Assembly: GCF_013371215.1 (NCBI RefSeq)
Contig: NZ_JABWMH010000003.1
Location: 1-64,000 of the forward strand
Direction: 5' to 3'
From: Parasphingorhabdus flavimaris
Lineage (GTDB): Bacteria > Pseudomonadota > Alphaproteobacteria > Sphingomonadales > Sphingomonadaceae
DNA: 64,000 nt
A program made the translations under genes and the position numbers. Under the pieces are notes generated by a model. That model saw nothing but the letters and a program-made list of their open reading frames with translations. It had not been told where the DNA came from and made no database searches. Shown in pieces: positions 1-64,000 of this stretch (its first letter is position 1; every line of letters begins with the position of its first letter).

Positions 1-18
1 GCACTCGCTTTGGGTTTT

Positions 19-73
19 GAGGATTTGGGTCTCATCTTCGTTCCTTCGTCACTACGACGAGACCCAAATCCTC
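19..73. repeat. Perfect 15-bp inverted repeat (hairpin)
   Basis: GAGGATTTGGGTCTC at 19-33 is repeated exactly as its reverse complement at 59-73, with a 25-nt loop. There is no T-tract after either arm, so it is not a standard intrinsic terminator. It lies at the edge of the poorly coding left segment, so it could be an element end, a recombination site or a structured RNA. The arms are seen directly; the role is unknown. Confidence 0.6.
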
Positions 74-266
74 CTTAACTTACAACATCAAATTTGTGCC
101 ACAGGTGCTGACGGGGAACACACTAGGGGGGTGAGCAAAGAGTTCTGTTGATTCAATCCGAGTTCCTGCGCGTAGCTATGGTGCTAGAAACCACCTGTTT
201 AGGACGGCGGAAATATTTCACGAACACAAATATTGATCGGTAGTTCGCGTCTTTGGAGCCCGAGCG
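74..266. other. Non-coding stretch, nothing recognised
   Basis: No gene, RNA or clear regulatory site is visible. On the minus strand the reading frame of the neighbouring HNH/AAA pseudogene continues for about 38 more codons past its third stop before a TGA, so part of this stretch is probably decayed coding sequence of that gene. Confidence 0.4.
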
Positions 267-926
267 CTACCAGTGAATGGCATTAAAGAGGGCTACGTTA
301 ATCTCGCGAGTTTGACCGTATTTGCGTCGTATTTTAAAACAGTCGCAATTGGGCCGAGTGCGGACTGACCGCTCTTGGTTTTCGAACTCGCTGCCGAGCC
401 ATCGATGGATGTTCCGGCTGGTGTCGAATGCTGTCAGCCATTCCGCGACCGCGGTCTTTCCGCCGCCGTTCGCCCCAATCAGGAACGTCGCTTTGGCCAA
501 GTCGATCACGGTATTCGATGCGAATACCGGTGAGCGATGGATCGTCAGGCGCCGAATGAAACCGAACGCCGCCTGCTTCCCGCTGTGCTCCTACGATGTT
601 TGATATTCGTGCAACGCCTTCCAGCTTTGCAGTTTGTCTACAGGAAAGCGGGCGCCGCTTCTATTGTCGATCAGGGCTTCGTGGTCTCCGCACATCCAGA
701 TGCCGTTGGTCGCGGATCTGATCTGCTTAGGCGTCAGCTCCCCTTGTCAGCGCGGCCCCCTTTTCGCCGCCGAATGAATATGACTTGCAAAGCCGGTGTC
801 CTCGAACTCGTCGGCCGACTTGGCAGGCCCGACGGTGAGCTTGCCGCAGCCTGGATTGGAACAGCGATAGCCGGCTCGCGACGCAATCACGGTACGGGTC
901 ATTTTGGTAAATTCGTTTCGAGCCAT
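267..926 (-). pseudogene. Broken HNH-like/AAA ATPase gene (three in-frame stops)
   Basis: Translating from the ATG at 926 gives one uninterrupted frame that starts MARNEFTKMTRTVIASRAGY, carries an HNH-like zinc-binding module (CSNPGC, then ASHI, then NGIWMCGDH) and runs on into a P-loop, GANGGGKTAVAEW, near codons 151-163. The frame is broken only by stop codons: TGA at 747-749, TAG at 591-593 and TAG at 267-269. The protein-like sequence continues across the first two stops (for example EHSGKQAAFGF directly after the second), so these are nonsense changes, not frameshifts. Proteins with an N-terminal HNH-like module fused to an AAA ATPase are common in mobile defence loci; that placement is family knowledge. 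The ATPase is also truncated after about 100 residues. Probably inactive. Confidence 0.75.
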
Positions 927-1036
927 TGAACGTTAGAATCTTCTTCCTTCGCCGCACATTATGGGAATGTCGTCGGGTTGCCTCCACCCGGCATGACGGG
1001 ATGCCGCGGCGATCGACTCATCCCAAAGACTTGCAC

Positions 1037-2149
1037 TTAGTCCAACCCAAGTCTGACCTTTGCGGCCGATCTCATCGTTTCGATGAATATCCAATCCTTT
1101 TCCCCGTGCTCGACCATCTGACTGATCGGCACGCCGACATAGCGATGTAGGCGTTGGTACACGGAACGCCGCTCGTCGAGTGTCGTAAGATCCTCCAAGC
1201 GCTTGCCGAAATGAACGATATTGTGGCGAAGTCCCTGCTTTGGGATACCAACCGGTCCCTGCTCGGCTGTAAGGCGCAGGAAGTCCTGTTGGATCGCAAG
1301 ATAGTCGGCTTTGTCGTGGGCGATCTGGCGTCCGATCGCCTTACGCGCGTGCTGCATTTTCGTGAAGTCGTTGGGATCGGCGAGAAACTCGATTAGGGCC
1401 ATCAGCTGCATGAAGCGGCTGGTCTCGCTCACGGCCTCGAGCGCCTCCGAGTAGAGTCGCAGCGCATGGGTGGCGAGTGTAGCTAGCTCCCCTGACGGCA
1501 TGGGCGGGACGAAAACGTCGGTCATGTCGGTACCGATGCCCAACAGGAGATGGTGACTAGCGACCTCGCCAGCGATCAAATAGCTTTCGTGATCTTCGGG
1601 CGCGTAGAACAAGCCGCAGCTATACGGCGTGTCCGCGAGAAGTCCTACGCGGCCTGGCAGTTTCTGAGGTGTCCAGAGGTCGCATTCTGCGAAGCGAACC
1701 AAATCGAAGGTACGGTCGCACCTCTCCATCTCCGCGCGGAGCATTTCCAGATGCGCCTCATGGCTGCTTGGAAAGAGAAACGACTGCCAGTCGAGCCGAG
1801 TCTTGAAGCCAAGTAACGCGCTACCGAAGAATTCCGGAAGGTCGATGTTGGTCATGGCGCCTTTACCCCAGTGCAACTCGTCACCGGACAGTTCGAGCAC
1901 GCCGTCGGTCATTTGCCTGCTGAAGGCGGCGAAGCGTCGAGCCGGCCATTCCACGACACGGAGATCGGACGCCGTCAGGGCGTCCGGGGGAAACAAGGCG
2001 ACGCCGGGAGTCAACCAATCGGTGGCTTCGACCAAGACCCGCGAGATGGGAAGCAAACAGACCCGCTCGCCGGTCTCGCAACTGCTAATTAGCTCGGACA
2101 GAATAGCTTGCATGGGCATCGGCGTAGTCGGTTCGATCGCGATTGTCAC
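1037..2149 (-). CDS. HEPN (Apea-like) domain protein, hypothetical
   Basis: A 370-residue protein without signal peptide or membrane segment. Its C-terminal part contains RHNIVHFGKRLEDL (R308 and H313), which fits the R-x4-H signature of HEPN nucleases, in the R-x-x-I-x-H-x-G context typical of the Apea-like HEPN group. The N-terminal 290 residues match no family I recognise. HEPN proteins are often RNases acting in toxin-antitoxin, abortive infection or restriction systems; activity here is inferred from the motif. It sits between a decayed HNH/AAA gene and a zinc-ribbon protein on the other strand, a defence-island-like context. The first ATG of the frame is used as start; no strong ribosome binding site was seen. 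Confidence 0.6.
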   Translation of the reverse strand: MTIAIEPTTPMPMQAILSELISSCETGERVCLLPISRVLVEATDWLTPGVALFPPDALTASDLRVVEWPARRFAAFSRQMTDGVLELSGDELHWGKGAMTNIDLPEFFGSALLGFKTRLDWQSFLFPSSHEAHLEMLRAEMERCDRTFDLVRFAECDLWTPQKLPGRVGLLADTPYSCGLFYAPEDHESYLIAGEVASHHLLLGIGTDMTDVFVPPMPSGELATLATHALRLYSEALEAVSETSRFMQLMALIEFLADPNDFTKMQHARKAIGRQIAHDKADYLAIQQDFLRLTAEQGPVGIPKQGLRHNIVHFGKRLEDLTTLDERRSVYQRLHRYVGVPISQMVEHGEKDWIFIETMRSAAKVRLGLD

Positions 2150-2628
2150 CCGCGAGACTCGCTTTAAAACACAAAGTGGGGCCCATTATGTTATACCATG
2201 ACAGTACTGGCGGTGCTCTTGATTTGGCTGATCGCCGTAAAGCTTTGACCGCATTGCTGTTCGGGCGGGCAAAAATGTTTGCGCGACGATCTCCATTCAT
2301 ACTGCTGTACAAGCCGACAGATGGTATTCGAGACGGTTCTGCACGGTTACCCACTGCCCGGCGAGTGGCAGTTGTCGGGATGGCAACCAAACAAGCTTTA
2401 CGAATGAGATTAGGGTGCGATGTGGATTGACGGTCCTTGCAAAAGGTGTCCAGCGGCTCATGGGCCGGAAGCGGAATGTCAGCTCTTAGGTAGGGCCATA
2501 GCCAATTTTGACGCCACCATGTTCCTCTTGTTTTGCCCAACATTACCAGAGCGGCAGAAATTCAACTTCTGAAGTTGTTTTCCTCCACATGGATAGACAG
2601 GTTATATTGGACTGGCTAGGATCACCAG
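2150..2628. other. 479-bp gap, divergent upstream region
   Basis: This lies between the divergent HEPN gene (minus) and the zinc-ribbon gene (plus) and should hold both promoters. Short open frames exist on both strands but none resembles a known protein. I see no repeat, terminator or RNA gene. Confidence 0.4.
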
Positions 2629-3795
2629 ATGCAAGTCAACTCAAAACTAGCGCACCTTTCGGCCGAGCAACTGGTGGATCTTCTCGAGAAATATGGCAAC
2701 CAATCGATACCGCTTAAGGATATCATCTCTGAGTTTTCAATCCAGACTACACCGAGCGCGCTTAATGCACTTTTGCCGCCGCTAATTCATGAGGAAGCAC
2801 CTTGCCCCTACTGTGTGGACGTCTTCCTTCAGTCTCGCCGCCCAAATCGTTCCGGCTATACCTCTCCTATCAGGCGTTGCCCCAATTGCGGCCATCAGAA
2901 CACCGATTATTGCCTATGCCTGAACTGCCGGGAATCGGCAGCTAAAAAACGCCAGTGGATCGAAGAGATCAAGCGCGACTTAATACGCGACGACTATGGA
3001 GGTCGTCATTACGATGACAATTTCAAATGCGTTACGCTTCGCGATGCGGTCTACCTCTCGGCGCTTATACGCCAATCGCTTTCAGAAGACTTGGCAGTAG
3101 TTGACCCTTACGCACCCGGCCCGCCGTTGCTTGCTCCAACCGGCGATCACATGCGGGAAATCACAATGCATCTTCAGGGGAAAGTTTTGCTCGCGGTTGA
3201 CCCGGAGAGTCCAATTGATGCCTTTGTCTTCAATGAAGAGTTGACCGAGGCTCATTCCTACTACCCTGCAAAAGTCGATTGGCTGTTTCTTCCAGGCCTA
3301 GCCCCGGCCAGTAAGCGGCAGTTCATAGCCGACCTCACCGCAGCCATTGATAACAATTGGCCCGACGCATGGCAAAATGACATGCCGAGCTTGTGGCGTG
3401 AAATCATCAAGGTCGAAGCTTTCGAATACTTCTTCCACTTGCTGGACCAGCGCGGCTACCAACTCGACAAGATCGGTGAGAAGACGCATGCCGTTTTCGA
3501 CTTCTTGATTGAGCGCTTTCCTCTTTCGAAAATCTATAATCTTATGTGGCAAGCGGTTCGTGACGTGACCGACTACAACGTCAAGAACGACATCCCGACT
3601 TATCGTGCCAAGAACAATTTTGTTGGGGCGATTCAACGCAAGGCCGAGAAGTATATCGCGCAAGGATGGGACTTGAAGGATTCTCGTAGGGATTTTGACT
3701 GTCCGCAGACATGGATTAGCTCAACCTTCTTCGATACCTTCATGAAAGTCGGGGAAGACGGATTTACCTCCATGCCACCTCCCGAAAGCGACTAA
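2629..3795 (+). CDS. Zinc-ribbon protein of unknown function
   Basis: A 388-residue soluble protein. Residues about 1-55 are predicted helical; then come clustered cysteines: CPYC (about 58-61), CPNCGH (about 84-89) and CLCLNC (about 95-100), arranged as two zinc ribbons. The remaining 290 residues are acidic and aromatic-rich with no motif I can name. TAGGA lies just before the ATG at 2629, supporting the start. It is divergent from a HEPN protein and near a decayed HNH/AAA gene, so a defence role is possible but only by context. Nucleic-acid or protein binding through the ribbons is a guess. Codon choice looks less GC-rich than in the core genes further right, compatible with acquisition by transfer. 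Confidence 0.7.
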   Translation: MQVNSKLAHLSAEQLVDLLEKYGNQSIPLKDIISEFSIQTTPSALNALLPPLIHEEAPCPYCVDVFLQSRRPNRSGYTSPIRRCPNCGHQNTDYCLCLNCRESAAKKRQWIEEIKRDLIRDDYGGRHYDDNFKCVTLRDAVYLSALIRQSLSEDLAVVDPYAPGPPLLAPTGDHMREITMHLQGKVLLAVDPESPIDAFVFNEELTEAHSYYPAKVDWLFLPGLAPASKRQFIADLTAAIDNNWPDAWQNDMPSLWREIIKVEAFEYFFHLLDQRGYQLDKIGEKTHAVFDFLIERFPLSKIYNLMWQAVRDVTDYNVKNDIPTYRAKNNFVGAIQRKAEKYIAQGWDLKDSRRDFDCPQTWISSTFFDTFMKVGEDGFTSMPPPESD

Positions 3796-3995
3796 ATCGG
3801 TACTAATTGGTGGGGCAGACAGTCTTTCGACTGGAACTCTAAGTCCACATTTGGATGCCAACTCGAAATAATGGACTAAACGCTTACCGGCAGGCTGGTT
3901 GGACATACGTGTGCGCCATCCGGCCGCAGATGTCTGTGACCGGTCGTAGTAGAGTGACTTTTAATCCCCACTTCCCTTCTCAAGGAAGCGGATAA

Positions 3996-4459
3996 ATGAT
4001 TGGTGAAGATAGCGGAGAGTTCAAGCTGAATTGCGATTCCGTCACGGAGAAGGTAATCATGGGGCAGGACAATTACGGCAATCTCAAATGCCCTCTGGTC
4101 GCTATTTTGATCTGGGACCAAGGGGCTTGGTCAGTACTGGTTATGCGAATTTCCGACCGACTAATATAAGCACTCTCCGGGATTGTCTGCAAGAAGCATT
4201 GGAGCACACTTTATGGATTGCGCGCAATGACGTTCTTGCCAAGCTCGATCGGCGAGTGACGCGTATTGTGAAGGACGGTCCAGCCTTCCGACATAGGCAT
4301 CTGAATGGATGCAAGCTGGTAGCGGCGCTTGGTCTGGCTATCGTAGAGCTACAAACTGTCGAAAAGGACGTCGATCGTAGATTATGCGAAATGTTCGGTC
4401 TTGGTTCCAGTCTTGGATTCCGGCGGCCGCAAGACACGGGCTCAGAGTATATCCCATGA
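3996..4459 (+). pseudogene. Small frameshifted gene, hypothetical
   Basis: A good ribosome binding site (AAGGAAG) precedes an ATG at 3996. The 57-codon frame stops at TAA 4167-4169. The overlapping +2 frame, open to 4459, continues in a protein-like way from the same place (STLRDCLQEALEHTLWIARN and onward), so RISDRLI joined to STLRDCLQ would make one protein of about 154 residues. A single-base indel near 4165 would do this. Family not recognised. It may equally be two unrelated frames by chance, so confidence is low. Confidence 0.35.
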
Positions 4460-4771
4460 CCTTTTGAAGAATAAGCCCCCCACCCCCAACATGATTCGGT
4501 TGGCTTATTGGGTGCATCAACAAATTGTACTCGAACCGATCCAAGGAATTAGTCCCGGGGCAGGTATGGGGGCACAGGCAGCATTGATGATAAAATACTT
4601 TTTTAAATCAAATGCCTACCGGCTCGACGTGGTTACTCTTCTGGCACCATATTTTCATTCGTTCATGACCGCGAACGATCGCCAAACAGGCCGCGGCGCG
4701 ACCGTCATCTCCACAAGCTTAAATCGGCATTTGGCCCGCTACATCTCGAAATCCGGCGTGATCTGCTCGTC
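4460..4771. other. 312-bp gap, nothing recognised
   Basis: This lies between the frameshifted gene and the convergent DUF423 gene. A plus-strand open frame crosses it but has no recognisable protein character and runs into the DUF423 gene. No terminator or repeat is evident. Confidence 0.35.
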
Positions 4772-5101
4772 TTACCCGCGATAATGGATCCAGGCCGCCC
4801 AGAGCCATCCGCCGATCAGCAAGGTTCCACCAATCGGTGTTACCGCGCCGAGCCATCGCGGGGCGCCAAAGGCCATTGCGTATAATGTCAGGGCGAAAAC
4901 GGCGGAGCCGACCAGAAGCAGGATCGCCGGACCCCTGGCGACGCCCATGATCGCCAGTGCGGCCACGGCATGGATCAACTGGTACAATCCGCCGGTTCGC
5001 AACCAATCCGCTTCCTGTTGTCCCGGCGCTGCATGGGCCCCGAACGCCCCCGCGGCAATGGCCAATGCTGCCGAAACAGCCGCAAATAATCCGATCAGCA
5101 T
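4772..5101 (-). CDS. DUF423 family membrane protein
   Basis: A 109-residue protein with about four hydrophobic segments. It starts MLIGLFAAVSAALAIAAGAF, followed by GAHA and later LYQLIHAVAAL, the sequence pattern of the DUF423 (YgdD-like) inner-membrane family. Function in the family is unknown. The ATG at 5101 is preceded by GGAAGAGAT, a good ribosome binding site; the frame is open upstream but that extension is Arg-rich and unlike the family. Monocistronic, divergent from the peptidase gene. Confidence 0.9.
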   Translation of the reverse strand: MLIGLFAAVSAALAIAAGAFGAHAAPGQQEADWLRTGGLYQLIHAVAALAIMGVARGPAILLLVGSAVFALTLYAMAFGAPRWLGAVTPIGGTLLIGGWLWAAWIHYRG

Positions 5102-5235
5102 ATCTCTTCCTTCTCTTTTTTTTCCGACCAGTCGCCGCCCGTTTCTCACCCCGTGGCCTGACCGCGCCGGTGCGCCGGTCATTATTGCCTGAATCATCCG
5201 CAATATCAGATGTAGACCATATCGCCGGAATAGCG

Positions 5236-5259
5236 ACATTGGAACATTGGAACATTGGA
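5236..5259. repeat. Three tandem copies of an 8-bp unit
   Basis: ACATTGGA occurs three times head to tail with no mismatch, between the divergent DUF423 and M24 peptidase genes. It could be a slippage-prone microsatellite in a promoter region or a direct-repeat binding site. Confidence 0.7.
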
Positions 5260-5393
5260 GAAGCGGAACGCCGCTCAGGTTCGGAATGGCCCGGGCCGTT
5301 CAGTGGCGGCTGGACGCCCGGCAATCTTTACCGCAAGAGGAAGCGGACAGGTGCTAGGTGTAGCTGGCAGCACATCCAGCAGGAGATAAAAGG

Positions 5394-6821
5394 GTGACGA
5401 ACCAACGCGATACTGGAATGCGATCGGTGTTTCTCGGCTTTTCGGGATCGGGGAAATTTGCAGGCGCCGCGCTGAAAATGCTGTTTGCGATAGGGCTGCT
5501 GTCGACGCCCGCCATGCCAGTCGCTGCGGAGGATGGCGCCGAGAGGACCGCTTACCCGGCGGTCCTGCCGCTTCGCGATCGGGCGGATCTCCTCGACAAC
5601 TGGCTGCAAGAGCGTCTCGACACGATTCTGCCGATGATAATGCGCGAACAGGGCGTTGACATGTGGGTTCTGGTCGCGCGCGAGAATTTCGAGGAGCCGG
5701 TGGTTGCATCGATGCTCGATGCCAAAAGCTTCTCGGCCCGGCGCCGCACGATATTGGTGTTTTTCGATCCCGGCGAGGGCCAGCCGGTCGAACGGCTCAC
5801 GGTCAGCCGCTATGGTCTGGGTGACATGTTCGAGGCGGCCTGGACGCCGGAAACGCAGCCGGACCAATGGCTCCGGCTCGCTGAAATCATCGCCGATCGC
5901 AATCCGCAAAAGATTGCGATCAATTCATCGAAACTGACCGCTTATGCCGACGGCATGACGCTGAGCGCCCATGAAGAGATGATGGCGGCGTTACCCGCCG
6001 CGCTCCGGTCGCGGGTCGTCCGTGATGAAGTTCTGGCGATACGCTGGCTCGAAACGCGAACGCCATCGGAAATGGCGCGTTACCCGGAGATCGTGGCGCT
6101 GGCCCACGCGATTATCGGCGAAGGGCTCTCCGGCAAGGTGATCAGGCCGGGGATTACCACGACCGACGACGTGGCCTGGTGGTTTCGCGAGAGGATCGCG
6201 GAGCTGGGGGTTGAAGCCTGGTTCCATCCATCGGTAGCCATCAGCCGCCAGGGGGTGAAGGAACAACTGGACGGAGATACGGTGATCGAACAAGGCGATA
6301 TGCTCTGGACGGATTTCGGGATTACATATCTGCGGTTGAACACCGATACCCAGCAGAACGCCTATGTCCTGCGCGACGGCGAGACGCAGGCGCCGAAAGG
6401 CCTGCGCGATGGTCTTGCGGCCAGCAACCGGGTGCAGGATGCACTTACCTCGTCATTCACGGCGGGCGACAGCGGCAACGATATTCTCGTCCGGGCCCGT
6501 GACAAGGCGATCGCCCAAGGGCTCGAACCCAGTATTTATTCGCACCCGATCGGCTATCATGGCCATGGGGCAGGCGCCGCCATCGGTTTCTGGGATGACC
6601 AGAACCCCGGTCCGCGCGGAGAATATAGCCTATATCCCAACACGGCGTGGTCAATCGAACTCAGCGCCACGATGGAGGTGCCCGAATGGGGCCGGCAAAA
6701 AATCTCCTTCAAGACCGAAGAGGATGCGTTTTTCGATGGCCAGACGGTGCAATATATCGACGGGCGGCAAAAAGAATTTTATCTGATCGGAGGAACGCCC
6801 GAGGCCAGTGAACAGCGGTGA
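5394..6821 (+). CDS. M24 family metallopeptidase (Xaa-Pro aminopeptidase-like), exported
   Basis: A 475-residue protein. A hydrophobic stretch at about residues 28-44 ending VAAEDG looks like a signal peptide with a long N-region, so it probably acts in the periplasm. The pita-bread metal ligands of M24 enzymes are visible in order: D in LWTDFGI (about 305), D in LNTDTQQ (about 316), H in SHPIGYHGHG (about 382), E in SIELSA (about 421) and E in KTEEDAFF (about 442). It should cleave N-terminal residues or dipeptides with a dinuclear metal. The GTG start is supported by AGGAG nine bases upstream; an ATG at 5418 or 5475 would give a more standard signal peptide. Confidence 0.88.
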   Translation: MTNQRDTGMRSVFLGFSGSGKFAGAALKMLFAIGLLSTPAMPVAAEDGAERTAYPAVLPLRDRADLLDNWLQERLDTILPMIMREQGVDMWVLVARENFEEPVVASMLDAKSFSARRRTILVFFDPGEGQPVERLTVSRYGLGDMFEAAWTPETQPDQWLRLAEIIADRNPQKIAINSSKLTAYADGMTLSAHEEMMAALPAALRSRVVRDEVLAIRWLETRTPSEMARYPEIVALAHAIIGEGLSGKVIRPGITTTDDVAWWFRERIAELGVEAWFHPSVAISRQGVKEQLDGDTVIEQGDMLWTDFGITYLRLNTDTQQNAYVLRDGETQAPKGLRDGLAASNRVQDALTSSFTAGDSGNDILVRARDKAIAQGLEPSIYSHPIGYHGHGAGAAIGFWDDQNPGPRGEYSLYPNTAWSIELSATMEVPEWGRQKISFKTEEDAFFDGQTVQYIDGRQKEFYLIGGTPEASEQR

Positions 6822-6900
6822 TCGGAGTCAGTAGAAGCCGAGATGGCAGCCACTATTCGTTTCTCTACAAACCCCCGTGCGAATGCTGGTCGCCAATATT

Positions 6901-7755
6901 TCAGAGACCGGGCCGCTCGCCCATTGTTTCGCCGAGACGCACCAATCTCTCCGGAGCCCAGTCGGCTGAAAAAGCGATGCTGTGCTGGGGGAACAGCATG
7001 ACTATCGTAGAGCCGAGCAGGAACCGCCCCATCTCCTCGCCCTTTTCGAGCGTGATATTCTCGTCGGCATAGGTCCACCGTGTAATCTTGGTCGCGGGCT
7101 TTGGTTTGACCACGCCGTGCCAGACCGTCGCCATGCTGCCGACGATGGTGGCGCCGACCAGGACCATCGCGAACGTGCCGTGCTCGGGTGATTCAAACAT
7201 GCAGATCACCCGCTCGTTTCGCGCGAAAAGATTGGGCACGCCGCGCGCAGTGGCGGGGTTGACCGAAAACAGCGAGCCCGGCACGTAGATCATATCTGTC
7301 AGCCTCCCGTCACAAGGCATATGCAGGCGATGATAATCCCTGGGCGACAGATACAGGTTGGCAAAGCTGCCGTTCCGAAATTTTCCCGCCAGTACTGCAT
7401 CGCCGCCGAGCAGCTCGGTGGTTGTAAAGAAATGGCCCTTGGCCTGAAGAATGCGATTGTCATCAACAGCCCCGAGCTGGCTGATCGCGCCATCCACCGG
7501 GCAGGCAAAATCTGCTGTCGTTATCGGTCGCGCGCCGGCTTTGAGCGGACGGGTGAAGAAGGCGTTGAAGCTGCTATAGCTGGAGATGTCCGGATTCCGG
7601 GCTTCGCTCATATCCACCGCATATTTGCCGACGAACCAGCCTATCAGCCGCGTTGTCAGCCTGCCCCGTTCCGCGGCGGCAATGCGGCCGGCAAAGGTGG
7701 TAAGGCCCCGCTTTGGCAGTATATATTGTGACGCGACTCTCAAGCGTTCGAACAA
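6901..7755 (-). CDS. psd: Phosphatidylserine decarboxylase
   Basis: Converts phosphatidylserine to phosphatidylethanolamine at the inner membrane. The protein is about 284 residues and follows the E. coli-type enzyme along its length: QYILPKRGLT near the N-terminus, SYSSFNAFFTRPL, DYHRLHMP, and near the C-terminus FLLGSTIVM. LGST is the self-cleavage site where the Ser becomes the pyruvoyl cofactor, so the enzyme looks intact. Family N-termini match only from LFERLRVASQYILP, whose first codon is TTG at 7755; the frame is open upstream to an ATG at 7896 but that extension is Ser/Arg-rich and unlike the family. I therefore choose the TTG start, with moderate certainty. Convergent with the M24 peptidase gene. 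Confidence 0.9.
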   Translation of the reverse strand: MFERLRVASQYILPKRGLTTFAGRIAAAERGRLTTRLIGWFVGKYAVDMSEARNPDISSYSSFNAFFTRPLKAGARPITTADFACPVDGAISQLGAVDDNRILQAKGHFFTTTELLGGDAVLAGKFRNGSFANLYLSPRDYHRLHMPCDGRLTDMIYVPGSLFSVNPATARGVPNLFARNERVICMFESPEHGTFAMVLVGATIVGSMATVWHGVVKPKPATKITRWTYADENITLEKGEEMGRFLLGSTIVMLFPQHSIAFSADWAPERLVRLGETMGERPGL

Positions 7756-8132
7756 ATTTTTTCTCGCATCAGTTGATCGGGCAACTCTCAAACCGCAAGT
7801 CCTGCCAGAACGTCCCTTTGGAATGTTGCGGATGCAAGATGAGCTCGAGCGATGTTTCAGAGCCTTGTGGCACCACAGATATTCACTGCTTCGCAAATGT
7901 CAATTGCCGCGGGCCCGCTTCGCGCTCCCGGCTTCGGTCGGCAGGGAAGATATCCACCCATGGCGGAAAAGATCGGTCCCCGACAATTGTGCAGACTGAC
8001 CGATACTCGATGGGAAGTGGAATAGCGAATTTCCGGCCTACAGCGCGCCCCCGCGCATGTTGAGCCCTTAGCCAAAGCCCGATGCCACCGTTAACCATCC
8101 TCGTAGTTCCCATGGCGACGCAAGGAGTTTTA
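7756..8132. other. 377-bp divergent intergenic region
   Basis: Lies between psd (minus) and the MHYT-GGDEF-EAL gene (plus). It should carry both promoters. Some of it may belong to psd if the ATG at 7896 is used. No RNA gene, repeat or clear operator is visible. Confidence 0.4.
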
Positions 8133-10172
8133 ATGCGCGTACTGACTTGCCTGTATCACGAACATAATCTCTGGATCGTAGCCTTGTCCGCCCTGATGTG
8201 CCTGGTGGGCTGTCTGGCATCGATGAAATTGTTCCAGCGCACCTTCTTCGAAAGCGGGACAGTACGGTTCCAGTGGTGTTTTCTGTCTGCCTTTACCGCG
8301 GGTTCGGCGATATGGGCAACGCACTTCATTGCCATGCTCGGCTACCGCCCGGGCGTTCCCGTGACCCTTGGCGGCACTTTGACGGTGTTATCGGCACTGA
8401 TCGCGGTCGGTGGAATCGCGCTGGGCCTGATGGTCGCCTGGACACGTAACCGGTTCATTTCCGTATTTACCGGTGGCGGGATCATCGGTCTGTCGATAGC
8501 CGCCATGCATTATGTCGGCATGTTCGCTTATCGCGCCGATGGTATCGTGAGATGGCTGCCGGAATATGTCATTGCTTCTCTGATCCTGACTGTTGGTTTT
8601 TCTGCGCTCACCATCGACCGGTTGAGAAAAACGGGCGACGGCAAGAATATTCTTCTGCCTGCCGGATCATTCGCTGCGGCAATTGTCGTTCTGCATTTTA
8701 CCGGCATGGCGGCTTTCACTGTGACCCCGCTGCCGGGCGTTCAGGCCGGTGCCGACAGCGATGCCTTTCTGGCGTTGGCGGCGGCGGTCGCAATGGTTGC
8801 CCTGTTCATCATCGGCGCCGGCCTTTCAACCCATCTGCTCGAACGGCGGACAAAATCGAAATCGGACGAGCGGCTTCGGCATATAGCGCTCCACGATGCG
8901 TTGACCGAAGTTGCCAATCGCCGGGCCTTTACGGAGGCCTTGCGGATCGAATGCGGCAAGCTGGATAAATTTGGCCGCCCCTTTGCCTTGCTGATGATCG
9001 ATCTGGATAGTTTCAAGCCGATCAATGATACACTCGGCCACCCGGCTGGCGATATCGTTCTCCAGAAAGTCGCCTGGCGCTTGCGTCATGCTGTCCGCCG
9101 CGGAGATATGGTGGCGCGAATTGGCGGAGACGAGTTTGCTGTAATCGCTTACGGGCTCAATTCGGAAGACGAAGCGGCTGCTTTGGCAGCGCGCATTGTC
9201 GAAATTCTCGGGCGACCATATATCATGCAAGGGCAAGTCGCGGAAATTGGCGCCAGCGTTGGAGTCAGCCTCGCGCCGGATCACGGGTGTGACCCCGGAA
9301 CACTGGTCCAATATACCGACATTGCGCTCTATACGGCAAAGCGGGCCGACGAGCGGGGATATCGGCTGTTCGAGCTAACCATGCAGGAGGCCACGCAACG
9401 CCGCCGGTTGCTTGAGGTTGATCTTCGACGCGCCTGTATGCGCGAAGATTTCCAGATCGCCTATCAGCCCGTGATAGATTCTGCCACTGGTGCCTTTACC
9501 GGGGCGGAAGCGTTGCTGCGATGGACCTGCCCGAAGCGGGGTAATGTCCAGCCATCCGAGTTTATTCCGGTCGCCGAAGAGCTCGGCCTGATTTCGCGCA
9601 TTGGCGCCATGGTTCTAAAGAAGGCCTGCATTGATGCCGCTTCGTGGCCCGGGCATCTTGATCTGGCCGTCAATATTTCCCCCGTGCAATTGCTCGATCC
9701 GCGGTTGCCGCAGACCGTTTTCCAGGCACTGGAGGATTCGGGTTTCCCCGCCGCACGGCTGGAACTGGAAATCACCGAAACCGCGCTTCTCGGAAATGAC
9801 GAAATTGTGATGCGCACACTCACCGAATTGAGAGACTTCGGGATCCGGATATCGCTGGATGATTTCGGAACAGGATATTCGTCGCTCAGCTATCTGCACC
9901 GTTTTCCGATCAACCGGATCAAGATCGACAAGTCCTTTGTGCAGCAACTGCCCGCTGACGCCGGCAGCGCTTCGATCGTCCGGGCTATTGCCCAGCTCGG
10001 CCAGAGCCTGCAGATGAAGATAACGGCAGAAGGTATCGAAACCGACGAACAGATGGCGTTTATTGCCGAGCACGGATGCGACGACGTACAGGGTTTTCTG
10101 ATCAGCCGGCCGATTGATGCGGACAAGATTATCGGTCTGTTCCAACGCGAGACAAGCAAGGCGGCAGCATGA
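8133..10172 (+). CDS. MHYT-GGDEF-EAL membrane protein (c-di-GMP turnover)
   Basis: A 679-residue protein. The N-terminal ~240 residues form several membrane helices with recurring M/H-x-Y-like MHYVGM and THFIAM motifs of the MHYT sensor, thought to bind a metal and sense small gases or redox. Then come a GGDEF domain with an intact ARIGGDEFAV signature and an EAL domain with intact EALLRW, DDFGTGYSSL and EGIET motifs. It may therefore both make and break c-di-GMP. AAGGAG sits correctly before the ATG at 8133; the frame is open 17 codons further upstream. Its stop overlaps the start of the next gene (ATGA), so a BLUF light sensor is translated with it, suggesting that light controls this enzyme. 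Confidence 0.93.
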   Translation: MRVLTCLYHEHNLWIVALSALMCLVGCLASMKLFQRTFFESGTVRFQWCFLSAFTAGSAIWATHFIAMLGYRPGVPVTLGGTLTVLSALIAVGGIALGLMVAWTRNRFISVFTGGGIIGLSIAAMHYVGMFAYRADGIVRWLPEYVIASLILTVGFSALTIDRLRKTGDGKNILLPAGSFAAAIVVLHFTGMAAFTVTPLPGVQAGADSDAFLALAAAVAMVALFIIGAGLSTHLLERRTKSKSDERLRHIALHDALTEVANRRAFTEALRIECGKLDKFGRPFALLMIDLDSFKPINDTLGHPAGDIVLQKVAWRLRHAVRRGDMVARIGGDEFAVIAYGLNSEDEAAALAARIVEILGRPYIMQGQVAEIGASVGVSLAPDHGCDPGTLVQYTDIALYTAKRADERGYRLFELTMQEATQRRRLLEVDLRRACMREDFQIAYQPVIDSATGAFTGAEALLRWTCPKRGNVQPSEFIPVAEELGLISRIGAMVLKKACIDAASWPGHLDLAVNISPVQLLDPRLPQTVFQALEDSGFPAARLELEITETALLGNDEIVMRTLTELRDFGIRISLDDFGTGYSSLSYLHRFPINRIKIDKSFVQQLPADAGSASIVRAIAQLGQSLQMKITAEGIETDEQMAFIAEHGCDDVQGFLISRPIDADKIIGLFQRETSKAAA

Positions 10173-10627
10173 ACGCATATACATCCGACAAGCAATTCTC
10201 GCGGTTGCTTTACACCAGCGCGCTCGACATCGAATGTTGCGGCGAGAAACCGGCGGAAACCGTCCGCAGAATTGCAGAAGGCGCCGCCGAGCAGAACCGA
10301 TTGTCTGACCTCACCGGCAGCCTTCTGTTCGTGAACGGGGTTTTCATCCAGATTCTGGAAGGACCGCAGGATGAAGTGGAAAAGGCGTTCGAAAGAATTT
10401 GCTGTGATTTTCGACATGTCGACGTGCGGCTGATCGATCTGATCAATGTCTCGGAGCGGTTGTTTGAAGGCTGGAATATGGCTTTTCTCAGCGATGATGA
10501 GATGTCGTCACTAGCGCTTGGCGACGAATTGCAGGAAATCCAGTTTCTGGCCGGAGTAAACGCCAGTCAGGCCACGCTTCAAATGCGCAGCCTTCTCGAC
10601 AATCATTCCGCCGCTAGCAAAGCCTGA
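10169..10627 (+). CDS. BLUF-domain blue-light sensor protein
   Basis: A 152-residue protein. The BLUF fold occupies about residues 10-105 and all key flavin-site residues are present: Tyr15 (RLLYTS), Asn43 (QNRLSDLTG), Gln61 (FIQILEG), Trp102 and Met104 (GWNMAF). BLUF domains bind FAD and change hydrogen bonding on blue light. About 45 residues follow with no recognisable output domain, so it probably acts on a partner. The start codon overlaps the stop of the MHYT-GGDEF-EAL gene by four bases, making that enzyme the obvious partner. Confidence 0.93.
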   Translation: MNAYTSDKQFSRLLYTSALDIECCGEKPAETVRRIAEGAAEQNRLSDLTGSLLFVNGVFIQILEGPQDEVEKAFERICCDFRHVDVRLIDLINVSERLFEGWNMAFLSDDEMSSLALGDELQEIQFLAGVNASQATLQMRSLLDNHSAASKA

Positions 10628-10821
10628 AATTTCTCCGCCAACCGGCTGGCCACGGATTCAATATTGCAGACCCGGTCGTGATCGGCTTCCACAGCCGGAT
10701 TCAGCCTTCGCTTCTTCCGATATTTGCTCTCATATGGCAGCGGAGTCTTTGCCGTTGGATGATTGTCGATATTCGTAGCATATTTCTGCTCGAAACCTTC
10801 GGACCCGGGTGATCTTTCAGC

Positions 10822-13101
10822 TCAATGGGCCTGACCGGCAGAGGGCGGAGCCGTAGCGGCCAGCATCTCCCCGACCTCTTTTACCAAAAGCGCCGATTGA
10901 ATGGGCTTGGCGAGATGCTGGGATCCGGAAAATGCTGCCGGACGGTCTTCGGCGCTGCGTCCCGAGACCGAAAGATAGGGCGTCCCCATTTGCGATAGCA
11001 GCTTTGCGACCGGTTCGGACGTTTCCTTGCCGAGATTGATATCCAGCACGGCAGCGTCGCACAGCTCGTTTTCGAGTTGCTCGAGCGCCCCGCCGACGGT
11101 GGTTACCGGACCCAGAATATCGAACCCCGCATCTTTCAGGACTTCCGATATCTCGAGGCCGATCAGGATTTCGTCCTCCACCACCAATATGCGGCGCGTG
11201 GTCTCGGTACGCGGTTTCCGCAACTGGATGACCGCGTTTGAGTCCCGGCCGGCCGCCGCCGAACCGCTGAGCAATTTGGCGGCCCGGCAGGATATCCGGC
11301 AAACAAGGCCGGCTGGCTCCCATTCCAGATCAACCTCGCCCTCGAGGCTGGCTGCGAGCAGCCGGTCGATCACCGTGGAGCCAAAGCCGTTGCGCGTCGG
11401 CTTTTCGACGACGGGACCGCCGCGCTCGGTCCAGTGCATCGAGAAGTCGGGTTCTGCTTCGCCGCTTTGCTCGATTTTCCAGTCAATCTCGATGATGCCG
11501 TCATCATTGGACAATGCGCCATATTTCGCTGCGTTGGTGGCGAGTTCGTGCACCGCCATGCCGATTGCCTGGGCCGCCGGTGCCGTGATTTTCAGGGGCG
11601 GGCCCATCAGCTTGATCCTCGATCCCAATGTGTCCCGGAAATGGGCAAGCTGGGATTGCACCAGTTCCTGGAGGGGAATGTCCTGCCAGCCGCTGTTGAG
11701 CAGAACGTCGTGGCTGGCCGAGAGCGCGAGAATGCGCTCCTCAAAGCGCTGGACGAAGGTCATGGCGTCATTTGCGGCGGTCTGCCGGGCAATCACCTGC
11801 ACCAGGGTCAACATGTTCTTGGCCCGATGGTTCACCTCTCCCATCAGCAGGCGTTCGCGTTCCTCCGCGCGCTTTCGCTCGCTGATATCATGCGCGATCT
11901 TCGAAGCTCCAACGACATTGCCGGCGGCATCGTAAATCGGCGAGACATTGACCGCCACATCCACCCGTCGCCCGTCACGGGCGACGCGGACGGTCTCGTA
12001 ATTGCTGATCTTCTCGCCACGGTTCATGCGCGCGAGAATGTCATCTTCCTCTTCCTGTCGCTCGGGCGGAATGAGCAGGCGGATCGATTTGCCGATCATT
12101 TCCTCGGCAGGATAGCCGAAGATTTTTTCGGCGCCGTCGTTCCAGCTGGTGATGATGCTGTTCAGGGTCTTGGAGATGATCGCCTCGTTCGAAGAGGCAA
12201 CTATCGCGGCGAGATGGGCCTGCGCCCGTTCCGCCCGCCTGGCGTCGGTTATATCGGTGATCGAGGCATAGAAAAGATTCTCGACTCCCGGAAAAAACTG
12301 CAGTTGGACCGCGACATCATAATGCGAGCCATCCTTCCGCTCGTGCACCGCTTCAAACAGCAGGCTGGGGACATCGCCGTTGCGCAGCGGTGTTACAAAT
12401 TCGATAAATTCGTCTTTGCTATAATGGGGCTTCAGGTCCCAGGGCGTCAAATGGCGAAGCTCTTCCATCGAATAGCCGAGATTTTCCCGGGCGCCGCGAT
12501 TGACCAGCTCGAAATAATAGCTGTCGGCGCCGAAGACATAAACTTCACTGACGGAATCTTCGACGATTCGTCCGAGCCGTTCGTTGAGCGAGGACGTGGC
12601 CAGTCGCTCCAGTTCGGCCGCTGCGCGACCGGAGAATAATTCGACTATTTCAGTTGCCTGCTCCGGGTATGCAATGGTCTTGTCGTCGAGGACTGCCAGC
12701 AAACCCAGTATCTCGCCGGACGACGTGCGCAGCGGCGTGCCGATGTAGCTTTTCGCGCCCATTTCGTTCAGCATGTGGTCCTGCGGGAACAGGTCGACGA
12801 TATTGTCCGGAAAACAACAGGCGCCCTGTTCGACAATATTGGCGCATGGCGTATGTTCCAGCTGATATTCGAAATTCTCTCCCGGGCCGTTGTCCCAGAC
12901 CGCGACCGTGCACGCTTTGCTCGGGTCAGTCGGGTGGAGCGTCGACAGGAATACAGACCGGACAGAAAGAGCTTCTGCCAGCGCCTCCACCATGACCGGG
13001 AAAAAGGCTTCCCCTACAACTTTGGAACAAGAAGCCAGCTTGGCTTGTACCGAAGCGAAAGACTGTATTTCGCCATCTGGCGATCGAGTAGTTTGCACCA
13101 T
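10822..13101 (-). CDS. Hybrid sensor kinase: GAF-PAS-PAS-HWE kinase-receiver
   Basis: A 759-residue cytoplasmic protein with no membrane segment. In order: GAF (about 20-165), two PAS domains (about 175-290 and 300-415; ISERKRAEE marks the end of the second), an HWE-type histidine kinase with the phospho-acceptor in GEVNHRAKNML (about 420) and the HELATNAAKYGALS ATP-binding motif, and a receiver domain at about 645-750 (VVEDE, phospho-acceptor Asp in VLDINLG near 685, Lys in HLAKPI). HWE kinases of alphaproteobacteria often serve light or general stress responses; here the input is unknown. It is convergent with the BLUF gene. No cognate response regulator or PhyR is nearby. Confidence 0.92.
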   Translation of the reverse strand: MVQTTRSPDGEIQSFASVQAKLASCSKVVGEAFFPVMVEALAEALSVRSVFLSTLHPTDPSKACTVAVWDNGPGENFEYQLEHTPCANIVEQGACCFPDNIVDLFPQDHMLNEMGAKSYIGTPLRTSSGEILGLLAVLDDKTIAYPEQATEIVELFSGRAAAELERLATSSLNERLGRIVEDSVSEVYVFGADSYYFELVNRGARENLGYSMEELRHLTPWDLKPHYSKDEFIEFVTPLRNGDVPSLLFEAVHERKDGSHYDVAVQLQFFPGVENLFYASITDITDARRAERAQAHLAAIVASSNEAIISKTLNSIITSWNDGAEKIFGYPAEEMIGKSIRLLIPPERQEEEDDILARMNRGEKISNYETVRVARDGRRVDVAVNVSPIYDAAGNVVGASKIAHDISERKRAEERERLLMGEVNHRAKNMLTLVQVIARQTAANDAMTFVQRFEERILALSASHDVLLNSGWQDIPLQELVQSQLAHFRDTLGSRIKLMGPPLKITAPAAQAIGMAVHELATNAAKYGALSNDDGIIEIDWKIEQSGEAEPDFSMHWTERGGPVVEKPTRNGFGSTVIDRLLAASLEGEVDLEWEPAGLVCRISCRAAKLLSGSAAAGRDSNAVIQLRKPRTETTRRILVVEDEILIGLEISEVLKDAGFDILGPVTTVGGALEQLENELCDAAVLDINLGKETSEPVAKLLSQMGTPYLSVSGRSAEDRPAAFSGSQHLAKPIQSALLVKEVGEMLAATAPPSAGQAH

Positions 13102-13301
13102 CTTTAGGTCTCCCAGAGCTCAATCTGTAAATCCTTCGCGGGCTTCCTGCAATAGGATGTTTTGACCGCCATTCACCGGATCGCCATGCGAAATCCGGCG
13201 CGAGCCTTGCCGCGGTCGCGACATCCGCATCGGTTGGATATGGTGTCAGCAACCTTTCTGGCGCCGGTGCGTAATCTGCAGACCTATTGGAGGATATTAA
13301 A

Positions 13302-13466
13302 ATGTTACGTTACGCCATCATCTTTCTTGTAATCGCGGTCATCGCCGCCGTTCTCGGCTTCGGTGGTATTGCCGGCGCAGCTGCGGGAATTGCAGAGATT
13401 ATATTCTACATTTTCCTGGTGCTTTTCGTGATTGGAATTGTCGCGCATCTGTTCCGTCGAGCCTGA
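13302..13466 (+). CDS. DUF1328 (YtjA-like) small membrane protein
   Basis: A 54-residue protein of two hydrophobic helices: [20 protein letters not shown], then [13 protein letters not shown] and a second membrane segment ending in HLFRRA. This is the standard length and pattern of DUF1328. GGAGG precedes the ATG with good spacing. Function unknown; family members are often stress-induced in alphaproteobacteria (family knowledge). Confidence 0.9.
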
Positions 13467-13522
13467 ACCGCAACGGGATCGCGGGCGGCTGGTGCGTTTC
13501 TGCGCCCGACGCCCGCTGATCC

Positions 13523-14344
13523 TCAATATCGTCTGTCACTGCCGCCGACCTTGGTCGCGCTGACAAGACAATAGCGCAAGATCGAGCGACGGTAAGCCCA
13601 TTTGAGGAACCGGCTGGTCACGGCATATTTGCACCGGACCGGCCATGTCAGTTTCCGGTCGCTGCCAGCGGAAAAGGCGGGCATGACATATTCGCTGATA
13701 TCGAGGATGATGATTTCCCCGTAGCCGGCCTGCACCAGCTGGTCCCGGTATATCTCCTCGTTCACGATATTGGTTTCGGCAATATGGGCCCGCTTGAGCA
13801 TCCAGCACAGAAGCCGGTGGCGAAAACCTTTCGTCCGGTGCCGCGCATCGAGCATGAAGTCGGTCAGAACCAGTCGGCCGGCGGGTGCCAGATGCTGCTC
13901 GGCCAGCCCCCAGAATGCCAGCCGGTCAGGAAAATGATAGGTGCAATCGAGCGCCAGCACATGGCTGGGTTTGGTCCCGTCCAGTGCGGCTTTCCAAATG
14001 GCGGGATCGTTGACATCACCCCGCCGGATCGCGGCGGAAGTATCTGCTTGACCCTTGCCTGCCAGCAGGGTCCTGGCGTGAGCGGTCTGGCTTCGCGACA
14101 GGTTCACGCCGGATATTTGCGATACGCCAAAATGCTCCAGCCAAAGCAACAGCTGGTCGCCGCAACCAAATCCGGCGTCGAAAACGATTGAATGGTGATC
14201 CAGTGCGGCCTGTTCTCCGAGCAAGGTCGCCAGTGCGCGGCAGGCATCCGAATAATCGCTCGCATTCTTCCAGTAGCCGAGGTTGCCCCAGGACTGACCG
14301 GCGCGATTGAGCGCCAGTTCTGCCAGATCATGGAACTCGGACAC
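13523..14344 (-). CDS. SAM-dependent methyltransferase (class I)
   Basis: About 273 residues. Motif I of the Rossmann-fold methyltransferases appears as VFDAGFGCGDQ, followed by SGVNLSRSQ (motif post-I) and VLALDCTYHF (motif II-like). Substrate unknown; the layout resembles small-molecule or lipid methyltransferases. I choose the GTG at 14344, five bases after the stop of the upstream amine oxidase gene, because translation is likely coupled; an ATG at 14392 inside that gene is an alternative. Last gene of a tight three-gene operon with an acyl-CoA thioesterase and a flavin amine oxidase, so a lipid or fatty-acid modifying role is plausible. Confidence 0.82.
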   Translation of the reverse strand: MSEFHDLAELALNRAGQSWGNLGYWKNASDYSDACRALATLLGEQAALDHHSIVFDAGFGCGDQLLLWLEHFGVSQISGVNLSRSQTAHARTLLAGKGQADTSAAIRRGDVNDPAIWKAALDGTKPSHVLALDCTYHFPDRLAFWGLAEQHLAPAGRLVLTDFMLDARHRTKGFRHRLLCWMLKRAHIAETNIVNEEIYRDQLVQAGYGEIIILDISEYVMPAFSAGSDRKLTWPVRCKYAVTSRFLKWAYRRSILRYCLVSATKVGGSDRRY

Positions 14345-14348
14345 AGGA

Positions 14349-15659
14349 TCAGTCCGCAGCGGTGATGCTGCCGCTCCAGGGAATGGTCGCACCCAATTGT
14401 CTCGCCACCGTGACCGAAGAGTCGACCGCAGCCTCGAGAAGCGGGATTTTCTCCGCCATATAGGAACCGCATAGCCACAGCCGGTTGCCGGCCCGCGTTT
14501 GCTGCTCGCGCAAAGCGAGGACCGCCTTACGGCTGTCTCGCGTTACCGTCGGGCGGGTAAAATCGACTCGCGCCAATTCCCGATTGGGAGCGATTCTGCG
14601 CATCGGATTCCACGTCTGAAAGACGGTTTCCTGACCGGAGAGGCGGGGGATTGCCTTGGTCAGATTGACCGAAACTTCGGCCCTGCTGCTGCCTTGCGGG
14701 ACGTGATAGCTGACCGGAGAAAGGCCGTCTGCCGGGGCGGGCAGAATATCCGGATCGGTGTGGACGCTCATCGTCGACTTTTCGAAAGGAATGCGGTTGA
14801 GCAATGCCCGCCGGTCGTCAAATCCTGAGAGCATCGCCGCTGCCTGATGAGCTTGGGCTGCCACCACCACCTGATCGAAACACTGATCTTCTCCGGCCCC
14901 GGTGACCAGTCGAAGCTGCGCTTTGGCCGGTTCGATCGACGCAACCGGGCTGTTCGTCCGCAATTCCACGTCGGTCAGCATGCGCGGGACGATGTCATCG
15001 ACCCCCTTGGCTGCGCTCATGATGCCGATTTCGTGAACGCCGCATGTCAGATATTCGAGCATCAGGTCGGCGGGATAATCGCGCACCGCCTGATAGTCGC
15101 AGGTGCAGGTTACCGACATCATCGGCAACAGCACGTGATCGACGAACAATCGTCCCGCACCGGACTGGTCGAGATATTCGCCAAAGCTCAATTGAGCGAG
15201 ATCCGTGCGGGCAATGTCCCGTCTTGCCCGGGCGAAAAACCGCCGGCTCTGCAGGCCGATGGTCCAGGCCACCGGGCTTGTCCAGCTGCGGCCTTTGGGA
15301 CGGGGAAAGCGGCCTGGGCCCCAGTCGCTATTGCCATAATGGAGGATGATACGGCCGGCTTCGTCGGAAAAGACACCGGCATGGTCGCTGGTCAGTATCT
15401 CGACGCCGATATGCTGGTAGAGCGCAAGCAGATTGTCATAATAGCCGTGGCAGAATATCCGGAGCGGGATGTCGATCCGGCGGGTGATGCCGTTGCTGAC
15501 ATAATCGACGCTATGCGCGCCCATGCCGGCCCGCGCCTGACTTTCGAAAACCGTGACCCGATATTTGTCCTTGAGCAGATAGGCCGCGCTAAGTCCGGCA
15601 ATACCAGTGCCGATGACGGCGAGCCTGGGTTTGTTCCGGTGATCGCGGTCTGCTACCAT
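14349..15659 (-). CDS. FAD-dependent amine oxidase/desaturase-like protein
   Basis: A 436-residue protein. The dinucleotide-binding motif VIGTGIAGLSAAYLL stands at about residues 14-28, followed by VTVFESQARAG, the FAD ribose contact; the C-terminus has LWLCGSYMAEKIPLLEAAVDSS, the second FAD contact of the flavin amine oxidase/phytoene-desaturase family. Members oxidise amines or desaturate lipids; the substrate here is unknown. Its ATG overlaps the stop of the thioesterase gene (TGATG) and the methyltransferase begins just after its own stop. Confidence 0.85.
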   Translation of the reverse strand: MVADRDHRNKPRLAVIGTGIAGLSAAYLLKDKYRVTVFESQARAGMGAHSVDYVSNGITRRIDIPLRIFCHGYYDNLLALYQHIGVEILTSDHAGVFSDEAGRIILHYGNSDWGPGRFPRPKGRSWTSPVAWTIGLQSRRFFARARRDIARTDLAQLSFGEYLDQSGAGRLFVDHVLLPMMSVTCTCDYQAVRDYPADLMLEYLTCGVHEIGIMSAAKGVDDIVPRMLTDVELRTNSPVASIEPAKAQLRLVTGAGEDQCFDQVVVAAQAHQAAAMLSGFDDRRALLNRIPFEKSTMSVHTDPDILPAPADGLSPVSYHVPQGSSRAEVSVNLTKAIPRLSGQETVFQTWNPMRRIAPNRELARVDFTRPTVTRDSRKAVLALREQQTRAGNRLWLCGSYMAEKIPLLEAAVDSSVTVARQLGATIPWSGSITAAD

Positions 15660-16456
15660 CAGGCGTAATAAGCCACGCTCTGCATAGCGGTTGCCATCAG
15701 TTCACGGCGGCTGTTCCAGATGCTCATATATTGGCTGCTCGCTCCGTGATCGGCATGGTGGGTGTGCGAATCGATAAGCCACCAGCCATCTTCGGTGGTC
15801 AGCTCTTCGGCGATGATATTGATTTGCCAGTTCATCGAGCTGACCATCGCGTTCTTGTCGAGCAATCCCATCACCGAAGGGGGCAGGCTGTCGCACATGC
15901 ACAGGATTTCGGCCACGGGATCGAGGCCGTCGCGCTGTTTCAGGCGCATCCAGCTGGTCAGGCGATTGGTCTTCTTGCTCGTGTCGATCCGCTTGCCGAC
16001 ATATTCCATGTTCGAGGTGAAAAATTGCGGCGGCCCGCTGTGCAGGTCTTCGCCATCGGGTAGCTCGGGAAAGTCTGGCGCGATAATATCGGATGTCCTG
16101 ACTTCCGTCGGACGGGGCGCGGCAAATATGAAGTTGCAATGAAGCCCCAGACCCTTGTCCCCGAATATCTCGGACTGGACGAAAGCGGTATTCTTGCCGC
16201 GACGCAGCATCGCGGTTTCCGCAGTGAGTGCCCCGAACAGCGGTCCGGTGAACGCAACCTGTGCCGACCGCAGAGGAGGAAGTCCCTCTTCGATATGGCT
16301 GGCTGCGTGATAGGCAAGCGCGCCGGACAGTCCACCAAAGGCGGTTCGGCCCTGCGTCCAGCTTTGCGGTAGAGTGACGGGATGGTCCGGTCCGCCGGGT
16401 CCGCATTGGTCGAGCAGTTGGGCGAGGGCGACAGGTTGTGGTTGTTTATCGGTCAT
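15659..16456 (-). CDS. Acyl-CoA thioesterase family protein (double hotdog)
   Basis: A 265-residue protein with the layout of TesB-like/4HBT_3 thioesterases: GRTAFGGLSGALAYHAASH (about residues 38-56) is the N-terminal hotdog motif and DGWWLIDSHTHHADHGASS near 222-240 is the conserved C-terminal hotdog segment with Asp and His. It would hydrolyse acyl-CoA to free acid. ATG at 16456 is chosen over 16468 because GAGAAG lies just upstream. First gene of the operon with the amine oxidase and methyltransferase; divergent from ihfA. Confidence 0.85.
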   Translation of the reverse strand: MTDKQPQPVALAQLLDQCGPGGPDHPVTLPQSWTQGRTAFGGLSGALAYHAASHIEEGLPPLRSAQVAFTGPLFGALTAETAMLRRGKNTAFVQSEIFGDKGLGLHCNFIFAAPRPTEVRTSDIIAPDFPELPDGEDLHSGPPQFFTSNMEYVGKRIDTSKKTNRLTSWMRLKQRDGLDPVAEILCMCDSLPPSVMGLLDKNAMVSSMNWQINIIAEELTTEDGWWLIDSHTHHADHGASSQYMSIWNSRRELMATAMQSVAYYA

Positions 16457-16580
16457 GACTTCTCGCATATCGGGCTAATCGGCTGAAATCCACTGGTAAG
16501 TTTGCCGTCATCGTTTACAAAAGCGCGGATTTGATTTATGCCTTTGTCGAGTTTTCAATCTCTTGATGGAAGATATCGTG

Positions 16581-16880
16581 ATGAGCTATACTAACACGCT
16601 GACCCGCGCCGACCTGGCCGAAACGATGAACCGGCTGGTAGGCTTGTCGCGTGCCGACAGCGCTGTCATGGTTGAATCAATCCTTGATCACATGATTGAT
16701 GCGCTTGTCGATGGCGAAAATGTCAAGATTTCCGGTTTCGGAACCTTCGTATTGCGCGACAAGGGAGAGCGGACCGGGCGCAATCCCAAGACCGGTATCG
16801 AAGTTCCGATCGCGCCGCGCCGGGTGCTGACCTTCCGCGCCAGCCAAACGATGCGTGACAGGATCATCGCCGCCGGTTAA
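16581..16880 (+). CDS. ihfA: Integration host factor subunit alpha
   Basis: A 99-residue DNA-bending protein: [13 protein letters not shown] at the start, then [12 protein letters not shown], and [17 protein letters not shown], the minor-groove-binding arm with its intercalating Pro. Length and motifs are those of IHF alpha. GGAAGA is well spaced from the ATG at 16581; the frame is open six codons upstream to a TTG. It is followed 30 bp later by a MerR-type regulator, an order usual in alphaproteobacteria. Confidence 0.96.
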
Positions 16881-16910
16881 TCGGCTGAGCGAACCCGGGG
16901 GGATTAGAAT

Positions 16911-17297
16911 ATGACCAAGGAACAAGGGGCTTTCCGGACCATCGGAGAGCTGTCGAAAGAGCTGAGCATCAAGCCCCATATCCTGCGCTACTGGGAAGAC
17001 CAGTTCGCGATGCTGACACCGCTCAAGCGCGCTGGTGCGCGGCGCCATTACCGGCCCGAAGATGTCATCATGGTCAAGACGATCAACCGCCTGCTCAATG
17101 AAGAAGGCTATACGATCAAGGGCGCGCGCAAATTTCTGGCGTCGAGGCGCAAGGGACCCGAGATGGTCGAAGATGCGCCGCAAGCCGCTGCCGCCTCGCT
17201 GCCGTTGATGACTGGCGATGCGCCGGATAATGGCGTGATTCTTGCTGAACTCAAAGCGATCCGCGATCGGCTTTCGCACGCGCTGGACGCCGCCTAG
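16911..17297 (+). CDS. MerR family transcriptional regulator
   Basis: A 128-residue protein. The winged-helix domain is clear: FRTIGELSKELSIKPHILRY, then WEDQF and GARRHYRPEDV (about residues 9-50). There are no Cys residues of the metal-sensing MerR type and the C-terminal part is short, so no effector can be inferred. The pair ihfA-merR is a common alphaproteobacterial arrangement. GGGGGGAT-type purine tract precedes the ATG. Confidence 0.93.
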   Translation: MTKEQGAFRTIGELSKELSIKPHILRYWEDQFAMLTPLKRAGARRHYRPEDVIMVKTINRLLNEEGYTIKGARKFLASRRKGPEMVEDAPQAAAASLPLMTGDAPDNGVILAELKAIRDRLSHALDAA

Positions 17298-17324
17298 CTC
17301 TCAAACAGGTCCGAGCCGCCGAAT

Positions 17325-17867
17325 TCAATCGTAATTCGGGCCGAGCTCCGGATCGAGGTCGCGCGGCCGCGTAAAGCGATCCAGTGTGGCGCATTTCTCT
17401 GTAATATCGGCCCAGTTATCGATGGCGAGGGTCATCTCGGCCAGCGTGGCGGTCGGATATTTTGTTTCCACCTCGTCCCGCGCCGGTGAGGTTCCGTCAT
17501 CCGGAACAAGATCGAAGATCAGGTCTTCCAGGCCCGGATTATGGCCAACCATCAGCACATGCTCGGCATCGGGCCGGGCGCCGCGCAAAACATCCAGCAA
17601 GGTGGCAGAGGAAGCGAGGTAGATTTTGCGATCCCAGGTCGGTTCCATCGCGAGGTTGCTGGCGTCTTCCACATTTTCCAGAGTTTCGATCACCCGCACC
17701 GCCGGCGAGGCCAGAATCTGGTCGAAGGTCAGTCGGTTGCGCTTGATGAAGCTGCCCATGACGGCTGCCGCGCGCTTGCCCTTTTTGTTGAGAGGCCGGT
17801 CAAAGTCGCGCTCGACCGGGTCATCCCAGCCGGATTTGGCGTGGCGCAAGAGTGTAAGTTTTTTCAT
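17325..17867 (-). CDS. SixA-like histidine phosphatase
   Basis: A 180-residue protein. LLRHAKSGWDD at residues 5-15 carries the RH(A/G) active-site His; a second catalytic His lies in MVGHNPGLEDL. These and the length fit the SixA branch of the histidine phosphatase superfamily, which can remove phosphate from phosphohistidine. Whether it acts on the nearby hybrid kinase or elsewhere cannot be told. Its start overlaps the stop of the helicase gene by four bases, so the two are co-transcribed. Confidence 0.9.
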   Translation of the reverse strand: MKKLTLLRHAKSGWDDPVERDFDRPLNKKGKRAAAVMGSFIKRNRLTFDQILASPAVRVIETLENVEDASNLAMEPTWDRKIYLASSATLLDVLRGARPDAEHVLMVGHNPGLEDLIFDLVPDDGTSPARDEVETKYPTATLAEMTLAIDNWADITEKCATLDRFTRPRDLDPELGPNYD

Positions 17868-20599
17868 TGCGGATCGTCATGCATCAAACTTGTTTCAGTT
17901 GAAAGACCGGATTCCTTCATTTCGGACGTTGCCTTGCTTATCTCTGCCAGCGCCTGTGCCAGAGGCATCCGTTCGATCGGTGTGCCTTCCGGAAAGGCCG
18001 AGAACAGACGCGACGGGAAAGACGAAGAAAGGATGACGAAATGGCCATGGTCGTCGGCGCGGCGGATGATCCGGCCAAAGGCCTGCGCCAGGCGTGCGCG
18101 GATGATCCGGTCGTCATAGGCGCTGCCGCCGCCGGCCAGTTTGCGGGCACGGTGCAGGATATTGGGGCGCGGCCACGGCACCGATTCCATCACCACCAGA
18201 CGCAGGCTCTGGCCCGGGACATCGACTCCGTCGCGCAGGGCATCGGTGCCCAGCAGGCTGGCCTTGGGATCGTCACGGAAAATATCGACCAGGGTGCCGG
18301 TGTCGATCGGGTCGACATGCTGGGCGTAGATCGGCAGACCGCTTTGCGCCATCCGGTCGGCGATCCGGGCATATACCGTGCGCAGGCGCCGGATCGCGGT
18401 GAACAGGCCAAGCGTCCCGCCCGCCGAGGCTTCAATCAATTGCGCGTAGGCACCGGCCAGTCCGGCCATGTCGCCGCGCTTCACATCGGTCACGATGATG
18501 ACTTTCGCCTGATTGGGATAGTCAAACGGGCTGGCGACTTCAAATTCCTGCGGCGGGTGCGGAAGATGGACGGCACCGCTGCGCGCCCGGGCGGTATCCC
18601 AGCCACCGCCGCCTTTCAGCGTCGCCGAAGTGATCATCACGCCATGGGCTGGCTTGGTGACGACTTCGGTGACCGGAATGGTCGGGTCGAGCCAGTGACG
18701 GCAGATGCCGATGTCATATTCGCGGCCCTCGAACCGGTCGATCATCAGCCAGTCGACGAAATCGGGATCGGCTGGCCCGCCGATGCGGGACAGGAGCGAA
18801 AGCCAGCCCGACAGGGTATCGCGGCGCCAGCCGAGGCTCGAGAGAGCGCCTTCCATCCGCGCGCGGGCCGGGGCGTCCATCCAGTCCGGGCCTTCCTCGA
18901 TCAGATGTTCGATCCGCTGGCCGAGACGGACCAGAGGCTTTAGCAAGCCATCCATTGCCTCGGCGGCATTGGCGACGGCATCGATCATCGGCCCTTCGAC
19001 ATGGGTCAGTTCGGTTTCGAGTCCGTAACCGGCATCGGCGCTCTGGCTTTCGTCGCGGGCGAAGACCATCGCGCGGACTTCCTGAAGAAGCGCCTCAATC
19101 GGGCCGAAGGGCTCGCCTTCCCCGATCCGCTGGAGCCAGCCGTCACCGGGCAGGGCTTCGGCGGCATGGCGCGCGCTTTCGATCGCGCGGCCACCTTCCT
19201 CGTCATAGGATGCGAGATCGGCGAGCCGCGCGGCAAGCCCGCGGCGGCGTCCGCGATTCTTCGTTTCCGGACCGATCACCCAGCGACGGATTTCTATCGC
19301 TTCCTGTCCGGAAAGCCGCGCCGCAAACATCGAATCGGCGGCGTCGAACAGATGGTGGCCTTCGTCAAAAATCAATCTGGTCGGGCGGTTTTGCTGTTCG
19401 CGCCCGCGGGCAGCATTGACCATGACCAGCGCGTGGTTGGCGATGACGATATCGGCCTGCTGGCTGGCATGTGCCGCCTTCTCGATGAAACATTTGCGAT
19501 AATGCGGGCAACCGGCATAGACACATTCTCCGCGCCGGTCAGTCAGCGCGGTGGCGCCGTTGCGACGGAATAATGTGGTCAGCCATCCTGGCAGATCGCC
19601 GCCAACCATGTCGCCGTCCTTGCTATAGGCAGCCCAGCGCGCGACCAGATGGGCCAGGATCGCTGCACGACCGGTAAAGCCACCCTGCAACGCGTCTTCG
19701 AGATTGAGCAGGCAGAGATAATTTTCCCGTCCCTTGCGGACGACAACTTTCCTGCGGAATGTCTCTTCATCCGGGTAGATTCGGCGGGTTTCCCGGTCGA
19801 GCTGGCGCTGCAGCGCCTTGGTAAAGGTCGAGATCCACACCGTACCGCCTGCTTGCTGCGACCAAAGGGAAGCGGGCGCGAGATAGCCGAGTGTTTTGCC
19901 GATACCCGTCCCCGCTTCGGCCAGCAGCATATTGGGAGAGCCCTTGATCTTGCGCGGGTTGAAAATCTGGCTGACAGCAGCAGCGTAGCTTTTCTGGCCC
20001 TCGCGCTCTTCCGATCCTTCGCCGGTCAGGGAGTCAAGCGTGGCCAGCGCCTCGTTCCGGTCTATCGTGACCGTTCGCGGCGCAGGGCGCGGTGCCTCTT
20101 CTTCCCATTCGGGCAGTTTGGAAAAAAGCCAGCGTTCGGCCTCGACCGGTTTTTCCAGTTTGCGCCCGACTTCCTGTGCCCAGGGCCAGCGCAGCCGATA
20201 GAGCGCCTGCGCGCTGCTCCACGCGCCTTCGCGCTCTTTCCAGAAAGGTGCTTCCAGTCCTTCCAGCAAAAGGCTCGCCGCCTGCCGGCAAAGCGCCGCA
20301 ATATCGGCCTCTTGCGCCGGCGGAGCCAGACCGAGCGCCTTGGCGAGGCCGGCAGGAGTTGGTACGACGAACTGGGCCGGATGGATGAAGGCGAACAGCT
20401 CCAGCAGGTCGAGCCCGGACAGGTCGGGATAGCCGAGCCTTTGCCCCAACAGGGGAGCGTTGAGCAGGATATGCGGCGTTTCCGCTACCCGGCCAATCGC
20501 CTCGCCCTTGCCGATTGCGCGGGTTTCGCCATCGGATGAGCAAATCCAGATGCCGCTGTGGCTGGCATGAAGCGCGGGATAGGGAAGTGGTGTTACCAT
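17864..20599 (-). CDS. DinG/XPD-like ATP-dependent DNA helicase
   Basis: A 911-residue superfamily 2 helicase. Walker A reads LAEAGTGIGKT (about 228-238) and the Walker B/DEAH box reads LIFDEGHHLF (about 412). Between them CVYAGCPHYRKC (about 357-368) supplies Cys residues where DinG/XPD enzymes hold an iron-sulfur cluster; I see three closely spaced Cys and cannot identify the fourth with certainty. The C-terminal half has motifs V and VI (ALRDGVDVPG, QAFGRIIRR). It probably unwinds forked or R-loop DNA. In operon with SixA (4-bp overlap) and downstream of NnrU. Confidence 0.92.
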   Translation of the reverse strand: MVTPLPYPALHASHSGIWICSSDGETRAIGKGEAIGRVAETPHILLNAPLLGQRLGYPDLSGLDLLELFAFIHPAQFVVPTPAGLAKALGLAPPAQEADIAALCRQAASLLLEGLEAPFWKEREGAWSSAQALYRLRWPWAQEVGRKLEKPVEAERWLFSKLPEWEEEAPRPAPRTVTIDRNEALATLDSLTGEGSEEREGQKSYAAAVSQIFNPRKIKGSPNMLLAEAGTGIGKTLGYLAPASLWSQQAGGTVWISTFTKALQRQLDRETRRIYPDEETFRRKVVVRKGRENYLCLLNLEDALQGGFTGRAAILAHLVARWAAYSKDGDMVGGDLPGWLTTLFRRNGATALTDRRGECVYAGCPHYRKCFIEKAAHASQQADIVIANHALVMVNAARGREQQNRPTRLIFDEGHHLFDAADSMFAARLSGQEAIEIRRWVIGPETKNRGRRRGLAARLADLASYDEEGGRAIESARHAAEALPGDGWLQRIGEGEPFGPIEALLQEVRAMVFARDESQSADAGYGLETELTHVEGPMIDAVANAAEAMDGLLKPLVRLGQRIEHLIEEGPDWMDAPARARMEGALSSLGWRRDTLSGWLSLLSRIGGPADPDFVDWLMIDRFEGREYDIGICRHWLDPTIPVTEVVTKPAHGVMITSATLKGGGGWDTARARSGAVHLPHPPQEFEVASPFDYPNQAKVIIVTDVKRGDMAGLAGAYAQLIEASAGGTLGLFTAIRRLRTVYARIADRMAQSGLPIYAQHVDPIDTGTLVDIFRDDPKASLLGTDALRDGVDVPGQSLRLVVMESVPWPRPNILHRARKLAGGGSAYDDRIIRARLAQAFGRIIRRADDHGHFVILSSSFPSRLFSAFPEGTPIERMPLAQALAEISKATSEMKESGLSTETSLMHDDPQ

Positions 20600-21166
20600 T
20601 CAGCCGACGACCGGTACACCGGCGATCCACGGGTGAACGAACATCAAAATGGCATAAAGTGTCGCCGCAATCACCACGCTCAGCAATTCACGACTTACGC
20701 TCGCGATCCTGGCCGGTTTCACCCAGATGCCTTCATTGCGCGAAACAGTGATGATCGAGACCAGCGCCCACAGGCCGAGTCCGCCGAACAATATCAGCGA
20801 CTTGTTGTCGCCATTGGCAAGCAGATGGCCTCCGGCCCAGATCAGAACGCCGGTCAGCATCGGATGCCGTATCCATTGCCGGATGCGCGAGGCGCCCTGC
20901 GCCGCACCGATCAGCAGGATAGCGATGAACATCAGCGTCATATTGGCGTGGCGGCCCCAGGCAGGCGGGTCATAGACAAATTCCGCGGTCGTCGAGCGCC
21001 AGCCGAAAATCATCAAGGCCAGCGAAACCAGCAGGATCAGCGCGACCAGACCCTTGTGCGGCCCTTCACCAATCGCGCCCTGAATCGATGCGCGCAGGCC
21101 CGGTGTCACCGACTTCATCAGATGTACTAGGCTCCATAGCAGCACACCGGCAATAAGCATTTCCAT
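20600..21166 (-). CDS. NnrU family membrane protein
   Basis: A 188-residue protein with about five to six membrane helices. GLRASIQGAIGEGPHKGLVAL and WIRHPMLTGVLIWAGGHLLANGD match the NnrU family, whose members were first seen in nitrite/nitric oxide reductase loci; no denitrification gene is in this window. GGGAG is seven bases before the ATG at 21166, favouring it over the ATG at 21172. Abuts the helicase gene. Confidence 0.9.
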   Translation of the reverse strand: MEMLIAGVLLWSLVHLMKSVTPGLRASIQGAIGEGPHKGLVALILLVSLALMIFGWRSTTAEFVYDPPAWGRHANMTLMFIAILLIGAAQGASRIRQWIRHPMLTGVLIWAGGHLLANGDNKSLILFGGLGLWALVSIITVSRNEGIWVKPARIASVSRELLSVVIAATLYAILMFVHPWIAGVPVVG

Positions 21167-21252
21167 GTTCATTCTCCCGCTTTTGTTGCGTTCTACCTTG
21201 CCATATAGGCTAAGGCTACTATTTGCGCAGCATTGACTGAGAAGGACAAATT

Positions 21253-22833
21253 GTGACCGATTATCGTGAAGCAGCAGAGAATTCCAAAGCGTGGCCGTTC
21301 GAGGAAGCCCGCAAGCTGCTCAAACGCTATCGCGGCGAGCGCGGCGCACCGGCACCGAAACCGGGTGGTGAACCAATGCTGTTCGAGACCGGCTATGGTC
21401 CCTCGGGCCTGCCGCATATCGGCACGTTCAACGAGGTCCTGCGCACGACGATGGTGCGGCACGCCTATGAAACGCTGACCGGCAATCCGACAAGGCTGAT
21501 CGCGTTCAGCGATGACATGGACGGCTTTCGCAAGGTGCCGACCAATGTTCCCAATCAGGATATGCTCGCCGAACATCTCCACAAGCCGCTCACGCAGGTG
21601 CCGGACCCGTTCGAAAAGTTCGAGAGCTTTGCCGCGCACAACAATGCGATGCTGCGCGATTTTCTCGACCAGTTCGGTTTCGACTATGAATTCATGTCCT
21701 CGACCGAGCAATATCGCAGCGGCGCCTTTGACGAGACGCTGAAGCTGGTCCTCGCCCGCAACCAGCAGATACTGGACATCATGCTGCCGACTCTCGGCAA
21801 GGAGCGGCAGGCGACTTACTCGCCGATATTGCCGATCAGTCCGAAAACCGGCCACGTGTTGCAGGTGCCTGTCGAGATCGTTGATGCCGAAGCGGGGACT
21901 GTCCGCTTTGAAGACGATGGCGAGATGATCGAGCATAATATCCTCTCCGGCGGCGCCAAGCTGCAGTGGAAGGTCGACTGGGCGATGCGCTGGACCGCGC
22001 TTGGCGTCGATTATGAAATGTATGGCAAGGACCTGACCGACAGCGGTGTGCAGTCGGGCAAGATTGCCAAGGTGCTGGGCGCGCGCAAGCCGGAAGGCCT
22101 GATCTACGAGATGTTCCTCGACGAGAAGGGCGAGAAGATTTCCAAGTCCAAGGGCAATGGCCTCAGCCTCGACGAATGGCTGCGCTATGGCTCGGAGAAC
22201 AGCCTCGCTTTCTATATCTTCCGCGAGCCCAAATCGGCCAAGCAACTGCATCTGGGCGTCATTCCCAAGGCGGTCGACGAATATTTCCAGTCGCGCGCGC
22301 TGTGGCATGAGCAGACACCGGAAAAGCGGCTCGGCAACGCCGTCCATCATGTCCACAATGGCGATGTGCCGACGGACACGATCCCGGTCACCTTTGGCTT
22401 GCTGCTCAATCTGGTCGGTGTGATGGGCGACGCGGATCGCGAACAGATCTGGGGCTATTTGCGCCAATATGCGCCGGACGCAACGCCGGAACGCTATCCC
22501 GATCTCGACGAGCTGATCGGCAATGCCATGGCCTATCACAAGGATTTCATCGCCCCGACCTTGCAGCGGCGCAAACCGGAAGGCGTCGAAGTGGCGGCGC
22601 TTGAACGGCTGGATCGCGAACTTGCCGCGCTGCCCGAACATGCGGCGGCCGAGGATGTCCAGACGATTGTCTATACGATCGGCAAGGAAGGCGGCTTCGA
22701 CAACCTGCGCGACTGGTTCAAGGCGCTTTACGAGACTCTGCTTGGCTCTTCGCAGGGACCGCGCATGGGTAGCTTCATCGCGCTTTATGGCATATCAAAC
22801 ACCCGGAAACTGATTGCGGAGGCTTTTTCATGA
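21253..22833 (+). CDS. lysS: Class I lysyl-tRNA synthetase
   Basis: Charges tRNA-Lys. The 526-residue protein has the class I Rossmann signatures: PHIGTFNE (HIGH motif, about residues 54-61) and KISKSKGNG (KMSKS motif, about 296-304). This is the archaeal-type class I enzyme, also usual in many alphaproteobacteria in place of class II LysRS. GTG start with AAGGA upstream. Its stop overlaps the start of the DUF3291 gene (ATGA). Confidence 0.96.
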   Translation: MTDYREAAENSKAWPFEEARKLLKRYRGERGAPAPKPGGEPMLFETGYGPSGLPHIGTFNEVLRTTMVRHAYETLTGNPTRLIAFSDDMDGFRKVPTNVPNQDMLAEHLHKPLTQVPDPFEKFESFAAHNNAMLRDFLDQFGFDYEFMSSTEQYRSGAFDETLKLVLARNQQILDIMLPTLGKERQATYSPILPISPKTGHVLQVPVEIVDAEAGTVRFEDDGEMIEHNILSGGAKLQWKVDWAMRWTALGVDYEMYGKDLTDSGVQSGKIAKVLGARKPEGLIYEMFLDEKGEKISKSKGNGLSLDEWLRYGSENSLAFYIFREPKSAKQLHLGVIPKAVDEYFQSRALWHEQTPEKRLGNAVHHVHNGDVPTDTIPVTFGLLLNLVGVMGDADREQIWGYLRQYAPDATPERYPDLDELIGNAMAYHKDFIAPTLQRRKPEGVEVAALERLDRELAALPEHAAAEDVQTIVYTIGKEGGFDNLRDWFKALYETLLGSSQGPRMGSFIALYGISNTRKLIAEAFS

Positions 22834-23318
22834 GTGGATATCATCTTGCACAGATCAATATTGCCCGGTTCAAACGGCCCAAGGATGATCCGGCCAATGC
22901 CGATTTCATGGACGCGCTGGATCCTGTCAATGCAGCGGCGGAAGCGGCCCCGGGTTTTCTCTGGCGGCTGACCGGCGAAGGCAATGATGCGGTCGATATT
23001 GACGCGGTTCCCGGCGACCCCAATCTGGTTGTCAACATGTCGGTCTGGACCGATGTCGATTCGCTCGGCGCCTATGTCTATCGCAATGACCAGCATCTGG
23101 TGATCATGCGCCGCCGCAAGGAGTGGATGGAGCATATCGATGTCTATCAGGCGCTCTGGTGGGTGCCCGTCGGGCACGTGCCGAGCGTAGCGGAAGGGCT
23201 GGCAGCGGTTGATTATCTTGCCCTCCACGGACCGACGGACAAGGCCTTTACCTTTCGTCACACCTACCCGGCACCGGATGGCACGCCCGCTGTTCCCGTG
23301 CTGGACGAATGCGCCTGA
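22830..23318 (+). CDS. DUF3291 family protein
   Basis: A 162-residue soluble protein. It starts YHLAQINIARFKRP and has GFLWRLTGEG, NMSVWTDVDSLGAYVY and ALWWVPVGHVP, the conserved pattern of DUF3291, a dimeric alpha/beta-barrel-like fold with no known activity. Translationally coupled to lysS on its 5' side and overlapping the asparaginase-like gene by ten bases on its 3' side. Confidence 0.9.
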   Translation: MSGYHLAQINIARFKRPKDDPANADFMDALDPVNAAAEAAPGFLWRLTGEGNDAVDIDAVPGDPNLVVNMSVWTDVDSLGAYVYRNDQHLVIMRRRKEWMEHIDVYQALWWVPVGHVPSVAEGLAAVDYLALHGPTDKAFTFRHTYPAPDGTPAVPVLDECA

Positions 23319-23800
23319 TGATCGACATTTTTACCACCGGCGGAACGATCGACAAGATCTATTTCGATGCCTTGTCCGAATATCATATCGGTCCGACACC
23401 ACTGCCCGACATATTGGCCGAGAATAATGTCTATGTGCAGCATCGGGTGACCCAGTTGATGCGCAAGGACAGTCTCGAACTGACCGATGACGATCGCCTT
23501 GAAATTCGTGCGGCGATCATTGCCAGCGATGCCGACAAGATTCTTGTGACCCATGGTACCGATACAATGGTCCAGACCGGACGTGTTCTGGCGGATATTC
23601 CGGGCAAGACCATCGTGATCACAGGAGCGATGCAACCCGCGACCTTGCGGATCAGCGATGCCGAATTCAATGTCGGCTTTGCGCTGGCCGCCACGCAGAC
23701 TTTGGCACCGGGCGTCTATATCGCGATGAACGGCGAGATATTCGATCCGGCGAAGGTCCACAAGGACAGGTCGGCGCACCGGTTCATCCGCGACCAGTAG
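23309..23800 (+). CDS. Short asparaginase-domain protein
   Basis: A 163-residue protein containing only the N-terminal domain of the L-asparaginase fold: FTTGGTIDK (nucleophile Thr region) at about 8-16 and VTHGTDTMVQT at about 81-91. Full asparaginases are about 320 residues with a C-terminal domain that completes the active site. The single-domain form is a recognised family, so this is unlikely to be a truncation. Activity unknown. Starts inside the end of the DUF3291 gene. Confidence 0.9.
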   Translation: MRLMIDIFTTGGTIDKIYFDALSEYHIGPTPLPDILAENNVYVQHRVTQLMRKDSLELTDDDRLEIRAAIIASDADKILVTHGTDTMVQTGRVLADIPGKTIVITGAMQPATLRISDAEFNVGFALAATQTLAPGVYIAMNGEIFDPAKVHKDRSAHRFIRDQ

Positions 23801-23839
23801 CGCCGCTCTGGTCGCAATCAGGGCGGGGGTCCAGTCGGT

Positions 23840-24901
23840 CTAGGCTGCAACCGGCCTTGTCACCGTCCGCAAGACCTCGCCATAGCTGTTGGCGATCGTC
23901 ATCCGCGGGCCATAGCCCTTGGCGATCAGCGCCGTATGCGCCTCGGGCAGATTGTAGCAGGGCACGCCCATGAACAGATGATGCTCGCTGTGATAATTGA
24001 CCCAATAGGGCGCCAGCGTCATCCGCATCAGCATATTGGCCTTGGTCGTGCGGGCGTGGCTGAACGGGTCATCGCCGCCGGTGGTGGTGCAGGCATGTTC
24101 GGCGATATTGCGGATGCGCAGGATCAGCTGGAATGTGGTCGCCAGCGCGGCCAGCCAGATCAGGAACGGGATGATGCCGAGCGTCGCCAGGCTGACCAGC
24201 AGCACCGTCAGCTGGATCAGCAGGAAGCGACCGACCGTTCTGGTGGTCCGCTTGGCGCCATCCAGATCGACCACGGGAGCCGCCACGCCAGCAGCGCCGT
24301 TGCGGTTCATCGGGGTTCCCGCCGATGTGTCGCGCTTGGCCGACGGGCTTGTGTCACTTGCGCCCGATAGCATGGCCTTTAGTCCGATCCACGCCACTGC
24401 AAACTGGTTGCCGCGCTGTTTCAGGAATGTCTGTCCGGTCAGGTCGCGGATGACCTTGCGTTTCATGCTCGCCGGCGTCGTCGGGAAAGCCGCCGACAGG
24501 CCGAGGTCGGGGTCTTCGGCTTGCTGGGTGAAGCGGTGATGGGTCAGATGATAGGCGCGATAGCTGTGCAGATCGCTGCCGGTCGCCGAGCCGGTGATCC
24601 ACTGGCCGACGAAATTGTTGATCTTGCGCTTGGGGTGAAGCAGGCCGTGGGCACCTTCGTGCATCAGGATCGACAGGCCGAGCTGCCGCCCGCCGACCAG
24701 CACCAGCGCCAGCGGTGTCGCCAACAGCCCGGCGAGCCAGTGCCACTGCCATAGCAGCGCTGTGCCGCCAATGACCAAAGCCACCATCAGCCACGCGTGC
24801 AGCGCCAGCCACAGGCCGCGCCAGCGCGACACGCGGGTCATCGCCGTCCACTCCTCGCGGGCGAAAATCTCGTTCGGTTTTGCGGCCTTTACTGCGGGCA
24901 T
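23840..24901 (-). CDS. Membrane fatty acid desaturase
   Basis: A 353-residue protein with four or more membrane helices and the three His boxes of membrane desaturases: HEGAHGLLH (about 80-88), HLTHHRF (about 117-123) and HSEHH (about 304-308). These bind the di-iron centre that inserts a double bond in an acyl chain or hydroxylates it. Loop residues 190-225 are Ser/Thr/Gly-rich and unusual. Position specificity cannot be read from sequence. Monocistronic. Confidence 0.9.
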   Translation of the reverse strand: MPAVKAAKPNEIFAREEWTAMTRVSRWRGLWLALHAWLMVALVIGGTALLWQWHWLAGLLATPLALVLVGGRQLGLSILMHEGAHGLLHPKRKINNFVGQWITGSATGSDLHSYRAYHLTHHRFTQQAEDPDLGLSAAFPTTPASMKRKVIRDLTGQTFLKQRGNQFAVAWIGLKAMLSGASDTSPSAKRDTSAGTPMNRNGAAGVAAPVVDLDGAKRTTRTVGRFLLIQLTVLLVSLATLGIIPFLIWLAALATTFQLILRIRNIAEHACTTTGGDDPFSHARTTKANMLMRMTLAPYWVNYHSEHHLFMGVPCYNLPEAHTALIAKGYGPRMTIANSYGEVLRTVTRPVAA

Positions 24902-25054
24902 GGCGGTTCTCTCCTGGTCACCCGATATACCGGTTTTCTGAAGATTTTACAAATTTGCCGCCTGACGCTACGACATGCTTGTGGCAACGTTTTGCGGTCT
25001 CGGTGGTTGATGCTTTAATCATCCCAGGATCGGGATGAAATATAGGGGCTCGCG

Positions 25055-26476
25055 ATGCAATTCTGGCAATCTGGACCAAGGTTCCATTCGGCACTTGCCA
25101 TATTGGCCGGTTCTTTTTTCATGCTCTCGGCGCTGATAGCGCATCCGGTCCAGGCCCAGATCGAATTGCCGAGCATAGAAACCCCCGCCGAGCCGGTCGA
25201 CCCGCAGCCGATCATCGAAGCCCAGACCATTTCGCCCACCGATGCCGAGATAAAAGAGCGGATCGAAGGTATTTTTGCTGAAATTGATGCCTTGAAAGGC
25301 GTTCTGGTCAAGGTTGACGCCGGCGTGGTGGCGTTGACCGGCGATGTGCCGGCTCTGGTCGATGCGGATCGGGCGGAGAGTATCGCGGCCCGGGTAGCCG
25401 GCGTGGTCACGGTCGAAAACAGTCTGGAGCGGAATCTCGATGTTGCGGATAATCTGCAGCCGGTCACCGACAAGTTGAAGACCAATTTCGAGAAATTTCT
25501 CAACAGCCTGCCGCTGATCGGCATTGCGCTGGCAATCTTCATCCTGTTCTGGGTACTGGGCAGGGTGATATCGGGAATGACCGGCCTGTGGCGCCGGATT
25601 GCACCAAACATGTTCATGGCGGAACTGATGGCGACGAGCATCAGGGTCATCTTCGTCATTGTCGGCCTGATCATCGCGCTTGGTGTGCTGCAGGCGACCG
25701 CGCTGATGGGCGCGATACTCGGCGGTGCCGGCGTGCTTGGTCTGGCGATCGGTTTCGCGATCCGCGACACGGTCGACAATTATATCTCGAGCATCATGCT
25801 TTCGATCCGCCAGCCGTTTCGCGCCAATGACCATGTCGTGATCGGCGACCGCGAGGGCCATGTCATCCGTCTGACCTCGCGGGCTACGATATTGATGACG
25901 CTTGAGGGCAATCATCTGCGCATTCCCAACAGCACCGTGTTCAAGGCCGAAATACTCAACTATTCCACCAATCCAGAACGCCGTTTCGATTTCGAACTGG
26001 GTGTCGATGCCGATGACGACCCGCTCGCCGCTATCGCCATCGGTCTGGAGGCGCTGCGCGGACTGGCCTTCGTGCTCGACGATCCCGATGCCAGCGCCCA
26101 TCTCGCAGAGGTTGGGGATTCCAACATCGTCATCCGCTTTCTTGGCTGGATCGATCAGACCCATAGCGATTTCTACAAGGCCCGCAGCATCGCCATTCGG
26201 GCGGTGATGACCGTATTGGATACCGAAGGCTTTGGCCTGCCGGAACCGATATACCGGCTGCGGTTCGACAGCGGAGCACCGCTCGAAATCGCGCGTTCTG
26301 CCAAAGATGAAGCCAGCGACAAAAGCGCGGCGAGCAAACCGGCCCGCAAGCCGCCGCAAGCGGATCTGGCGTTGGGGGATGTCAGCCTTGAAAATGATAT
26401 CGGCAAAAAGGTTGCGGAAGAACGCGCCGCAGCCCGTGAACAGGACATATTGGACGAAAGCCGGCCGATCGAGTGA
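25055..26476 (+). CDS. BON-domain MscS-family mechanosensitive channel
   Basis: A 473-residue protein. A signal peptide ending HPVQAQ is followed by a periplasmic BON-like domain (about 65-125; DAGVVALTGDVPALVDADRA and VTVENSLE), then three membrane helices and the MscS beta domain (FAIRDTVDNYISS, RQPFRANDHVVIGDREGHV, LRIPNSTVFKAEILNYS). The last TM helix, rich in Gly and Ala (AILGGAGVLGLAIGFA), is the MscS pore helix. It should open on membrane tension to release solutes; the BON domain may anchor it to the envelope or lipids. Convergent with argE with one base between stops. Confidence 0.9.
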   Translation: MQFWQSGPRFHSALAILAGSFFMLSALIAHPVQAQIELPSIETPAEPVDPQPIIEAQTISPTDAEIKERIEGIFAEIDALKGVLVKVDAGVVALTGDVPALVDADRAESIAARVAGVVTVENSLERNLDVADNLQPVTDKLKTNFEKFLNSLPLIGIALAIFILFWVLGRVISGMTGLWRRIAPNMFMAELMATSIRVIFVIVGLIIALGVLQATALMGAILGGAGVLGLAIGFAIRDTVDNYISSIMLSIRQPFRANDHVVIGDREGHVIRLTSRATILMTLEGNHLRIPNSTVFKAEILNYSTNPERRFDFELGVDADDDPLAAIAIGLEALRGLAFVLDDPDASAHLAEVGDSNIVIRFLGWIDQTHSDFYKARSIAIRAVMTVLDTEGFGLPEPIYRLRFDSGAPLEIARSAKDEASDKSAASKPARKPPQADLALGDVSLENDIGKKVAEERAAAREQDILDESRPIE

Positions 26477-26477
26477 G

Positions 26478-27641
26478 CTAGGGGCGGGACAGTTCCTCAG
26501 CCAGGCGTATCATGAAGTCCGCGCCGCGCGCGAACTGGTCCACCGCGAGATATTCGTTCGGCTGATGCGCCTGTTCGATGGACCCGGGGCCGCAGATCAC
26601 GGTGGCAAAACCGGCCTGCTGAAATTGTCCGGCTTCGGCGGCGTAAGAGACAACCCCTGCCGGACCGTTGTCGCCGGTCAGGCGGCGGACAAAATCTTCC
26701 GCGTCGCGTGAACCGGTCGGCGCCATTGGCGGGGCGTTCGACCGACGGATGATCGTCACTCCCGCGTCGGGAAAGGCCTGTTTCATTTCGCCATCCAGGG
26801 CCGCGATCTTGGCCTTGAACGGAGCCAGCACCGCCTCGGGATCGACATCCGGCGGGCAGCGCAGATCAAAAACGAAATGCGCCCGACGGGCCAGAATATT
26901 GGGAGCGGTTCCGCCTTCCATCCTGCCGATGGTCAGCGTCGCATGGGGCGGGATGAATGGCGAGTCCGGCTTGCCCTGCTCCCAGAGCGTCCGGGCCAGT
27001 CCGGCCAGTTCATGCATCAGCTCGATAGCAACCATGTTGGCGGACAGTCCGATATGGGGAAGACTGCTATGGGCTTCATGGCCGAGAACCTCGACCTCGT
27101 GGACGGTGATGCCCTTGTGCCCGTTGATCACCTTCATCATCGTCGGTTCGCCGATGATCGCCAGCGCCGGTTTCGGCAGCCTGGCGGCCATTTCCTCGAT
27201 CATCGCCGGCGCGCCGAGACAGCCGACTTCCTCGTCATAGCTGAAGGCCAGATGCACGGGGCGTTTGCCGGTCTTGAACAAGGATACTGCGGCCAGCGCC
27301 AGAGCGACAAACCCTTTCATATCGCAAGTCCCGCGCCCGTGGAGGAGTCCATTGCGCTCGGTCACGGTCCACGGATCGCTGTCCCAATCCTGTCCGTCGA
27401 TGGGTACGACATCGCTATGGCCGGATAGAATGACTCCGCCCTCCACGTCCGGACCGACGCTGGCATAGAGATTGGCCTTGCTGGCATCCGCATTGACGAC
27501 CCGCGTCGATGCAACGCCATGCTGACCAAGATAGTCCTCGACCCAGGCGATCAGCTCGAGATTGCTGTTCCGCGACGTCGTGTCGAAGGCAATCAGCCTG
27601 GCAAGAATATCGCGGGCGGGAGTGATGAGAGCGTTGGTCAT
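26478..27641 (-). CDS. argE: Acetylornithine deacetylase
   Basis: Removes acetate from N2-acetylornithine in arginine synthesis. The 387-residue M20 peptidase-family protein shows SGHSDVVP (metal-binding His, about 72-79), GRGTCDMKG (Asp ligand, about 101-109), SYDEEVGCLGA (catalytic Glu and metal Glu, about 133-143) and GPGSIEQAHQPNEY (final His ligand, near 355-368). The last motif is typical of ArgE. The ATG at 27641 is the first in the frame. Monocistronic. Confidence 0.92.
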   Translation of the reverse strand: MTNALITPARDILARLIAFDTTSRNSNLELIAWVEDYLGQHGVASTRVVNADASKANLYASVGPDVEGGVILSGHSDVVPIDGQDWDSDPWTVTERNGLLHGRGTCDMKGFVALALAAVSLFKTGKRPVHLAFSYDEEVGCLGAPAMIEEMAARLPKPALAIIGEPTMMKVINGHKGITVHEVEVLGHEAHSSLPHIGLSANMVAIELMHELAGLARTLWEQGKPDSPFIPPHATLTIGRMEGGTAPNILARRAHFVFDLRCPPDVDPEAVLAPFKAKIAALDGEMKQAFPDAGVTIIRRSNAPPMAPTGSRDAEDFVRRLTGDNGPAGVVSYAAEAGQFQQAGFATVICGPGSIEQAHQPNEYLAVDQFARGADFMIRLAEELSRP

Positions 27642-27878
27642 GGGGCGAAGAACTTTACAAAGTTTACAGTGCTAAAAGAAAAAAAGAGACCGGTCCCAAA
27701 AACGGCGAAAATTGGAGGGTTTTGCGGGGTTGTTTGAATCGGATCATAGCGGCCGACTATCATAAACAGCGCGATGTAGAACAGGGAATTTTGTTTAGCC
27801 CCTCCTTTGAAGAGGAGGAGCTTGAATCTCGCTCGCAATGACAACAGGCAGAAGTTGTTACGCTAGGCACCTTCTGCC

Positions 27879-28415
27879 TCACGGGAGAAGGGAGGCGCGC
27901 AGCCGATCATCACCCACCCACTGCACCAGCGGATCATAGAGATCGACGATCGCGCCGAGCTCGTAGATATTGCGGTAGCCATAGCCATAGAGGTTGATGA
28001 AGGTCGGAATGTTGAGCGCCAGCGGCGCGCGTTTGGTCATTATCGGGCGGATATTGTTGCTGAAATTATTGTTGCAGTAGATCAGTATTTCCCGGTCGGG
28101 ATTGCTGCCGATCACGGCACGTAGCTTGCTGTCGGTAAAGTCGGAAAAGGGAAGGTTGATCGCGCCCGCCATATGACCTTCGGCAAAAGCAGCGGCTGAG
28201 CGGGTGTCGAGAATGAGCGTTTCGGGTCTTGCCGACCGTCGATGGAATTCCGCCAGATCAATCAGCCGCCCGGCGCGAACTGCGGCGACCTCGTGGCTCA
28301 GGTTCAGAAATCCGGGATAGTCGATCTGCGGCTCGCTGTCGGGGGCAGCTTGCAGCGGCGAAGCCGACAGGGCGATTGCTGCACCCATAGTCAGCACCAA
28401 TCCGGCGTATCGCAT
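27879..28415 (-). CDS. Periplasmic rhodanese-like protein
   Basis: A 178-residue protein with a signal peptide (cleavage likely after SPLQAA). A single rhodanese domain follows: LILDTRSAAAFAEGHMAGAINLPF (split here: LILDTRSAAAF, EGHMAGAINLPF) and the active-site loop IYCNNNFSNN with Cys in place. The loop is longer and Asn-rich compared with standard CRxGxR. It may move sulfur or act as a thiol sensor in the periplasm. Confidence 0.85.
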   Translation of the reverse strand: MRYAGLVLTMGAAIALSASPLQAAPDSEPQIDYPGFLNLSHEVAAVRAGRLIDLAEFHRRSARPETLILDTRSAAAFAEGHMAGAINLPFSDFTDSKLRAVIGSNPDREILIYCNNNFSNNIRPIMTKRAPLALNIPTFINLYGYGYRNIYELGAIVDLYDPLVQWVGDDRLRASLLP

Positions 28416-28494
28416 GTCGGAATCTCCTCACAAAGAAGGGAGATATCCGGCAAATATTTTGAACCGGCGCTGAACCCGCCAGCAATCTCGCGAT

Positions 28495-29466
28495 CTAGTG
28501 ACCCGTTTCCGCCAGTCCGTCGGCGATGAAATCAAGCAGTGCGCTTTCCAGCGGATCGAGATTCTGGTCGGCCTGAATCTTTCCGTGCAGCCAGCTATTC
28601 TCGACGATGGTCAGCTTGCGCGCTTGCTCGACTGCGTTGATGTGGCCACATTCGGCATTTTTCTTGCCGAAAATATCGCTGCTGAACACATTTTTGAATG
28701 TGCCGCCGACGTCGGAATCTTTCATCCGGCCAAAGAAGCGGCGAACGCTGGGCTTGGTGTCGTCCATGAAATTTTCCAGCCGCGTCGCTTCTGCGCGGCA
28801 CAGCATGTCATATTCACCATAGGCCATCAGATAATTGCCAACCAGCTGCACGAATAGTGTCTGCCAGTTCTTGCCGTTCTCGCTGCTCAGCGTCGCGTCC
28901 TTGATCCGGAACAGCATATCGGCTTCGCTGCGGCTGATCCGGCCGGGGCCGTCTGAACCCGGCGCGTAGCAGATGCGGCGCAGTATCCCGACTTCGCTGT
29001 CGCTGATGGAACCGGGTTGCAGGGATCCGCCATCGCGGGTCGGACCCTTGCCGGTCAGAACGGCGTCTTCAATCTGCTTGAGCACGTAGTCCTGCAGAAC
29101 CTCCGGCGTGCCAGTGGCTTTTTCCATTGTGCGGACGAGCAGTTCCAGCTCTGCCGCGGACTCAATCGTGCCGTCATGGTCGACTTTTTCCATCAGCCAC
29201 CGGGCATTATCATCGCTGACATAGCCTTTGGGGGCGGCCTGGTTCACCACATATTCGGTGATTGCAGCGACGAAAAACTCCAGCCATTCCTCGCTCGGAT
29301 CGCTGCCGAGATCGTTGATCTGGAACAGGAGATCGGCTTCATCGGAGCTGATATTGCCGTCCGGCCAGATTTCCTTGCGCAGCGTCATGACATCTGCGGC
29401 GCTGATCGCCTGCTTGGCTTTGATTTCCCCGATCAGTCCCGATACGTCCATTTTCATCACATTCAT
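28495..29466 (-). CDS. Hypothetical protein with internal duplication and EF-hand-like loops
   Basis: A 323-residue soluble acidic protein. Two segments are clear copies: residues about 21-74 (with DGNISSDEADLLFQIND) and about 153-214 (with GRISRSEADMLFRIKD); both continue into W-x-x-x-F-V-x(5,7)-Y. A third weaker unit around residues 90-135 has DHDGTIESAAE. The D-G-x-I-S-x-x-E pattern resembles degenerate EF-hand loops, so calcium binding is possible but several ligand positions are missing. Family not recognised. The start at 29466 is the first of two nearby ATGs. Confidence 0.7.
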   Translation of the reverse strand: MNVMKMDVSGLIGEIKAKQAISAADVMTLRKEIWPDGNISSDEADLLFQINDLGSDPSEEWLEFFVAAITEYVVNQAAPKGYVSDDNARWLMEKVDHDGTIESAAELELLVRTMEKATGTPEVLQDYVLKQIEDAVLTGKGPTRDGGSLQPGSISDSEVGILRRICYAPGSDGPGRISRSEADMLFRIKDATLSSENGKNWQTLFVQLVGNYLMAYGEYDMLCRAEATRLENFMDDTKPSVRRFFGRMKDSDVGGTFKNVFSSDIFGKKNAECGHINAVEQARKLTIVENSWLHGKIQADQNLDPLESALLDFIADGLAETGH

Positions 29467-29545
29467 CCCGCTGTTTCGGGATTGCGACTAGCCAGAAATG
29501 CTTAAAATGCGGTTAGTGCGATTTGCGCCAGGGTTCGAAAGGGGT

Positions 29546-29590
29546 GCCGGTATGGGGGAATCTATCCTCCATACCGGCTTTATTTTTTAA
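29546..29590 (+). terminator. Intrinsic terminator-like hairpin
   Basis: GCCGGTATGG (29546-29555) pairs with CCATACCGGC (29569-29578), followed by TTTATTTTTTAA. The U-tract forms only in plus-strand transcripts, although both neighbouring genes lie on the minus strand. Confidence 0.7.
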
Positions 29591-29598
29591 CGCGCCGA

Positions 29599-31431
29599 TC
29601 AGCCTTGTGAAGCAACCCAGTCGCGGATTTTCGATTCCAGCACCGTCATCGGCAATGCGCCGGTGTTGAGCACCTGATCGTGAAATTCGCGCGGGTCGAA
29701 CTTGTCGCCGAGGGCGTCCTCGGCTTCTTTCTTCAGCCGCTGGATAGTCAGCGCGCCGATCTTGTATGCAAGGGCCTGGGTCGGGATCGCGATATAGCGT
29801 TCGACTTCGGCGGTGGCATCGGTTTCGCCCATGCTGCTGTTGTCGAGCATATACTGGATCGCCTGTTCACGGCTCCAGCCCTTGCTGTGCAGGCCGGTGT
29901 CGACGACCAGCCGCATGGCGCGGAGCATCTCGTCGTCGAGATGGCCGAAACGCTGGTAAGGGTCGTCATAAAGTTCCATCGGGAAGCCGAGCTTCTCTGC
30001 GTAAAGCGCCCAGCCTTCGACAAAGGCGGTGTTGCCGCCAAAGCGCATGAAATTGGGCAGGTCGGCATTTTCCTGGGCCAGTGAAATCTGGAAATGGTGA
30101 CCCGGTGCGCCTTCGTGCAGATAAAGGGTGGTGATGCCCGAGGTGCTGCGCGAAGGCAGGTCATAGGCATTGAAATAGAATACGCCGGGACGCGAGCCGT
30201 CGGGCGTGCCGCTCTGATAGGAACCGCCGGCCTGGAATTTCTCGATCGATTCGTCATAGGGGCGAATTTCCAGCGGCGATTTTGGCAAGACCTTGAATTG
30301 CTCGCCAATCCTGGCATCGACCATCTTGCCCATGTCATAATAAGCCTGGGTCAGCGCCTCGCGGGATTCGGGGTGGAACTGTTCATCGGTCCGCAGGAAT
30401 TCGAAAAATTCCGACAATGTGCCGTCGAAACCGACCTCGGCCTTGATTGCTTCCATCTCGGTCTTGATCCGCGTCACTTCGCTGAGACCCAGATTGTGAA
30501 CATAGTCGGCCTTGAGCGGCAGGGTGGTCGTGTTCTCGATCATATTCTCATAGAGAATCGCCCCGCCCTTCATCTGGGACAGGCCGACTTCGGTGCGGGC
30601 GACTGGCAGATATTCGTTTTTGAGGAAATCATGCATCCGCTGGTTACCGGCGAAAATCTCTTCGGTCGCCGCTGCATATTCCTTGGTCAGTCGCGCCTTG
30701 TCGTCATCGCTGAAATCGTCGGGAAAATTCCTAGTCGGCGCCATGAACGGGCTGTCTTCGAGACCCAGGGCATTTTGCGTGGCGAGCTGTTCGATCACGT
30801 TGGTGATCGTCAATTTGGTTTCGAGCACGCCGCTTTCCATGCCTTCGCGAAAACGTTCGATCGAACGGTCGCCGATGACAATATATTCTTTGTGACGTTT
30901 GAGATTGTCCTCGTAATGTTTCACCGTCTTGAACGGCGCGCCGCCTTTGCCCGATGCAAAATTGGGATAGAATGTGTGAAAGCCGCTGAAATGATTGACC
31001 GGGCGAACCACCGTCAATGCCATGATCTCGTCGGAATAGCCTTTGAGCGCCTGCTCCTTGTTGCGCTTGAAGACGTCATAGGCAATCTTGTCGGTCGCGT
31101 TCAATTTGCTGCGGTCCAGTTTCAGCAGCGCGGCAAGTTGCGCTTGCTCGGCTGCTTTTTCGCCGGCGAAATATTCGTCCGAAATATAGTCACCGAGCTG
31201 GTCGGCATAGCGTTCGTCGCCGCGGAACAACGCGCCGATCGGATTGCGCTTGAGTTCGTCTTCGTCGCTCGCGGCGAACAGTGCCTTCAACTTTTCGCCT
31301 TCGGTCATCTCAGCTTCTGCGTGATGCTCCATCGCCAGGGCGCTGGCGGCGGCAAGCGGCTGGGCGTTCGCAACGCTGCCAAGGGCCAGCAGGCTGGTGC
31401 CGACGAGAAGGGCGAGAGGTGTCTTGATCAT
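29599..31431 (-). CDS. DUF885 family exported protein (putative metallopeptidase)
   Basis: A 610-residue protein with a signal peptide (about 1-23, ending VANAQ). The DUF885 signature TLYLHEGAPGHHFQ (about 441-454) gives a HE-x-x-x-G-HH metal-binding motif, and ALYAEKLG and FVEGWALY follow as in the family, which is distantly related to zinc peptidases. Substrate unknown. The protein is of full family length. A hairpin follows its 3' end. Confidence 0.88.
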   Translation of the reverse strand: MIKTPLALLVGTSLLALGSVANAQPLAAASALAMEHHAEAEMTEGEKLKALFAASDEDELKRNPIGALFRGDERYADQLGDYISDEYFAGEKAAEQAQLAALLKLDRSKLNATDKIAYDVFKRNKEQALKGYSDEIMALTVVRPVNHFSGFHTFYPNFASGKGGAPFKTVKHYEDNLKRHKEYIVIGDRSIERFREGMESGVLETKLTITNVIEQLATQNALGLEDSPFMAPTRNFPDDFSDDDKARLTKEYAAATEEIFAGNQRMHDFLKNEYLPVARTEVGLSQMKGGAILYENMIENTTTLPLKADYVHNLGLSEVTRIKTEMEAIKAEVGFDGTLSEFFEFLRTDEQFHPESREALTQAYYDMGKMVDARIGEQFKVLPKSPLEIRPYDESIEKFQAGGSYQSGTPDGSRPGVFYFNAYDLPSRSTSGITTLYLHEGAPGHHFQISLAQENADLPNFMRFGGNTAFVEGWALYAEKLGFPMELYDDPYQRFGHLDDEMLRAMRLVVDTGLHSKGWSREQAIQYMLDNSSMGETDATAEVERYIAIPTQALAYKIGALTIQRLKKEAEDALGDKFDPREFHDQVLNTGALPMTVLESKIRDWVASQG

Positions 31432-31554
31432 ATTAGGTTCCTATCCAAAACTGTTGTGTCGAGCTAACACGGTAAAGTTTCACCCGCAACGATTTCACCG
31501 ATCAAACCATGTCGTTTGTCGAAGCTGGTCGTTCGTTGATCGGAGTCCGGGTTT

Positions 31555-32256
31555 CTAGCGCACCCAGGCCTTTTGCCACTCGTTGAGGCGGAACCATTTG
31601 GTGATGATATATTTGGCGCCCTGCTCGACCGCCGTCCCGGCGTGCAGCGTGTCAATATTGGGCTTGCCGTCGCGGCTCATATTGTTCCAGATCAGCAACA
31701 TCCCACGGCGCGGCTCGACCTGATATTGCAGCTGCGGAAACGCGGTTGCGCCGCCCTTTTCGGGCTCGTTGAGATAGGCCATTGCGGTCCAGGTGCGCTG
31801 GCCGCCATTGGGTCCTTCATATTCCCAGTATTTCTCGGTCTCGTGAAAATAGTCGTGATGGTCCTTGAACTGTTGTCCGACCTGGTAGCGCTGGCCCTGC
31901 AGGACTTCGCTATGCGATTGCGGGAGCCCCATCAGGTCGCAAATCGTCTTGTCAATCCGGCGGATGTCCGGATCATTCGGATCGACATTGCAGCTGTAGC
32001 TGGTGCGATAGCCCTCGCGTTCCGTTCCCTCGTAAAGCGTCGAGGGCTGGCTGTCGCTGTCGATCATGTCGATCAGCAGATCGCAATCCTCGTCGCTGAT
32101 GAAATTCTGGCAGACAAACAGCTGGACATATGGGCTTTCCAGCCACTGGACCCGGGGATGGGCGTTGAGCGTTTCGGTAACCTGACGGCCGAGCGCGGCG
32201 ATCCGCTGCGGGCTGGCATATCGTTCGATCTGCTTTTTTGAAAAGACCCGGGCCAT
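31555..32256 (-). CDS. 2OG-Fe(II) oxygenase, prolyl 4-hydroxylase-like
   Basis: A 233-residue protein. C-terminal residues carry the Fe(II) ligands: H and D in KDHHDYF and H in DTLHAGTAV, plus the 2-oxoglutarate-binding Lys in KYIITKWF. WTAMAYLNEPEKGGATAFP is the family's central strand. It would hydroxylate proline or another side chain using 2-oxoglutarate and oxygen. The ATG at 32256 is preferred; a TTG lies three codons upstream. It follows the amidohydrolase gene with about ten bases between, so they form an operon. Confidence 0.88.
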   Translation of the reverse strand: MARVFSKKQIERYASPQRIAALGRQVTETLNAHPRVQWLESPYVQLFVCQNFISDEDCDLLIDMIDSDSQPSTLYEGTEREGYRTSYSCNVDPNDPDIRRIDKTICDLMGLPQSHSEVLQGQRYQVGQQFKDHHDYFHETEKYWEYEGPNGGQRTWTAMAYLNEPEKGGATAFPQLQYQVEPRRGMLLIWNNMSRDGKPNIDTLHAGTAVEQGAKYIITKWFRLNEWQKAWVR

Positions 32257-32266
32257 GCGCGTCAAC

Positions 32267-33544
32267 CTAGTCGATGATACGGCCGCGGACCATCACCCAG
32301 TCGATCTTTTCCAGAACCGTGACGTCGTCCAGCGGATTGCCGGCGAATGCGATCAGGTCGGCGGAATAGCCGACCGCGATGCGGCCGATTTCATTCTCCA
32401 TATCGAGCGCCTTTGCCGCGAGGGTCGTCGCGCTGGCTACAGCCTCGCGCGGGGTCAGACCGGCGTCGACCATCAGCTGCAATTCCTCGGCGTTGCGTCC
32501 ATGTTCAAACACCCCGGCATCGGTGCCGAACACGATCGGTACGCCGAGCCTTTTGGCTGACGCAACCGCCTTGCCGACAGTATTGAGCGTCATCCGGATT
32601 TTTTCTTCGACCACCGGCGTGTATATGCCTTTGCCAAGGCCTTCGCTGACGCCCTTGAATGCCATCAATGTCGGAACCATCGCGGTGCCATTGGCCTTCA
32701 TCACTTTCAACGCAGCCTCGTCCGCGAACGTGCCATGCTCGATCGTATCGATGCCGGCGCGAGAGGCGGCCTCGATACCGCGCGCACCATGGGCATGGGC
32801 CATGACTTTCAGGCCGAGCGAATGGGCGGTGGTGGCGATCGACTGCATTTCTTCATTGGTAAATTGTGCTTCCAGTCCGCGACCCTGCTGGGAGAGCACG
32901 CCGCCGGTCGCGGTGATCTTGATAATATCGGCACCGGCCCGGCTGGCCTTGCGCACTTTTTCCGCACATTGGATGGCGCCGGTGCAGGCATAGCCGCTGG
33001 TCAGCAGATCATTGACGTCTTCGGTGAAGCCCGAGACATCGCCATGGCCGCCGACGATGGCCAGAGCTGGACCGGCGGCGATGATGCGCGGCCCGGGAAT
33101 GACGCCATCGGCGGTGCCGCGGCGGAGCGAAAATGCGCTATATTGCGAGGATCCGGCTTCGCGCACCGTGGTGAAACCCGCTTTGGCTGTGACCAGTGCG
33201 TTTTTCGCCCCGACAACCACGCCCCATTCCGCCGGTTCGGTGGTTTCTCTCCAGAAATCACCGCCGGGGTCGCCGGTCAGGTGGACGTGCAGGTCGATCA
33301 GGCCGGCCATGACGGTCTTGGAGCTGAGGTCGATGACTTGCGCATCGGCGCTGGCGCTCGTTGCACCGCGGTTGATTTCGGCGATCTTGCCATCGCGGAC
33401 GATGATCGTGGCAGGGCCGCTGGGGCCGGACGCGGCGTCGGTGATCAGATTACCGACATTTATGATCTGGTCCTGGGCAAATGCGCTGCCCGAAATCGCG
33501 ACCGATATAAAAGCGGCGACCGCCAAACCCAACACACGTTTCAT
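32267..33544 (-). CDS. Exported metal-dependent amidohydrolase
   Basis: A 425-residue protein with a signal peptide ending GSAFAQ. Amidohydrolase metal ligands: HVH in LIDLHVHLTGDP (about 84-95), carboxylated Lys region ADIIKITATGGV (about 203-214), H in MAHAHGARG (about 245-253), H in DTIEHGTF and D in FGTDAGVFEHG. This group acts on Xaa-Pro or other small peptides, or cyclic amides; the natural substrate is uncertain. First gene of the operon with the prolyl-hydroxylase-like gene, which is a suggestive link to proline-containing substrates. Confidence 0.88.
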   Translation of the reverse strand: MKRVLGLAVAAFISVAISGSAFAQDQIINVGNLITDAASGPSGPATIIVRDGKIAEINRGATSASADAQVIDLSSKTVMAGLIDLHVHLTGDPGGDFWRETTEPAEWGVVVGAKNALVTAKAGFTTVREAGSSQYSAFSLRRGTADGVIPGPRIIAAGPALAIVGGHGDVSGFTEDVNDLLTSGYACTGAIQCAEKVRKASRAGADIIKITATGGVLSQQGRGLEAQFTNEEMQSIATTAHSLGLKVMAHAHGARGIEAASRAGIDTIEHGTFADEAALKVMKANGTAMVPTLMAFKGVSEGLGKGIYTPVVEEKIRMTLNTVGKAVASAKRLGVPIVFGTDAGVFEHGRNAEELQLMVDAGLTPREAVASATTLAAKALDMENEIGRIAVGYSADLIAFAGNPLDDVTVLEKIDWVMVRGRIID

Positions 33545-33912
33545 GATATTTCTCTCCAGAATTTTCGTGCCTTATTGCTGAGCGCCAACGCAAGTTGCAA
33601 CAAGAAAGGGCTCCGACGGCCCCCGATTATCCTCGCTCATCTGATCGCTGCAGAATCGAGGCTGGCCCGGACGGCTGCGCAAGCCGGAAATCGGACGCTG
33701 AAATCCATTCATTTTCCGCTGCCCCGGCCAAGCCGCAAAGCATAACTATTTTGAACCGCAATCTATCCTCCAAGACCTTGATATATTTATTGAAAAAAGC
33801 TGAAGCCCGGATGCGCTCCCGATCACATTTTTCACAGTTAATAAGTCGATAACCTGATTGGGTTAGGGCTGTGAATCGTAACCCCGCACGCCAAGAGGAA
33901 AATGTCGCGATT
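33545..33912. other. 368-bp divergent intergenic region
   Basis: Lies between the amidohydrolase gene (minus) and the chemoreceptor gene (plus). It has an AT-rich patch around 33770-33850 that could hold a promoter. No repeat, RNA or clear operator was found. Confidence 0.4.
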
Positions 33913-35313
33913 ATGAAGCATGAGAAGATTGAAATTACCGATCCGACATTGATTGATGCCGTGGCTCGTTCCTGTGGAGATGTCACCGTGGGCTGCGCCG
34001 ATGTCGGTGTTCTGGTCGAGGAGGTGATGACGAATGCGGGAGAAATGCGAGAGCGCCGGGAAGCCTTGCAGGATGTGATTGCAAAACTGGCTGATGACCA
34101 GAAGCGGGTGACGGACTCGACCGACGAAGCGCGGCTGTTGTCGAAGCGGGCGAAGGAAGACCTGCATAGCAGCACCGATGTGATCAGAATGTCGATGCAG
34201 GAATTTGTCGATTTGACCGATCTGGTTGTCGCGCTGGCCCAGCATATCACCGGCTTTGCAGGGGCGATGGATCAGGTGCGACGGGTGTCCCAGAATATCG
34301 ATGATATTGCCAACACCACCAGCATACTTGCCCTCAATGCCGCGATCGAAGCACATCGCGCGGGTGCTGCCGGCGCCACTTTTGCGGTCGTCGCAGCGGA
34401 AGTCAAACAGCTGGCTTTCAACACGCGCGAAGCCACAGACGAAATATCGGCCACGGTAAACTCGCTGGGCGTGGAAGCCGAAAGCCTGGTTTCGAAAATC
34501 GAAAAAGGCGTCGCCAAGGGCAATGATGCGCAGAAAAATTTCCAGAGAATCGATGACACGGTCAACCGGATTTCCGACCTGGTTTCGCAAGTGGACAATC
34601 AGAATAGCGACATCGCCCAGAACACCGGCCTGATTCACAACAAGGTCCAGCAGGTGCAGGAAGTCCTCGACCATTTTTCGGAAAGCGCCGACAGGAATAC
34701 GATCGCTCTGGAAGCGGCGAAGAACAAGGTGGGTGATGTCGAGACGACGTCGAAGGCGATGTTCTCTCAACTGGTCCGGAGCGGTTTTGCATCAGAGGAT
34801 CGGAAATTTGTCGACATGGCGATCACCGGCAGAGACGAAATGGTTGAAATTGTCGAACAGGCCTTGGCCAGTGGAGAGCTGGCGAGGGATGCGCTTTTTG
34901 ACCGGCAATATGTCGAAATCTCCGGGTCCGATCCGGTTCGATATGATAACCGGTTCAACGCTTTTGCCGATGCCCATATCCGGCCGCTACTCGACAAATA
35001 CAAGAATATGGATGCGGTCATCGCCTGCGTTACATCCAATATCGACGGCTATCTGCCAACCCATGTCAGCGAGCGGTCACTGGAGCCCAATGGCGATCCC
35101 GAGCATGATGACAAATATTGCCGCAATCGCCGCAAGCTACTCGACGATCTGACCAAACAGGCGATCGCGGAGAAGGATCAGCCCTATAATGTATCGGTAT
35201 ACCGGTTCGTGAAGACCGCCGACGGCCAGTCCGCAGCGGGCAAGCAGGTTTTCGTGCCGCTCTTTTTCGATGGCGAATATTGGGGCAATTTCGAGATTCT
35301 CTATCGCAATTGA
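33913..35313 (+). CDS. Soluble methyl-accepting chemotaxis-type protein
   Basis: About 466 residues with no membrane segment. The receptor signalling hairpin is recognisable in NTTSILALNAAIEAHRAG followed by TFAVVAAEVKQLAFNTR, but the tip differs from the usual RAGE-x-GRGFAVVA (here RAGAAGATFAVVA), which may alter CheA/CheW contact. Coiled coil flanks it on both sides. The C-terminal ~130 residues (FDRQYVEISGSDP, HIRPLLDKY, GYLPTHVSERS, CRNRRKLLDD) form a domain common in alphaproteobacterial soluble receptors, near the end of PAS-like folds. The start is uncertain: ATG 33913 or GTG 33871. No other che genes are in the window. Confidence 0.85.
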   Translation: MKHEKIEITDPTLIDAVARSCGDVTVGCADVGVLVEEVMTNAGEMRERREALQDVIAKLADDQKRVTDSTDEARLLSKRAKEDLHSSTDVIRMSMQEFVDLTDLVVALAQHITGFAGAMDQVRRVSQNIDDIANTTSILALNAAIEAHRAGAAGATFAVVAAEVKQLAFNTREATDEISATVNSLGVEAESLVSKIEKGVAKGNDAQKNFQRIDDTVNRISDLVSQVDNQNSDIAQNTGLIHNKVQQVQEVLDHFSESADRNTIALEAAKNKVGDVETTSKAMFSQLVRSGFASEDRKFVDMAITGRDEMVEIVEQALASGELARDALFDRQYVEISGSDPVRYDNRFNAFADAHIRPLLDKYKNMDAVIACVTSNIDGYLPTHVSERSLEPNGDPEHDDKYCRNRRKLLDDLTKQAIAEKDQPYNVSVYRFVKTADGQSAAGKQVFVPLFFDGEYWGNFEILYRN

Positions 35314-35357
35314 TCGTACGGAAATCTGACGGTTCCGTCGCAAACCAGTTCGTCATG

Positions 35358-35387
35358 AAAAACCCGCCGCCGTTTCCGGCAGCGGGT
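35358..35387 (-). terminator. Intrinsic terminator for the RcnB-like gene
   Basis: ACCCGCCGCCG and CGGCAGCGGGT form an 11-bp stem with one mismatch; on the minus strand it is followed by five T, just past the end of the RcnB-like gene. Confidence 0.7.
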
Positions 35388-35410
35388 CATGTGGTCGCTG
35401 GTCAGTCGAT

Positions 35411-36388
35411 TCACCAGAAGAAGTTGTAGATTACGTCGATAACTTCGCCAGTGTAGGTGTCGACCAGCAGGACGTCGTCATAATAGCGGATCCAGCGGGT
35501 GCCGCTATAGGCGGCGGGCAGACGATAGCGCCAGGGGTCGTTGATCCAGTAGCGCGATCCGTAAAAGGCCGAGCCCAGATATACGCCTATATTCCAGCGC
35601 CGATAGCTGTGATGGCGATAGGGCGTATAATAGCGGCCCAGCCGATAGTGGTTGCGATTGGCCTGACGATAGCGCTGCCAGTTGTAGCGCTGGTTTTGAC
35701 GCCAGCTGCGGTTCCAGTTGCGGCTGTTGCGCGCGGATCGGCGATTGTCGCGATAGCGCCGGTCTATTCTGCCGTCGCGGTTGCTGTCGACCCGGCGGTC
35801 GACGCGACCATTGTTGTTGCGGTCATAGCGCCGGTCGATCCGGCCATCCCGGTTGCGATCATAGCGCCGGTCTACCCGGCCATCACGGTTGCTGTCGCCG
35901 CGCCGGGCATCCCGACGCTGGCTGGCCTGATTGGCAACCCGCCGTTCCTGCCGGACGTTGCGATTTCGTTCGGCGGCGCGCCGGTTTTGCCGGACCTCCC
36001 GCTGAACATCCGGATTCTGGCGTACAGCGCTCTGGACTTGCCGAATGCCGCGCTGGCTGGTTCTTTCGCTGCGTCGTTCCGCGCGACTGGTGTTTGCATT
36101 GCGATCAACGCGGCGGCTTTGCCTGGTTTCGGTGCTGGCTGCGCGCGTCGTGACGCGGGCCTGTCCACGATTGTTGCGATTTTCGGATCGTTGCGCCCGG
36201 CGCTGGCCGCTGCCGCGATTGGCGCGTCGCTCGCTGCGACCGTCGCGTTGCAAGTCGGCGTTGCCGGTCAAATCCACTGGTACCGCGTTGGCGGCTAAAT
36301 TAAGCTTGGGCCCAATGTCGGCGGCAGACGCGGCTGCGGGCGTCAACATTGTGGCCGCCATCAGGCCGGTGACTAAAAATATACGCAT
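35411..36388 (-). CDS. Exported Arg-rich RcnB-family protein with Ca-loop-like repeats
   Basis: A 325-residue protein. Signal peptide (ends AAASA). Residues 45-160 are extremely rich in Arg, Asn, Gln and Ser. Residues 165-212 hold four exact-length 12-residue repeats of the form D-x-N-x-(D/N)-G-R-(V/I)-D-R-R-(Y/V), which match the D-x-N-x-D-G-x-I-D core of calcium-binding loops. The C-terminal ~75 residues (YYTPYRHHSYRRW, RWIRYYDDVLLVDTYTGEV) are the RcnB-like domain. RcnB is a periplasmic protein linked to nickel/cobalt homeostasis in E. coli; its Arg-rich forms in sphingomonads are uncharacterised. Monocistronic with its own terminator. Confidence 0.85.
   Translation of the reverse strand: MRIFLVTGLMAATMLTPAAASAADIGPKLNLAANAVPVDLTGNADLQRDGRSERRANRGSGQRRAQRSENRNNRGQARVTTRAASTETRQSRRVDRNANTSRAERRSERTSQRGIRQVQSAVRQNPDVQREVRQNRRAAERNRNVRQERRVANQASQRRDARRGDSNRDGRVDRRYDRNRDGRIDRRYDRNNNGRVDRRVDSNRDGRIDRRYRDNRRSARNSRNWNRSWRQNQRYNWQRYRQANRNHYRLGRYYTPYRHHSYRRWNIGVYLGSAFYGSRYWINDPWRYRLPAAYSGTRWIRYYDDVLLVDTYTGEVIDVIYNFFW
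35753..35896 (-). repeat. Four 36-bp coding repeats
   Basis: Four tandem 36-bp units encode residues 165-212 of the RcnB-like protein. The DNA units differ at several positions while the peptide pattern is kept, so selection seems to maintain the repeat at protein level. Confidence 0.8.
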
Positions 36389-36463
36389 GGCTTACTCCTG
36401 TTGCTGGCGACTCCATTTGCCGCATCTGTGCAACAGGTGATAGGCTATTAACCCTGTCGGACT

Positions 36464-36509
36464 CCTGAACTGGCCTGTAATGTTCAGGAAAGGTGGCTTT
36501 AACCTGAAC
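36464..36509. promoter_or_regulatory. CCTGAAC / GTTCAGG motif cluster
   Basis: CCTGAAC at 36464-36470, GTTCAGG at 36482-36488 and CCTGAAC at 36503-36509: three copies in alternating orientation upstream of the RcnB-like gene (minus strand, start 36388). Likely a regulator site; the regulator is unknown. Confidence 0.45.
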
Positions 36510-36677
36510 GAGGCTGCTGTTCAATCCATTCACCGTGCGGGTGCGGATCCATCTCGTACAAGTGAAAACAGGAGCAATTTCGACCATTTGTGGCGAGCGA
36601 GGCCGTTACACACAATCATCGTGAATGATCAGAGCCTCGGAAATGGAACCCCGCCCTTGCCGAGGAGCCGTTAACGC

Positions 36678-38033
36678 CTAATCCTTCAGGTTGTCCTTCT
36701 CAAGCCACTCTTCCAGCCATTTGATCGTATATTCGCCGGACTGGAATTCCTGGTCATGCACCAGCTTCTGATGAAGCGGGATCGTGGTCTGGACGCCTTC
36801 GATGACCATCTCGTCCAGCGCCCGTGCCAGTCGCATCATGCAACCGTCGCGGGTGCGGCCATAGACGATCAGCTTGGCGATCATGCTGTCGTAATAAGGC
36901 GGGATAGAATAGCCGGCATAGAGACCGCTATCGACGCGGACGTGCATGCCGCCGGGCGCATGGTAGCTGGTGACCTTGCCGGGCGAGGGTGCCCAGGTTT
37001 TCGGATTTTCGGCGTTGATCCGGCATTCGATGGCATGGCCGCTGAACACCAGGTCTTCCTGTTTGACCGACAGATCGCGGCCGTCGGCGATGCGGATCTG
37101 CTCGCGGACCAGATCGAAACCGGTGATCATTTCGGTGACCGGATGTTCGACCTGCAGGCGGGTGTTCATCTCGATGAAGTAAAATTCCTCATTCTCGTAG
37201 AGAAATTCGATCGTTCCGGCGCCGCGATATTGCATGCCCTTCATCGCGTCGACGCAGACCTTGCCCATTCGCTCGCGCTGCTCCCCGCTGATCACCGGCG
37301 AAGGCGCTTCTTCGAGGACTTTCTGGTGGCGGCGCTGCAGCGAACAGTCGCGCTCGCCGAGATGGATGGCATTGCCGCGGCCGTCGCCGAACACCTGAAA
37401 TTCGATATGGCGCGGATCGCCGAGATATTTTTCAATATAGACGGTGGCGTCACCAAAGGCCGCCTTGGCCTCGGTTCCCGCCTGTTTCATCTGGGTTTCG
37501 AGTTCGGCTTCGCTGTTGACCACCTTCATACCGCGACCGCCGCCGCCGGAAGCCGCCTTGATGATCACCGGATAGCCGACGTCTTTCGCGACCTGTTTGG
37601 CTTCTTCAATTTCGCTGACCGCGCCGTCGCTGCCGGGGACCAGTGGAATGCCCAGATCACCAGCAGTCTTCTTGGCCGCGACCTTGTCGCCCATGATTTT
37701 GATATGTTCCGGCTTGGGGCCGATCCACTTGATATCATGCGCTTCGACCACTTCGGCAAAATGCGCGTTTTCCGAAAGGAAACCATAGCCGGGGTGGATC
37801 GCGTCGGCGCCGCTGATTTCCGCTGCGGAAATAATCGCCGGGATCGACAGATAGCTGTCTGCGGCAGCTGGGGGACCGATGCAGACCGCCTGATCGGCAA
37901 GCCGCACATGCATGGCGTCGGCGTCGGCGGTGCTGTGCACGGCCACGGTTTCGATGCCGAGTTCCTTGGCGGCGCGAAGAATCCGCAGAGCAATTTCTCC
38001 GCGGTTGGCAATCAGGATTTTTTCAATGGTCAC
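36678..38033 (-). CDS. accC: Acetyl-CoA carboxylase, biotin carboxylase subunit
   Basis: Carboxylates biotin on AccB, first half-reaction of malonyl-CoA synthesis for fatty acids. The 451-residue protein has the full biotin carboxylase pattern: [21 protein letters not shown] at the N-terminus (read as [17 protein letters not shown]), [11 protein letters not shown], the ATP-grasp glycine-rich loop [30 protein letters not shown] and [18 protein letters not shown] start at 38033. Follows accB in the aroQ-accB-accC order usual in bacteria. Confidence 0.97.
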
Positions 38034-38043
38034 GCTGTCTGCC

Positions 38044-38517
38044 TCAAGCGATCATGACCAGAGGCTGGTCAAATTCTATCGGCTGGCCGTTTTCGACCAG
38101 GATTGCCTTCACCGTGCCGGATGCTTCGGCGGTGATCGGGTTCATCACTTTCATCGCTTCGACGATCAGCAGCGTATCACCGACGGCAACCTTGTCGCCA
38201 ACGCTGATGAAATTGGGGGAGCCGGGTTCGGGTGCCAGATAGGCAGTGCCGACCATCGGTGATTTCTGGGCACCGGCGTGGTCATCGACCGGCGCGGCTG
38301 GCGCAGCTGGCGGTGCGGCTGCCGCCGGGGCAGCGGCAGGTGCGACAGAAACAGGCGCGGAAACATAGGCTCCACCGCCGCGCGCAACCTTGATCTTGCG
38401 GTCACCGTCTTCGACTTCAATCTCGGTCAGACCCGCTTTTTCGAGAATGGCAGCCAGATCACGGACCAGCTTGATATCAACGTTCATGCCTTCACCCGTT
38501 TCTTTTTTTGCAGACAT
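38044..38517 (-). CDS. accB: Biotin carboxyl carrier protein of acetyl-CoA carboxylase
   Basis: A 157-residue carrier. The N-terminal part is followed by a flexible Ala/Pro-rich linker (about 60-85) and the biotinyl domain, with the modified Lys in [12 protein letters not shown] (about 120-131). It shuttles carboxybiotin between AccC and the transferase. Ten bases separate it from accC. Confidence 0.97.
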
Positions 38518-38537
38518 ATTGTGTCCTTATATAGTCG

Positions 38538-38975
38538 TTAAAATTTGGTCGCAGCGTCGAGCGCCAGCTGATAGCCGAAAGCACCAAAGCCGCAAATGGT
38601 TCCTTTTGCAACCGGTGCAATGAAACTCTTGTGGCGATATTCCTCGCGCGCTGCGGGATTGGAAATATGCACTTCGATGACCGGCGTGCTGATGGATTTT
38701 ATAGCATCGAACAGGGCAAGCGATGTGTGGGTCAATGCCCCGGCGTTGAGGATTACCGCATGCGCGCCTTCTGCGGAGGCTTCATGCAGCCAGTCGACCA
38801 GATGGCCTTCATGGTTGCTCTGGCGGATGTCGACATCGAAACCGAGCGTCCGGGCATGGTCTTCCATCTGTCCGGCAATCTCGTCGAGCGTTTCCGAACC
38901 GTAGATTTCCGGTTCACGCATACCAAGCAGGTTGAGATTGGGTCCGTTCAATACATAGATGGTCTTGGCCGCCAA
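38538..38975 (-). CDS. aroQ: Type II 3-dehydroquinate dehydratase
   Basis: Third step of the shikimate pathway. The 145-residue dodecameric-type enzyme shows [19 protein letters not shown] (catalytic Tyr and the flexible loop Arg), NAGALTHTS and IEVHISN (catalytic His). The best start is TTG at 38975, seven bases after GGAAGGAG; family members begin right there (…[10 protein letters not shown]). A TTG further upstream at 38993 is less likely because it precedes this ribosome binding site. The order aroQ-accB-accC is widely conserved. Confidence 0.95.
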
Positions 38976-39059
38976 GATATTGCTCCTTCCCAAAGGCTTT
39001 TGGTTGCGACTGGAGCGACCTCTTTATATGGCTCGTTTTTGAAAAGCGAGATCAAAGAC

Positions 39060-40055
39060 ATGAAAGTTACCGAAATGGCTGAAATTCAGATCAGGTTGAA
39101 CGGCGATGACCACAAGATCGCGGCTGGCGGCTCGATCGCCGATCTGGTGCGTTCGCTCGATCTCGACCCGGCCAAGGTCGCTGTCGAGCGCAACCGCCTG
39201 ATCGTGACGCGGTCCACGCTGGAAGATGTCATGGTAGAGCAGGGCGACGAACTGGAAATCGTCCATTTTGTCGGCGGTGGCTCCGTTGACGACAGTTGGA
39301 CAGTCGCCGGGCGGACATTCCGGTCGCGGCTGATCGTCGGCACCGGCAAATATAAGGACTTCGCTGAAAATGCAGCTGCGGTCGAAGCGTCTGGCGCGGA
39401 GATCGTCACCGTGGCGGTCCGCCGTGTCAATGTCACCGACCGCAACCAGCCGGTCCTGATGGACTATATTGATCCGAAGAAGATCACCTATCTTCCGAAC
39501 ACCGCAGGCTGTTTCAACGCCGAGGACGCGATCCGCACATTGCGGCTGGCGCGCGAAGCCGGTGGCTGGGATCTGGTCAAGCTGGAAGTGCTCGGCGAGG
39601 CGAAGACATTATATCCCAATATGCGCGAAACGCTCGAGGCGACCGAGGTGCTGGCCAAGGAAGGCTTCAAGCCGATGGTCTATTGCGTCGATGATCCGAT
39701 CGGAGCGAAGCAACTGGAAGATGCGGGCGCGGTTGCGATCATGCCGCTTGGCGCGCCGATCGGCTCCGGACTCGGTATCCAGAACCGTGTGACCGTCCGC
39801 CTGATTGTCGAAGGCGCGAATGTGCCGGTGCTGGTGGACGCCGGTGTCGGGACCGCGAGTGATGCGGCGGTGGCGATGGAGCTCGGCTGCGACGGCGTAT
39901 TGATGAACACCGCCATTGCCGAAGCGAAGGAACCGGTGCGGATGGCGCGGGCGATGAAGCTCGCGGTCGAAGCCGGTCGTGAAGCTTATCTGTCGGGAAG
40001 GATGGGCCGCCGCATGTATGCCGACCCCTCCAGTCCCCTGTCCGGACTGATTTAG
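39060..40055 (+). CDS. thiSG: Fused sulfur carrier ThiS - thiazole synthase ThiG
   Basis: A 331-residue protein. Residues about 6-74 are ThiS, ending in the Gly-Gly tail VHFVGGGS; residues about 80-331 are ThiG, starting [19 protein letters not shown], with the active-site Lys in DLVKLEVLG and the [10 protein letters not shown] phosphate-binding loop. It makes the thiazole phosphate of thiamine. In separate systems the ThiS C-terminus must be free to carry the thiocarboxylate; here it is followed directly by ThiG, so it must be cleaved or work differently. Fused forms annotated as bifunctional proteins exist in sphingomonads (family knowledge). The ATG at 39060 is chosen; another is at 39075. 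No TPP riboswitch was seen upstream. Confidence 0.93.
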
Positions 40056-40377
40056 TGTCCTAATACGGCATGATTCGCGCTTGTCGGTAACTATCTGAAT
40101 CGTAAGAAAAGTTACACAATGTTAAATTGGTCGACCAGCGTTTGCCGTTGGTCGAAGCCCTGTGCCGTTTGCCGATCAATATGGTGGTTTATCGAAGTCG
40201 GGATGATCGGTTTTGATCGCTCCCCTATCCAAGATGGTGAGGCGGGAGCATGACCCTACGTCTCTCCAGAAAGCCATTCCCGGCCAGATGGATATCTCGC
40301 TCCCTACCTCGCCCCTAGCGGGCCGTGCCGGTTCCCCCTTTTCCGGCGCCGCCCCGAAAATTTTGAGGAGTGAGAAT
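40056..40377. other. 322-bp intergenic region, nothing definite
   Basis: Between thiSG and the UrcA-family gene. Likely holds the promoter and leader of the latter. No repeat, terminator or RNA family recognised. Confidence 0.4.
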
Positions 40378-40731
40378 ATGTCGAATTCAATTTTTACCAG
40401 AAGTCTTTGTGCCGCTGCAGCTATCGCGGTGACCGCAACCGGATTTTCCGCCAGCGCGATTGCCCAGAACCGGGCCGAACGTACCGCCGTCGTCAGCTAC
40501 GCCGATCTTGATCTGAACAGCGAGGATGGACAGGCCACACTGCAGGGTCGGCTGAAAGGCGCCGTCCGTAAAATATGCGGAGGCTATGATTCAAAGAGCC
40601 TGATTGATGCGCAAGATCACGCTGTCTGCATGGACCAGGCCAATGCTTCGGCCAAACGCGCCAGTGTGACGCTCATGGCCGCCGTTAAATCGGGCAAGCC
40701 CGTGGAAACCGCGATGGTAATCAGCAACTAA
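40378..40731 (+). CDS. UrcA family secreted protein
   Basis: A 117-residue protein. A signal peptide (cleavage after SAIAQ) is followed by the UrcA pattern VSYADLDLNSEDGQATLQGR and two Cys (KICGG, HAVCMD) that could form a disulfide. UrcA proteins are small periplasmic proteins of unknown function in alphaproteobacteria. GAGGAG precedes the ATG at 40378. Confidence 0.85.
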   Translation: MSNSIFTRSLCAAAAIAVTATGFSASAIAQNRAERTAVVSYADLDLNSEDGQATLQGRLKGAVRKICGGYDSKSLIDAQDHAVCMDQANASAKRASVTLMAAVKSGKPVETAMVISN

Positions 40732-40797
40732 AGCAGAATCCGAAAAATCCTGAGGCCCCAAAAGCCGGCCTATTATTGGCCAATTCAGATTTTAATG

Positions 40798-40834
40798 CCT
40801 CCGGTGTTCTTTGCACCGGGGGTATTTATTTTTA
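40798..40834 (+). terminator. Intrinsic terminator after UrcA gene
   Basis: A 9-bp stem (CCTCCGGTG with CACCGGGGG, one G-U pair) and a 7-nt loop are followed by TATTTATTTTTAA. Confidence 0.8.
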
Positions 40835-40895
40835 ATTTGCTGATGTTTGTTAAAACAACTAAAAACTATTAACTAGATTCTATTCTTTATAATTA

Positions 40896-40910
40896 CTTTA
40901 ATGATTAAAG
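40896..40910. promoter_or_regulatory. 15-bp palindrome upstream of sciP
   Basis: CTTTAAT-G-ATTAAAG is a perfect palindrome in an AT-rich stretch about 205 bp before sciP. It could be a regulator site. CtrA-type TTAA-N7-TTAA sites were sought here and not found exactly. Confidence 0.35.
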
Positions 40911-41048
40911 GCCGTAAACCTAACTATCAGTTTCTGACTTATAATGTGCGAACAATACTAGCATTGCCGACCTATTAACCAGATATGGATACCCAATCTT
41001 AATATCTGATTCGTTATATGTATCGAATTGTAACGGGGGAGCGCTTAT

Positions 41049-41060
41049 CAGGTGCACCTG
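41049..41060. promoter_or_regulatory. 12-bp palindrome upstream of sciP
   Basis: CAGGTGCACCTG, a perfect 12-bp palindrome about 56 bp before the sciP ATG. Possible operator; regulator unknown. The rest of 40835-41115 is AT-rich and holds no gene. Confidence 0.35.
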
Positions 41061-41115
41061 TGCATATACATGTGTCTGACCAGACAGCGCAAAACCGAAT
41101 ATTATAGGAGGTTTT

Positions 41116-41400
41116 ATGGAAGTTCGTCGGCACACAAAGCCAACACAAGTTATCGGCCCCTTCGGTGAAGCATTGAGCCTCGCCGATCTGCCAAAGAATA
41201 ATATGACCCGCTGGGTTATCCGCCGGAAAGCGGAAGTGGTTGCCGCCGTCAATGGCGGCCTGCTCAGTCTCGAAGAGGCCTGTGCACGCTATGACTTGTC
41301 GCTGGAAGAATTTTGTTCCTGGCAAGATACTATCGACAAGTCGGGCTTGCCCGGTTTGCGTATCAGCTATCTTTCCAAATATCGAACAGCAAGCTCATGA
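41116..41400 (+). CDS. sciP: SciP-type DUF1153 transcriptional regulator
   Basis: A 94-residue protein with the DUF1153 core: VIGPFGEALSLADLP, then TRWVIRRKAEVVAAVNGGLL and SLEEACARYDLSLEEF, a helix-turn-helix. In Caulobacter, SciP binds CtrA and DNA to restrain CtrA-dependent genes such as those for flagella. AGGAGG sits ideally before the ATG. It is followed closely by an EAL-domain protein. The start and size match the family. Confidence 0.9.
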   Translation: MEVRRHTKPTQVIGPFGEALSLADLPKNNMTRWVIRRKAEVVAAVNGGLLSLEEACARYDLSLEEFCSWQDTIDKSGLPGLRISYLSKYRTASS

Positions 41401-41496
41401 ACAGAAAGTCGAGCAGGTCACGATTTGCTCGGTTGTTGCGGGTCGTACCCACTTGAGGATGCTCATCCGCATCCGATCCGATTGAAAGCCTATATC

Positions 41497-42648
41497 ATGC
41501 CCAAGAAACGAGTTCTCGTCATCGATGAGGAGAGTGCATTCACGCGCCTTTTGCAGGACGATCTTGAACAGCGCGCGATATCCGTAGCCTGCGTCTATTC
41601 TCCCGGAGACGAGAATAGCGCGATGGCCTTTGCCCCCGATGCGGTGGTCGCCGACAAGAATATACTCAACGCGGGCGCCGGCTGCCTTCTGCAGGCGTTC
41701 GACAAGATCGAGCGCAAATTGCCGCTGGTTCTGATGACCGGTACGGATGCGAAGCTGATCCATGGATCGGCTGACCCGGTGCAGGCGTCGGACGCGCAGA
41801 TCGTCGCCACGATACCAAAACCGTTCGAGCCGAATGTGCTGGCAGGACTGATCGAACAATATGCCCGGGTCAGCGAAAAAGAGATTCTGGATTCGGAATA
41901 TATCGCCGCACTGGTGGCCAGCGGCCGGTTGCTCGATAATCTTGTTGTCGAATTCCAGTCCAAGCATGCGCTGACCGACGGCAGTCTTGCGGGTTATGAA
42001 GCCCTGTCGCGACTGAAGACCCGGCGGGCTATCAGCCCCGCCACCATTTTCTCGGCCGCAACCGATATATTACTGGAAATCGAGGCGACGCTGAACGTCT
42101 TCGACCAGGTCATGAAGCTGGCGGACTCGCTGTACATGCGAGGGAAGAGCATCCCCGTCTCTTTCAATTGCAGTGCGATTCTCCTGACCAGGTGTGACTT
42201 TGTCGATGCGCTTTGCTCGCGCCTGTACAGGCGCAGGAATTTGCGCGGATCGATCTTGATCGAGGTTACCGAGGAGAATCGGGTCGCCAATATCAAGGTC
42301 GTGGCCGAGGTCTGTCACCTGCTGTCGCGATATGGACTAAGTGTTTCGATTGATGACTATGGCACGGGTCATAGCAATATCGACCGGATAGCCGACATCC
42401 CTTTCGCCGAGTTGAAGCTCGACAAGGAAATTTTCTGGGCCTTTTGCGACGGGCGCGTGCCGATTACCATGCTTGGTTCAATCGTCGATTTTTGTCATAT
42501 GCGGGGAGCGAAGTCGGTAATCGAAGGTATCGAAACGGCGTTTCATCTGGACAAGGCAAGACTGCTGGGCGCGGACGAGGGGCAGGGCTTCTACTGGGGA
42601 CATGCGGTCCCACCGCAATATCTGGTCAAGGATTGGCACGCCGCATAA
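41497..42648 (+). CDS. REC-EAL protein (c-di-GMP phosphodiesterase-like)
   Basis: A 383-residue protein. Residues 1-125 are a receiver-like domain (VLVIDEE acidic pocket, Asp in VVADKN, Lys in TIPKPFE). Residues about 150-380 are an EAL domain: YEALSRL, SFNCSA, IEVTEEN, SIDDYGTGHSN, AELKLDK and IEGIET. Most metal and catalytic residues are present, though DDYGTGHSN and the Cys in SFNCS differ from the usual DDFGTGYSS and N-x-S. It should hydrolyse c-di-GMP under control of phosphorylation, with no kinase nearby. ATG at 41497; a weak ribosome binding site. Confidence 0.85.
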   Translation: MPKKRVLVIDEESAFTRLLQDDLEQRAISVACVYSPGDENSAMAFAPDAVVADKNILNAGAGCLLQAFDKIERKLPLVLMTGTDAKLIHGSADPVQASDAQIVATIPKPFEPNVLAGLIEQYARVSEKEILDSEYIAALVASGRLLDNLVVEFQSKHALTDGSLAGYEALSRLKTRRAISPATIFSAATDILLEIEATLNVFDQVMKLADSLYMRGKSIPVSFNCSAILLTRCDFVDALCSRLYRRRNLRGSILIEVTEENRVANIKVVAEVCHLLSRYGLSVSIDDYGTGHSNIDRIADIPFAELKLDKEIFWAFCDGRVPITMLGSIVDFCHMRGAKSVIEGIETAFHLDKARLLGADEGQGFYWGHAVPPQYLVKDWHAA

Positions 42649-42836
42649 TCATGAAATCCGGTATATATATATATTATTTATCAGGATCGTCTGCACCGAC
42701 TTGGGGTGTTGCCAGCGAAAAGCATGCAATCTCCCGGTCAATAGCGGCGCCAGTCAAATATGACGCTTAACGGATTCGCTAATCGAATAGTTTTGCATTA
42801 GGCTGCGGGTCACCAGAGCAGCCTGAGGGAATTGTC

Positions 42837-44378
42837 ATGAAACAGCTAAGCGCACTTGATGCCATGTTCGCCTACACCGAAACCCCGAATACGCCGATGC
42901 ATATCGGGCAATTGCTGATTTATGATCCCTCGACAGCCCCCGGCGGCAAGGTCGGTTTCAAAGATATATTGCGCTATATCGAGGGGCGTCTCGATGGTGC
43001 GCGGATATTTCGCCAGAAGCTGGTGCGAGTGCCGCTGGATCTCGATCATCCCTATTGGGTCGATGACGAAAATTTCGATCTCGAATTTCACGTCCGCCAT
43101 ATTGCCTTGCCCAAGCCTGGCGACTGGCGGCAATTGTGCATCCAGGCGGCGCGCATCTATGCCCGGCCGATGGATATGAACAAACCGCTCTGGGAATATA
43201 CGGTGATTGAGGGGCTCGACAATGTCGAAGGCGTTCCCAAGGGCAGCTTTGCCATGCTGCACAAGATGCATCATGCGGCGATCGACGGACAGTCCGGCCT
43301 GCAAATGACGCTGGCGCTGCACGACCTGGACGCCAAGATGAAACCGCGCAAATTCGACATGCAATTCGAACCGGAAAAAGACCCCAATCCGATGGCGTTG
43401 CTCGCCAAGGCCCAGTTCAACAATATCGCCAATCCGGTGCGCGGATTGAAGAATCTGCAGAAACTCCTGCCGATGCCGAAACGGCTGCTCGATGTGCAGC
43501 GCGAGTTCCGGCAGCGGGATGATGCCAAGGGCAGCATTCCAAAAACCCGCTTCAACAAGAAACTCAGCCCGCACCGGGTGTTCGACGGTCGCGAATTTAC
43601 CCTCGCGGATATCAAGAATATCCGCGAGGCCTTCCCCGGCGCGACGGTAAACGATGTGATGATCGCGGTGGTCAGCGGATCGATGCGCGGATATCTGAAT
43701 GCCAAGAAGGACCTGCCGGAAAAGACCCTGAAAATCGGTGCGCCTGTTTCGGTAAGGACGGACGACGACAAGGATAGCGCCGGCAATCAGGTCACGATGA
43801 TGCAGGTCGGTGTCGGCACCCATCTCGCCGATGCGGGCGACCGGATGAAATTCATCATGGAGGAAACCCGGCGCTCGAAAGCGATGACCCAGGCGATGGG
43901 GGCGAAGACGCTTATGGAATTGTCGGGTGCCATGCCGGCCGGACTGACCGCTGCGGGCACCAAGATGATGGTCCGCGCCGGGATCGTCGACCGGCTGAAT
44001 CCGGCGGTGAATACGGTTGTTACCAATGTCCCCGGTCCGATGGTGCCGATGTATTTCGCCGGTGCCGAACTGGTCAAATCCTTCGGCATGGGAATATTGG
44101 CCGAAGGGCAGGGTCTGTTCCACGTCGTGACCAGCTATAATGGCAATGTCATCCTGACCTTTCTTGCGGACCGTAATATCATGCCCGATCCGGAATTTTA
44201 TGCGGAGTGCATCGTGAAGAGCTTTTCCGACCTCACCGCTGCGGCGACCAAAGAAAAGACGGCGGCCGCGCGAAAGGCCGGGGAAAAGAAAGCCAAGCAA
44301 CCGAAAAAGCCGAAGAAACGGGTTTCCGCTTCTGCCGCTACGGCAGGCAGGACCAGAGCGAAAACGACTGGCAAATAG
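42837..44378 (+). CDS. Wax ester synthase/diacylglycerol acyltransferase (WS/DGAT)
   Basis: A 513-residue acyltransferase. The catalytic motif HHxxxDG is present as MHHAAIDGQSG (about residues 145-155), and the C-terminal half has the family's NTVVTNVPGPMVPMYFAGAE segment (N-x-P-G-P). It would esterify fatty alcohols or diacylglycerol with acyl-CoA to make storage lipid. The last ~50 residues are a Lys/Ala-rich tail. GAGGGAATTGTC precedes the ATG. It heads the acyl-CoA region that follows. Confidence 0.92.
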   Translation: MKQLSALDAMFAYTETPNTPMHIGQLLIYDPSTAPGGKVGFKDILRYIEGRLDGARIFRQKLVRVPLDLDHPYWVDDENFDLEFHVRHIALPKPGDWRQLCIQAARIYARPMDMNKPLWEYTVIEGLDNVEGVPKGSFAMLHKMHHAAIDGQSGLQMTLALHDLDAKMKPRKFDMQFEPEKDPNPMALLAKAQFNNIANPVRGLKNLQKLLPMPKRLLDVQREFRQRDDAKGSIPKTRFNKKLSPHRVFDGREFTLADIKNIREAFPGATVNDVMIAVVSGSMRGYLNAKKDLPEKTLKIGAPVSVRTDDDKDSAGNQVTMMQVGVGTHLADAGDRMKFIMEETRRSKAMTQAMGAKTLMELSGAMPAGLTAAGTKMMVRAGIVDRLNPAVNTVVTNVPGPMVPMYFAGAELVKSFGMGILAEGQGLFHVVTSYNGNVILTFLADRNIMPDPEFYAECIVKSFSDLTAAATKEKTAAARKAGEKKAKQPKKPKKRVSASAATAGRTRAKTTGK

Positions 44379-44423
44379 CCGCCTTGATGCTTGACTCCTC
44401 GGGCCTGATTGAGCATCGCTCCC

Positions 44424-44441
44424 GTTAATCATTCGATTAAC
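44424..44441. promoter_or_regulatory. Shared 18-bp palindrome, copy 1
   Basis: GTTAATC-ATTC-GATTAAC, a perfect 7-bp palindrome with a 4-bp centre, ending 15 bp before the SDR ATG. Two similar sites lie at 50041 and 56076. Confidence 0.6.
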
Positions 44442-44455
44442 AAAAGGGACTCGTC

Positions 44456-45370
44456 ATGAGCAAAGTAGAATTTAACGACCGCGTCGCCATCGTCACGGGT
44501 GCAGGCGCCGGTCTGGGCCGCGAACATGCCAAGGAATTGGCGCGCCGTGGCGTGAAGGTTGTCGTCAACGATTTCGGCGGTGCCCGCGATGGCACCGGCG
44601 GTTCCGCCACCGTGGCCGAGCAGGTCGTCGCTGAAATCGAAGCCGAGGGCGGCGAAGCCATGGCAGCCGGTTGCAGCGTTACCGACATGCCAGCGGTTGA
44701 AAAGATGGTCGCCGATGCGATCGCCAAATGGGGCCATGTCGACATTCTGGTCAACAATGCCGGCGTTTTGCGCGATAAAAGCTTCCACAAAATGTCGATG
44801 GAAGACTTCAGCTTCGTCATGGACGTTCATCTCACCGGTAGTGCCAATTGCACCAAAGCGGTCTGGGATCATATGCGCGAACGCCAATATGGACGGATCG
44901 TGATGACCACATCGTCGACCGGTCTCTATGGCAATTTCGGCCAGGTCAACTATGGCGCAGCAAAGCTCGCTCTGGTCGGCATGATGAACAGCCTGCACCA
45001 GGAAGGTGCCGGCAAGGGCATCCACACCAATTGCATTTCTCCCGTCGCGGCTACCCGGATGACCGAAGATTTGATGCCGGAAGAAGCGTTGAAAATGCTG
45101 GTGCCCGAAGCAGTAACCCCTGCCGTGGTCTATCTGTGCAGCGATGGCGCGCCATCGAAGACGATCCTGACCGCAGGAGCCGGTGGCTATGCCGCCGCGA
45201 AAATTCTCGAAACCGAAGGAATCTGGTTGCCGGAAGACCAGCGCAGCGCCGAAGCAATCGCAGAGAATATCGACCAGATTCTCGATGAAACCGGCATGCA
45301 GGAATATGCCAATGGCGGCGGACAGGGCGGAAAATTCTTCCGTCGCATGCAGGAAGTCATGAAGGGCTAG
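44456..45370 (+). CDS. SDR oxidoreductase, MFE-2 3-hydroxyacyl-CoA dehydrogenase-like
   Basis: A 304-residue NAD(P)-dependent dehydrogenase. The cofactor motif TGAGAGLGREHAKELARRG (about 14-32), the NNAG motif (NNAGVLRDKSF) and the catalytic Ser-Tyr-Lys (TTSSTGLYG; VNYGAAK) are intact. VVVNDFGGARDG and the long C-terminal segment resemble the dehydrogenase part of peroxisomal MFE-2 and its bacterial relatives acting on 3-hydroxyacyl-CoA. A MaoC hydratase gene follows, which would supply that substrate. A palindrome shared with two other genes lies just upstream. Confidence 0.88.
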   Translation: MSKVEFNDRVAIVTGAGAGLGREHAKELARRGVKVVVNDFGGARDGTGGSATVAEQVVAEIEAEGGEAMAAGCSVTDMPAVEKMVADAIAKWGHVDILVNNAGVLRDKSFHKMSMEDFSFVMDVHLTGSANCTKAVWDHMRERQYGRIVMTTSSTGLYGNFGQVNYGAAKLALVGMMNSLHQEGAGKGIHTNCISPVAATRMTEDLMPEEALKMLVPEAVTPAVVYLCSDGAPSKTILTAGAGGYAAAKILETEGIWLPEDQRSAEAIAENIDQILDETGMQEYANGGGQGGKFFRRMQEVMKG

Positions 45371-45390
45371 TGAAGTCATATACCATTGCG

Positions 45391-45459
45391 CGTTTGTCCC
45401 GAGCTTGTCGAAGGAGCGCGCGCAATGGCCAATGGTTCGACAGGCTCACCATGAACGGG
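45391..45459. repeat. REP-like inverted repeat, copy 1
   Basis: GAGCTTGTCGAAGG and the inverted arm TTCGACAGGCTCA with about 20 bp between. This copy is the most diverged of five. It lies between the SDR and MaoC genes. Confidence 0.75.
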
Positions 45460-45481
45460 CCGGGAATGAAGGAGAAACAAT

Positions 45482-45940
45482 ATGCCAGTGATTAAACCAA
45501 GTGAACTCGAAGCCTGGAAAGGCAAGGAAGTGGGCGTGTCGGAATGGTTCGAAGCCAGCCAGGACCGGATCAACAAATTTGCCGACTGCACCGAGGATCA
45601 CCAGTTCATCCATATCGATGAAGAAAAAGCCAAGGCGACGCCTTTTGGCGGAACCATCGCTCATGGTCTCCTGACTCTCTCGCTGCTGCCGGCCATGTCT
45701 TATGGCTGCACATTGGGCCTCGAAGGCACGGTGATGGGCATCAACTATGGTTTTGACAAGGTCCGTTTCCTCAACCCGGTCCGCGCCGGATCAAAAGTCC
45801 GCGCCCGCCATGTACTGGTCGACGCGGTTGAAAAGCAGCCCGGCCGCTGGTTGATGACCTATGATGTTACCGTCGAAATCGACGGCATCGAAACACCGGC
45901 TCTGATCGCCCGTTCGCTGGCGATGATCGTGGTCGGCTAA
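45482..45940 (+). CDS. MaoC family (R)-enoyl-CoA hydratase-like protein
   Basis: A 152-residue hotdog-fold protein. The catalytic pair appears as DCTEDHQFIHIDEEKAKA (Asp and His) followed by GGTIAHGLLTLSLLP, the MaoC/hydratase 2 motif. Hydrates trans-2-enoyl-CoA, and with the preceding SDR would carry out two consecutive beta-oxidation steps. GGAG precedes the ATG. Confidence 0.92.
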   Translation: MPVIKPSELEAWKGKEVGVSEWFEASQDRINKFADCTEDHQFIHIDEEKAKATPFGGTIAHGLLTLSLLPAMSYGCTLGLEGTVMGINYGFDKVRFLNPVRAGSKVRARHVLVDAVEKQPGRWLMTYDVTVEIDGIETPALIARSLAMIVVG

Positions 45941-45963
45941 GGCCAGTTCGACAAATTGTCTGC

Positions 45964-45999
45964 AAGGGGCTCCGGACTGGTTCCGGGGGCCCTTTTTTA
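45964..45999 (+). terminator. Intrinsic terminator after maoC
   Basis: AAGGGGCTCCGGA pairs with TCCGGGGGCCCTT (one mismatch, one wobble) and is followed by six T. Confidence 0.75.
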
Positions 46000-46105
46000 T
46001 GGTGTCTGCAGTGCAGCTTGCGTGAAGCGTGTTGCTAGACTAGTCCTTTTAAAGATATCGCGGAGCCCGAAAGGGCCGCGACTATGTTCTGGGGCGGAGT
46101 TTGCA

Positions 46106-47236
46106 ATGTCGATACGGCAGATCGCTGCGCTTCCCTATAAGGCTGATGAATCCGCAATGGATGCACCAGCCCGGATCATGTTGATCACGTCCCGTGAAAC
46201 CAGACGCTGGATCATTCCAAAAGGCAATATCGGATCAGGCCAGCAGCCCCACAGCGCCGCCGCTCAGGAAGCGGAAGAGGAGGCAGGCATATTGGGCTCA
46301 ACCTGTCCGACACCGCTGGGCAGCTATCGCTATCGCAAGAAAAAGCGCAACGGCGCCTCGGTCTGGATCGATGTCAGCGTCTTTCCCTTCGCCGTCACCG
46401 AGGAGCTGCCAACCTGGGACGAGCAGCATCAGCGGGAACGCCGCTGGTTCTCTCTCGAGGATGCCGCGGACGCGGTTGACGAAGAAGATTTGCGGGCCCT
46501 GATCCGCTCCTTTGGCGCGGCCGATTTCTGGGCCGCCACCCAGTCCACCAATATCATCGATACAGTCGCTCAAAAGACAGGGGTCAATATCATGTTTGCC
46601 TGGTTCCAACGCCTGCTTCCCGAGCAGGGAAATTTCTTTGACCTGTTTGAAAGGCACTCCGCAACGCTGGTGGCCGGTGCCGATGCGCTGGCGCGACTGC
46701 TCCAGGGCGGCAAGGGAATGGCTGATCGTGTTCGAGAAATCATAGACCGTGAACATGACGCCGATGAAATCACCCGTGAGGTCCTCAACACTGTCCGCCG
46801 GACCTTCCTTACGCCCTTTGATCGCAGCGCAATCACCAGCCTTATTGCTTCGATGGATGATGCGATTGACGAAATGCAGAAAACCGCCGGTGCCATCGAG
46901 CTTTATGACGTCGAGACTTTTGATCAGGAAATGATCGATATCGCTGCGATCATCGTCGATGCGGCGCGTCTGACAGCAGAGGCGATGCCCTTGCTGCGCG
47001 ATATAGCAGGCAATGGGGACCGCCTCCACGAACTGACCGAGCGGCTGGTCCGGATGGAGGGCCACGCCGACGAGATCCATGCAGCAGGACTGAAAAAGCT
47101 GTTTCAGGAACATGGCGAGAGCAATACCCTGCACTTCATCATCTGGCGTGAACTCTACCAGCATATGGAGCGGGTGGTGGACCGGTTCGAAGATGTCGCC
47201 AACGAGATCGACGGTCTCGTGATTGATCACGGCTGA
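46106..47236 (+). CDS. NUDIX-DUF47 fusion protein
   Basis: A 376-residue single frame. Residues 1-160 are a NUDIX hydrolase: the box GNIGSGQQPHSAAAQEAEEE (40-59) plus AGI has the key REUxEE Glu residues, but the first Glu and the Arg are Gln, as partly seen in the diphosphoinositol-polyphosphate group. Residues 163-376 are a whole DUF47/PhoU-like helical protein (MFAWFQRLLPEQGNFFDLFE), normally a separate 215-residue accessory of PiT transporters. No stop lies between. AGGGG precedes the internal ATG at 46592, so DUF47 could also be made alone. GGCGGAG precedes ATG 46106. The pit gene follows 14 bp later. Confidence 0.88.
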   Translation: MSIRQIAALPYKADESAMDAPARIMLITSRETRRWIIPKGNIGSGQQPHSAAAQEAEEEAGILGSTCPTPLGSYRYRKKKRNGASVWIDVSVFPFAVTEELPTWDEQHQRERRWFSLEDAADAVDEEDLRALIRSFGAADFWAATQSTNIIDTVAQKTGVNIMFAWFQRLLPEQGNFFDLFERHSATLVAGADALARLLQGGKGMADRVREIIDREHDADEITREVLNTVRRTFLTPFDRSAITSLIASMDDAIDEMQKTAGAIELYDVETFDQEMIDIAAIIVDAARLTAEAMPLLRDIAGNGDRLHELTERLVRMEGHADEIHAAGLKKLFQEHGESNTLHFIIWRELYQHMERVVDRFEDVANEIDGLVIDHG

Positions 47237-47250
47237 AGCGGCGCGACACC

Positions 47251-48252
47251 ATGGACAACAGCATCGCGTTTCCGATCCTTTTCGCGCTTATCGCGTTGGC
47301 GCTCGCCTTCGATTTTCTCAACGGCCTCCACGACGCGGCCAATTCGATCGCGACTGTGGTTTCGACCCGTCTGCTGTCGCCGGTCGCGGCGGTGGTTTTT
47401 GCCGCATGCGGCAATTTTGCGGCCTATTGGCTGGTCGGGCTGCAGGTCGCCGAGACCGTCGGCGAAGGCATTATCGACAAGGATGTGGTGACGCCCGCGG
47501 TTGTGTTCGGGGCGCTGGTCGGTGCGATGTTCTGGAACGTGCTGACCTGGCTCAAGGGAATCCCCTCTTCATCCAGCCATGCCCTGATCGGCGGACTGCT
47601 CGGTGCAGGTATTGCCCACGCCGGATTCGGCGCGGTGGAATCCTCCGGCACCACCAAGACGATGGCCGCCATTTTACTGTCGCCGATGATCGGGTTCATG
47701 ATTGCCATGCTTCTCATGCTGGCCACATCCTGGCTGTTCAAGCCGGTTCAGCCGCGAAAGGCGGAGGGCGTTTTCAAGGTCTTCCACCTGATGTCCTCGG
47801 CGGCCTATTCGATCAGCCATGGCGCCAATGACGCGCAAAAATCCATGGGCATTATCGCGGTCCTGCTATATTCAACCGGCTATCTCGGCGGGGAGTTTTC
47901 GGTTCCCGAATGGGTGGTCATCAGCTGTTATCTGGCGATATCTTTCGGAACGCTGTCCGGCGGCTGGCGGATCATCAAGACCATGGGTACCAAATTGACC
48001 AAGCTCGATCACCACAACGGCTTTTGTGCATCGACGGCGGGATCCGCGGTGGTGTTCGGAGCCTCGGCCATGGGCATCCCTGTGTCGACAACCCACGCCA
48101 TCACCGGCAGCGTCGTCGGGGTCGGGGCGGCAAGGCGGGCTTCGGCGGTACGCTGGAGCGTCGCCAGCCGGGTCGTCATGGCGTGGTTCATCACCATCCC
48201 GGCCAGCGCTGCGGTGGGCGCATTATTCTACTGGCTGACGCGACTGTTCTGA
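47251..48252 (+). CDS. pit: PiT-family inorganic phosphate transporter
   Basis: A 333-residue protein with about ten membrane helices. The two PiT signatures are present: FLNGLHDAANSIATVVSTR near the N-terminus and SHGANDAQKSMGI at about 190. GIPSSSSHALIGGLLGAG and GIPVSTTHAITGSVVGVG are the duplicated loops. It would take up phosphate as metal-phosphate using a cation gradient. Coupled to the NUDIX-DUF47 gene upstream. Confidence 0.95.
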   Translation: MDNSIAFPILFALIALALAFDFLNGLHDAANSIATVVSTRLLSPVAAVVFAACGNFAAYWLVGLQVAETVGEGIIDKDVVTPAVVFGALVGAMFWNVLTWLKGIPSSSSHALIGGLLGAGIAHAGFGAVESSGTTKTMAAILLSPMIGFMIAMLLMLATSWLFKPVQPRKAEGVFKVFHLMSSAAYSISHGANDAQKSMGIIAVLLYSTGYLGGEFSVPEWVVISCYLAISFGTLSGGWRIIKTMGTKLTKLDHHNGFCASTAGSAVVFGASAMGIPVSTTHAITGSVVGVGAARRASAVRWSVASRVVMAWFITIPASAAVGALFYWLTRLF

Positions 48253-48377
48253 AGGTCAGGCAAGGGGAGTTCGGCGATCTCGCGGCCAACTTAACGCGCA
48301 TCCGGAACACTAGCGCGTGGACTTTCACGAGATGATGTGAAAGGGGGTGTGGCATATATATTAACGGGAGAACGAGC

Positions 48378-49160
48378 GTGACGATGAAGACCTTATTTGA
48401 TGTCAGTGGCAAAGTTGCTGTGGTGACCGGCGGTTCCAGCGGCATTGGCGCTATGATGGCCCAGGGCCTGATCGAAAATGGCGCAAAGGTCTACATCACC
48501 GCCCGCAAGGAAGAGCGGCTGATGGCGAAAGCGGCCGAGCTTTCCGAACTGGGCGAGTGTATCGCCATCCCGGCCGACCTGTCCAATGTCGAGGGCATCG
48601 AGGCGCTGGTAGCAGTGGTCAGCGAACGCGAAGAGAAGATCGACATTTTGATCAACAATGCCGGCGCCAACTGGAGCGCACCGATCGAGGATTTTCCGGA
48701 GCAGGGCTGGGACAAGGTGATGGACATCAACATCAAGTCGATCTTCTTTGCCACGCAGAAATTCCTGCCGTTGCTGAAGGCGGCCGGAAACGCGGATGAT
48801 CCGGCGCGGGTGATCAATATCGCGTCAATCAACGGCATCCGCAATTCGGGAATGCCGACCTATGCCTATACCGCCAGCAAATCCGGCGTGATCAACCTGA
48901 CCGAACATCTGGCCACCGATCTCGCTTCCTACAATATCAACGTCAACGCGATCGCTCCGGGTTTCTTTCCGAGCAATATGACCAAACAGATTGTCGAGAA
49001 TGACGGCATGACGAAAATGGCGATATCGCAGATTCCCCGCGGCCGGATGGGCGCGCCGGAAGATATTGCCGGTACCGCACTTTATCTGTGCTCGCGCGCA
49101 TCGTCCTGGATGATCGGGCAGGCGCTGGTTCTGGACGGCGGGATGATTTCGCGACCCTGA
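48378..49160 (+). CDS. SDR family oxidoreductase
   Basis: A 260-residue protein. TGGSSGIGAMMAQGLIENGA (about 17-36), NNAGANWSAP, IASINGIR with Ser, and the catalytic Tyr-Lys in AYTASKSG are present, followed by APGFFPSNM. Resembles fabG-like or gluconate/rhamnolipid-type (RhlG-like) reductases; substrate unknown. GTG at 48378 has GGAG seven bases upstream and is preferred over the ATG at 48384. Confidence 0.88.
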   Translation: MTMKTLFDVSGKVAVVTGGSSGIGAMMAQGLIENGAKVYITARKEERLMAKAAELSELGECIAIPADLSNVEGIEALVAVVSEREEKIDILINNAGANWSAPIEDFPEQGWDKVMDINIKSIFFATQKFLPLLKAAGNADDPARVINIASINGIRNSGMPTYAYTASKSGVINLTEHLATDLASYNINVNAIAPGFFPSNMTKQIVENDGMTKMAISQIPRGRMGAPEDIAGTALYLCSRASSWMIGQALVLDGGMISRP

Positions 49161-49189
49161 ACGCACCCGGCCGGCCGGGGCCTGGCCGG

Positions 49190-49903
49190 TCAATGCTGGA
49201 TCAGGTCCGACAACCAGTCGATATCCAGCATATGGCGGGACGGCTTGTTCGGATCGACCAGCACGCGCAATTTTCTGTTGGCCATATATTCGGTGGGATC
49301 CACCCAGATGGAATCGCTCAAATATTGCTCAAGTTTGCCGGTAAACGGATTCTTGCCTTGGGCTACGACACGATAGGGATTGCGGCCATTGAGGCTTTGA
49401 CTGCGATCCCGTTCGACTTCGAGGAAATCGACCGAGAAAGCGGTTCCGTTTTCCCGCAGCCATGTTCTGGTCCGGCCCTTGTAGATCTCGCGATAAAACA
49501 AGGTTCCGCCAACCAGGGAAAATATTGCGCCGATACCGCTGAGGATCACAACGATGGCCCAGCGTCCCCAGAAGTCGTCGACAATCGCATCGGCCGGATT
49601 TTCCGGCGCATAGAGAAGATCGACTTCCTGCCCCTTTGAATAGCGCGGTGGACTGGAACTGACACGATCGACAAATTCATGCGACACCGCCCGGTCATCG
49701 GTGAAGCGTATGACCGCAGAATAGGTATAGCTTATGCTACCGTCATCATCCTGTCGCTTGCGGAGAAGATCGATAACCTGTCCGTCGGCCGTTTTCGCAC
49801 CGGCGATAAAGTCCCTCTGGTCAACATATAAATAGCTGGCAGCCGCGAGCATCGCGAGGCCGACCACCAGGAATATGCCGCCGACAGTCTTGAACAGATT
49901 CAT
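49190..49903 (-). CDS. DUF3592 membrane protein
   Basis: A 237-residue protein with an N-terminal membrane helix (GGIFLVVGLAMLAAASYLYV) and another at about 115-135. The part between (GQVIDLLRKR, YTYSAVIRFTDD, KGQEVDLLYAPENPADAIV) is the DUF3592 pattern, a beta-rich domain. Function unknown. It points against its neighbours. Confidence 0.85.
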   Translation of the reverse strand: MNLFKTVGGIFLVVGLAMLAAASYLYVDQRDFIAGAKTADGQVIDLLRKRQDDDGSISYTYSAVIRFTDDRAVSHEFVDRVSSSPPRYSKGQEVDLLYAPENPADAIVDDFWGRWAIVVILSGIGAIFSLVGGTLFYREIYKGRTRTWLRENGTAFSVDFLEVERDRSQSLNGRNPYRVVAQGKNPFTGKLEQYLSDSIWVDPTEYMANRKLRVLVDPNKPSRHMLDIDWLSDLIQH

Positions 49904-50040
49904 GGGTGTCTCCGTCGATCAGCCGGATTGCTGCCATGATCCGGAATCTAGCAGAGCTTGATCGGGATGGGAATGCCCGCCTGCGCTGCCACGCCTGCGA
50001 TATCGCCTTTTTCATGTTCGGGCCCCATTGCATTATGGGA

Positions 50041-50058
50041 TTTAATCGTTCAATTAAT
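50041..50058. promoter_or_regulatory. Shared 18-bp palindrome, copy 2
   Basis: TTTAATC-GTTC-AATTAAT, one arm position off perfect symmetry, 82 bp before the start of the first acyl-CoA dehydrogenase gene. Confidence 0.55.
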
Positions 50059-50140
50059 AATGCTAGTGATTCACACGGAATGGCAGGGCGGCAGACTCTG
50101 CTACCGATCTTTTGCATATAAGCCGTTTAGGAGCGACACC

Positions 50141-51355
50141 ATGGCCGACAAACCGAGTGCAGCCGAACTCAAGGATTATGCCGAACAGGCAGATGCCTGG
50201 TTCAAGGAAAATACGGTGCGTGATCCCGGCTTCATGCTGCCGCTGACCTTCATGGAAGTGTCGACCGACCAGCAGTTTGACTTTCTCCAGGACTGGCAGC
50301 GTAAAGTCTATGAAGCGGGCTATCTCGGCGCCAGCTGGCCGAAGGAATATGGCGGCGGCGGACTGCACAGCGAATATCAGCGGGTCGCAACCCGGGCGAT
50401 GAAGAAATATGACGCGCCGATCATGATCAACGCGATCGGCAATGGCTGGGCCGGACCGCTGATTCTCGATCTCGGCAGCGAGGAACAGAAGCAGAAATAT
50501 ATCAAGCCGATGCTCAGCGCCGAGGATATCTGGTGCCAGGGCTTTTCCGAACCGGAGAATGGCTCCGATCTCGGCAACGCACAGCTGAAAGCCGTAAAAG
50601 AGGGCGATGAATATGTCCTCAACGGTTCCAAGATCTGGACCTCGCTGGGTGACCGCGCGAAATATATGATCCTGCTGGCGCGCACCGATTTCGATGCGCC
50701 GAATAAATATGCCGGGCTCAGCTTCTTCCTCAATCCGATGAAGATCGACGGCATCACCACCAGCCGGATCAAGAAGCTGACCGGCGAATATGGCTTCGTC
50801 CAGACCTTCTTCACCGATGCCCGCATTTCCGCCGACTGCCTGTTCGGCGGCGAGGGCAACGGCTGGTCGATGGCGATGAAGACGCTCGAATATGAGCGTG
50901 GCGCCAAGGTCAAGCCGGTCGGTGGTTTCTTCGTCAAGGAACTGGACGTGATGGAAATTGTCGAACTGGCCAAAAATTCCGTCCGCAACGGCAAGCCTTT
51001 GCTCGATGATCCGGTGATGCGCGACAAGATGACGCAATATATGATCGATATCCAGGCGCTGAATCTCAACAACACCCGCCGCCGGATGCCGCAGCTGATG
51101 CAGGACCGGCCGATGGGGCTGCCGCTGATGAACAAGCTGGCGCGCACCGAACTGATCCGCGAGCTGACCGAATTCTCGCTGGCGTTCCAGGGTACCAAGG
51201 CGGGCTATTATGTCGGCGATGAAAATGCGGTCGACGACGGTTACTGGCATCGCAGCTATCTCAACAGTTTTTCGGCCACGATTGGTGGAGGCACTTCGGA
51301 GATCCAGCGCAATATTGTCGCCGAGCACGCGCTCGGATTGCCGAAAACAAGATAA
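50141..51355 (+). CDS. Acyl-CoA dehydrogenase (first of pair 1)
   Basis: A 404-residue flavoprotein of the FadE type. GFSEPENGSDLGNAQ and KIWTSLGDRAKYM are the family's FAD/substrate signature and the C-terminus has TIGGGTSEIQRNIVAEHALG. The position of the MCAD catalytic Glu is Gly here (GGGTSE), so the base must sit elsewhere in the fold, as in some long-chain types. AGGAG precedes the ATG at 50141. It is followed, beyond a REP-like repeat, by a shorter partner dehydrogenase; such pairs can form mixed tetramers. Confidence 0.92.
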   Translation: MADKPSAAELKDYAEQADAWFKENTVRDPGFMLPLTFMEVSTDQQFDFLQDWQRKVYEAGYLGASWPKEYGGGGLHSEYQRVATRAMKKYDAPIMINAIGNGWAGPLILDLGSEEQKQKYIKPMLSAEDIWCQGFSEPENGSDLGNAQLKAVKEGDEYVLNGSKIWTSLGDRAKYMILLARTDFDAPNKYAGLSFFLNPMKIDGITTSRIKKLTGEYGFVQTFFTDARISADCLFGGEGNGWSMAMKTLEYERGAKVKPVGGFFVKELDVMEIVELAKNSVRNGKPLLDDPVMRDKMTQYMIDIQALNLNNTRRRMPQLMQDRPMGLPLMNKLARTELIRELTEFSLAFQGTKAGYYVGDENAVDDGYWHRSYLNSFSATIGGGTSEIQRNIVAEHALGLPKTR

Positions 51356-51371
51356 TAATCAGAACAGAAAC

Positions 51372-51434
51372 CCGTTCGCCCTGAGCTTGTCGAAGGGTCT
51401 TTATAAAGTGCTTCGACAGGCTCAGCACGAACGG
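51372..51434. repeat. REP-like inverted repeat, copy 2
   Basis: CTGAGCTTGTCGAAGGG and the inverted arm CTTCGACAGGCTCAG between the two acyl-CoA dehydrogenase genes of pair 1. Confidence 0.85.
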
Positions 51435-51453
51435 CGTGAAAGACGAGGATAAG

Positions 51454-52578
51454 ATGGATAATCTAGGCACAATCGGAACCACCGAAGAGCAGATCGAACT
51501 GATGGATGTGGCGACCAATTTCTGTCGCGACAAAAGCCCGATCGACAAGGTGCGCGGAATGATTGACGACGATCTGGGCTATGATCCCGATATCTGGCGG
51601 GAGATCGGCGAGCTCGGATGGCTGGCGATCGCGATTCCCGAAGCGCATGACGGGGTGGGCCTGTCGATGGCCGAAGTCGTGCCGATTGCCGAGCAAATGG
51701 GCCGCAATCTGATGAGCAATCCCTTTGGTTCGACGACGCTGGCGGCGCAGGCTCTGCTGGCCGGCGGCAGCGAAGCGCAGCAGGCCGCATGGTTGCCGAA
51801 GATTGCCGCGGGTGCAGCGGCAACGCTGGCGCTGCGTGAAGATAATGGCGACTGGGACCTGTCCAATATCGAGGCGGCCGGTACCGTGAGCGGTGACAGC
51901 GTCAGCCTGTCCGGCAAGAAGCAGCTGGTGCTCTGGGCCGACAGCGCGGAACTTATCATCGCCTCGGTGAAGATCGACGGTGCGGTCCGCTTTGCCCTGA
52001 TCGAACGGTCGGCACTGAGCGACAACGCAATGCGCCGGGAAACGGTGATCGACGAAACTGCGCGCAGCTATGAAGTGACTCTCGACGGCGTGACCGTCTC
52101 GACCGATGCTCTGTTTGACGCAGGCCGGACCCGCGAGACGCTGGAGAAAATCGAGCTGGCTGCCGGCCTGATCCACGCCGCCGAAATGACTGGCGGCGCG
52201 CAATCGGTGATCGATTATACGGTGGAATATCTCAAGACCCGCAAGCAGTTCGGCAAGATTATCGGCAGCTATCAGGCGCTGAAACATCCGACCGTGAACA
52301 ATTATGTCGAATATGAAAAAGCGCGGACGCATCTGTACAGCGCCGCGCACAGCTGGGGCGAGCAGGGCCGCGGCGAGGTTGCCGTCCGCATGGCGGCCGC
52401 GCAATCCCACTCGAGCTATTCCACCGCTGCGGATCGCGCGATCCAGTTTCACGGCGGCTTCGGTTTCACCCACGACTGCGACGCGCAATTGCACCGGCGC
52501 AAGGCGATCTTGTCAGGTGCGCTGATCGGCGATGCGGCTTATCAGCGGTCGAAACTGGCCAATCTGTTGTTCGATTAG
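51454..52578 (+). CDS. Acyl-CoA dehydrogenase (second of pair 1)
   Basis: A 374-residue member with a short, weakly conserved central part (residues 110-215) lacking the usual SEP-x-GSD motif, and the FAD-contact segment FHGGFGFTHDCDAQLHRR near the C-terminus. YLKTRKQFGKIIGSYQALKH is typical of the family. Together with the preceding longer subunit this fits alpha-beta heterotetrameric dehydrogenases known from steroid and other polycyclic catabolism; this is inference. GAGGATAAG precedes the ATG at 51454. Confidence 0.9.
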   Translation: MDNLGTIGTTEEQIELMDVATNFCRDKSPIDKVRGMIDDDLGYDPDIWREIGELGWLAIAIPEAHDGVGLSMAEVVPIAEQMGRNLMSNPFGSTTLAAQALLAGGSEAQQAAWLPKIAAGAAATLALREDNGDWDLSNIEAAGTVSGDSVSLSGKKQLVLWADSAELIIASVKIDGAVRFALIERSALSDNAMRRETVIDETARSYEVTLDGVTVSTDALFDAGRTRETLEKIELAAGLIHAAEMTGGAQSVIDYTVEYLKTRKQFGKIIGSYQALKHPTVNNYVEYEKARTHLYSAAHSWGEQGRGEVAVRMAAAQSHSSYSTAADRAIQFHGGFGFTHDCDAQLHRRKAILSGALIGDAAYQRSKLANLLFD

Positions 52579-52589
52579 GGTAAAATTTG

Positions 52590-52660
52590 CCGTTCGTCCT
52601 GAGCTTGTCGAAGGACAGCGCTAGTCGATAGGTGCACTTCGACAGGCTCAGTGCGAACGG
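52590..52660. repeat. REP-like inverted repeat, copy 3
   Basis: CGTTCGTCCTGAGCTTGTCG with inverted arm CTTCGACAGGCTCAGTGCG, between acyl-CoA dehydrogenase and crotonase genes. Confidence 0.85.
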
Positions 52661-52685
52661 GTGTGAACCAATAAGGAGAAAAAAT

Positions 52686-53444
52686 ATGTCTGAAGTACTC
52701 ACCGAGATCCAGGACGGTTTCATCATCGTCACCATCAACCGGCCCGACGCCAAAAACGCGATGACCAAGGCGGCAGCCGAAGGCATCCGCGCGGCGATGG
52801 AGCAGCTCGACAATGACAACAGCCTCAACGCCGGCATCCTCACCGGCGCTGGCGGGACATTCTGTTCCGGCATGGATCTCAAGGGATTTCTGCGCGGTGA
52901 AACGCCATCGGTCAAAGGCTATGGCTTTGGCGGGATCACCGAAAAGGGTCCGGAAAAGCCACTGATCGCCGCGGTCGAAGGCTATGCGCTGGCCGGCGGG
53001 CTAGAACTGGCTCTGGCCTGTGATCTGTGCGTTGCCAACGTCAACGCGAAATTCGGCATTCCCGAGGTCAAGCGCAGCCTGGTGGCGGCAGCGGGCGGCG
53101 TGATCAAGCTGCAGCAACTGGTCGGCAAGCGGGTCGCGATGGAATGGGCGCTGACCGGCGACTTCTTCTCCGCGCAGCGCGCCTATGAAGTGGGCTTCGT
53201 TAACCGGGTGACCGAGGGCGCTGCGATTGACGCGGCGATCGAACTGGCGACCACGGTGGCGGCGAACGGCCCGCTGGCGCTGAAAGCGACGAAGAAGATC
53301 ATCAACGAAAGCTATGACTGGACCAGCGAGGAAGCGTGGAAGAAACAGGCTGAAATCACTGCACCGGTGTTCACCTCCAAGGATGCGCAGGAAGGCTCGC
53401 TCGCCTTCGCCCAGAAGCGCAAGCCCGAATGGAAGGGTGAATAA
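52686..53444 (+). CDS. Enoyl-CoA hydratase/isomerase family protein (crotonase)
   Basis: A 252-residue crotonase. INRPDAKNAMTKAAAEGI, LTGAGGTFCSGMDLKGF (first oxyanion hole) and VEGYALAGGLELALACDLCVA (second oxyanion hole region, read as EGYALAGGLELAL) are clear, as is FGIPEVKRSL. The second catalytic Glu position of ECH is likely the Glu in PEVKR. Hydrates or isomerises an enoyl-CoA made by the preceding dehydrogenases. AAGGAG precedes the ATG. Confidence 0.92.
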   Translation: MSEVLTEIQDGFIIVTINRPDAKNAMTKAAAEGIRAAMEQLDNDNSLNAGILTGAGGTFCSGMDLKGFLRGETPSVKGYGFGGITEKGPEKPLIAAVEGYALAGGLELALACDLCVANVNAKFGIPEVKRSLVAAAGGVIKLQQLVGKRVAMEWALTGDFFSAQRAYEVGFVNRVTEGAAIDAAIELATTVAANGPLALKATKKIINESYDWTSEEAWKKQAEITAPVFTSKDAQEGSLAFAQKRKPEWKGE

Positions 53445-53453
53445 GCCCGACCC

Positions 53454-54413
53454 ATGGCAAGCAATGATATCGTAGACCAGTGGGCAGCGTCGCATGACCT
53501 GCCCGCATGGTTCGTGCAGGCGATGGACGTGCCGCGCGAGGAAGCCTTTGTCGAAGTAGACGGGCACAAGGTGCATTATTTTCGATGGGGTCAGCGCGGC
53601 AAGCCGCCGCTGCTGATGACCCACGGCTTTCTCGCCCACGCGCGCTGCTTTGCCTTTATCGCGCCTTTCCTCGCAGAAGACCATGATATCATCGCTTATG
53701 ACCTGGCGGGGATGGGCGACAGCGAGATGATCGACGATTGCAACGGCGAGAAGCGTGCCAGAGGCATGGTTGCGGTGGCCGATGCTCTCGATCTGTTTGC
53801 CGGTCCGGTGAAGCCCAAGATCATTGCCCACAGCTTTGGTTCCGGCGTGGCCCTGACCGCGATGGAAATGGCGGGAGAGCGGTTTGGCGGTCTGATCATC
53901 TGTGACCTGATGATCATGCGACCCGAAAAGCTTGTCGCCCATTTTAGCCGCGGCGGCGGCCCTCCCGGTTCCGGCAAGTCGGACAAGCCCAATAATGTCT
54001 ATGCCGATTACGAGACCGCGCGCGGGCGCTTTGTTCTGGCCCCGCCGCAAGATGTACAGACTCCGTTCCTGCTCGAATATATGGCCTATCACAGCATGCG
54101 TGCGGTCGAGGATGGCTGGTCGTGGAAATTTGACCCGATGGTCTTCCACCGCAGCGAGAATGACCAGAGGCAATGGATGGAGGCACCGCAACGGATCGCC
54201 GATCTTCCGCACCGGCTGGCGATTGTCTATGGCGAGAAAAGCACATTGTTCGATCGCGACAGCGCTGCCTATCTGCGCGAACTGGGTGGTGATAATATTC
54301 CGATGATCGCCGTGCCCAATGCGAAACATCACCTGATGCTCGACGAGCCGCTCGCATTTGTCGCCGCTCTGCGCTCTGTTCTGACGATGTGGGAAGTTGA
54401 TGCTGGCGACTGA
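53454..54413 (+). CDS. Alpha/beta hydrolase
   Basis: A 319-residue alpha/beta hydrolase. MTHGFLAHAR is the oxyanion-hole segment, AHSFGSG holds the nucleophile Ser in an A-H-S-x-G elbow, and the catalytic His is in NAKHHLMLDEP near the C-terminus; the acidic residue is probably in YGEKSTLFDRD. Ten bases after the crotonase stop, so in the same operon. Substrate unknown; an ester or acyl thioester is plausible. Confidence 0.88.
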   Translation: MASNDIVDQWAASHDLPAWFVQAMDVPREEAFVEVDGHKVHYFRWGQRGKPPLLMTHGFLAHARCFAFIAPFLAEDHDIIAYDLAGMGDSEMIDDCNGEKRARGMVAVADALDLFAGPVKPKIIAHSFGSGVALTAMEMAGERFGGLIICDLMIMRPEKLVAHFSRGGGPPGSGKSDKPNNVYADYETARGRFVLAPPQDVQTPFLLEYMAYHSMRAVEDGWSWKFDPMVFHRSENDQRQWMEAPQRIADLPHRLAIVYGEKSTLFDRDSAAYLRELGGDNIPMIAVPNAKHHLMLDEPLAFVAALRSVLTMWEVDAGD

Positions 54414-54575
54414 AGGCTGTTTTGCGTCCCGTAGCTGATCGCCAGATGAACCATATCGGGCTCTTGCGACAATATGGTACAAAAAACCGGGAATCTGACA
54501 AAGGCCTGCGACAGGTCTCCCCTATTTCTGTCTGTGACGCCGCAGTTGGCGCCGGATAGAAAAAGGGAATTGAAG

Positions 54576-54974
54576 ATGAAAAAGTTTCTGATGGCTTTGG
54601 CAGTGACAACAATGGCGGTGTCCCCGGTGGTGACCGCTCAGGCTCAGGCTGCCCAGCACAAGACGGTCGAGAAGCGCGTGACCCAGAAAAATGGCAAACG
54701 GGTTGTGACAAAGACCACGACGACCAGAAATACCAAGCAGGATCGCAACGACAACCGGCGCTATGCCGCTGTTTCCCAGAAGAAATGGGCCAAGGGCCAG
54801 CGGTTCGACCGGCGCTATGCGACCAATTACCGGGTGATCGACAATCCCCGCGCCTATCGCCTGTCCAGCGCACCGCGTGGATACCAGTGGGTGCGGTCGG
54901 GTAATGATGCGGTGCTGATCGCGATAACCAGCGGCCTCATCGGAGCGGTTATCGGAAACGCGATTGCGCGCTGA
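54576..54974 (+). CDS. Small RcnB-family exported protein
   Basis: A 132-residue protein. A signal peptide ends TAQAQA; a Lys/Arg/Thr-rich linker follows, then the RcnB-like domain (SAPRGYQWVRSGNDAVLIAITSG, split as SAPRGYQWVRSGNDAV) with a hydrophobic Gly-rich end, LIGAVIGNAIAR. GGGAATTGAAG precedes the ATG at 54576. Possible metal homeostasis role by family only. Confidence 0.85.
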   Translation: MKKFLMALAVTTMAVSPVVTAQAQAAQHKTVEKRVTQKNGKRVVTKTTTTRNTKQDRNDNRRYAAVSQKKWAKGQRFDRRYATNYRVIDNPRAYRLSSAPRGYQWVRSGNDAVLIAITSGLIGAVIGNAIAR

Positions 54975-55000
54975 ACCGAATGATCAATCCACAATTAGAC

Positions 55001-55032
55001 AAAAGCCCCCGGAAGCGATTCCGGGGGCTTTT
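55001..55032. terminator. Bidirectional intrinsic terminator
   Basis: AAAAGCCCCCGGAA-GCGA-TTCCGGGGGCTTTT, a perfect 14-bp stem with a 4-nt loop between two convergent genes. It ends in four T on both strands. Confidence 0.92.
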
Positions 55033-55040
55033 CTGTTCGT

Positions 55041-56018
55041 TCAGGCAGCCATGAATCCCTTGAGCCGTTGATTGATGATCTGGTCCGCCTCGGCCATGAT
55101 CCGGTCGATCAGTTCCTGGCATGTCGGGATATCGTTGATCAGGCCGGCAACCATGCCGCAGCTCCATGCGCCAGCATCCATTGTGCCTTCTTTCATGATC
55201 TTGGGATAGACGCCCGCGACCTGTTCGATCACGTCGGAGAATTGCAGGTCTGCGCCTTTTTCCTTTTCGATTTCGAGCAGGCGTTCGACAGCGCTATTGG
55301 TCAGCACCCGTTCTGTGTTGCGCAGGGGGCGCATCACGAGTCGGGTGTCGAGTTCGCTGGCCGCGACGATCGCGTCTTTCACATTCTGGTGCACCGGTGC
55401 TTCCTTGGTGGCGATGAAGCGGGTGCCCATGTTCATGCCTTCCGCGCCCATCGCGAGCGAGGCAACGAGGCTGCGGCCGTCGGCCTGGCCACCGGAGGAA
55501 ACGAACGGAATGTCCAGCTCGTCGGCAGCGCGGGGCAGCAGGATCATGTTCGGGATATCGTCTTCGCCGGGGTGGCCGCCGCATTCGAATCCGTCGACCG
55601 AGACCGCGTCACAGCCGATGCTCTGGGCCTTCAGCGCGTGGCGGACGGCGGTGCATTTGTGGATCACCTTGATGCCGGCGTCGTGCAATGCGGGCAGCAC
55701 CTGAACCGGGTTGTTGCCGGCGGTTTCGACGACCTTGACGCCGCCTTCGATGATCGCCTTGACCATGCCTTCATAATCGGGCGAGTTGACCACCGGCAGG
55801 AAGGTCAGGTTCACGCCGAACGGCTTGTCTGTCATGTCCCGGCATTTGGCGATTTCGTCGGCCAGTGCGGCGGCGGAAGGCTGGGTCAGTGCAGTGATGA
55901 TACCGAGGCCACCGGCGTTCGACACAGCAGCTGCGAGCTCGGCGAATCCGACATAATGCATGCCGCCCTGAATGATCGGATGTTCGATACCGAATAGCTC
56001 TGTAATGCGTGTTTTCAT
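55041..56018 (-). CDS. Nitronate monooxygenase-like flavoprotein
   Basis: A 325-residue FMN TIM-barrel protein. IEHPIIQGGMHYVGFAELAAA at the N-terminus (read as HPIIQGGMHYV), VDGFECGGHPGEDD, and GQADGRSLVASLAMGAEGMNMGTRF (phosphate-binding GGQADG loop) fit the 2-nitropropane dioxygenase/enoyl reductase group. Relatives in acyl-CoA loci may act as flavin reductases rather than on nitronates. The ATG at 56018 is preferred over 56054. A shared palindrome lies 58 bp upstream. Confidence 0.88.
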   Translation of the reverse strand: MKTRITELFGIEHPIIQGGMHYVGFAELAAAVSNAGGLGIITALTQPSAAALADEIAKCRDMTDKPFGVNLTFLPVVNSPDYEGMVKAIIEGGVKVVETAGNNPVQVLPALHDAGIKVIHKCTAVRHALKAQSIGCDAVSVDGFECGGHPGEDDIPNMILLPRAADELDIPFVSSGGQADGRSLVASLAMGAEGMNMGTRFIATKEAPVHQNVKDAIVAASELDTRLVMRPLRNTERVLTNSAVERLLEIEKEKGADLQFSDVIEQVAGVYPKIMKEGTMDAGAWSCGMVAGLINDIPTCQELIDRIMAEADQIINQRLKGFMAA

Positions 56019-56075
56019 GGACTTAGCTCCTGTTACTGGAAGGATTGGAAGCATGTCTGCTCCCTTCCGGAATTA

Positions 56076-56093
56076 TTTAATCGCGCGATTAAC
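56076..56093. promoter_or_regulatory. Shared 18-bp palindrome, copy 3
   Basis: TTTAATC-GCGC-GATTAAC, six-bp perfect arms with a 4-bp centre, lying 58 bp before the nitronate-monooxygenase-like gene (minus strand). It overlaps the last codons of the preceding minus-strand gene. Confidence 0.6.
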
Positions 56094-57117
56094 TAGCAAC
56101 CCATTGACCGGTTGTCACGCCTTTCCAGATATCGTCGGGCGACGTTACGGCGAGCGCTTCTCCGAGCCGTTTCGACCAAAGATGTTCATTGCCCAGCGCA
56201 TCGCGCCAGGCCCAAAGGCGGCGGGTATAATGGTGCAGATCATATTCCTGCGTATAGCCCATCGCGCCGTGGACCTGATGGAAGGGCACGGTGACCGCCT
56301 CTACGCTGTGACCGATCTGGACCTTGGCGACCACCGCCTCGTGCCAGGCCTGTTCCGGATCGTCGCTGTGGCGGGCGATGGCGCTGGCCGCCTGCGTGGC
56401 CGCCATGGTCGCGGCGGCGCATTCGGACGCGGCGACCGCCAGCTGCTGCTGGATCGCCTGGAATTTCGACAGCGGCCGGCCGAATTGTTCGCGCTGGGTG
56501 ACATAGTCGATCGACAGGCCCAGAGCGCTCTCCATCGCCGCTGCCATCTGCACGGCGCGAACGGTCAGGATCAGCGCTTCGATTCCGCGGCGGGAGAGAT
56601 CGGTCTTCGCCGATTGCTCTGCCAGATGTCCGGAAAAGATGAACTGCGTCATGCCATCGGGTGACAGCGATTCTTCCGGCGAGCGGACGGCGACGCGGTT
56701 GTCGAACAGCGAGATTTCGTGATGCGCCTCGTCGAACAGGACGATCTTGTCGGCGTGCATGCCAAAGGGAATGTCGGCGCTCGGGGTGTGACCGCTGAGC
56801 GCAAAGCTGGCGCTGCCGTCTGCCGGGGAAAGACCGGCCCGGTCGAGCATCCAGTTGGCGATCAATGTTTCGGCAAATGGCACCGGGGAAGCGGCCTGCG
56901 CGGAAGCCCAGATCGCGCCAAAGACCTCGTCATGGTCGGCACCAAAGCCGCCATTGGCTTCGCTGACCCAGGCCAACGGCAGCCCGTTTTCGGTCAGCGC
57001 GTCCCAGAGCGCCTGCGGATATTGGCCCGCTTCGGCTTCGTGCGGGACGTCGCGTGCGCACAGGTCGGTATAGATTTTCGTGGCCGTTTCGGCGACCATG
57101 CCTTGTGTGTTTATCAT
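56089..57117 (-). CDS. Acyl-CoA dehydrogenase (second of pair 2)
   Basis: A 342-residue short member. The central SEPGAGSD-type motif is absent; YVTQREQFGRPLSKFQAIQQ and VHGAMGYTQEYDLHHYTRR are present. Together with the longer dehydrogenase upstream (57236-58390, same strand), a REP-like repeat between, it repeats the arrangement of pair 1. Start at the ATG at 57117. The regulatory palindrome overlaps its stop region. Confidence 0.88.
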   Translation of the reverse strand: MINTQGMVAETATKIYTDLCARDVPHEAEAGQYPQALWDALTENGLPLAWVSEANGGFGADHDEVFGAIWASAQAASPVPFAETLIANWMLDRAGLSPADGSASFALSGHTPSADIPFGMHADKIVLFDEAHHEISLFDNRVAVRSPEESLSPDGMTQFIFSGHLAEQSAKTDLSRRGIEALILTVRAVQMAAAMESALGLSIDYVTQREQFGRPLSKFQAIQQQLAVAASECAAATMAATQAASAIARHSDDPEQAWHEAVVAKVQIGHSVEAVTVPFHQVHGAMGYTQEYDLHHYTRRLWAWRDALGNEHLWSKRLGEALAVTSPDDIWKGVTTGQWVAS

Positions 57118-57141
57118 GGTATCAATTTGCCTTGAATGGAT

Positions 57142-57212
57142 CCGTTCGCACTGAGCTTGTCGAAGTGCGGTTGTTGCCGATCGCTGTCCTTCGACAGGCT
57201 CAGGACGAACGG
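57142..57212. repeat. REP-like inverted repeat, copy 4
   Basis: CCGTTCGCACTGAGCTTGTC with inverted arm CTTCGACAGGCTCAGGACG, between the two acyl-CoA dehydrogenase genes of pair 2. Confidence 0.85.
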
Positions 57213-57235
57213 TGTGCAGTGCATGATTTCCGACA

Positions 57236-58390
57236 TCATCTGAGCCCCAATTGCCGTGCGGTGATCCCGCGCATCACTTCGGTTGTACCGCCGCGCAAGG
57301 TGTTGGGCGGAGAGCGCAGCACGCCGATATTCATGATCCGCCGCATGTCCGGGCTCCAGTCCTCGGACGGCAGATCGTTGAGCATCGCCCGCACCTGCTG
57401 GGTCAGGTCATTTTCCAGCCGGTTGCCGAGATCCTTGACCAGCGCCGCTTCGGTCTCCGGCGACACGCCCTGATCGAGCAGATTGGCAATGCCCCAGGAC
57501 ATGCCTTTCAGCGTGCGCAGGCTGGCGATCAGCTTGCCGAGCCGGGCGTGGCTGTCCGACCCCATTTTTCCGCTCAGCTGATAGAGGGCGGTTTCCAGCG
57601 TGATATAGCTGGACAGGAAGCGTTCCGGTCCGGAGCGTTCCATCGCCAGCTCGCCGGTCACCTGTTTCCAGCCGCCGCCTTCCTCGCCGAGCAGGCAGTC
57701 GTCGGGGACGATCACATCCTCGAAATAGACTTCGTTGAAATGGGCGTCGCCCGACAGGTCGACAATCGGCTTGATGGTGACGCCGGGCAGGCTGAGGTCG
57801 ATCATGATCTGCGACAGGCCGACATGGCGGTTGCGGCCATCGGCGGGCGAGGTACGCAGCAGGGCTACCATATAATGGCACATATGCGCGCCGGAGGACC
57901 AGATTTTCTGGCCGTTGATCTTCCAGCCTTCGGGCACTTTCTCGGCTTTGGTTTTGACATTGGCGAGATCGGAGCCCGCGCCCGGTTCGCTGAGACCGAT
58001 GGCAAAATAACATTCGCCGGCGGCGATGCGCGGCAGGATATCGAGCTTCTGCTCTTCGGTGCCATGGGCGATCAGCATCGGTGCGTGCTGGCGGTCGGCG
58101 ATCCAGTGGGCGGCGACGGGCGCGCCCGAACGAAGGGTCTCCTCGGTGACAATATAGCGTTCCAGCGCGCTTTTGTCGTGGCCGCCATATTGGCTCGACC
58201 AGGTCAGGCCGATCCAGCCGCGCTTGCCCATCTTCCTCGAAAATTCCGGATCGGCGGAGGCCATCCAGCATTCCGGTTCGGGCCGGAAATTGCCCGCCTC
58301 GCGCTCTTGCCTGAGAAAGGCCTGCAATTCGCTGCGCAAATCTTCGAGCGCCGGATCGGGCTGGACGACGGGGAAGTTAAATCTTTGCAT
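57236..58390 (-). CDS. Acyl-CoA dehydrogenase (first of pair 2)
   Basis: A 384-residue member. IGLSEPGAGSDLANVKTKAE and GQKIWSSGAHMCHYM are the FAD/substrate signatures; the C-terminal MCAD Glu position reads LRGGTTEVMRG. YGGHDKSALERYI near the N-terminus is typical of the FadE group with paired partners. Transcribed ahead of the shorter partner. ATG at 58390. Confidence 0.92.
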   Translation of the reverse strand: MQRFNFPVVQPDPALEDLRSELQAFLRQEREAGNFRPEPECWMASADPEFSRKMGKRGWIGLTWSSQYGGHDKSALERYIVTEETLRSGAPVAAHWIADRQHAPMLIAHGTEEQKLDILPRIAAGECYFAIGLSEPGAGSDLANVKTKAEKVPEGWKINGQKIWSSGAHMCHYMVALLRTSPADGRNRHVGLSQIMIDLSLPGVTIKPIVDLSGDAHFNEVYFEDVIVPDDCLLGEEGGGWKQVTGELAMERSGPERFLSSYITLETALYQLSGKMGSDSHARLGKLIASLRTLKGMSWGIANLLDQGVSPETEAALVKDLGNRLENDLTQQVRAMLNDLPSEDWSPDMRRIMNIGVLRSPPNTLRGGTTEVMRGITARQLGLR

Positions 58391-58413
58391 GGATAATCCT
58401 TATTACAGCAGAC

Positions 58414-58477
58414 CCGTTCGTGCTGAGCCTGTCGAAGCACCTTGGCAAGCGTCCTTCGACAGGCTCAGGACGAACGG
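58414..58477. repeat. REP-like inverted repeat, copy 5
   Basis: CCGTTCGTGCTGAGCCTGTC with inverted arm CTTCGACAGGCTCAGGACG; the left arm is slightly changed. It lies between the MBL-hydrolase and dehydrogenase genes. Confidence 0.85.
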
Positions 58478-58495
58478 TGCTTGGCGTAGACCCGG

Positions 58496-60457
58496 TCACG
58501 GCGTCACAATATCAAATTGCGGATTTACCTCATCCAGCGCGCCGAACATAGCTGCCATTAAGGCCGCATTGCCACTGATCAGCATTTCCTTGTTCTCGAT
58601 CAGCGCCTGCGGGTTGGCCTGGCGCATCAGCAATTTGGTGAACAGGGCGCGGCTGATCGTGATCTGCGTGTCCGATCCGTCGGCGGTGACGGCATAATCC
58701 TCGCCGCGCGGGAACATCACGCTCTTGCCGAGATCGATGCTGACTGCCTCTTTGCGGTCCGGGAACCAGAAGCGGATGATGCCGCCATCGCCCTGCATCT
58801 TGGTCGGGTTGAATCGGGTCGCCATGGCGTCGAACAGATCGACAGCGGGAATGCCACTCAAGACTTTCTCATTGGCGGTGCTGATCGAGTCCTTGACATT
58901 GTTGCCCTCGCGCAGCTCTTTCGCGCCGACCAGATAGATATTGCGCCAGGTCCCGGCCTCGGTCTGGAAGCCGAGCTGTTCATAGGTCGAGGCCAGCCAG
59001 TTCTTGGCAGTCTGGTCGGCGGGATCGGCGAAGACCAGATGGTTGAAAACGGTTGCCGCCCAGCGATAGTCGCCAGCGGCAAAGGCTTTTTCACCGACCG
59101 CCAGCGCCTTGTCGGCGCCGCCCATCGCAGCGACATATTTTTGCGAGGCTTCGACCGGTGGCAGTTGGTGATAATGGGCGGGAACCGCGTCCCACCAGCC
59201 GAAATAGCGCTGGTAGACCGCCTTGCTGTTGTGATTGAGCGTGCCGTAATAGTCGCGCACGCCAAAGTCGCTCTGGGCGAAATCCGGCTCGCCGATATTT
59301 TCGGCAATTTCGTGCATCGTCGCGCCCTGATTGGCCTGTCTCATGGTCTGGTCATGGACATAGCGATAGATGCCGCGCTGGTTTTTCAGCGCCGCCTGGA
59401 CATTGTCGCTGCCCCAGGTCGGCCAGTGATGCGAAGCCAGCATCAGCTCCGATTTTGCGCCATAGCGGGCGAGCATCTCGTCGATCACCTTGCTCCATTT
59501 CAGCGTGTCGCGGACCAGCGCGCCGCGCGGCGTCAGCACATTGTGGAAGGTGCGGGTCACAACCTCGGCGGTGTGCAGTGCCTTATATTGCGGCAGGTAG
59601 AAGACCAGCTCGGCCGGTGCCTCGGTCTCGCCGGCGTCCATGAAGTCGAAGCTGATCCCGTCGACCATCAGCGTCTCGCCATTCTTGCTGATCGACCGGG
59701 TCGGTGGCACCAGAGCGACATCGCCACTCGACAGTTTCTGGCCGAGGCCGCCGCCGACATGGCCGGTCTTGCCGACGGGCAGGGCGGTGCCGAACTGGAA
59801 TTGCACCCGCCGGTTCATCGCGGTGCCGGCGATCACGCTCTCGCCGATCGACTCCGCCAGCCAGCCATGCGGGGCGATGACTTCGATCTTGCCGGACCGG
59901 ATATCCTCTGGCGAAGCCACACCGGCGACACCGCCAAAATGGTCGCCATGGCTATGGGTGAAAATCACCGCGACGACCGGCCGGTCACCGAGCGTCTTGT
60001 TGGCCAGCGCCAGCCCGGCCTTTGCCGGCGCCGGAGTGGTCAGCGGATCGATGACGATCCAGCCGGTCTTGCCGGCGATCAAGGTCATCTGCGCCAGATC
60101 ATAGCCGCGTATCTGGTAGATTCCGGGCACGACCTCGAACAGGCCGTGGATGCTGTTGAGCTTGCCCTGCCGCCAGAGCGAGGGATTGACGGTGTCGGGC
60201 GCGTCGCCCTGCAGAAATTCGAACTGGCGTGAATCCCATGCGACCGATCCGTCGGCGTTGAGGATCTGGTCCTCTTCGATACGGGCGAGAAAACCGCGAT
60301 TGGCATTTTCAAAATCTGTCTGGTCGGCAATCGGCAGGCTGGCCGCGACTTTGGCATTGGCGGCCCTGGTGGCTTCGGTGGCGACGCCTTGCGGAGGAAC
60401 GGCCTGAACCGGGACCGCCATCATCAGGGCAATCAGTGAAACAGCGGTCTTGTTCAT
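58496..60457 (-). CDS. Alkylsulfatase-like metallo-beta-lactamase fold hydrolase, exported
   Basis: A 653-residue protein. A signal peptide ends VPVQA. The metallo-beta-lactamase motif THSHGDHFGG (about 165-174) gives H-x-H-x-D-H; further ligands are E in APAELVFYLP, HTAE and H in ASHHWPTWG. The order catalytic domain, dimerisation helices (about 420-510) and SCP2-like C-terminal domain (about 530-650) is that of SdsA1-type secondary alkylsulfatases, which remove sulfate from SDS-like chains. The freed alcohol could enter the neighbouring beta-oxidation genes. ATG at 60457. Confidence 0.9.
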   Translation of the reverse strand: MNKTAVSLIALMMAVPVQAVPPQGVATEATRAANAKVAASLPIADQTDFENANRGFLARIEEDQILNADGSVAWDSRQFEFLQGDAPDTVNPSLWRQGKLNSIHGLFEVVPGIYQIRGYDLAQMTLIAGKTGWIVIDPLTTPAPAKAGLALANKTLGDRPVVAVIFTHSHGDHFGGVAGVASPEDIRSGKIEVIAPHGWLAESIGESVIAGTAMNRRVQFQFGTALPVGKTGHVGGGLGQKLSSGDVALVPPTRSISKNGETLMVDGISFDFMDAGETEAPAELVFYLPQYKALHTAEVVTRTFHNVLTPRGALVRDTLKWSKVIDEMLARYGAKSELMLASHHWPTWGSDNVQAALKNQRGIYRYVHDQTMRQANQGATMHEIAENIGEPDFAQSDFGVRDYYGTLNHNSKAVYQRYFGWWDAVPAHYHQLPPVEASQKYVAAMGGADKALAVGEKAFAAGDYRWAATVFNHLVFADPADQTAKNWLASTYEQLGFQTEAGTWRNIYLVGAKELREGNNVKDSISTANEKVLSGIPAVDLFDAMATRFNPTKMQGDGGIIRFWFPDRKEAVSIDLGKSVMFPRGEDYAVTADGSDTQITISRALFTKLLMRQANPQALIENKEMLISGNAALMAAMFGALDEVNPQFDIVTP

Positions 60458-60547
60458 TCTCTCTCTCCTTCAGATGCCCCTGTATATCAGAGGTCTATCT
60501 CCCGAAATTCCCGTCATGCGCCATGGGAAGAAGTATCTCCCGATCAA

Positions 60548-61345
60548 TCACGCCCCCTTGAACACCGGTTTGCGTTTTTCCAAGATCGCGTCAATCGCCT
60601 CGCGGTGGTCATCGAGCTGCTGCAAGACACCCTGGAACAAGGCCGCCTGATCGAGATTTTCCTTCAGCGTCACGCTCTGCGCGGTGCGGACCAGTTCCTT
60701 GGTCTTGCGGATCGCCAGAGGTGGCAGGCCGACAACCATTTCGGCCAGTTCATAGGCGCGCTCGAGCAGCTTGTCGTTCGTCACCACTTCCGACACCAGA
60801 CCATAATCCAGCGCCTTTGCGGCGTCGATAAATTCGCCGGTGAACAGCATCTGGTTGGCCCGCGCCTGCCCGATGATCCGCGGCAGCAACCACGCGCCGC
60901 CGTCTCCGGGAATGATTCCCACGCGCAGGAAGCTCTCGGCGAAGATCGCGTCTTCGCCGGCAATCCGGATGTCGCACATGGTGCTCAGGTCATTGCCCGC
61001 GCCGATCGCATGGCCGTTGACTGCAGCGATTACCGGAACGGAAATTTGCGAGAAGGCGAGCGGAATGCGTTGGATGCCGGTCTTGTACCAGTTCTCGATT
61101 TCCAGCGGCGTCATATTCTGCTCGGCGGTCATCGCCTTGATCTCGTGGAGGTTGCCGCCCGAGGAAAAGCTCTTGCCGTTGGCGGCGAGTACGACGCAGC
61201 TGACCCCGGCATCGGCATCGGCCTTGTTGATTGCGTCGACCAGCGCCTCGCACAGGTCCTTCGACAGGGCGTTGCGCGTTTCCGGCTTGTTCAATGTAAT
61301 TGTAACGATGCGGTCATTTTTCTCGTAGAGAACGACGTCAGCCAT
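60548..61345 (-). CDS. Enoyl-CoA hydratase/isomerase family protein (crotonase)
   Basis: A 265-residue crotonase. ITLNKPETRNALSKDLCEAL, LAANGKSFSSGGNLHEIK (oxyanion hole), AVNGHAIGAGNDLSTMCDIRIA and RVGIIPGDGGAWLLPR with ASP/Glu positions in the usual places. Catalytic ECH Glu positions read as GNDLS and PGDGG, so an isomerase or specialised hydratase role is possible. GGAAAAGGAAATC precedes the ATG at 61345; the frame is open further upstream but that part overlaps the divergent gspH gene. Confidence 0.92.
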   Translation of the reverse strand: MADVVLYEKNDRIVTITLNKPETRNALSKDLCEALVDAINKADADAGVSCVVLAANGKSFSSGGNLHEIKAMTAEQNMTPLEIENWYKTGIQRIPLAFSQISVPVIAAVNGHAIGAGNDLSTMCDIRIAGEDAIFAESFLRVGIIPGDGGAWLLPRIIGQARANQMLFTGEFIDAAKALDYGLVSEVVTNDKLLERAYELAEMVVGLPPLAIRKTKELVRTAQSVTLKENLDQAALFQGVLQQLDDHREAIDAILEKRKPVFKGA

Positions 61346-61447
61346 CAAGATTTCCTTTTCCCAGCGTTTCTTTTCTATGCCTCCGTCATTGCAGGGGCCA
61401 AAGGATTCTGCAAGACTCGCTCCGATCAATTCGTTAAATGGACAATA

Positions 61448-61927
61448 ATGATCCTGCAGAATGACCCTGACCCTAGCGATAATGTTGCGGGCTTCACCCT
61501 TGTGGAACTGATGGTCGTGCTGCTGATCATCGGCCTGATGGCATCGATCGTCGTCTTTTCCTTTCCGTCCGGCAACAGCAATCTGGAAGAGGATGCCCAG
61601 CGTTTTGCCGCGCGCGCCGCGGCGCTGCGCGACAATGCGATCCTGCAATCGCGGCCGATGGCGGTGCAGGTCACTCCCTCCGGCTACAGTTTTCTCGAAC
61701 GGCGCAAGGGCAGCTGGTCGGCGATCGAGGACAAGCCGTTCGTGTCGACCGACTGGTCCAGCGGCGTCCGCGCGGCCACTGCTGAAAGCGGGTCGATGAT
61801 GATCAGTTTCGAAAGCACCGGGCTGCCCAGCGATCAGGCGGAACTGGTGCTGCAGGGCGACGGGCAAAGCCGCAGCGTCCTGATTGCGCCGATGGGCGAC
61901 GTGACGCTGGCCGGGGTGAGGCCATGA
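61448..61927 (+). CDS. gspH: Type II secretion pseudopilin GspH
   Basis: A 159-residue pseudopilin. GFTLVELMVVLLIIGLMASI carries the prepilin peptidase site (cleavage after Gly16, then Phe-Thr-Leu-Val-Glu) and the transmembrane helix; a GspH-like C-terminal beta domain follows. ATG at 61448 gives a 15-residue leader. It overlaps gspI by four bases. The other gsp genes are not adjacent. Confidence 0.88.
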   Translation: MILQNDPDPSDNVAGFTLVELMVVLLIIGLMASIVVFSFPSGNSNLEEDAQRFAARAAALRDNAILQSRPMAVQVTPSGYSFLERRKGSWSAIEDKPFVSTDWSSGVRAATAESGSMMISFESTGLPSDQAELVLQGDGQSRSVLIAPMGDVTLAGVRP

Positions 61928-62325
61928 AGTGTTCCGGCGAGCGCGGCTTTACCCTGATCGAGATGCTGGTCGCGCTGTCGGTGTTCAGCCTCGCCGCGCT
62001 GGCGCTGATCCGGCTGCAGGCTTTTACAACAAATAATGCCGCCGAGCTGGAATTGCGCGTCGTCGCGCAATCGGTGGTCCGCAACCGGGCGGTCGAGCTG
62101 CTGACCGATCCGCGCCCGCCCAGCCTCGGTGATAGCAGCGGCGAGGAGCAGAATGGTGGTCTCGACTGGACCTGGACGCAAAGCGCGCGGCTGACCGACG
62201 AGGGGCAATTTGTGCAGGTCGATATCATCGCCCGGGAAAAGCTGAGCGGCGCGCCTGCGTCGCTGACCATATTGAGGCCGGCGGGGATGTTGCTCGAAGC
62301 CAACGCCCCATTGCCCGCGAACTAA
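61924..62325 (+). CDS. gspI: Type II secretion pseudopilin GspI
   Basis: A 133-residue pseudopilin with a short leader cut before FTLIEMLVALSVFSLAALAL (residues 10-29), then a short GspI-like beta domain (WTWTQSARLTDEGQFVQVD). GspI nucleates the pseudopilus tip with GspJ and GspK. ATGA overlap with gspH shows coupled translation. No gspJ or gspK follows; instead purU is convergent. Confidence 0.9.
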   Translation: MKCSGERGFTLIEMLVALSVFSLAALALIRLQAFTTNNAAELELRVVAQSVVRNRAVELLTDPRPPSLGDSSGEEQNGGLDWTWTQSARLTDEGQFVQVDIIAREKLSGAPASLTILRPAGMLLEANAPLPAN

Positions 62326-62340
62326 TATCCGCAAACGTCT

Positions 62341-63201
62341 CTAGCGGAACACCACTGTCCGGTTGCCGTTGAGCAATATCCGCCGCTCGCCTGCCCATTT
62401 TACCGCCTTGGCCAGAACCTGCGCCTCGATGTCGCGGCCGATCCGGATCATTTCCTCGACGCTGGCGCGATGGTCGACCCGTTCGACCGCCTGTTCGATG
62501 ATCGGACCCTCGTCGAGGTCGGCGCTGACAAAATGGGCGGTCGCGCCGATCAGCTTGACGCCGCGCTCATGCGCCCGGTGATAGGGTTTTGCGCCCTTGA
62601 AGCCGGGGAGGAAGCTGTGATGGATGTTGATGCAGCGACCGGCCAGTTTCGCGCTGAGATCGTCGGACAATATCTGCATATAGCGGGCAAGGATCAGATA
62701 GTCGGCCTCTCCCGCGTCCATCACATTCAGGATAGCCTGTTCCTGTTCCGCGCGATTGCCGGCGGTTACCGGCAAATGGTGGAACGGCACGTCATGCCAT
62801 TCGGTCAGGTCGCGTAGGCTCTCGTGATTGCTGACCACGCCGACAATATTGACCGGCAATCCGCCTGTCTTCCAGCGATGGAGCAGGTCGTTGAGGCAGT
62901 GGCTGCCCTTCGATACCGCGATCACGACATTGGGCTTTTCCGCCCCGCTGACCAGAGTCCATTCGAGCGCATATCGCTCTCCGACCAGCGAAAATCTCTC
63001 GCGAAGCGCATCGAGGCCGGCCGGAAATCTCTCGCCCGCGCCCTGGAACTCGACTCGCATGAAAAAACGGTCCTGCTCGAGATCGGCATATTGCTGGCTG
63101 TCGAGAATGAAGCCGTCATGCTCGGCCAGAAATCCGGCCACGGCGGCCACCAGGCCGACCCGGTCTTCTGCGGTGAAGGTAAGAATATAGTTTTCTGTCA
63201 T
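62341..63201 (-). CDS. purU: Formyltetrahydrofolate deformylase
   Basis: Hydrolyses 10-formyl-THF to formate and THF, supplying formate for purine synthesis and balancing one-carbon units. The 286-residue protein has an N-terminal ACT domain (TFTAEDRVGLVAAVAGFLAE) and a formyltransferase domain with NIHHSFLPGFKGAKPY (catalytic Asn-x-His) and DLDEGPIIEQ (catalytic Asp). The ATG at 63201 fits the family start; the frame is open further upstream but reads as non-homologous. Convergent with gspI. Confidence 0.95.
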   Translation of the reverse strand: MTENYILTFTAEDRVGLVAAVAGFLAEHDGFILDSQQYADLEQDRFFMRVEFQGAGERFPAGLDALRERFSLVGERYALEWTLVSGAEKPNVVIAVSKGSHCLNDLLHRWKTGGLPVNIVGVVSNHESLRDLTEWHDVPFHHLPVTAGNRAEQEQAILNVMDAGEADYLILARYMQILSDDLSAKLAGRCINIHHSFLPGFKGAKPYHRAHERGVKLIGATAHFVSADLDEGPIIEQAVERVDHRASVEEMIRIGRDIEAQVLAKAVKWAGERRILLNGNRTVVFR

Positions 63202-63327
63202 ATGGATATCGCCTTTTCGGCCCCCAATTGGCCCAAAGTGGAGAATTTTAAAAGCGGGATTTACCCTTGTGCTGAGGTCTGCAGCGATTAGAAGCGCGGA
63301 AGACTTGATAGAGATCTGGATATCGCG

Positions 63328-64000
63328 ATGAGCAAACTCGAAGACGCATTGGAAAATTTTGACCTGGACGACCTGCCGGAAGACGAGGAATCGATGCTCG
63401 AATGGTGGGATTTCGATGACGCCGACGAGATGGTCGATGCGGTCGCCGGAGATATCCAGTTCATCATCGAGAGCGCGCTTGATGCGCGCGGCGACGCCTT
63501 GCTGGCCTTGCCCGCCAGCGAGGAAGCCTTGCCGGTCCTCGAGGCTCTGGCAGAAAAGCCGATCAAGTGGAAATATGTCACAATCATCCCGACCGACGAT
63601 CTTCTGATTCCACTCGACGATCCGCGCAGCCATGCCAAGAAGCTGGCGCAATTGTTTCTGACGCGCGGCGCGCGGGTGCTGCCACTGGCGCCCGATCACG
63701 ACGATTATCATATGGCCGGCGCCGCTGCCGATGCCCGGCTGCGCGACACAAAATGGCCGGCCGATCTCGTCTGGCTCGGCATGGGTGAGGGCGGCAGCAC
63801 CGCCGGCATCATGGAAAGCGCCGATCTGGAAGAAGCGCTTGACGGCCCGCCGGAAAGACTGGCGGTTGGCCTGCTCCCCGAAGGTGGCGATACGCCGCTG
63901 GTTACGCTGACCAAGGCCGCCATCTGCGAAGCGCGGACGGTGATGGTCCTGCTCAAGGGCGCTGCCAACCAGACGCTGCTCGAGCAGGAAATCGAACAGG
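63328..64000 (+). CDS. pgl: 6-phosphogluconolactonase (partial, runs off the window)
   Basis: At least 224 residues are visible and the frame is still open at the last base. FIIESALDARGDALLALPAS, VTIIPTDDLLIPLDDPRSHAKKLAQ (split: VTIIPTDD, DDPRSHAKKLAQ) and LVWLGMGEGGSTAGIM match 6-phosphogluconolactonase/glucosamine-6-phosphate isomerase fold proteins; WLGMGEGGSTAG is the phosphate-binding loop. Opens the lactone in the pentose phosphate or Entner-Doudoroff route. ATG at 63328 follows GAG-rich sequence. Confidence 0.85.
   Translation, partial: MSKLEDALENFDLDDLPEDEESMLEWWDFDDADEMVDAVAGDIQFIIESALDARGDALLALPASEEALPVLEALAEKPIKWKYVTIIPTDDLLIPLDDPRSHAKKLAQLFLTRGARVLPLAPDHDDYHMAGAAADARLRDTKWPADLVWLGMGEGGSTAGIMESADLEEALDGPPERLAVGLLPEGGDTPLVTLTKAAICEARTVMVLLKGAANQTLLEQEIEQ

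Follow-up and report, generated by a model that had tools for sequence, protein, structure and literature searches.

Three palindromes in a 64,000-nucleotide stretch of the Parasphingorhabdus flavimaris genome (the window; contig NZ_JABWMH010000003.1, positions 1 to 64,000) are very probably operators of one TetR-type repressor, an orthologue of Saro_1072 encoded at C3:71720-72349, which an acyl-CoA-type ligand would release. The first-pass annotation had read the shared palindrome as the mark of an unrecognised regulon, and its interpretation is largely supported. The case is built from computed features: the motif, its enrichment and position, the functions of its targets, its conservation, and its co-occurrence with the TetR gene.

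All three palindromes claimed in the window are present in the sequence as given (Table 1). The 16-bp core lies 15 bp from the start codon of the short-chain dehydrogenase (SDR) gene, 83 bp from that of the acyl-CoA dehydrogenase (ACAD) gene and 58 bp from that of the nitronate monooxygenase (NMO)-like gene; spacings of 15, 82 and 58 bp had been given and are correct within one base, distances from the 18-bp form being 1 bp smaller than those from the core. The TTTAATCGCGCGATTAAC site also shares bases with the stop codon of an acyl-CoA dehydrogenase gene lying upstream (56089-57117, minus). With at most one mismatch allowed, the window contains nothing else of the kind, as had been stated; with two, further matches appear at 16684 and 40893, giving 5 matches versus 1.19 (sd 1.06) in shuffles, and 0/100 shuffles reach 5.

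Table 1. Predicted operators and the genes of the three site-bearing units in the window.
Feature	Position	Strand	Remarks
Operator (predicted) GTTAATCATTCGATTAAC	44424-44441	.	Upstream of SDR/MaoC unit
SDR, target gene	44456-45370	+	Pfam adh_short 8.6e-48
MaoC-like dehydratase, possible second gene of SDR unit	45482-45940	+	Pfam MaoC 3.5e-25; 111-bp gap after SDR
Possible -35 element TTGCAT	50028-50033	+	By eye; 7 bp upstream of TTTAAT
Operator (predicted) TTTAATCGTTCAATTAAT	50041-50058	.	Upstream of paired acyl-CoA dehydrogenase unit
Acyl-CoA dehydrogenase, target gene	50141-51355	+	Pfam ACAD domains; nearest PDB chain 4x28, 1.8e-38
Second acyl-CoA dehydrogenase, unit of 50141	51454-52578	+	Pfam (scan from 51436)
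Enoyl-CoA hydratase/isomerase (ECH), unit of 50141	52686-53444	+	Pfam ECH_1 7.6e-51 (scan from 52632)
Alpha/beta hydrolase, unit of 50141	53454-54413	+	Pfam Abhydrolase_6 7.5e-18
Nitronate monooxygenase / FabK-like protein, target gene	55041-56018	-	Pfam NMO 8.6e-60 (scan from longer ORF start, 56054)
Operator (predicted) TTTAATCGCGCGATTAAC	56076-56093	.	Upstream of NMO-like gene

The genome-wide frequency of the motif, a check that the first-pass annotation had proposed, is not that of chance: at up to one mismatch the genome holds 22 sites versus 1 for the reversed control, and the refined, strict form TTAAYY-N4-RRTTAA occurs 29 times versus once. The motif is thus real, with 29 strict sites in the genome instead of three. 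An 18-base search at 3 mismatches (199 matches versus 87 in controls) is too loose for counting. The arms had been written TTAATC/GATTAA; the consensus is wider, TTTAAYYGNNCRRTTAAA, and the sites of three genomes give TTTAAYYG-NN-CRRTTAAA, G filling the unconstrained arm-adjacent position in 116/156 half-sites. Gene starts follow within 100 bp at 71 of the 78 sites in these genomes, compared with about 14% of random positions, and for a few sites the distance to the start codon is 90-275 bp. Eighty TetR-centred loci, totalling 1.43 Mb, contain 100 sites versus 0 controls.

Conservation upstream of orthologues is firm for two units and patchy for the SDR and NMO-like genes. A thiolase-SDR-ECH-TetR unit is headed by a site in 69/71 relatives; no site was found within 200 bp upstream of 11 other neighbouring genes. 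The first acyl-CoA dehydrogenase has 20 orthologues, 16 with an exact site and the remaining 4 with one mismatch, and a TTTAATCGTTCAATTAAT-type site precedes the paired acyl-CoA dehydrogenase unit in G066 (L222) as well. By eye, TTGCAW recurs in printed upstream sequences of relatives at the spacing of TTGCAT in the window. The SDR site, at near-equal distance, is exact in the same-genus G232 and has one mismatch in G066, G171 and G125; in G156 it has one mismatch and stands at 20 bp. NMO homologues have an exact site in G232, G134, G123 and G195. Both sites are missing from most other genera: target membership turns over. A one-mismatch site at C3:78420, between CaiB and thiolase-like genes, has a strict counterpart in 0/32 relatives. 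In G134, a gene judged MaoC-like by eye carries a site of its own (L217).

Site-linked genes act mainly in CoA-thioester catabolism, and the genome-wide list of downstream genes, likewise proposed earlier, bears out this bias: among 76 nearest-gene proteins, Pfam assigns 12 to ACAD, 5 to thiolase, 4 each to AMP-ligase, ECH, NMO and Zn-ADH, and 3 each to carboxyltransferase and CaiB. The targets also include genes unrelated to acyl-CoA, AAA ATPases among them, which counts against the preferred explanation. Model matches below cut-off include FabK for the NMO-like protein, and pimD_small and IpdE2 for the second acyl-CoA dehydrogenase. The set of paired acyl-CoA dehydrogenases, NMO-like gene, thiolase, SDR, ECH and AMP-ligase resembles the steroid C/D-ring gene set, so that the regulator could be correctly named and its regulon confined to steroid C/D-ring breakdown, as with KstR2 of actinobacteria; KstR2 is also among the fold matches of the regulator, and 4x28, nearest to the first acyl-CoA dehydrogenase, is presumably a steroid side-chain enzyme. 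We consider this restriction unlikely: the steroid models compared (IpdE2, EchA19, steroid thiolase and CasG) match only below their cut-offs, the P450 has its closest matches in 3tkt and P450terp, and the carboxyltransferases, CaiB enzymes and Zn-ADHs are regulon members too.

A TetR-type regulator had been proposed and expected to be distant. The type is indicated by a 209-aa TetR-type protein in a site-headed unit, but the gene is close, only 7.7 kb past the window end, where it is the last gene of the thiolase-SDR-ECH-TetR unit; to judge from sequence, this protein is probably the regulator of the palindromes. Full-length similarity and the shared gene order make it the orthologue of Saro_1072 from Novosphingobium aromaticivorans (PDB 2QTQ/2RHA; phmmer 6.6e-80, residues 12-208); a few TetR loci lack ECH or the neighbours, e.g., L164. 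The predicted model (pLDDT 90.5) of the L086 protein, 96% identical to the regulator, has the TetR-type fold, with an N-terminal HTH and an all-helical C-terminal domain, and its top matches are TetR structures: nearest those of Saro_1072 (62-63% identity, TM 0.85-0.90 by query length), and further down PfmR, FadR of Bacillus subtilis, including a structure with stearoyl-CoA, and KstR2. The protein scores 165 bits against TetR_C_9 PF14514 (cut-off 25.3) but 18.4 bits (E 0.0019) against TetR_N PF00440, under the cut-off of 24, and is absent from the PF00440 hits in its own genome. Its HTH region, residues 45-58, is invariant in 28 orthologues. Directly upstream of the TetR gene itself, no strict site was found in 79 loci. 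Candidates were sought genome-wide within the TetR family, and the 16 PF00440 TetR genes were set aside because within 1.5 kb of them there is no good site, just one weak, poorly palindromic 3-mismatch match.

Regulator and motif occur together. A hand tally of 186 same-family genomes gives 4 or more sites in 31/33 genomes with the orthologue versus 0/153 without it, the means being 14.9 and 0.14 sites per genome; the exceptions, G200 and G191, bear the TetR gene with only 1 and 2 strict sites. Controls run high in G063, G130 and G208 (25, 20 and 16 sites versus 14, 11 and 5 in controls), which counts against the preferred explanation as well. Genomes having only a 31-39% relative show no motif excess, and a class-wide search (289 genomes, few of this family) returned the own genome and four distant relatives at 32-37%. 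The 33 regulator-bearing genomes come from 9 genera and the co-occurrence is phylogenetically clumped; therefore any clade-marking gene would correlate. A different clade regulator might bind the motif, e.g., the MarR-like neighbour in Novosphingobium, with TetR merely a co-transcribed regulon member. A gene labelled MarR-like by eye is among the next three after TetR at 14/29 loci, all in Novosphingobium or near it, presence restricted to a clade cannot tell the genes of that clade apart, and regulators may themselves be regulon members: in G134 a gene that resembles a further TetR carries a site as well (L167). We regard such a regulator as quite improbable, since the other 15/29 loci, which include those of the window's own group and of Sphingorhabdus, have the site and no MarR-like gene among the next three, the most constant link is that of site and TetR unit, the PF00440 genes of the own genome offer no candidate, and an invariant HTH region goes with a near-invariant operator. 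The gene saro_1073 is termed a MarR in PMC10725011.

Promoter architecture suggests how the TetR-type protein would act. A TTGACN hexamer ends 15-17 bp upstream of TTAA in 69/69 site-bearing thiolase promoters; by this spacing, the site of the thiolase-SDR-ECH-TetR unit occupies the place where the -10 region is expected. The mechanism we infer takes in dimer binding, repression, operon structure and ligand class. Saro_1072 or its 209-aa orthologue would bind DNA carrying TTTAATCGNNCGATTAAA, as a dimer on the palindrome lying across or between promoter elements, and exclude RNA polymerase. During substrate breakdown a small ligand would bind the C-terminal domain and the repressor would leave the operator, jointly switching on some 25-30 units that activate and oxidise CoA thioesters. 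The likeliest ligands are acyl-CoAs or related intermediates of the CoA-thioester type; acyl-CoA as the effector lowering DNA binding is suggested by the targets. The regulator lies in its own site-headed unit and would therefore control itself. Activation is known for some TetR-family proteins, and the few sites at 90-275 bp would suit an activator, or a protein that both activates and represses, at these promoters; this is very unlikely, because at the best-conserved promoter the operator stands in for the -10 element behind TTGAC, a repressor position. It is conceivable, though we lean slightly against it, that Saro_1072 orthologues are a clade-wide master repressor sensing one late CoA-thioester intermediate common to many ring and branched acids and opening ~30 dispersed units. 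They would then hold a role that in other Proteobacteria falls to several separate regulators (FadR, PsrA, FadP, LiuR).

The Saro_1072 structure has been public since 2007; in the literature searched (subscription journals largely outside its scope) we found, among the matches listed, no description of its function, operator or regulon, and no publication on this regulon. FadR and PfmR of Thermus thermophilus (3whb, 3whc, 3vpr) share 18-24% identity with the regulator model, and KstR2 (4w97) 18% in the fold alignment; the KstR2 operator differs from the present motif. KstR2 is likewise a TetR regulator of CoA-thioester catabolism (PMC3068626). A search with both half-sites yielded the bkaR paper as alone relevant among the matches listed. 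BkaR/Fad35R of mycobacteria is similarly of TetR type, with acyl-CoA catabolic targets and a TTA/TAA-armed palindrome, but its core GTTA-N-T-N4-A-N-TAAC differs by eye in arm spacing and is not matched by the present sites (PMC3920632, retrieved passages); its regulon lies mostly around bkaR, unlike the present one, and binding in this group is reportedly reduced by palmitoyl-CoA (PMC4418694). EdcR of Caenibius tardaugens, from the same order, is a TetR repressor of steroid catabolism with a TetR_C_11 domain and the proposed operator TnnCnnTACnAnTnGTAnnGnnA (PMC8700777); in the retrieved text its operator and those proposed for a Caenibius bile-salt TetR (PMC12882949) and PheR (IclR family, PMC13273656) differ from the motif. 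FadP, PsrA, LiuR and LiuQ, compared by description and not by motif, have similarly broad fatty-acid and branched-chain acyl-CoA regulons; FadP and LiuQ are described as unique to betaproteobacteria, and the retrieved passages contain no regulator of the present type (PMC5343134). Among the matches listed, the two PDB codes 2QTQ and 2RHA appear only in a crystallography-software paper (PMC2685735). A protein with a long-public structure thus gains a probable job, operator and target list. The regulon offers a handle on the switching-on of acyl-CoA catabolism in sphingomonads, known pollutant and steroid degraders, and the operator could become a biosensor part.

Motif counts are close to controls in many genomes from the order's other families. 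These near-control counts and the TTAA-rich form would fit chance AT-rich inverted repeats, terminators or CtrA-like sites (TTAA-N7-TTAA), a reading of negligible probability: the palindrome has N8 spacing and not N7, the own genome far exceeds its control, no same-family genome without the TetR gene reaches 4 sites, and the site is conserved just upstream of start codons.

The palindromes before the short-chain dehydrogenase (SDR), acyl-CoA dehydrogenase (ACAD) and nitronate monooxygenase (NMO)-like genes belong to a regulon that is real and, as far as searched, undescribed; ordinary by kind, it has its worth in its detail. All three lie in the window where the first-pass annotation placed them, and TTAATCN4GATTAA with up to two mismatches matches the window five times, against a mean of 1.19 after shuffling (none of 100 shuffles reaches five). 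The proposal of a shared operator also bears out genome-wide: across the 3.35 Mb Parasphingorhabdus flavimaris genome (eight contigs; the window is C3:1-64000), the motif is above chance, with 22 sites at up to one mismatch against one for the pattern read backwards, our control. Looser matches suggested a core of TTAA-N8-TTAA with pyrimidines beside the left arm and purines beside the right; TTAAYYN4RRTTAA without mismatch (a strict site) occurs 29 times, the control once. The base adjoining the fixed part, left unconstrained in the pattern, is G in 116/156 half-sites, giving the consensus TTTAAYYGNNCRRTTAAA.

All strict sites of P. flavimaris (29) and two other genomes, G134 (29) and G066 (20), were compared, with no misses left out, against gene calls from a simple codon-usage caller of our own rather than a published gene finder. 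A correctly oriented gene starts between -60 and 350 bp from 76 of the 78 sites (median of these, 35.5 bp) and within 100 bp of 71; positions drawn at random from 17 stretches of the P. flavimaris genome give 33% and 14%, respectively, a background that is not neutral since the stretches were picked around sites. By Pfam, the genes nearest to the 76 sites are ACAD (12), thiolase (5), AMP-binding, enoyl-CoA hydratase (ECH), NMO, Zn-ADH and AAA (4 each), and carboxyltransferase, CaiB and APH (3 each), others being fewer. In P. flavimaris, Pfam and NCBIfam identify the targets as ACADs, AMP-dependent ligases, thiolases, ECHs, SDRs, CaiB CoA-transferases, carboxyltransferases, Zn-alcohol dehydrogenases and the NMO-like gene; 25 of its genes carry an ACAD N-terminal domain, and ten of these, as read from the gene calls, belong to units with a strict site at their head. 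Some targets fit poorly, among them several genes of ambiguous function, a LepA-like gene in G134 (labelled by eye) and, in all three genomes, an AAA ATPase, MoxR-like by eye, which is not an acyl-CoA enzyme; the site stands 66 bp upstream of the latter in P. flavimaris (L203), 64 bp in G134 (L210) and 18 bp in G066 (L181). At locus L167 of G134, a strict site lies 15 bp upstream of another TetR-like gene, with a divergent second gene 57 bp away. Two one-mismatch sites of P. flavimaris, L028 (CTAATCGCTCGATTAA) and L030 (CTAATCGCGCGATTAA), precede TonB-dependent receptor genes by 136 and 215 bp; these receptors are possible uptake members of the regulon.

Good but indirect evidence makes a TetR-type protein, orthologous to Saro_1072, the probable regulator. 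Its gene follows thiolase, SDR and ECH genes on one strand (gaps of 35-114 bp), and the site TTTAATCGGTCAGTTAAA lies 35 bp upstream of the thiolase. Pfam recognizes TetR_C_9 (1.1e-48) and, weakly, TetR_N (18.4 bits vs a cut-off of 24); the protein is absent from the matches of a genome-wide PF00440 search. The nearest solved structure, 2QTQ/2RHA (6.6e-80), made public in 2007, is that of Saro_1072 from Novosphingobium aromaticivorans. It also tops the fold matches (62-63% identity) of the AlphaFold model of L086, a 96%-identical orthologue (pLDDT 90.5), with PfmR, B. subtilis FadR with and without stearoyl-CoA, KstR2 and other TetR proteins lower down. Across 28 orthologues the HTH region shows no variation at residues 45-58, while conservation of the C-terminal part is lower (0.75 vs 0.86).

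Protein and motif were both sought in one set of 247 genomes from the order, 186 of them of the same family by hand tally; 33 same-family genomes have an orthologue (at least 55% identity) and 153 do not. The former hold 493 strict sites (mean 14.9) against 51 controls, the latter a mean of 0.14 sites, and at least four sites occur in 31/33 vs 0/153. Few sites accompany the TetR in G200 (1) and G191 (2), and controls are high in G063 (14), G130 (11) and G208 (5). Since these 33 genomes represent 9 genera, common descent accounts for part of the correlation and test statistics exaggerate it. Same-family genomes that have a 31-39% relative but no orthologue (G042, G086, G120, G122, G139, G140, G203, G207, G246) have 0-1 sites, and G010, from another family and with only such a relative, has two, equal to its control. 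Two genera devoid of the motif each encode a 36-38% relative some 3.5 kb away from an NMO-like gene, which may represent a sister regulon under a different operator.

Coordinates of predicted operators, genes and loci
Feature	Location	Remark
Operator, SDR	window 44424	
Operator, ACAD	window 50041	ACAD at 50141-51355
Operator, NMO-like gene	window 56076	
TetR-type regulator gene	C3:71720-72349	209 aa; 7.7 kb after window end
L028 site	C2:42831	
L030 site	C2:839992	
WS_DGAT gene	window 42837-44378	
Translated intergenic phrases	window ~52600, 57100, 58400	
36-38% relative and NMO-like gene	G140:C5:1019271-1024312	
36-38% relative and NMO-like gene	G042:C1:475450-480422	
MarR-like gene after TetR	L135, L140-L143, L146, L148, L149, L151, L155, L160, L161, L164, L165	

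Scanning genome contigs with the TetR alignment yielded 274 relatives, of which the best 80 were retained; they come from Parasphingorhabdus, Sphingorhabdus, Novosphingobium, further Sphingomonadales and two bins of Sphingopyxis. Their loci (1.43 Mb) contain 100 strict sites and no controls. The thiolase has a site no more than 200 bp upstream in 69 of the 71 orthologues with enough upstream sequence, and the two misses (L137 and L148) each carry a one-mismatch site. The AMP-ligase has one in 15/42, and 11 other neighbouring genes have none upstream, including TetR (0/79) and CaiB (0/32). In many Sphingorhabdus loci, ACAD/ECH and AMP-ligase/ALDH genes, in some with a P450, cluster behind the ACAD site and are followed by the thiolase unit. 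The conservation upstream of orthologues to which the first-pass annotation had looked holds for the window's ACAD (16/20, the remaining four with one mismatch) and is patchy for the SDR and NMO sites. Homologues of the latter two, with 250 bp upstream, came from 32 chosen genomes, and at 50-60% identity some may not be orthologues: in TetR-bearing genomes, 18 NMO loci include four exact sites (G232, G134, G123, G195) and two with one mismatch (G156 at 24 bp, G066 at 188 bp), and 20 SDR loci one exact (G232) and four with one mismatch (G066, G171, G125, G156). Genomes without the TetR have no site at up to one mismatch in 10 NMO and 10 SDR loci.

For Novosphingobium, a MarR-like protein encoded after the TetR remains a rival regulator. 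Its gene (recognized by eye) is among the next three in 14/29 loci, all Novosphingobium or near, and one published report terms saro_1073 a MarR (PMC10725011). However, the other 15 loci, including the window's own group and Sphingorhabdus, have no such gene among the next three, yet most still have the site before the thiolase.

The promoters suggest how the Saro_1072-type TetR would act. A TTGACN hexamer precedes TTAA in 69/69 site-bearing thiolase sequences, ending 15 bp (21 cases), 16 bp (45) or 17 bp (3) before it; with this spacing, the left arm would replace the -10 element, a repressor's position. At the ACAD, TTGCAW lies 7 bp before TTTAAT in P. flavimaris and the relatives displayed (by eye), so the operator would fill the space up to -10. 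Feedback on the regulator is implied, as its gene sits downstream of the operator, and the ligand would be of the kind indicated by the targets and known fold relatives.

Known TetR-type regulators of acyl-CoA metabolism include BkaR/Fad35R, KstR2, FadR, PfmR, FadP and PsrA; the present regulator appears to act like them, with its own operator and in a distinct sequence group. No paper on Saro_1072 or the regulon was found in a literature search with most subscription journals outside its coverage. The BkaR core, GTTANTN4ANTAAC, is unlike the present operator (PMC3920632), EdcR has a different proposed operator (PMC8700777), and one study confines FadP and LiuQ to betaproteobacteria (PMC5343134).

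Two further features of the window were recorded. A WS_DGAT gene (wax ester synthase/DGAT-type) ends 47 bp before the SDR operator on the same strand, and three translated intergenic stretches share recurring phrases, e.g., 'FDKLRTNG' and 'RTELVEV', which suggests a dispersed intergenic repeat.
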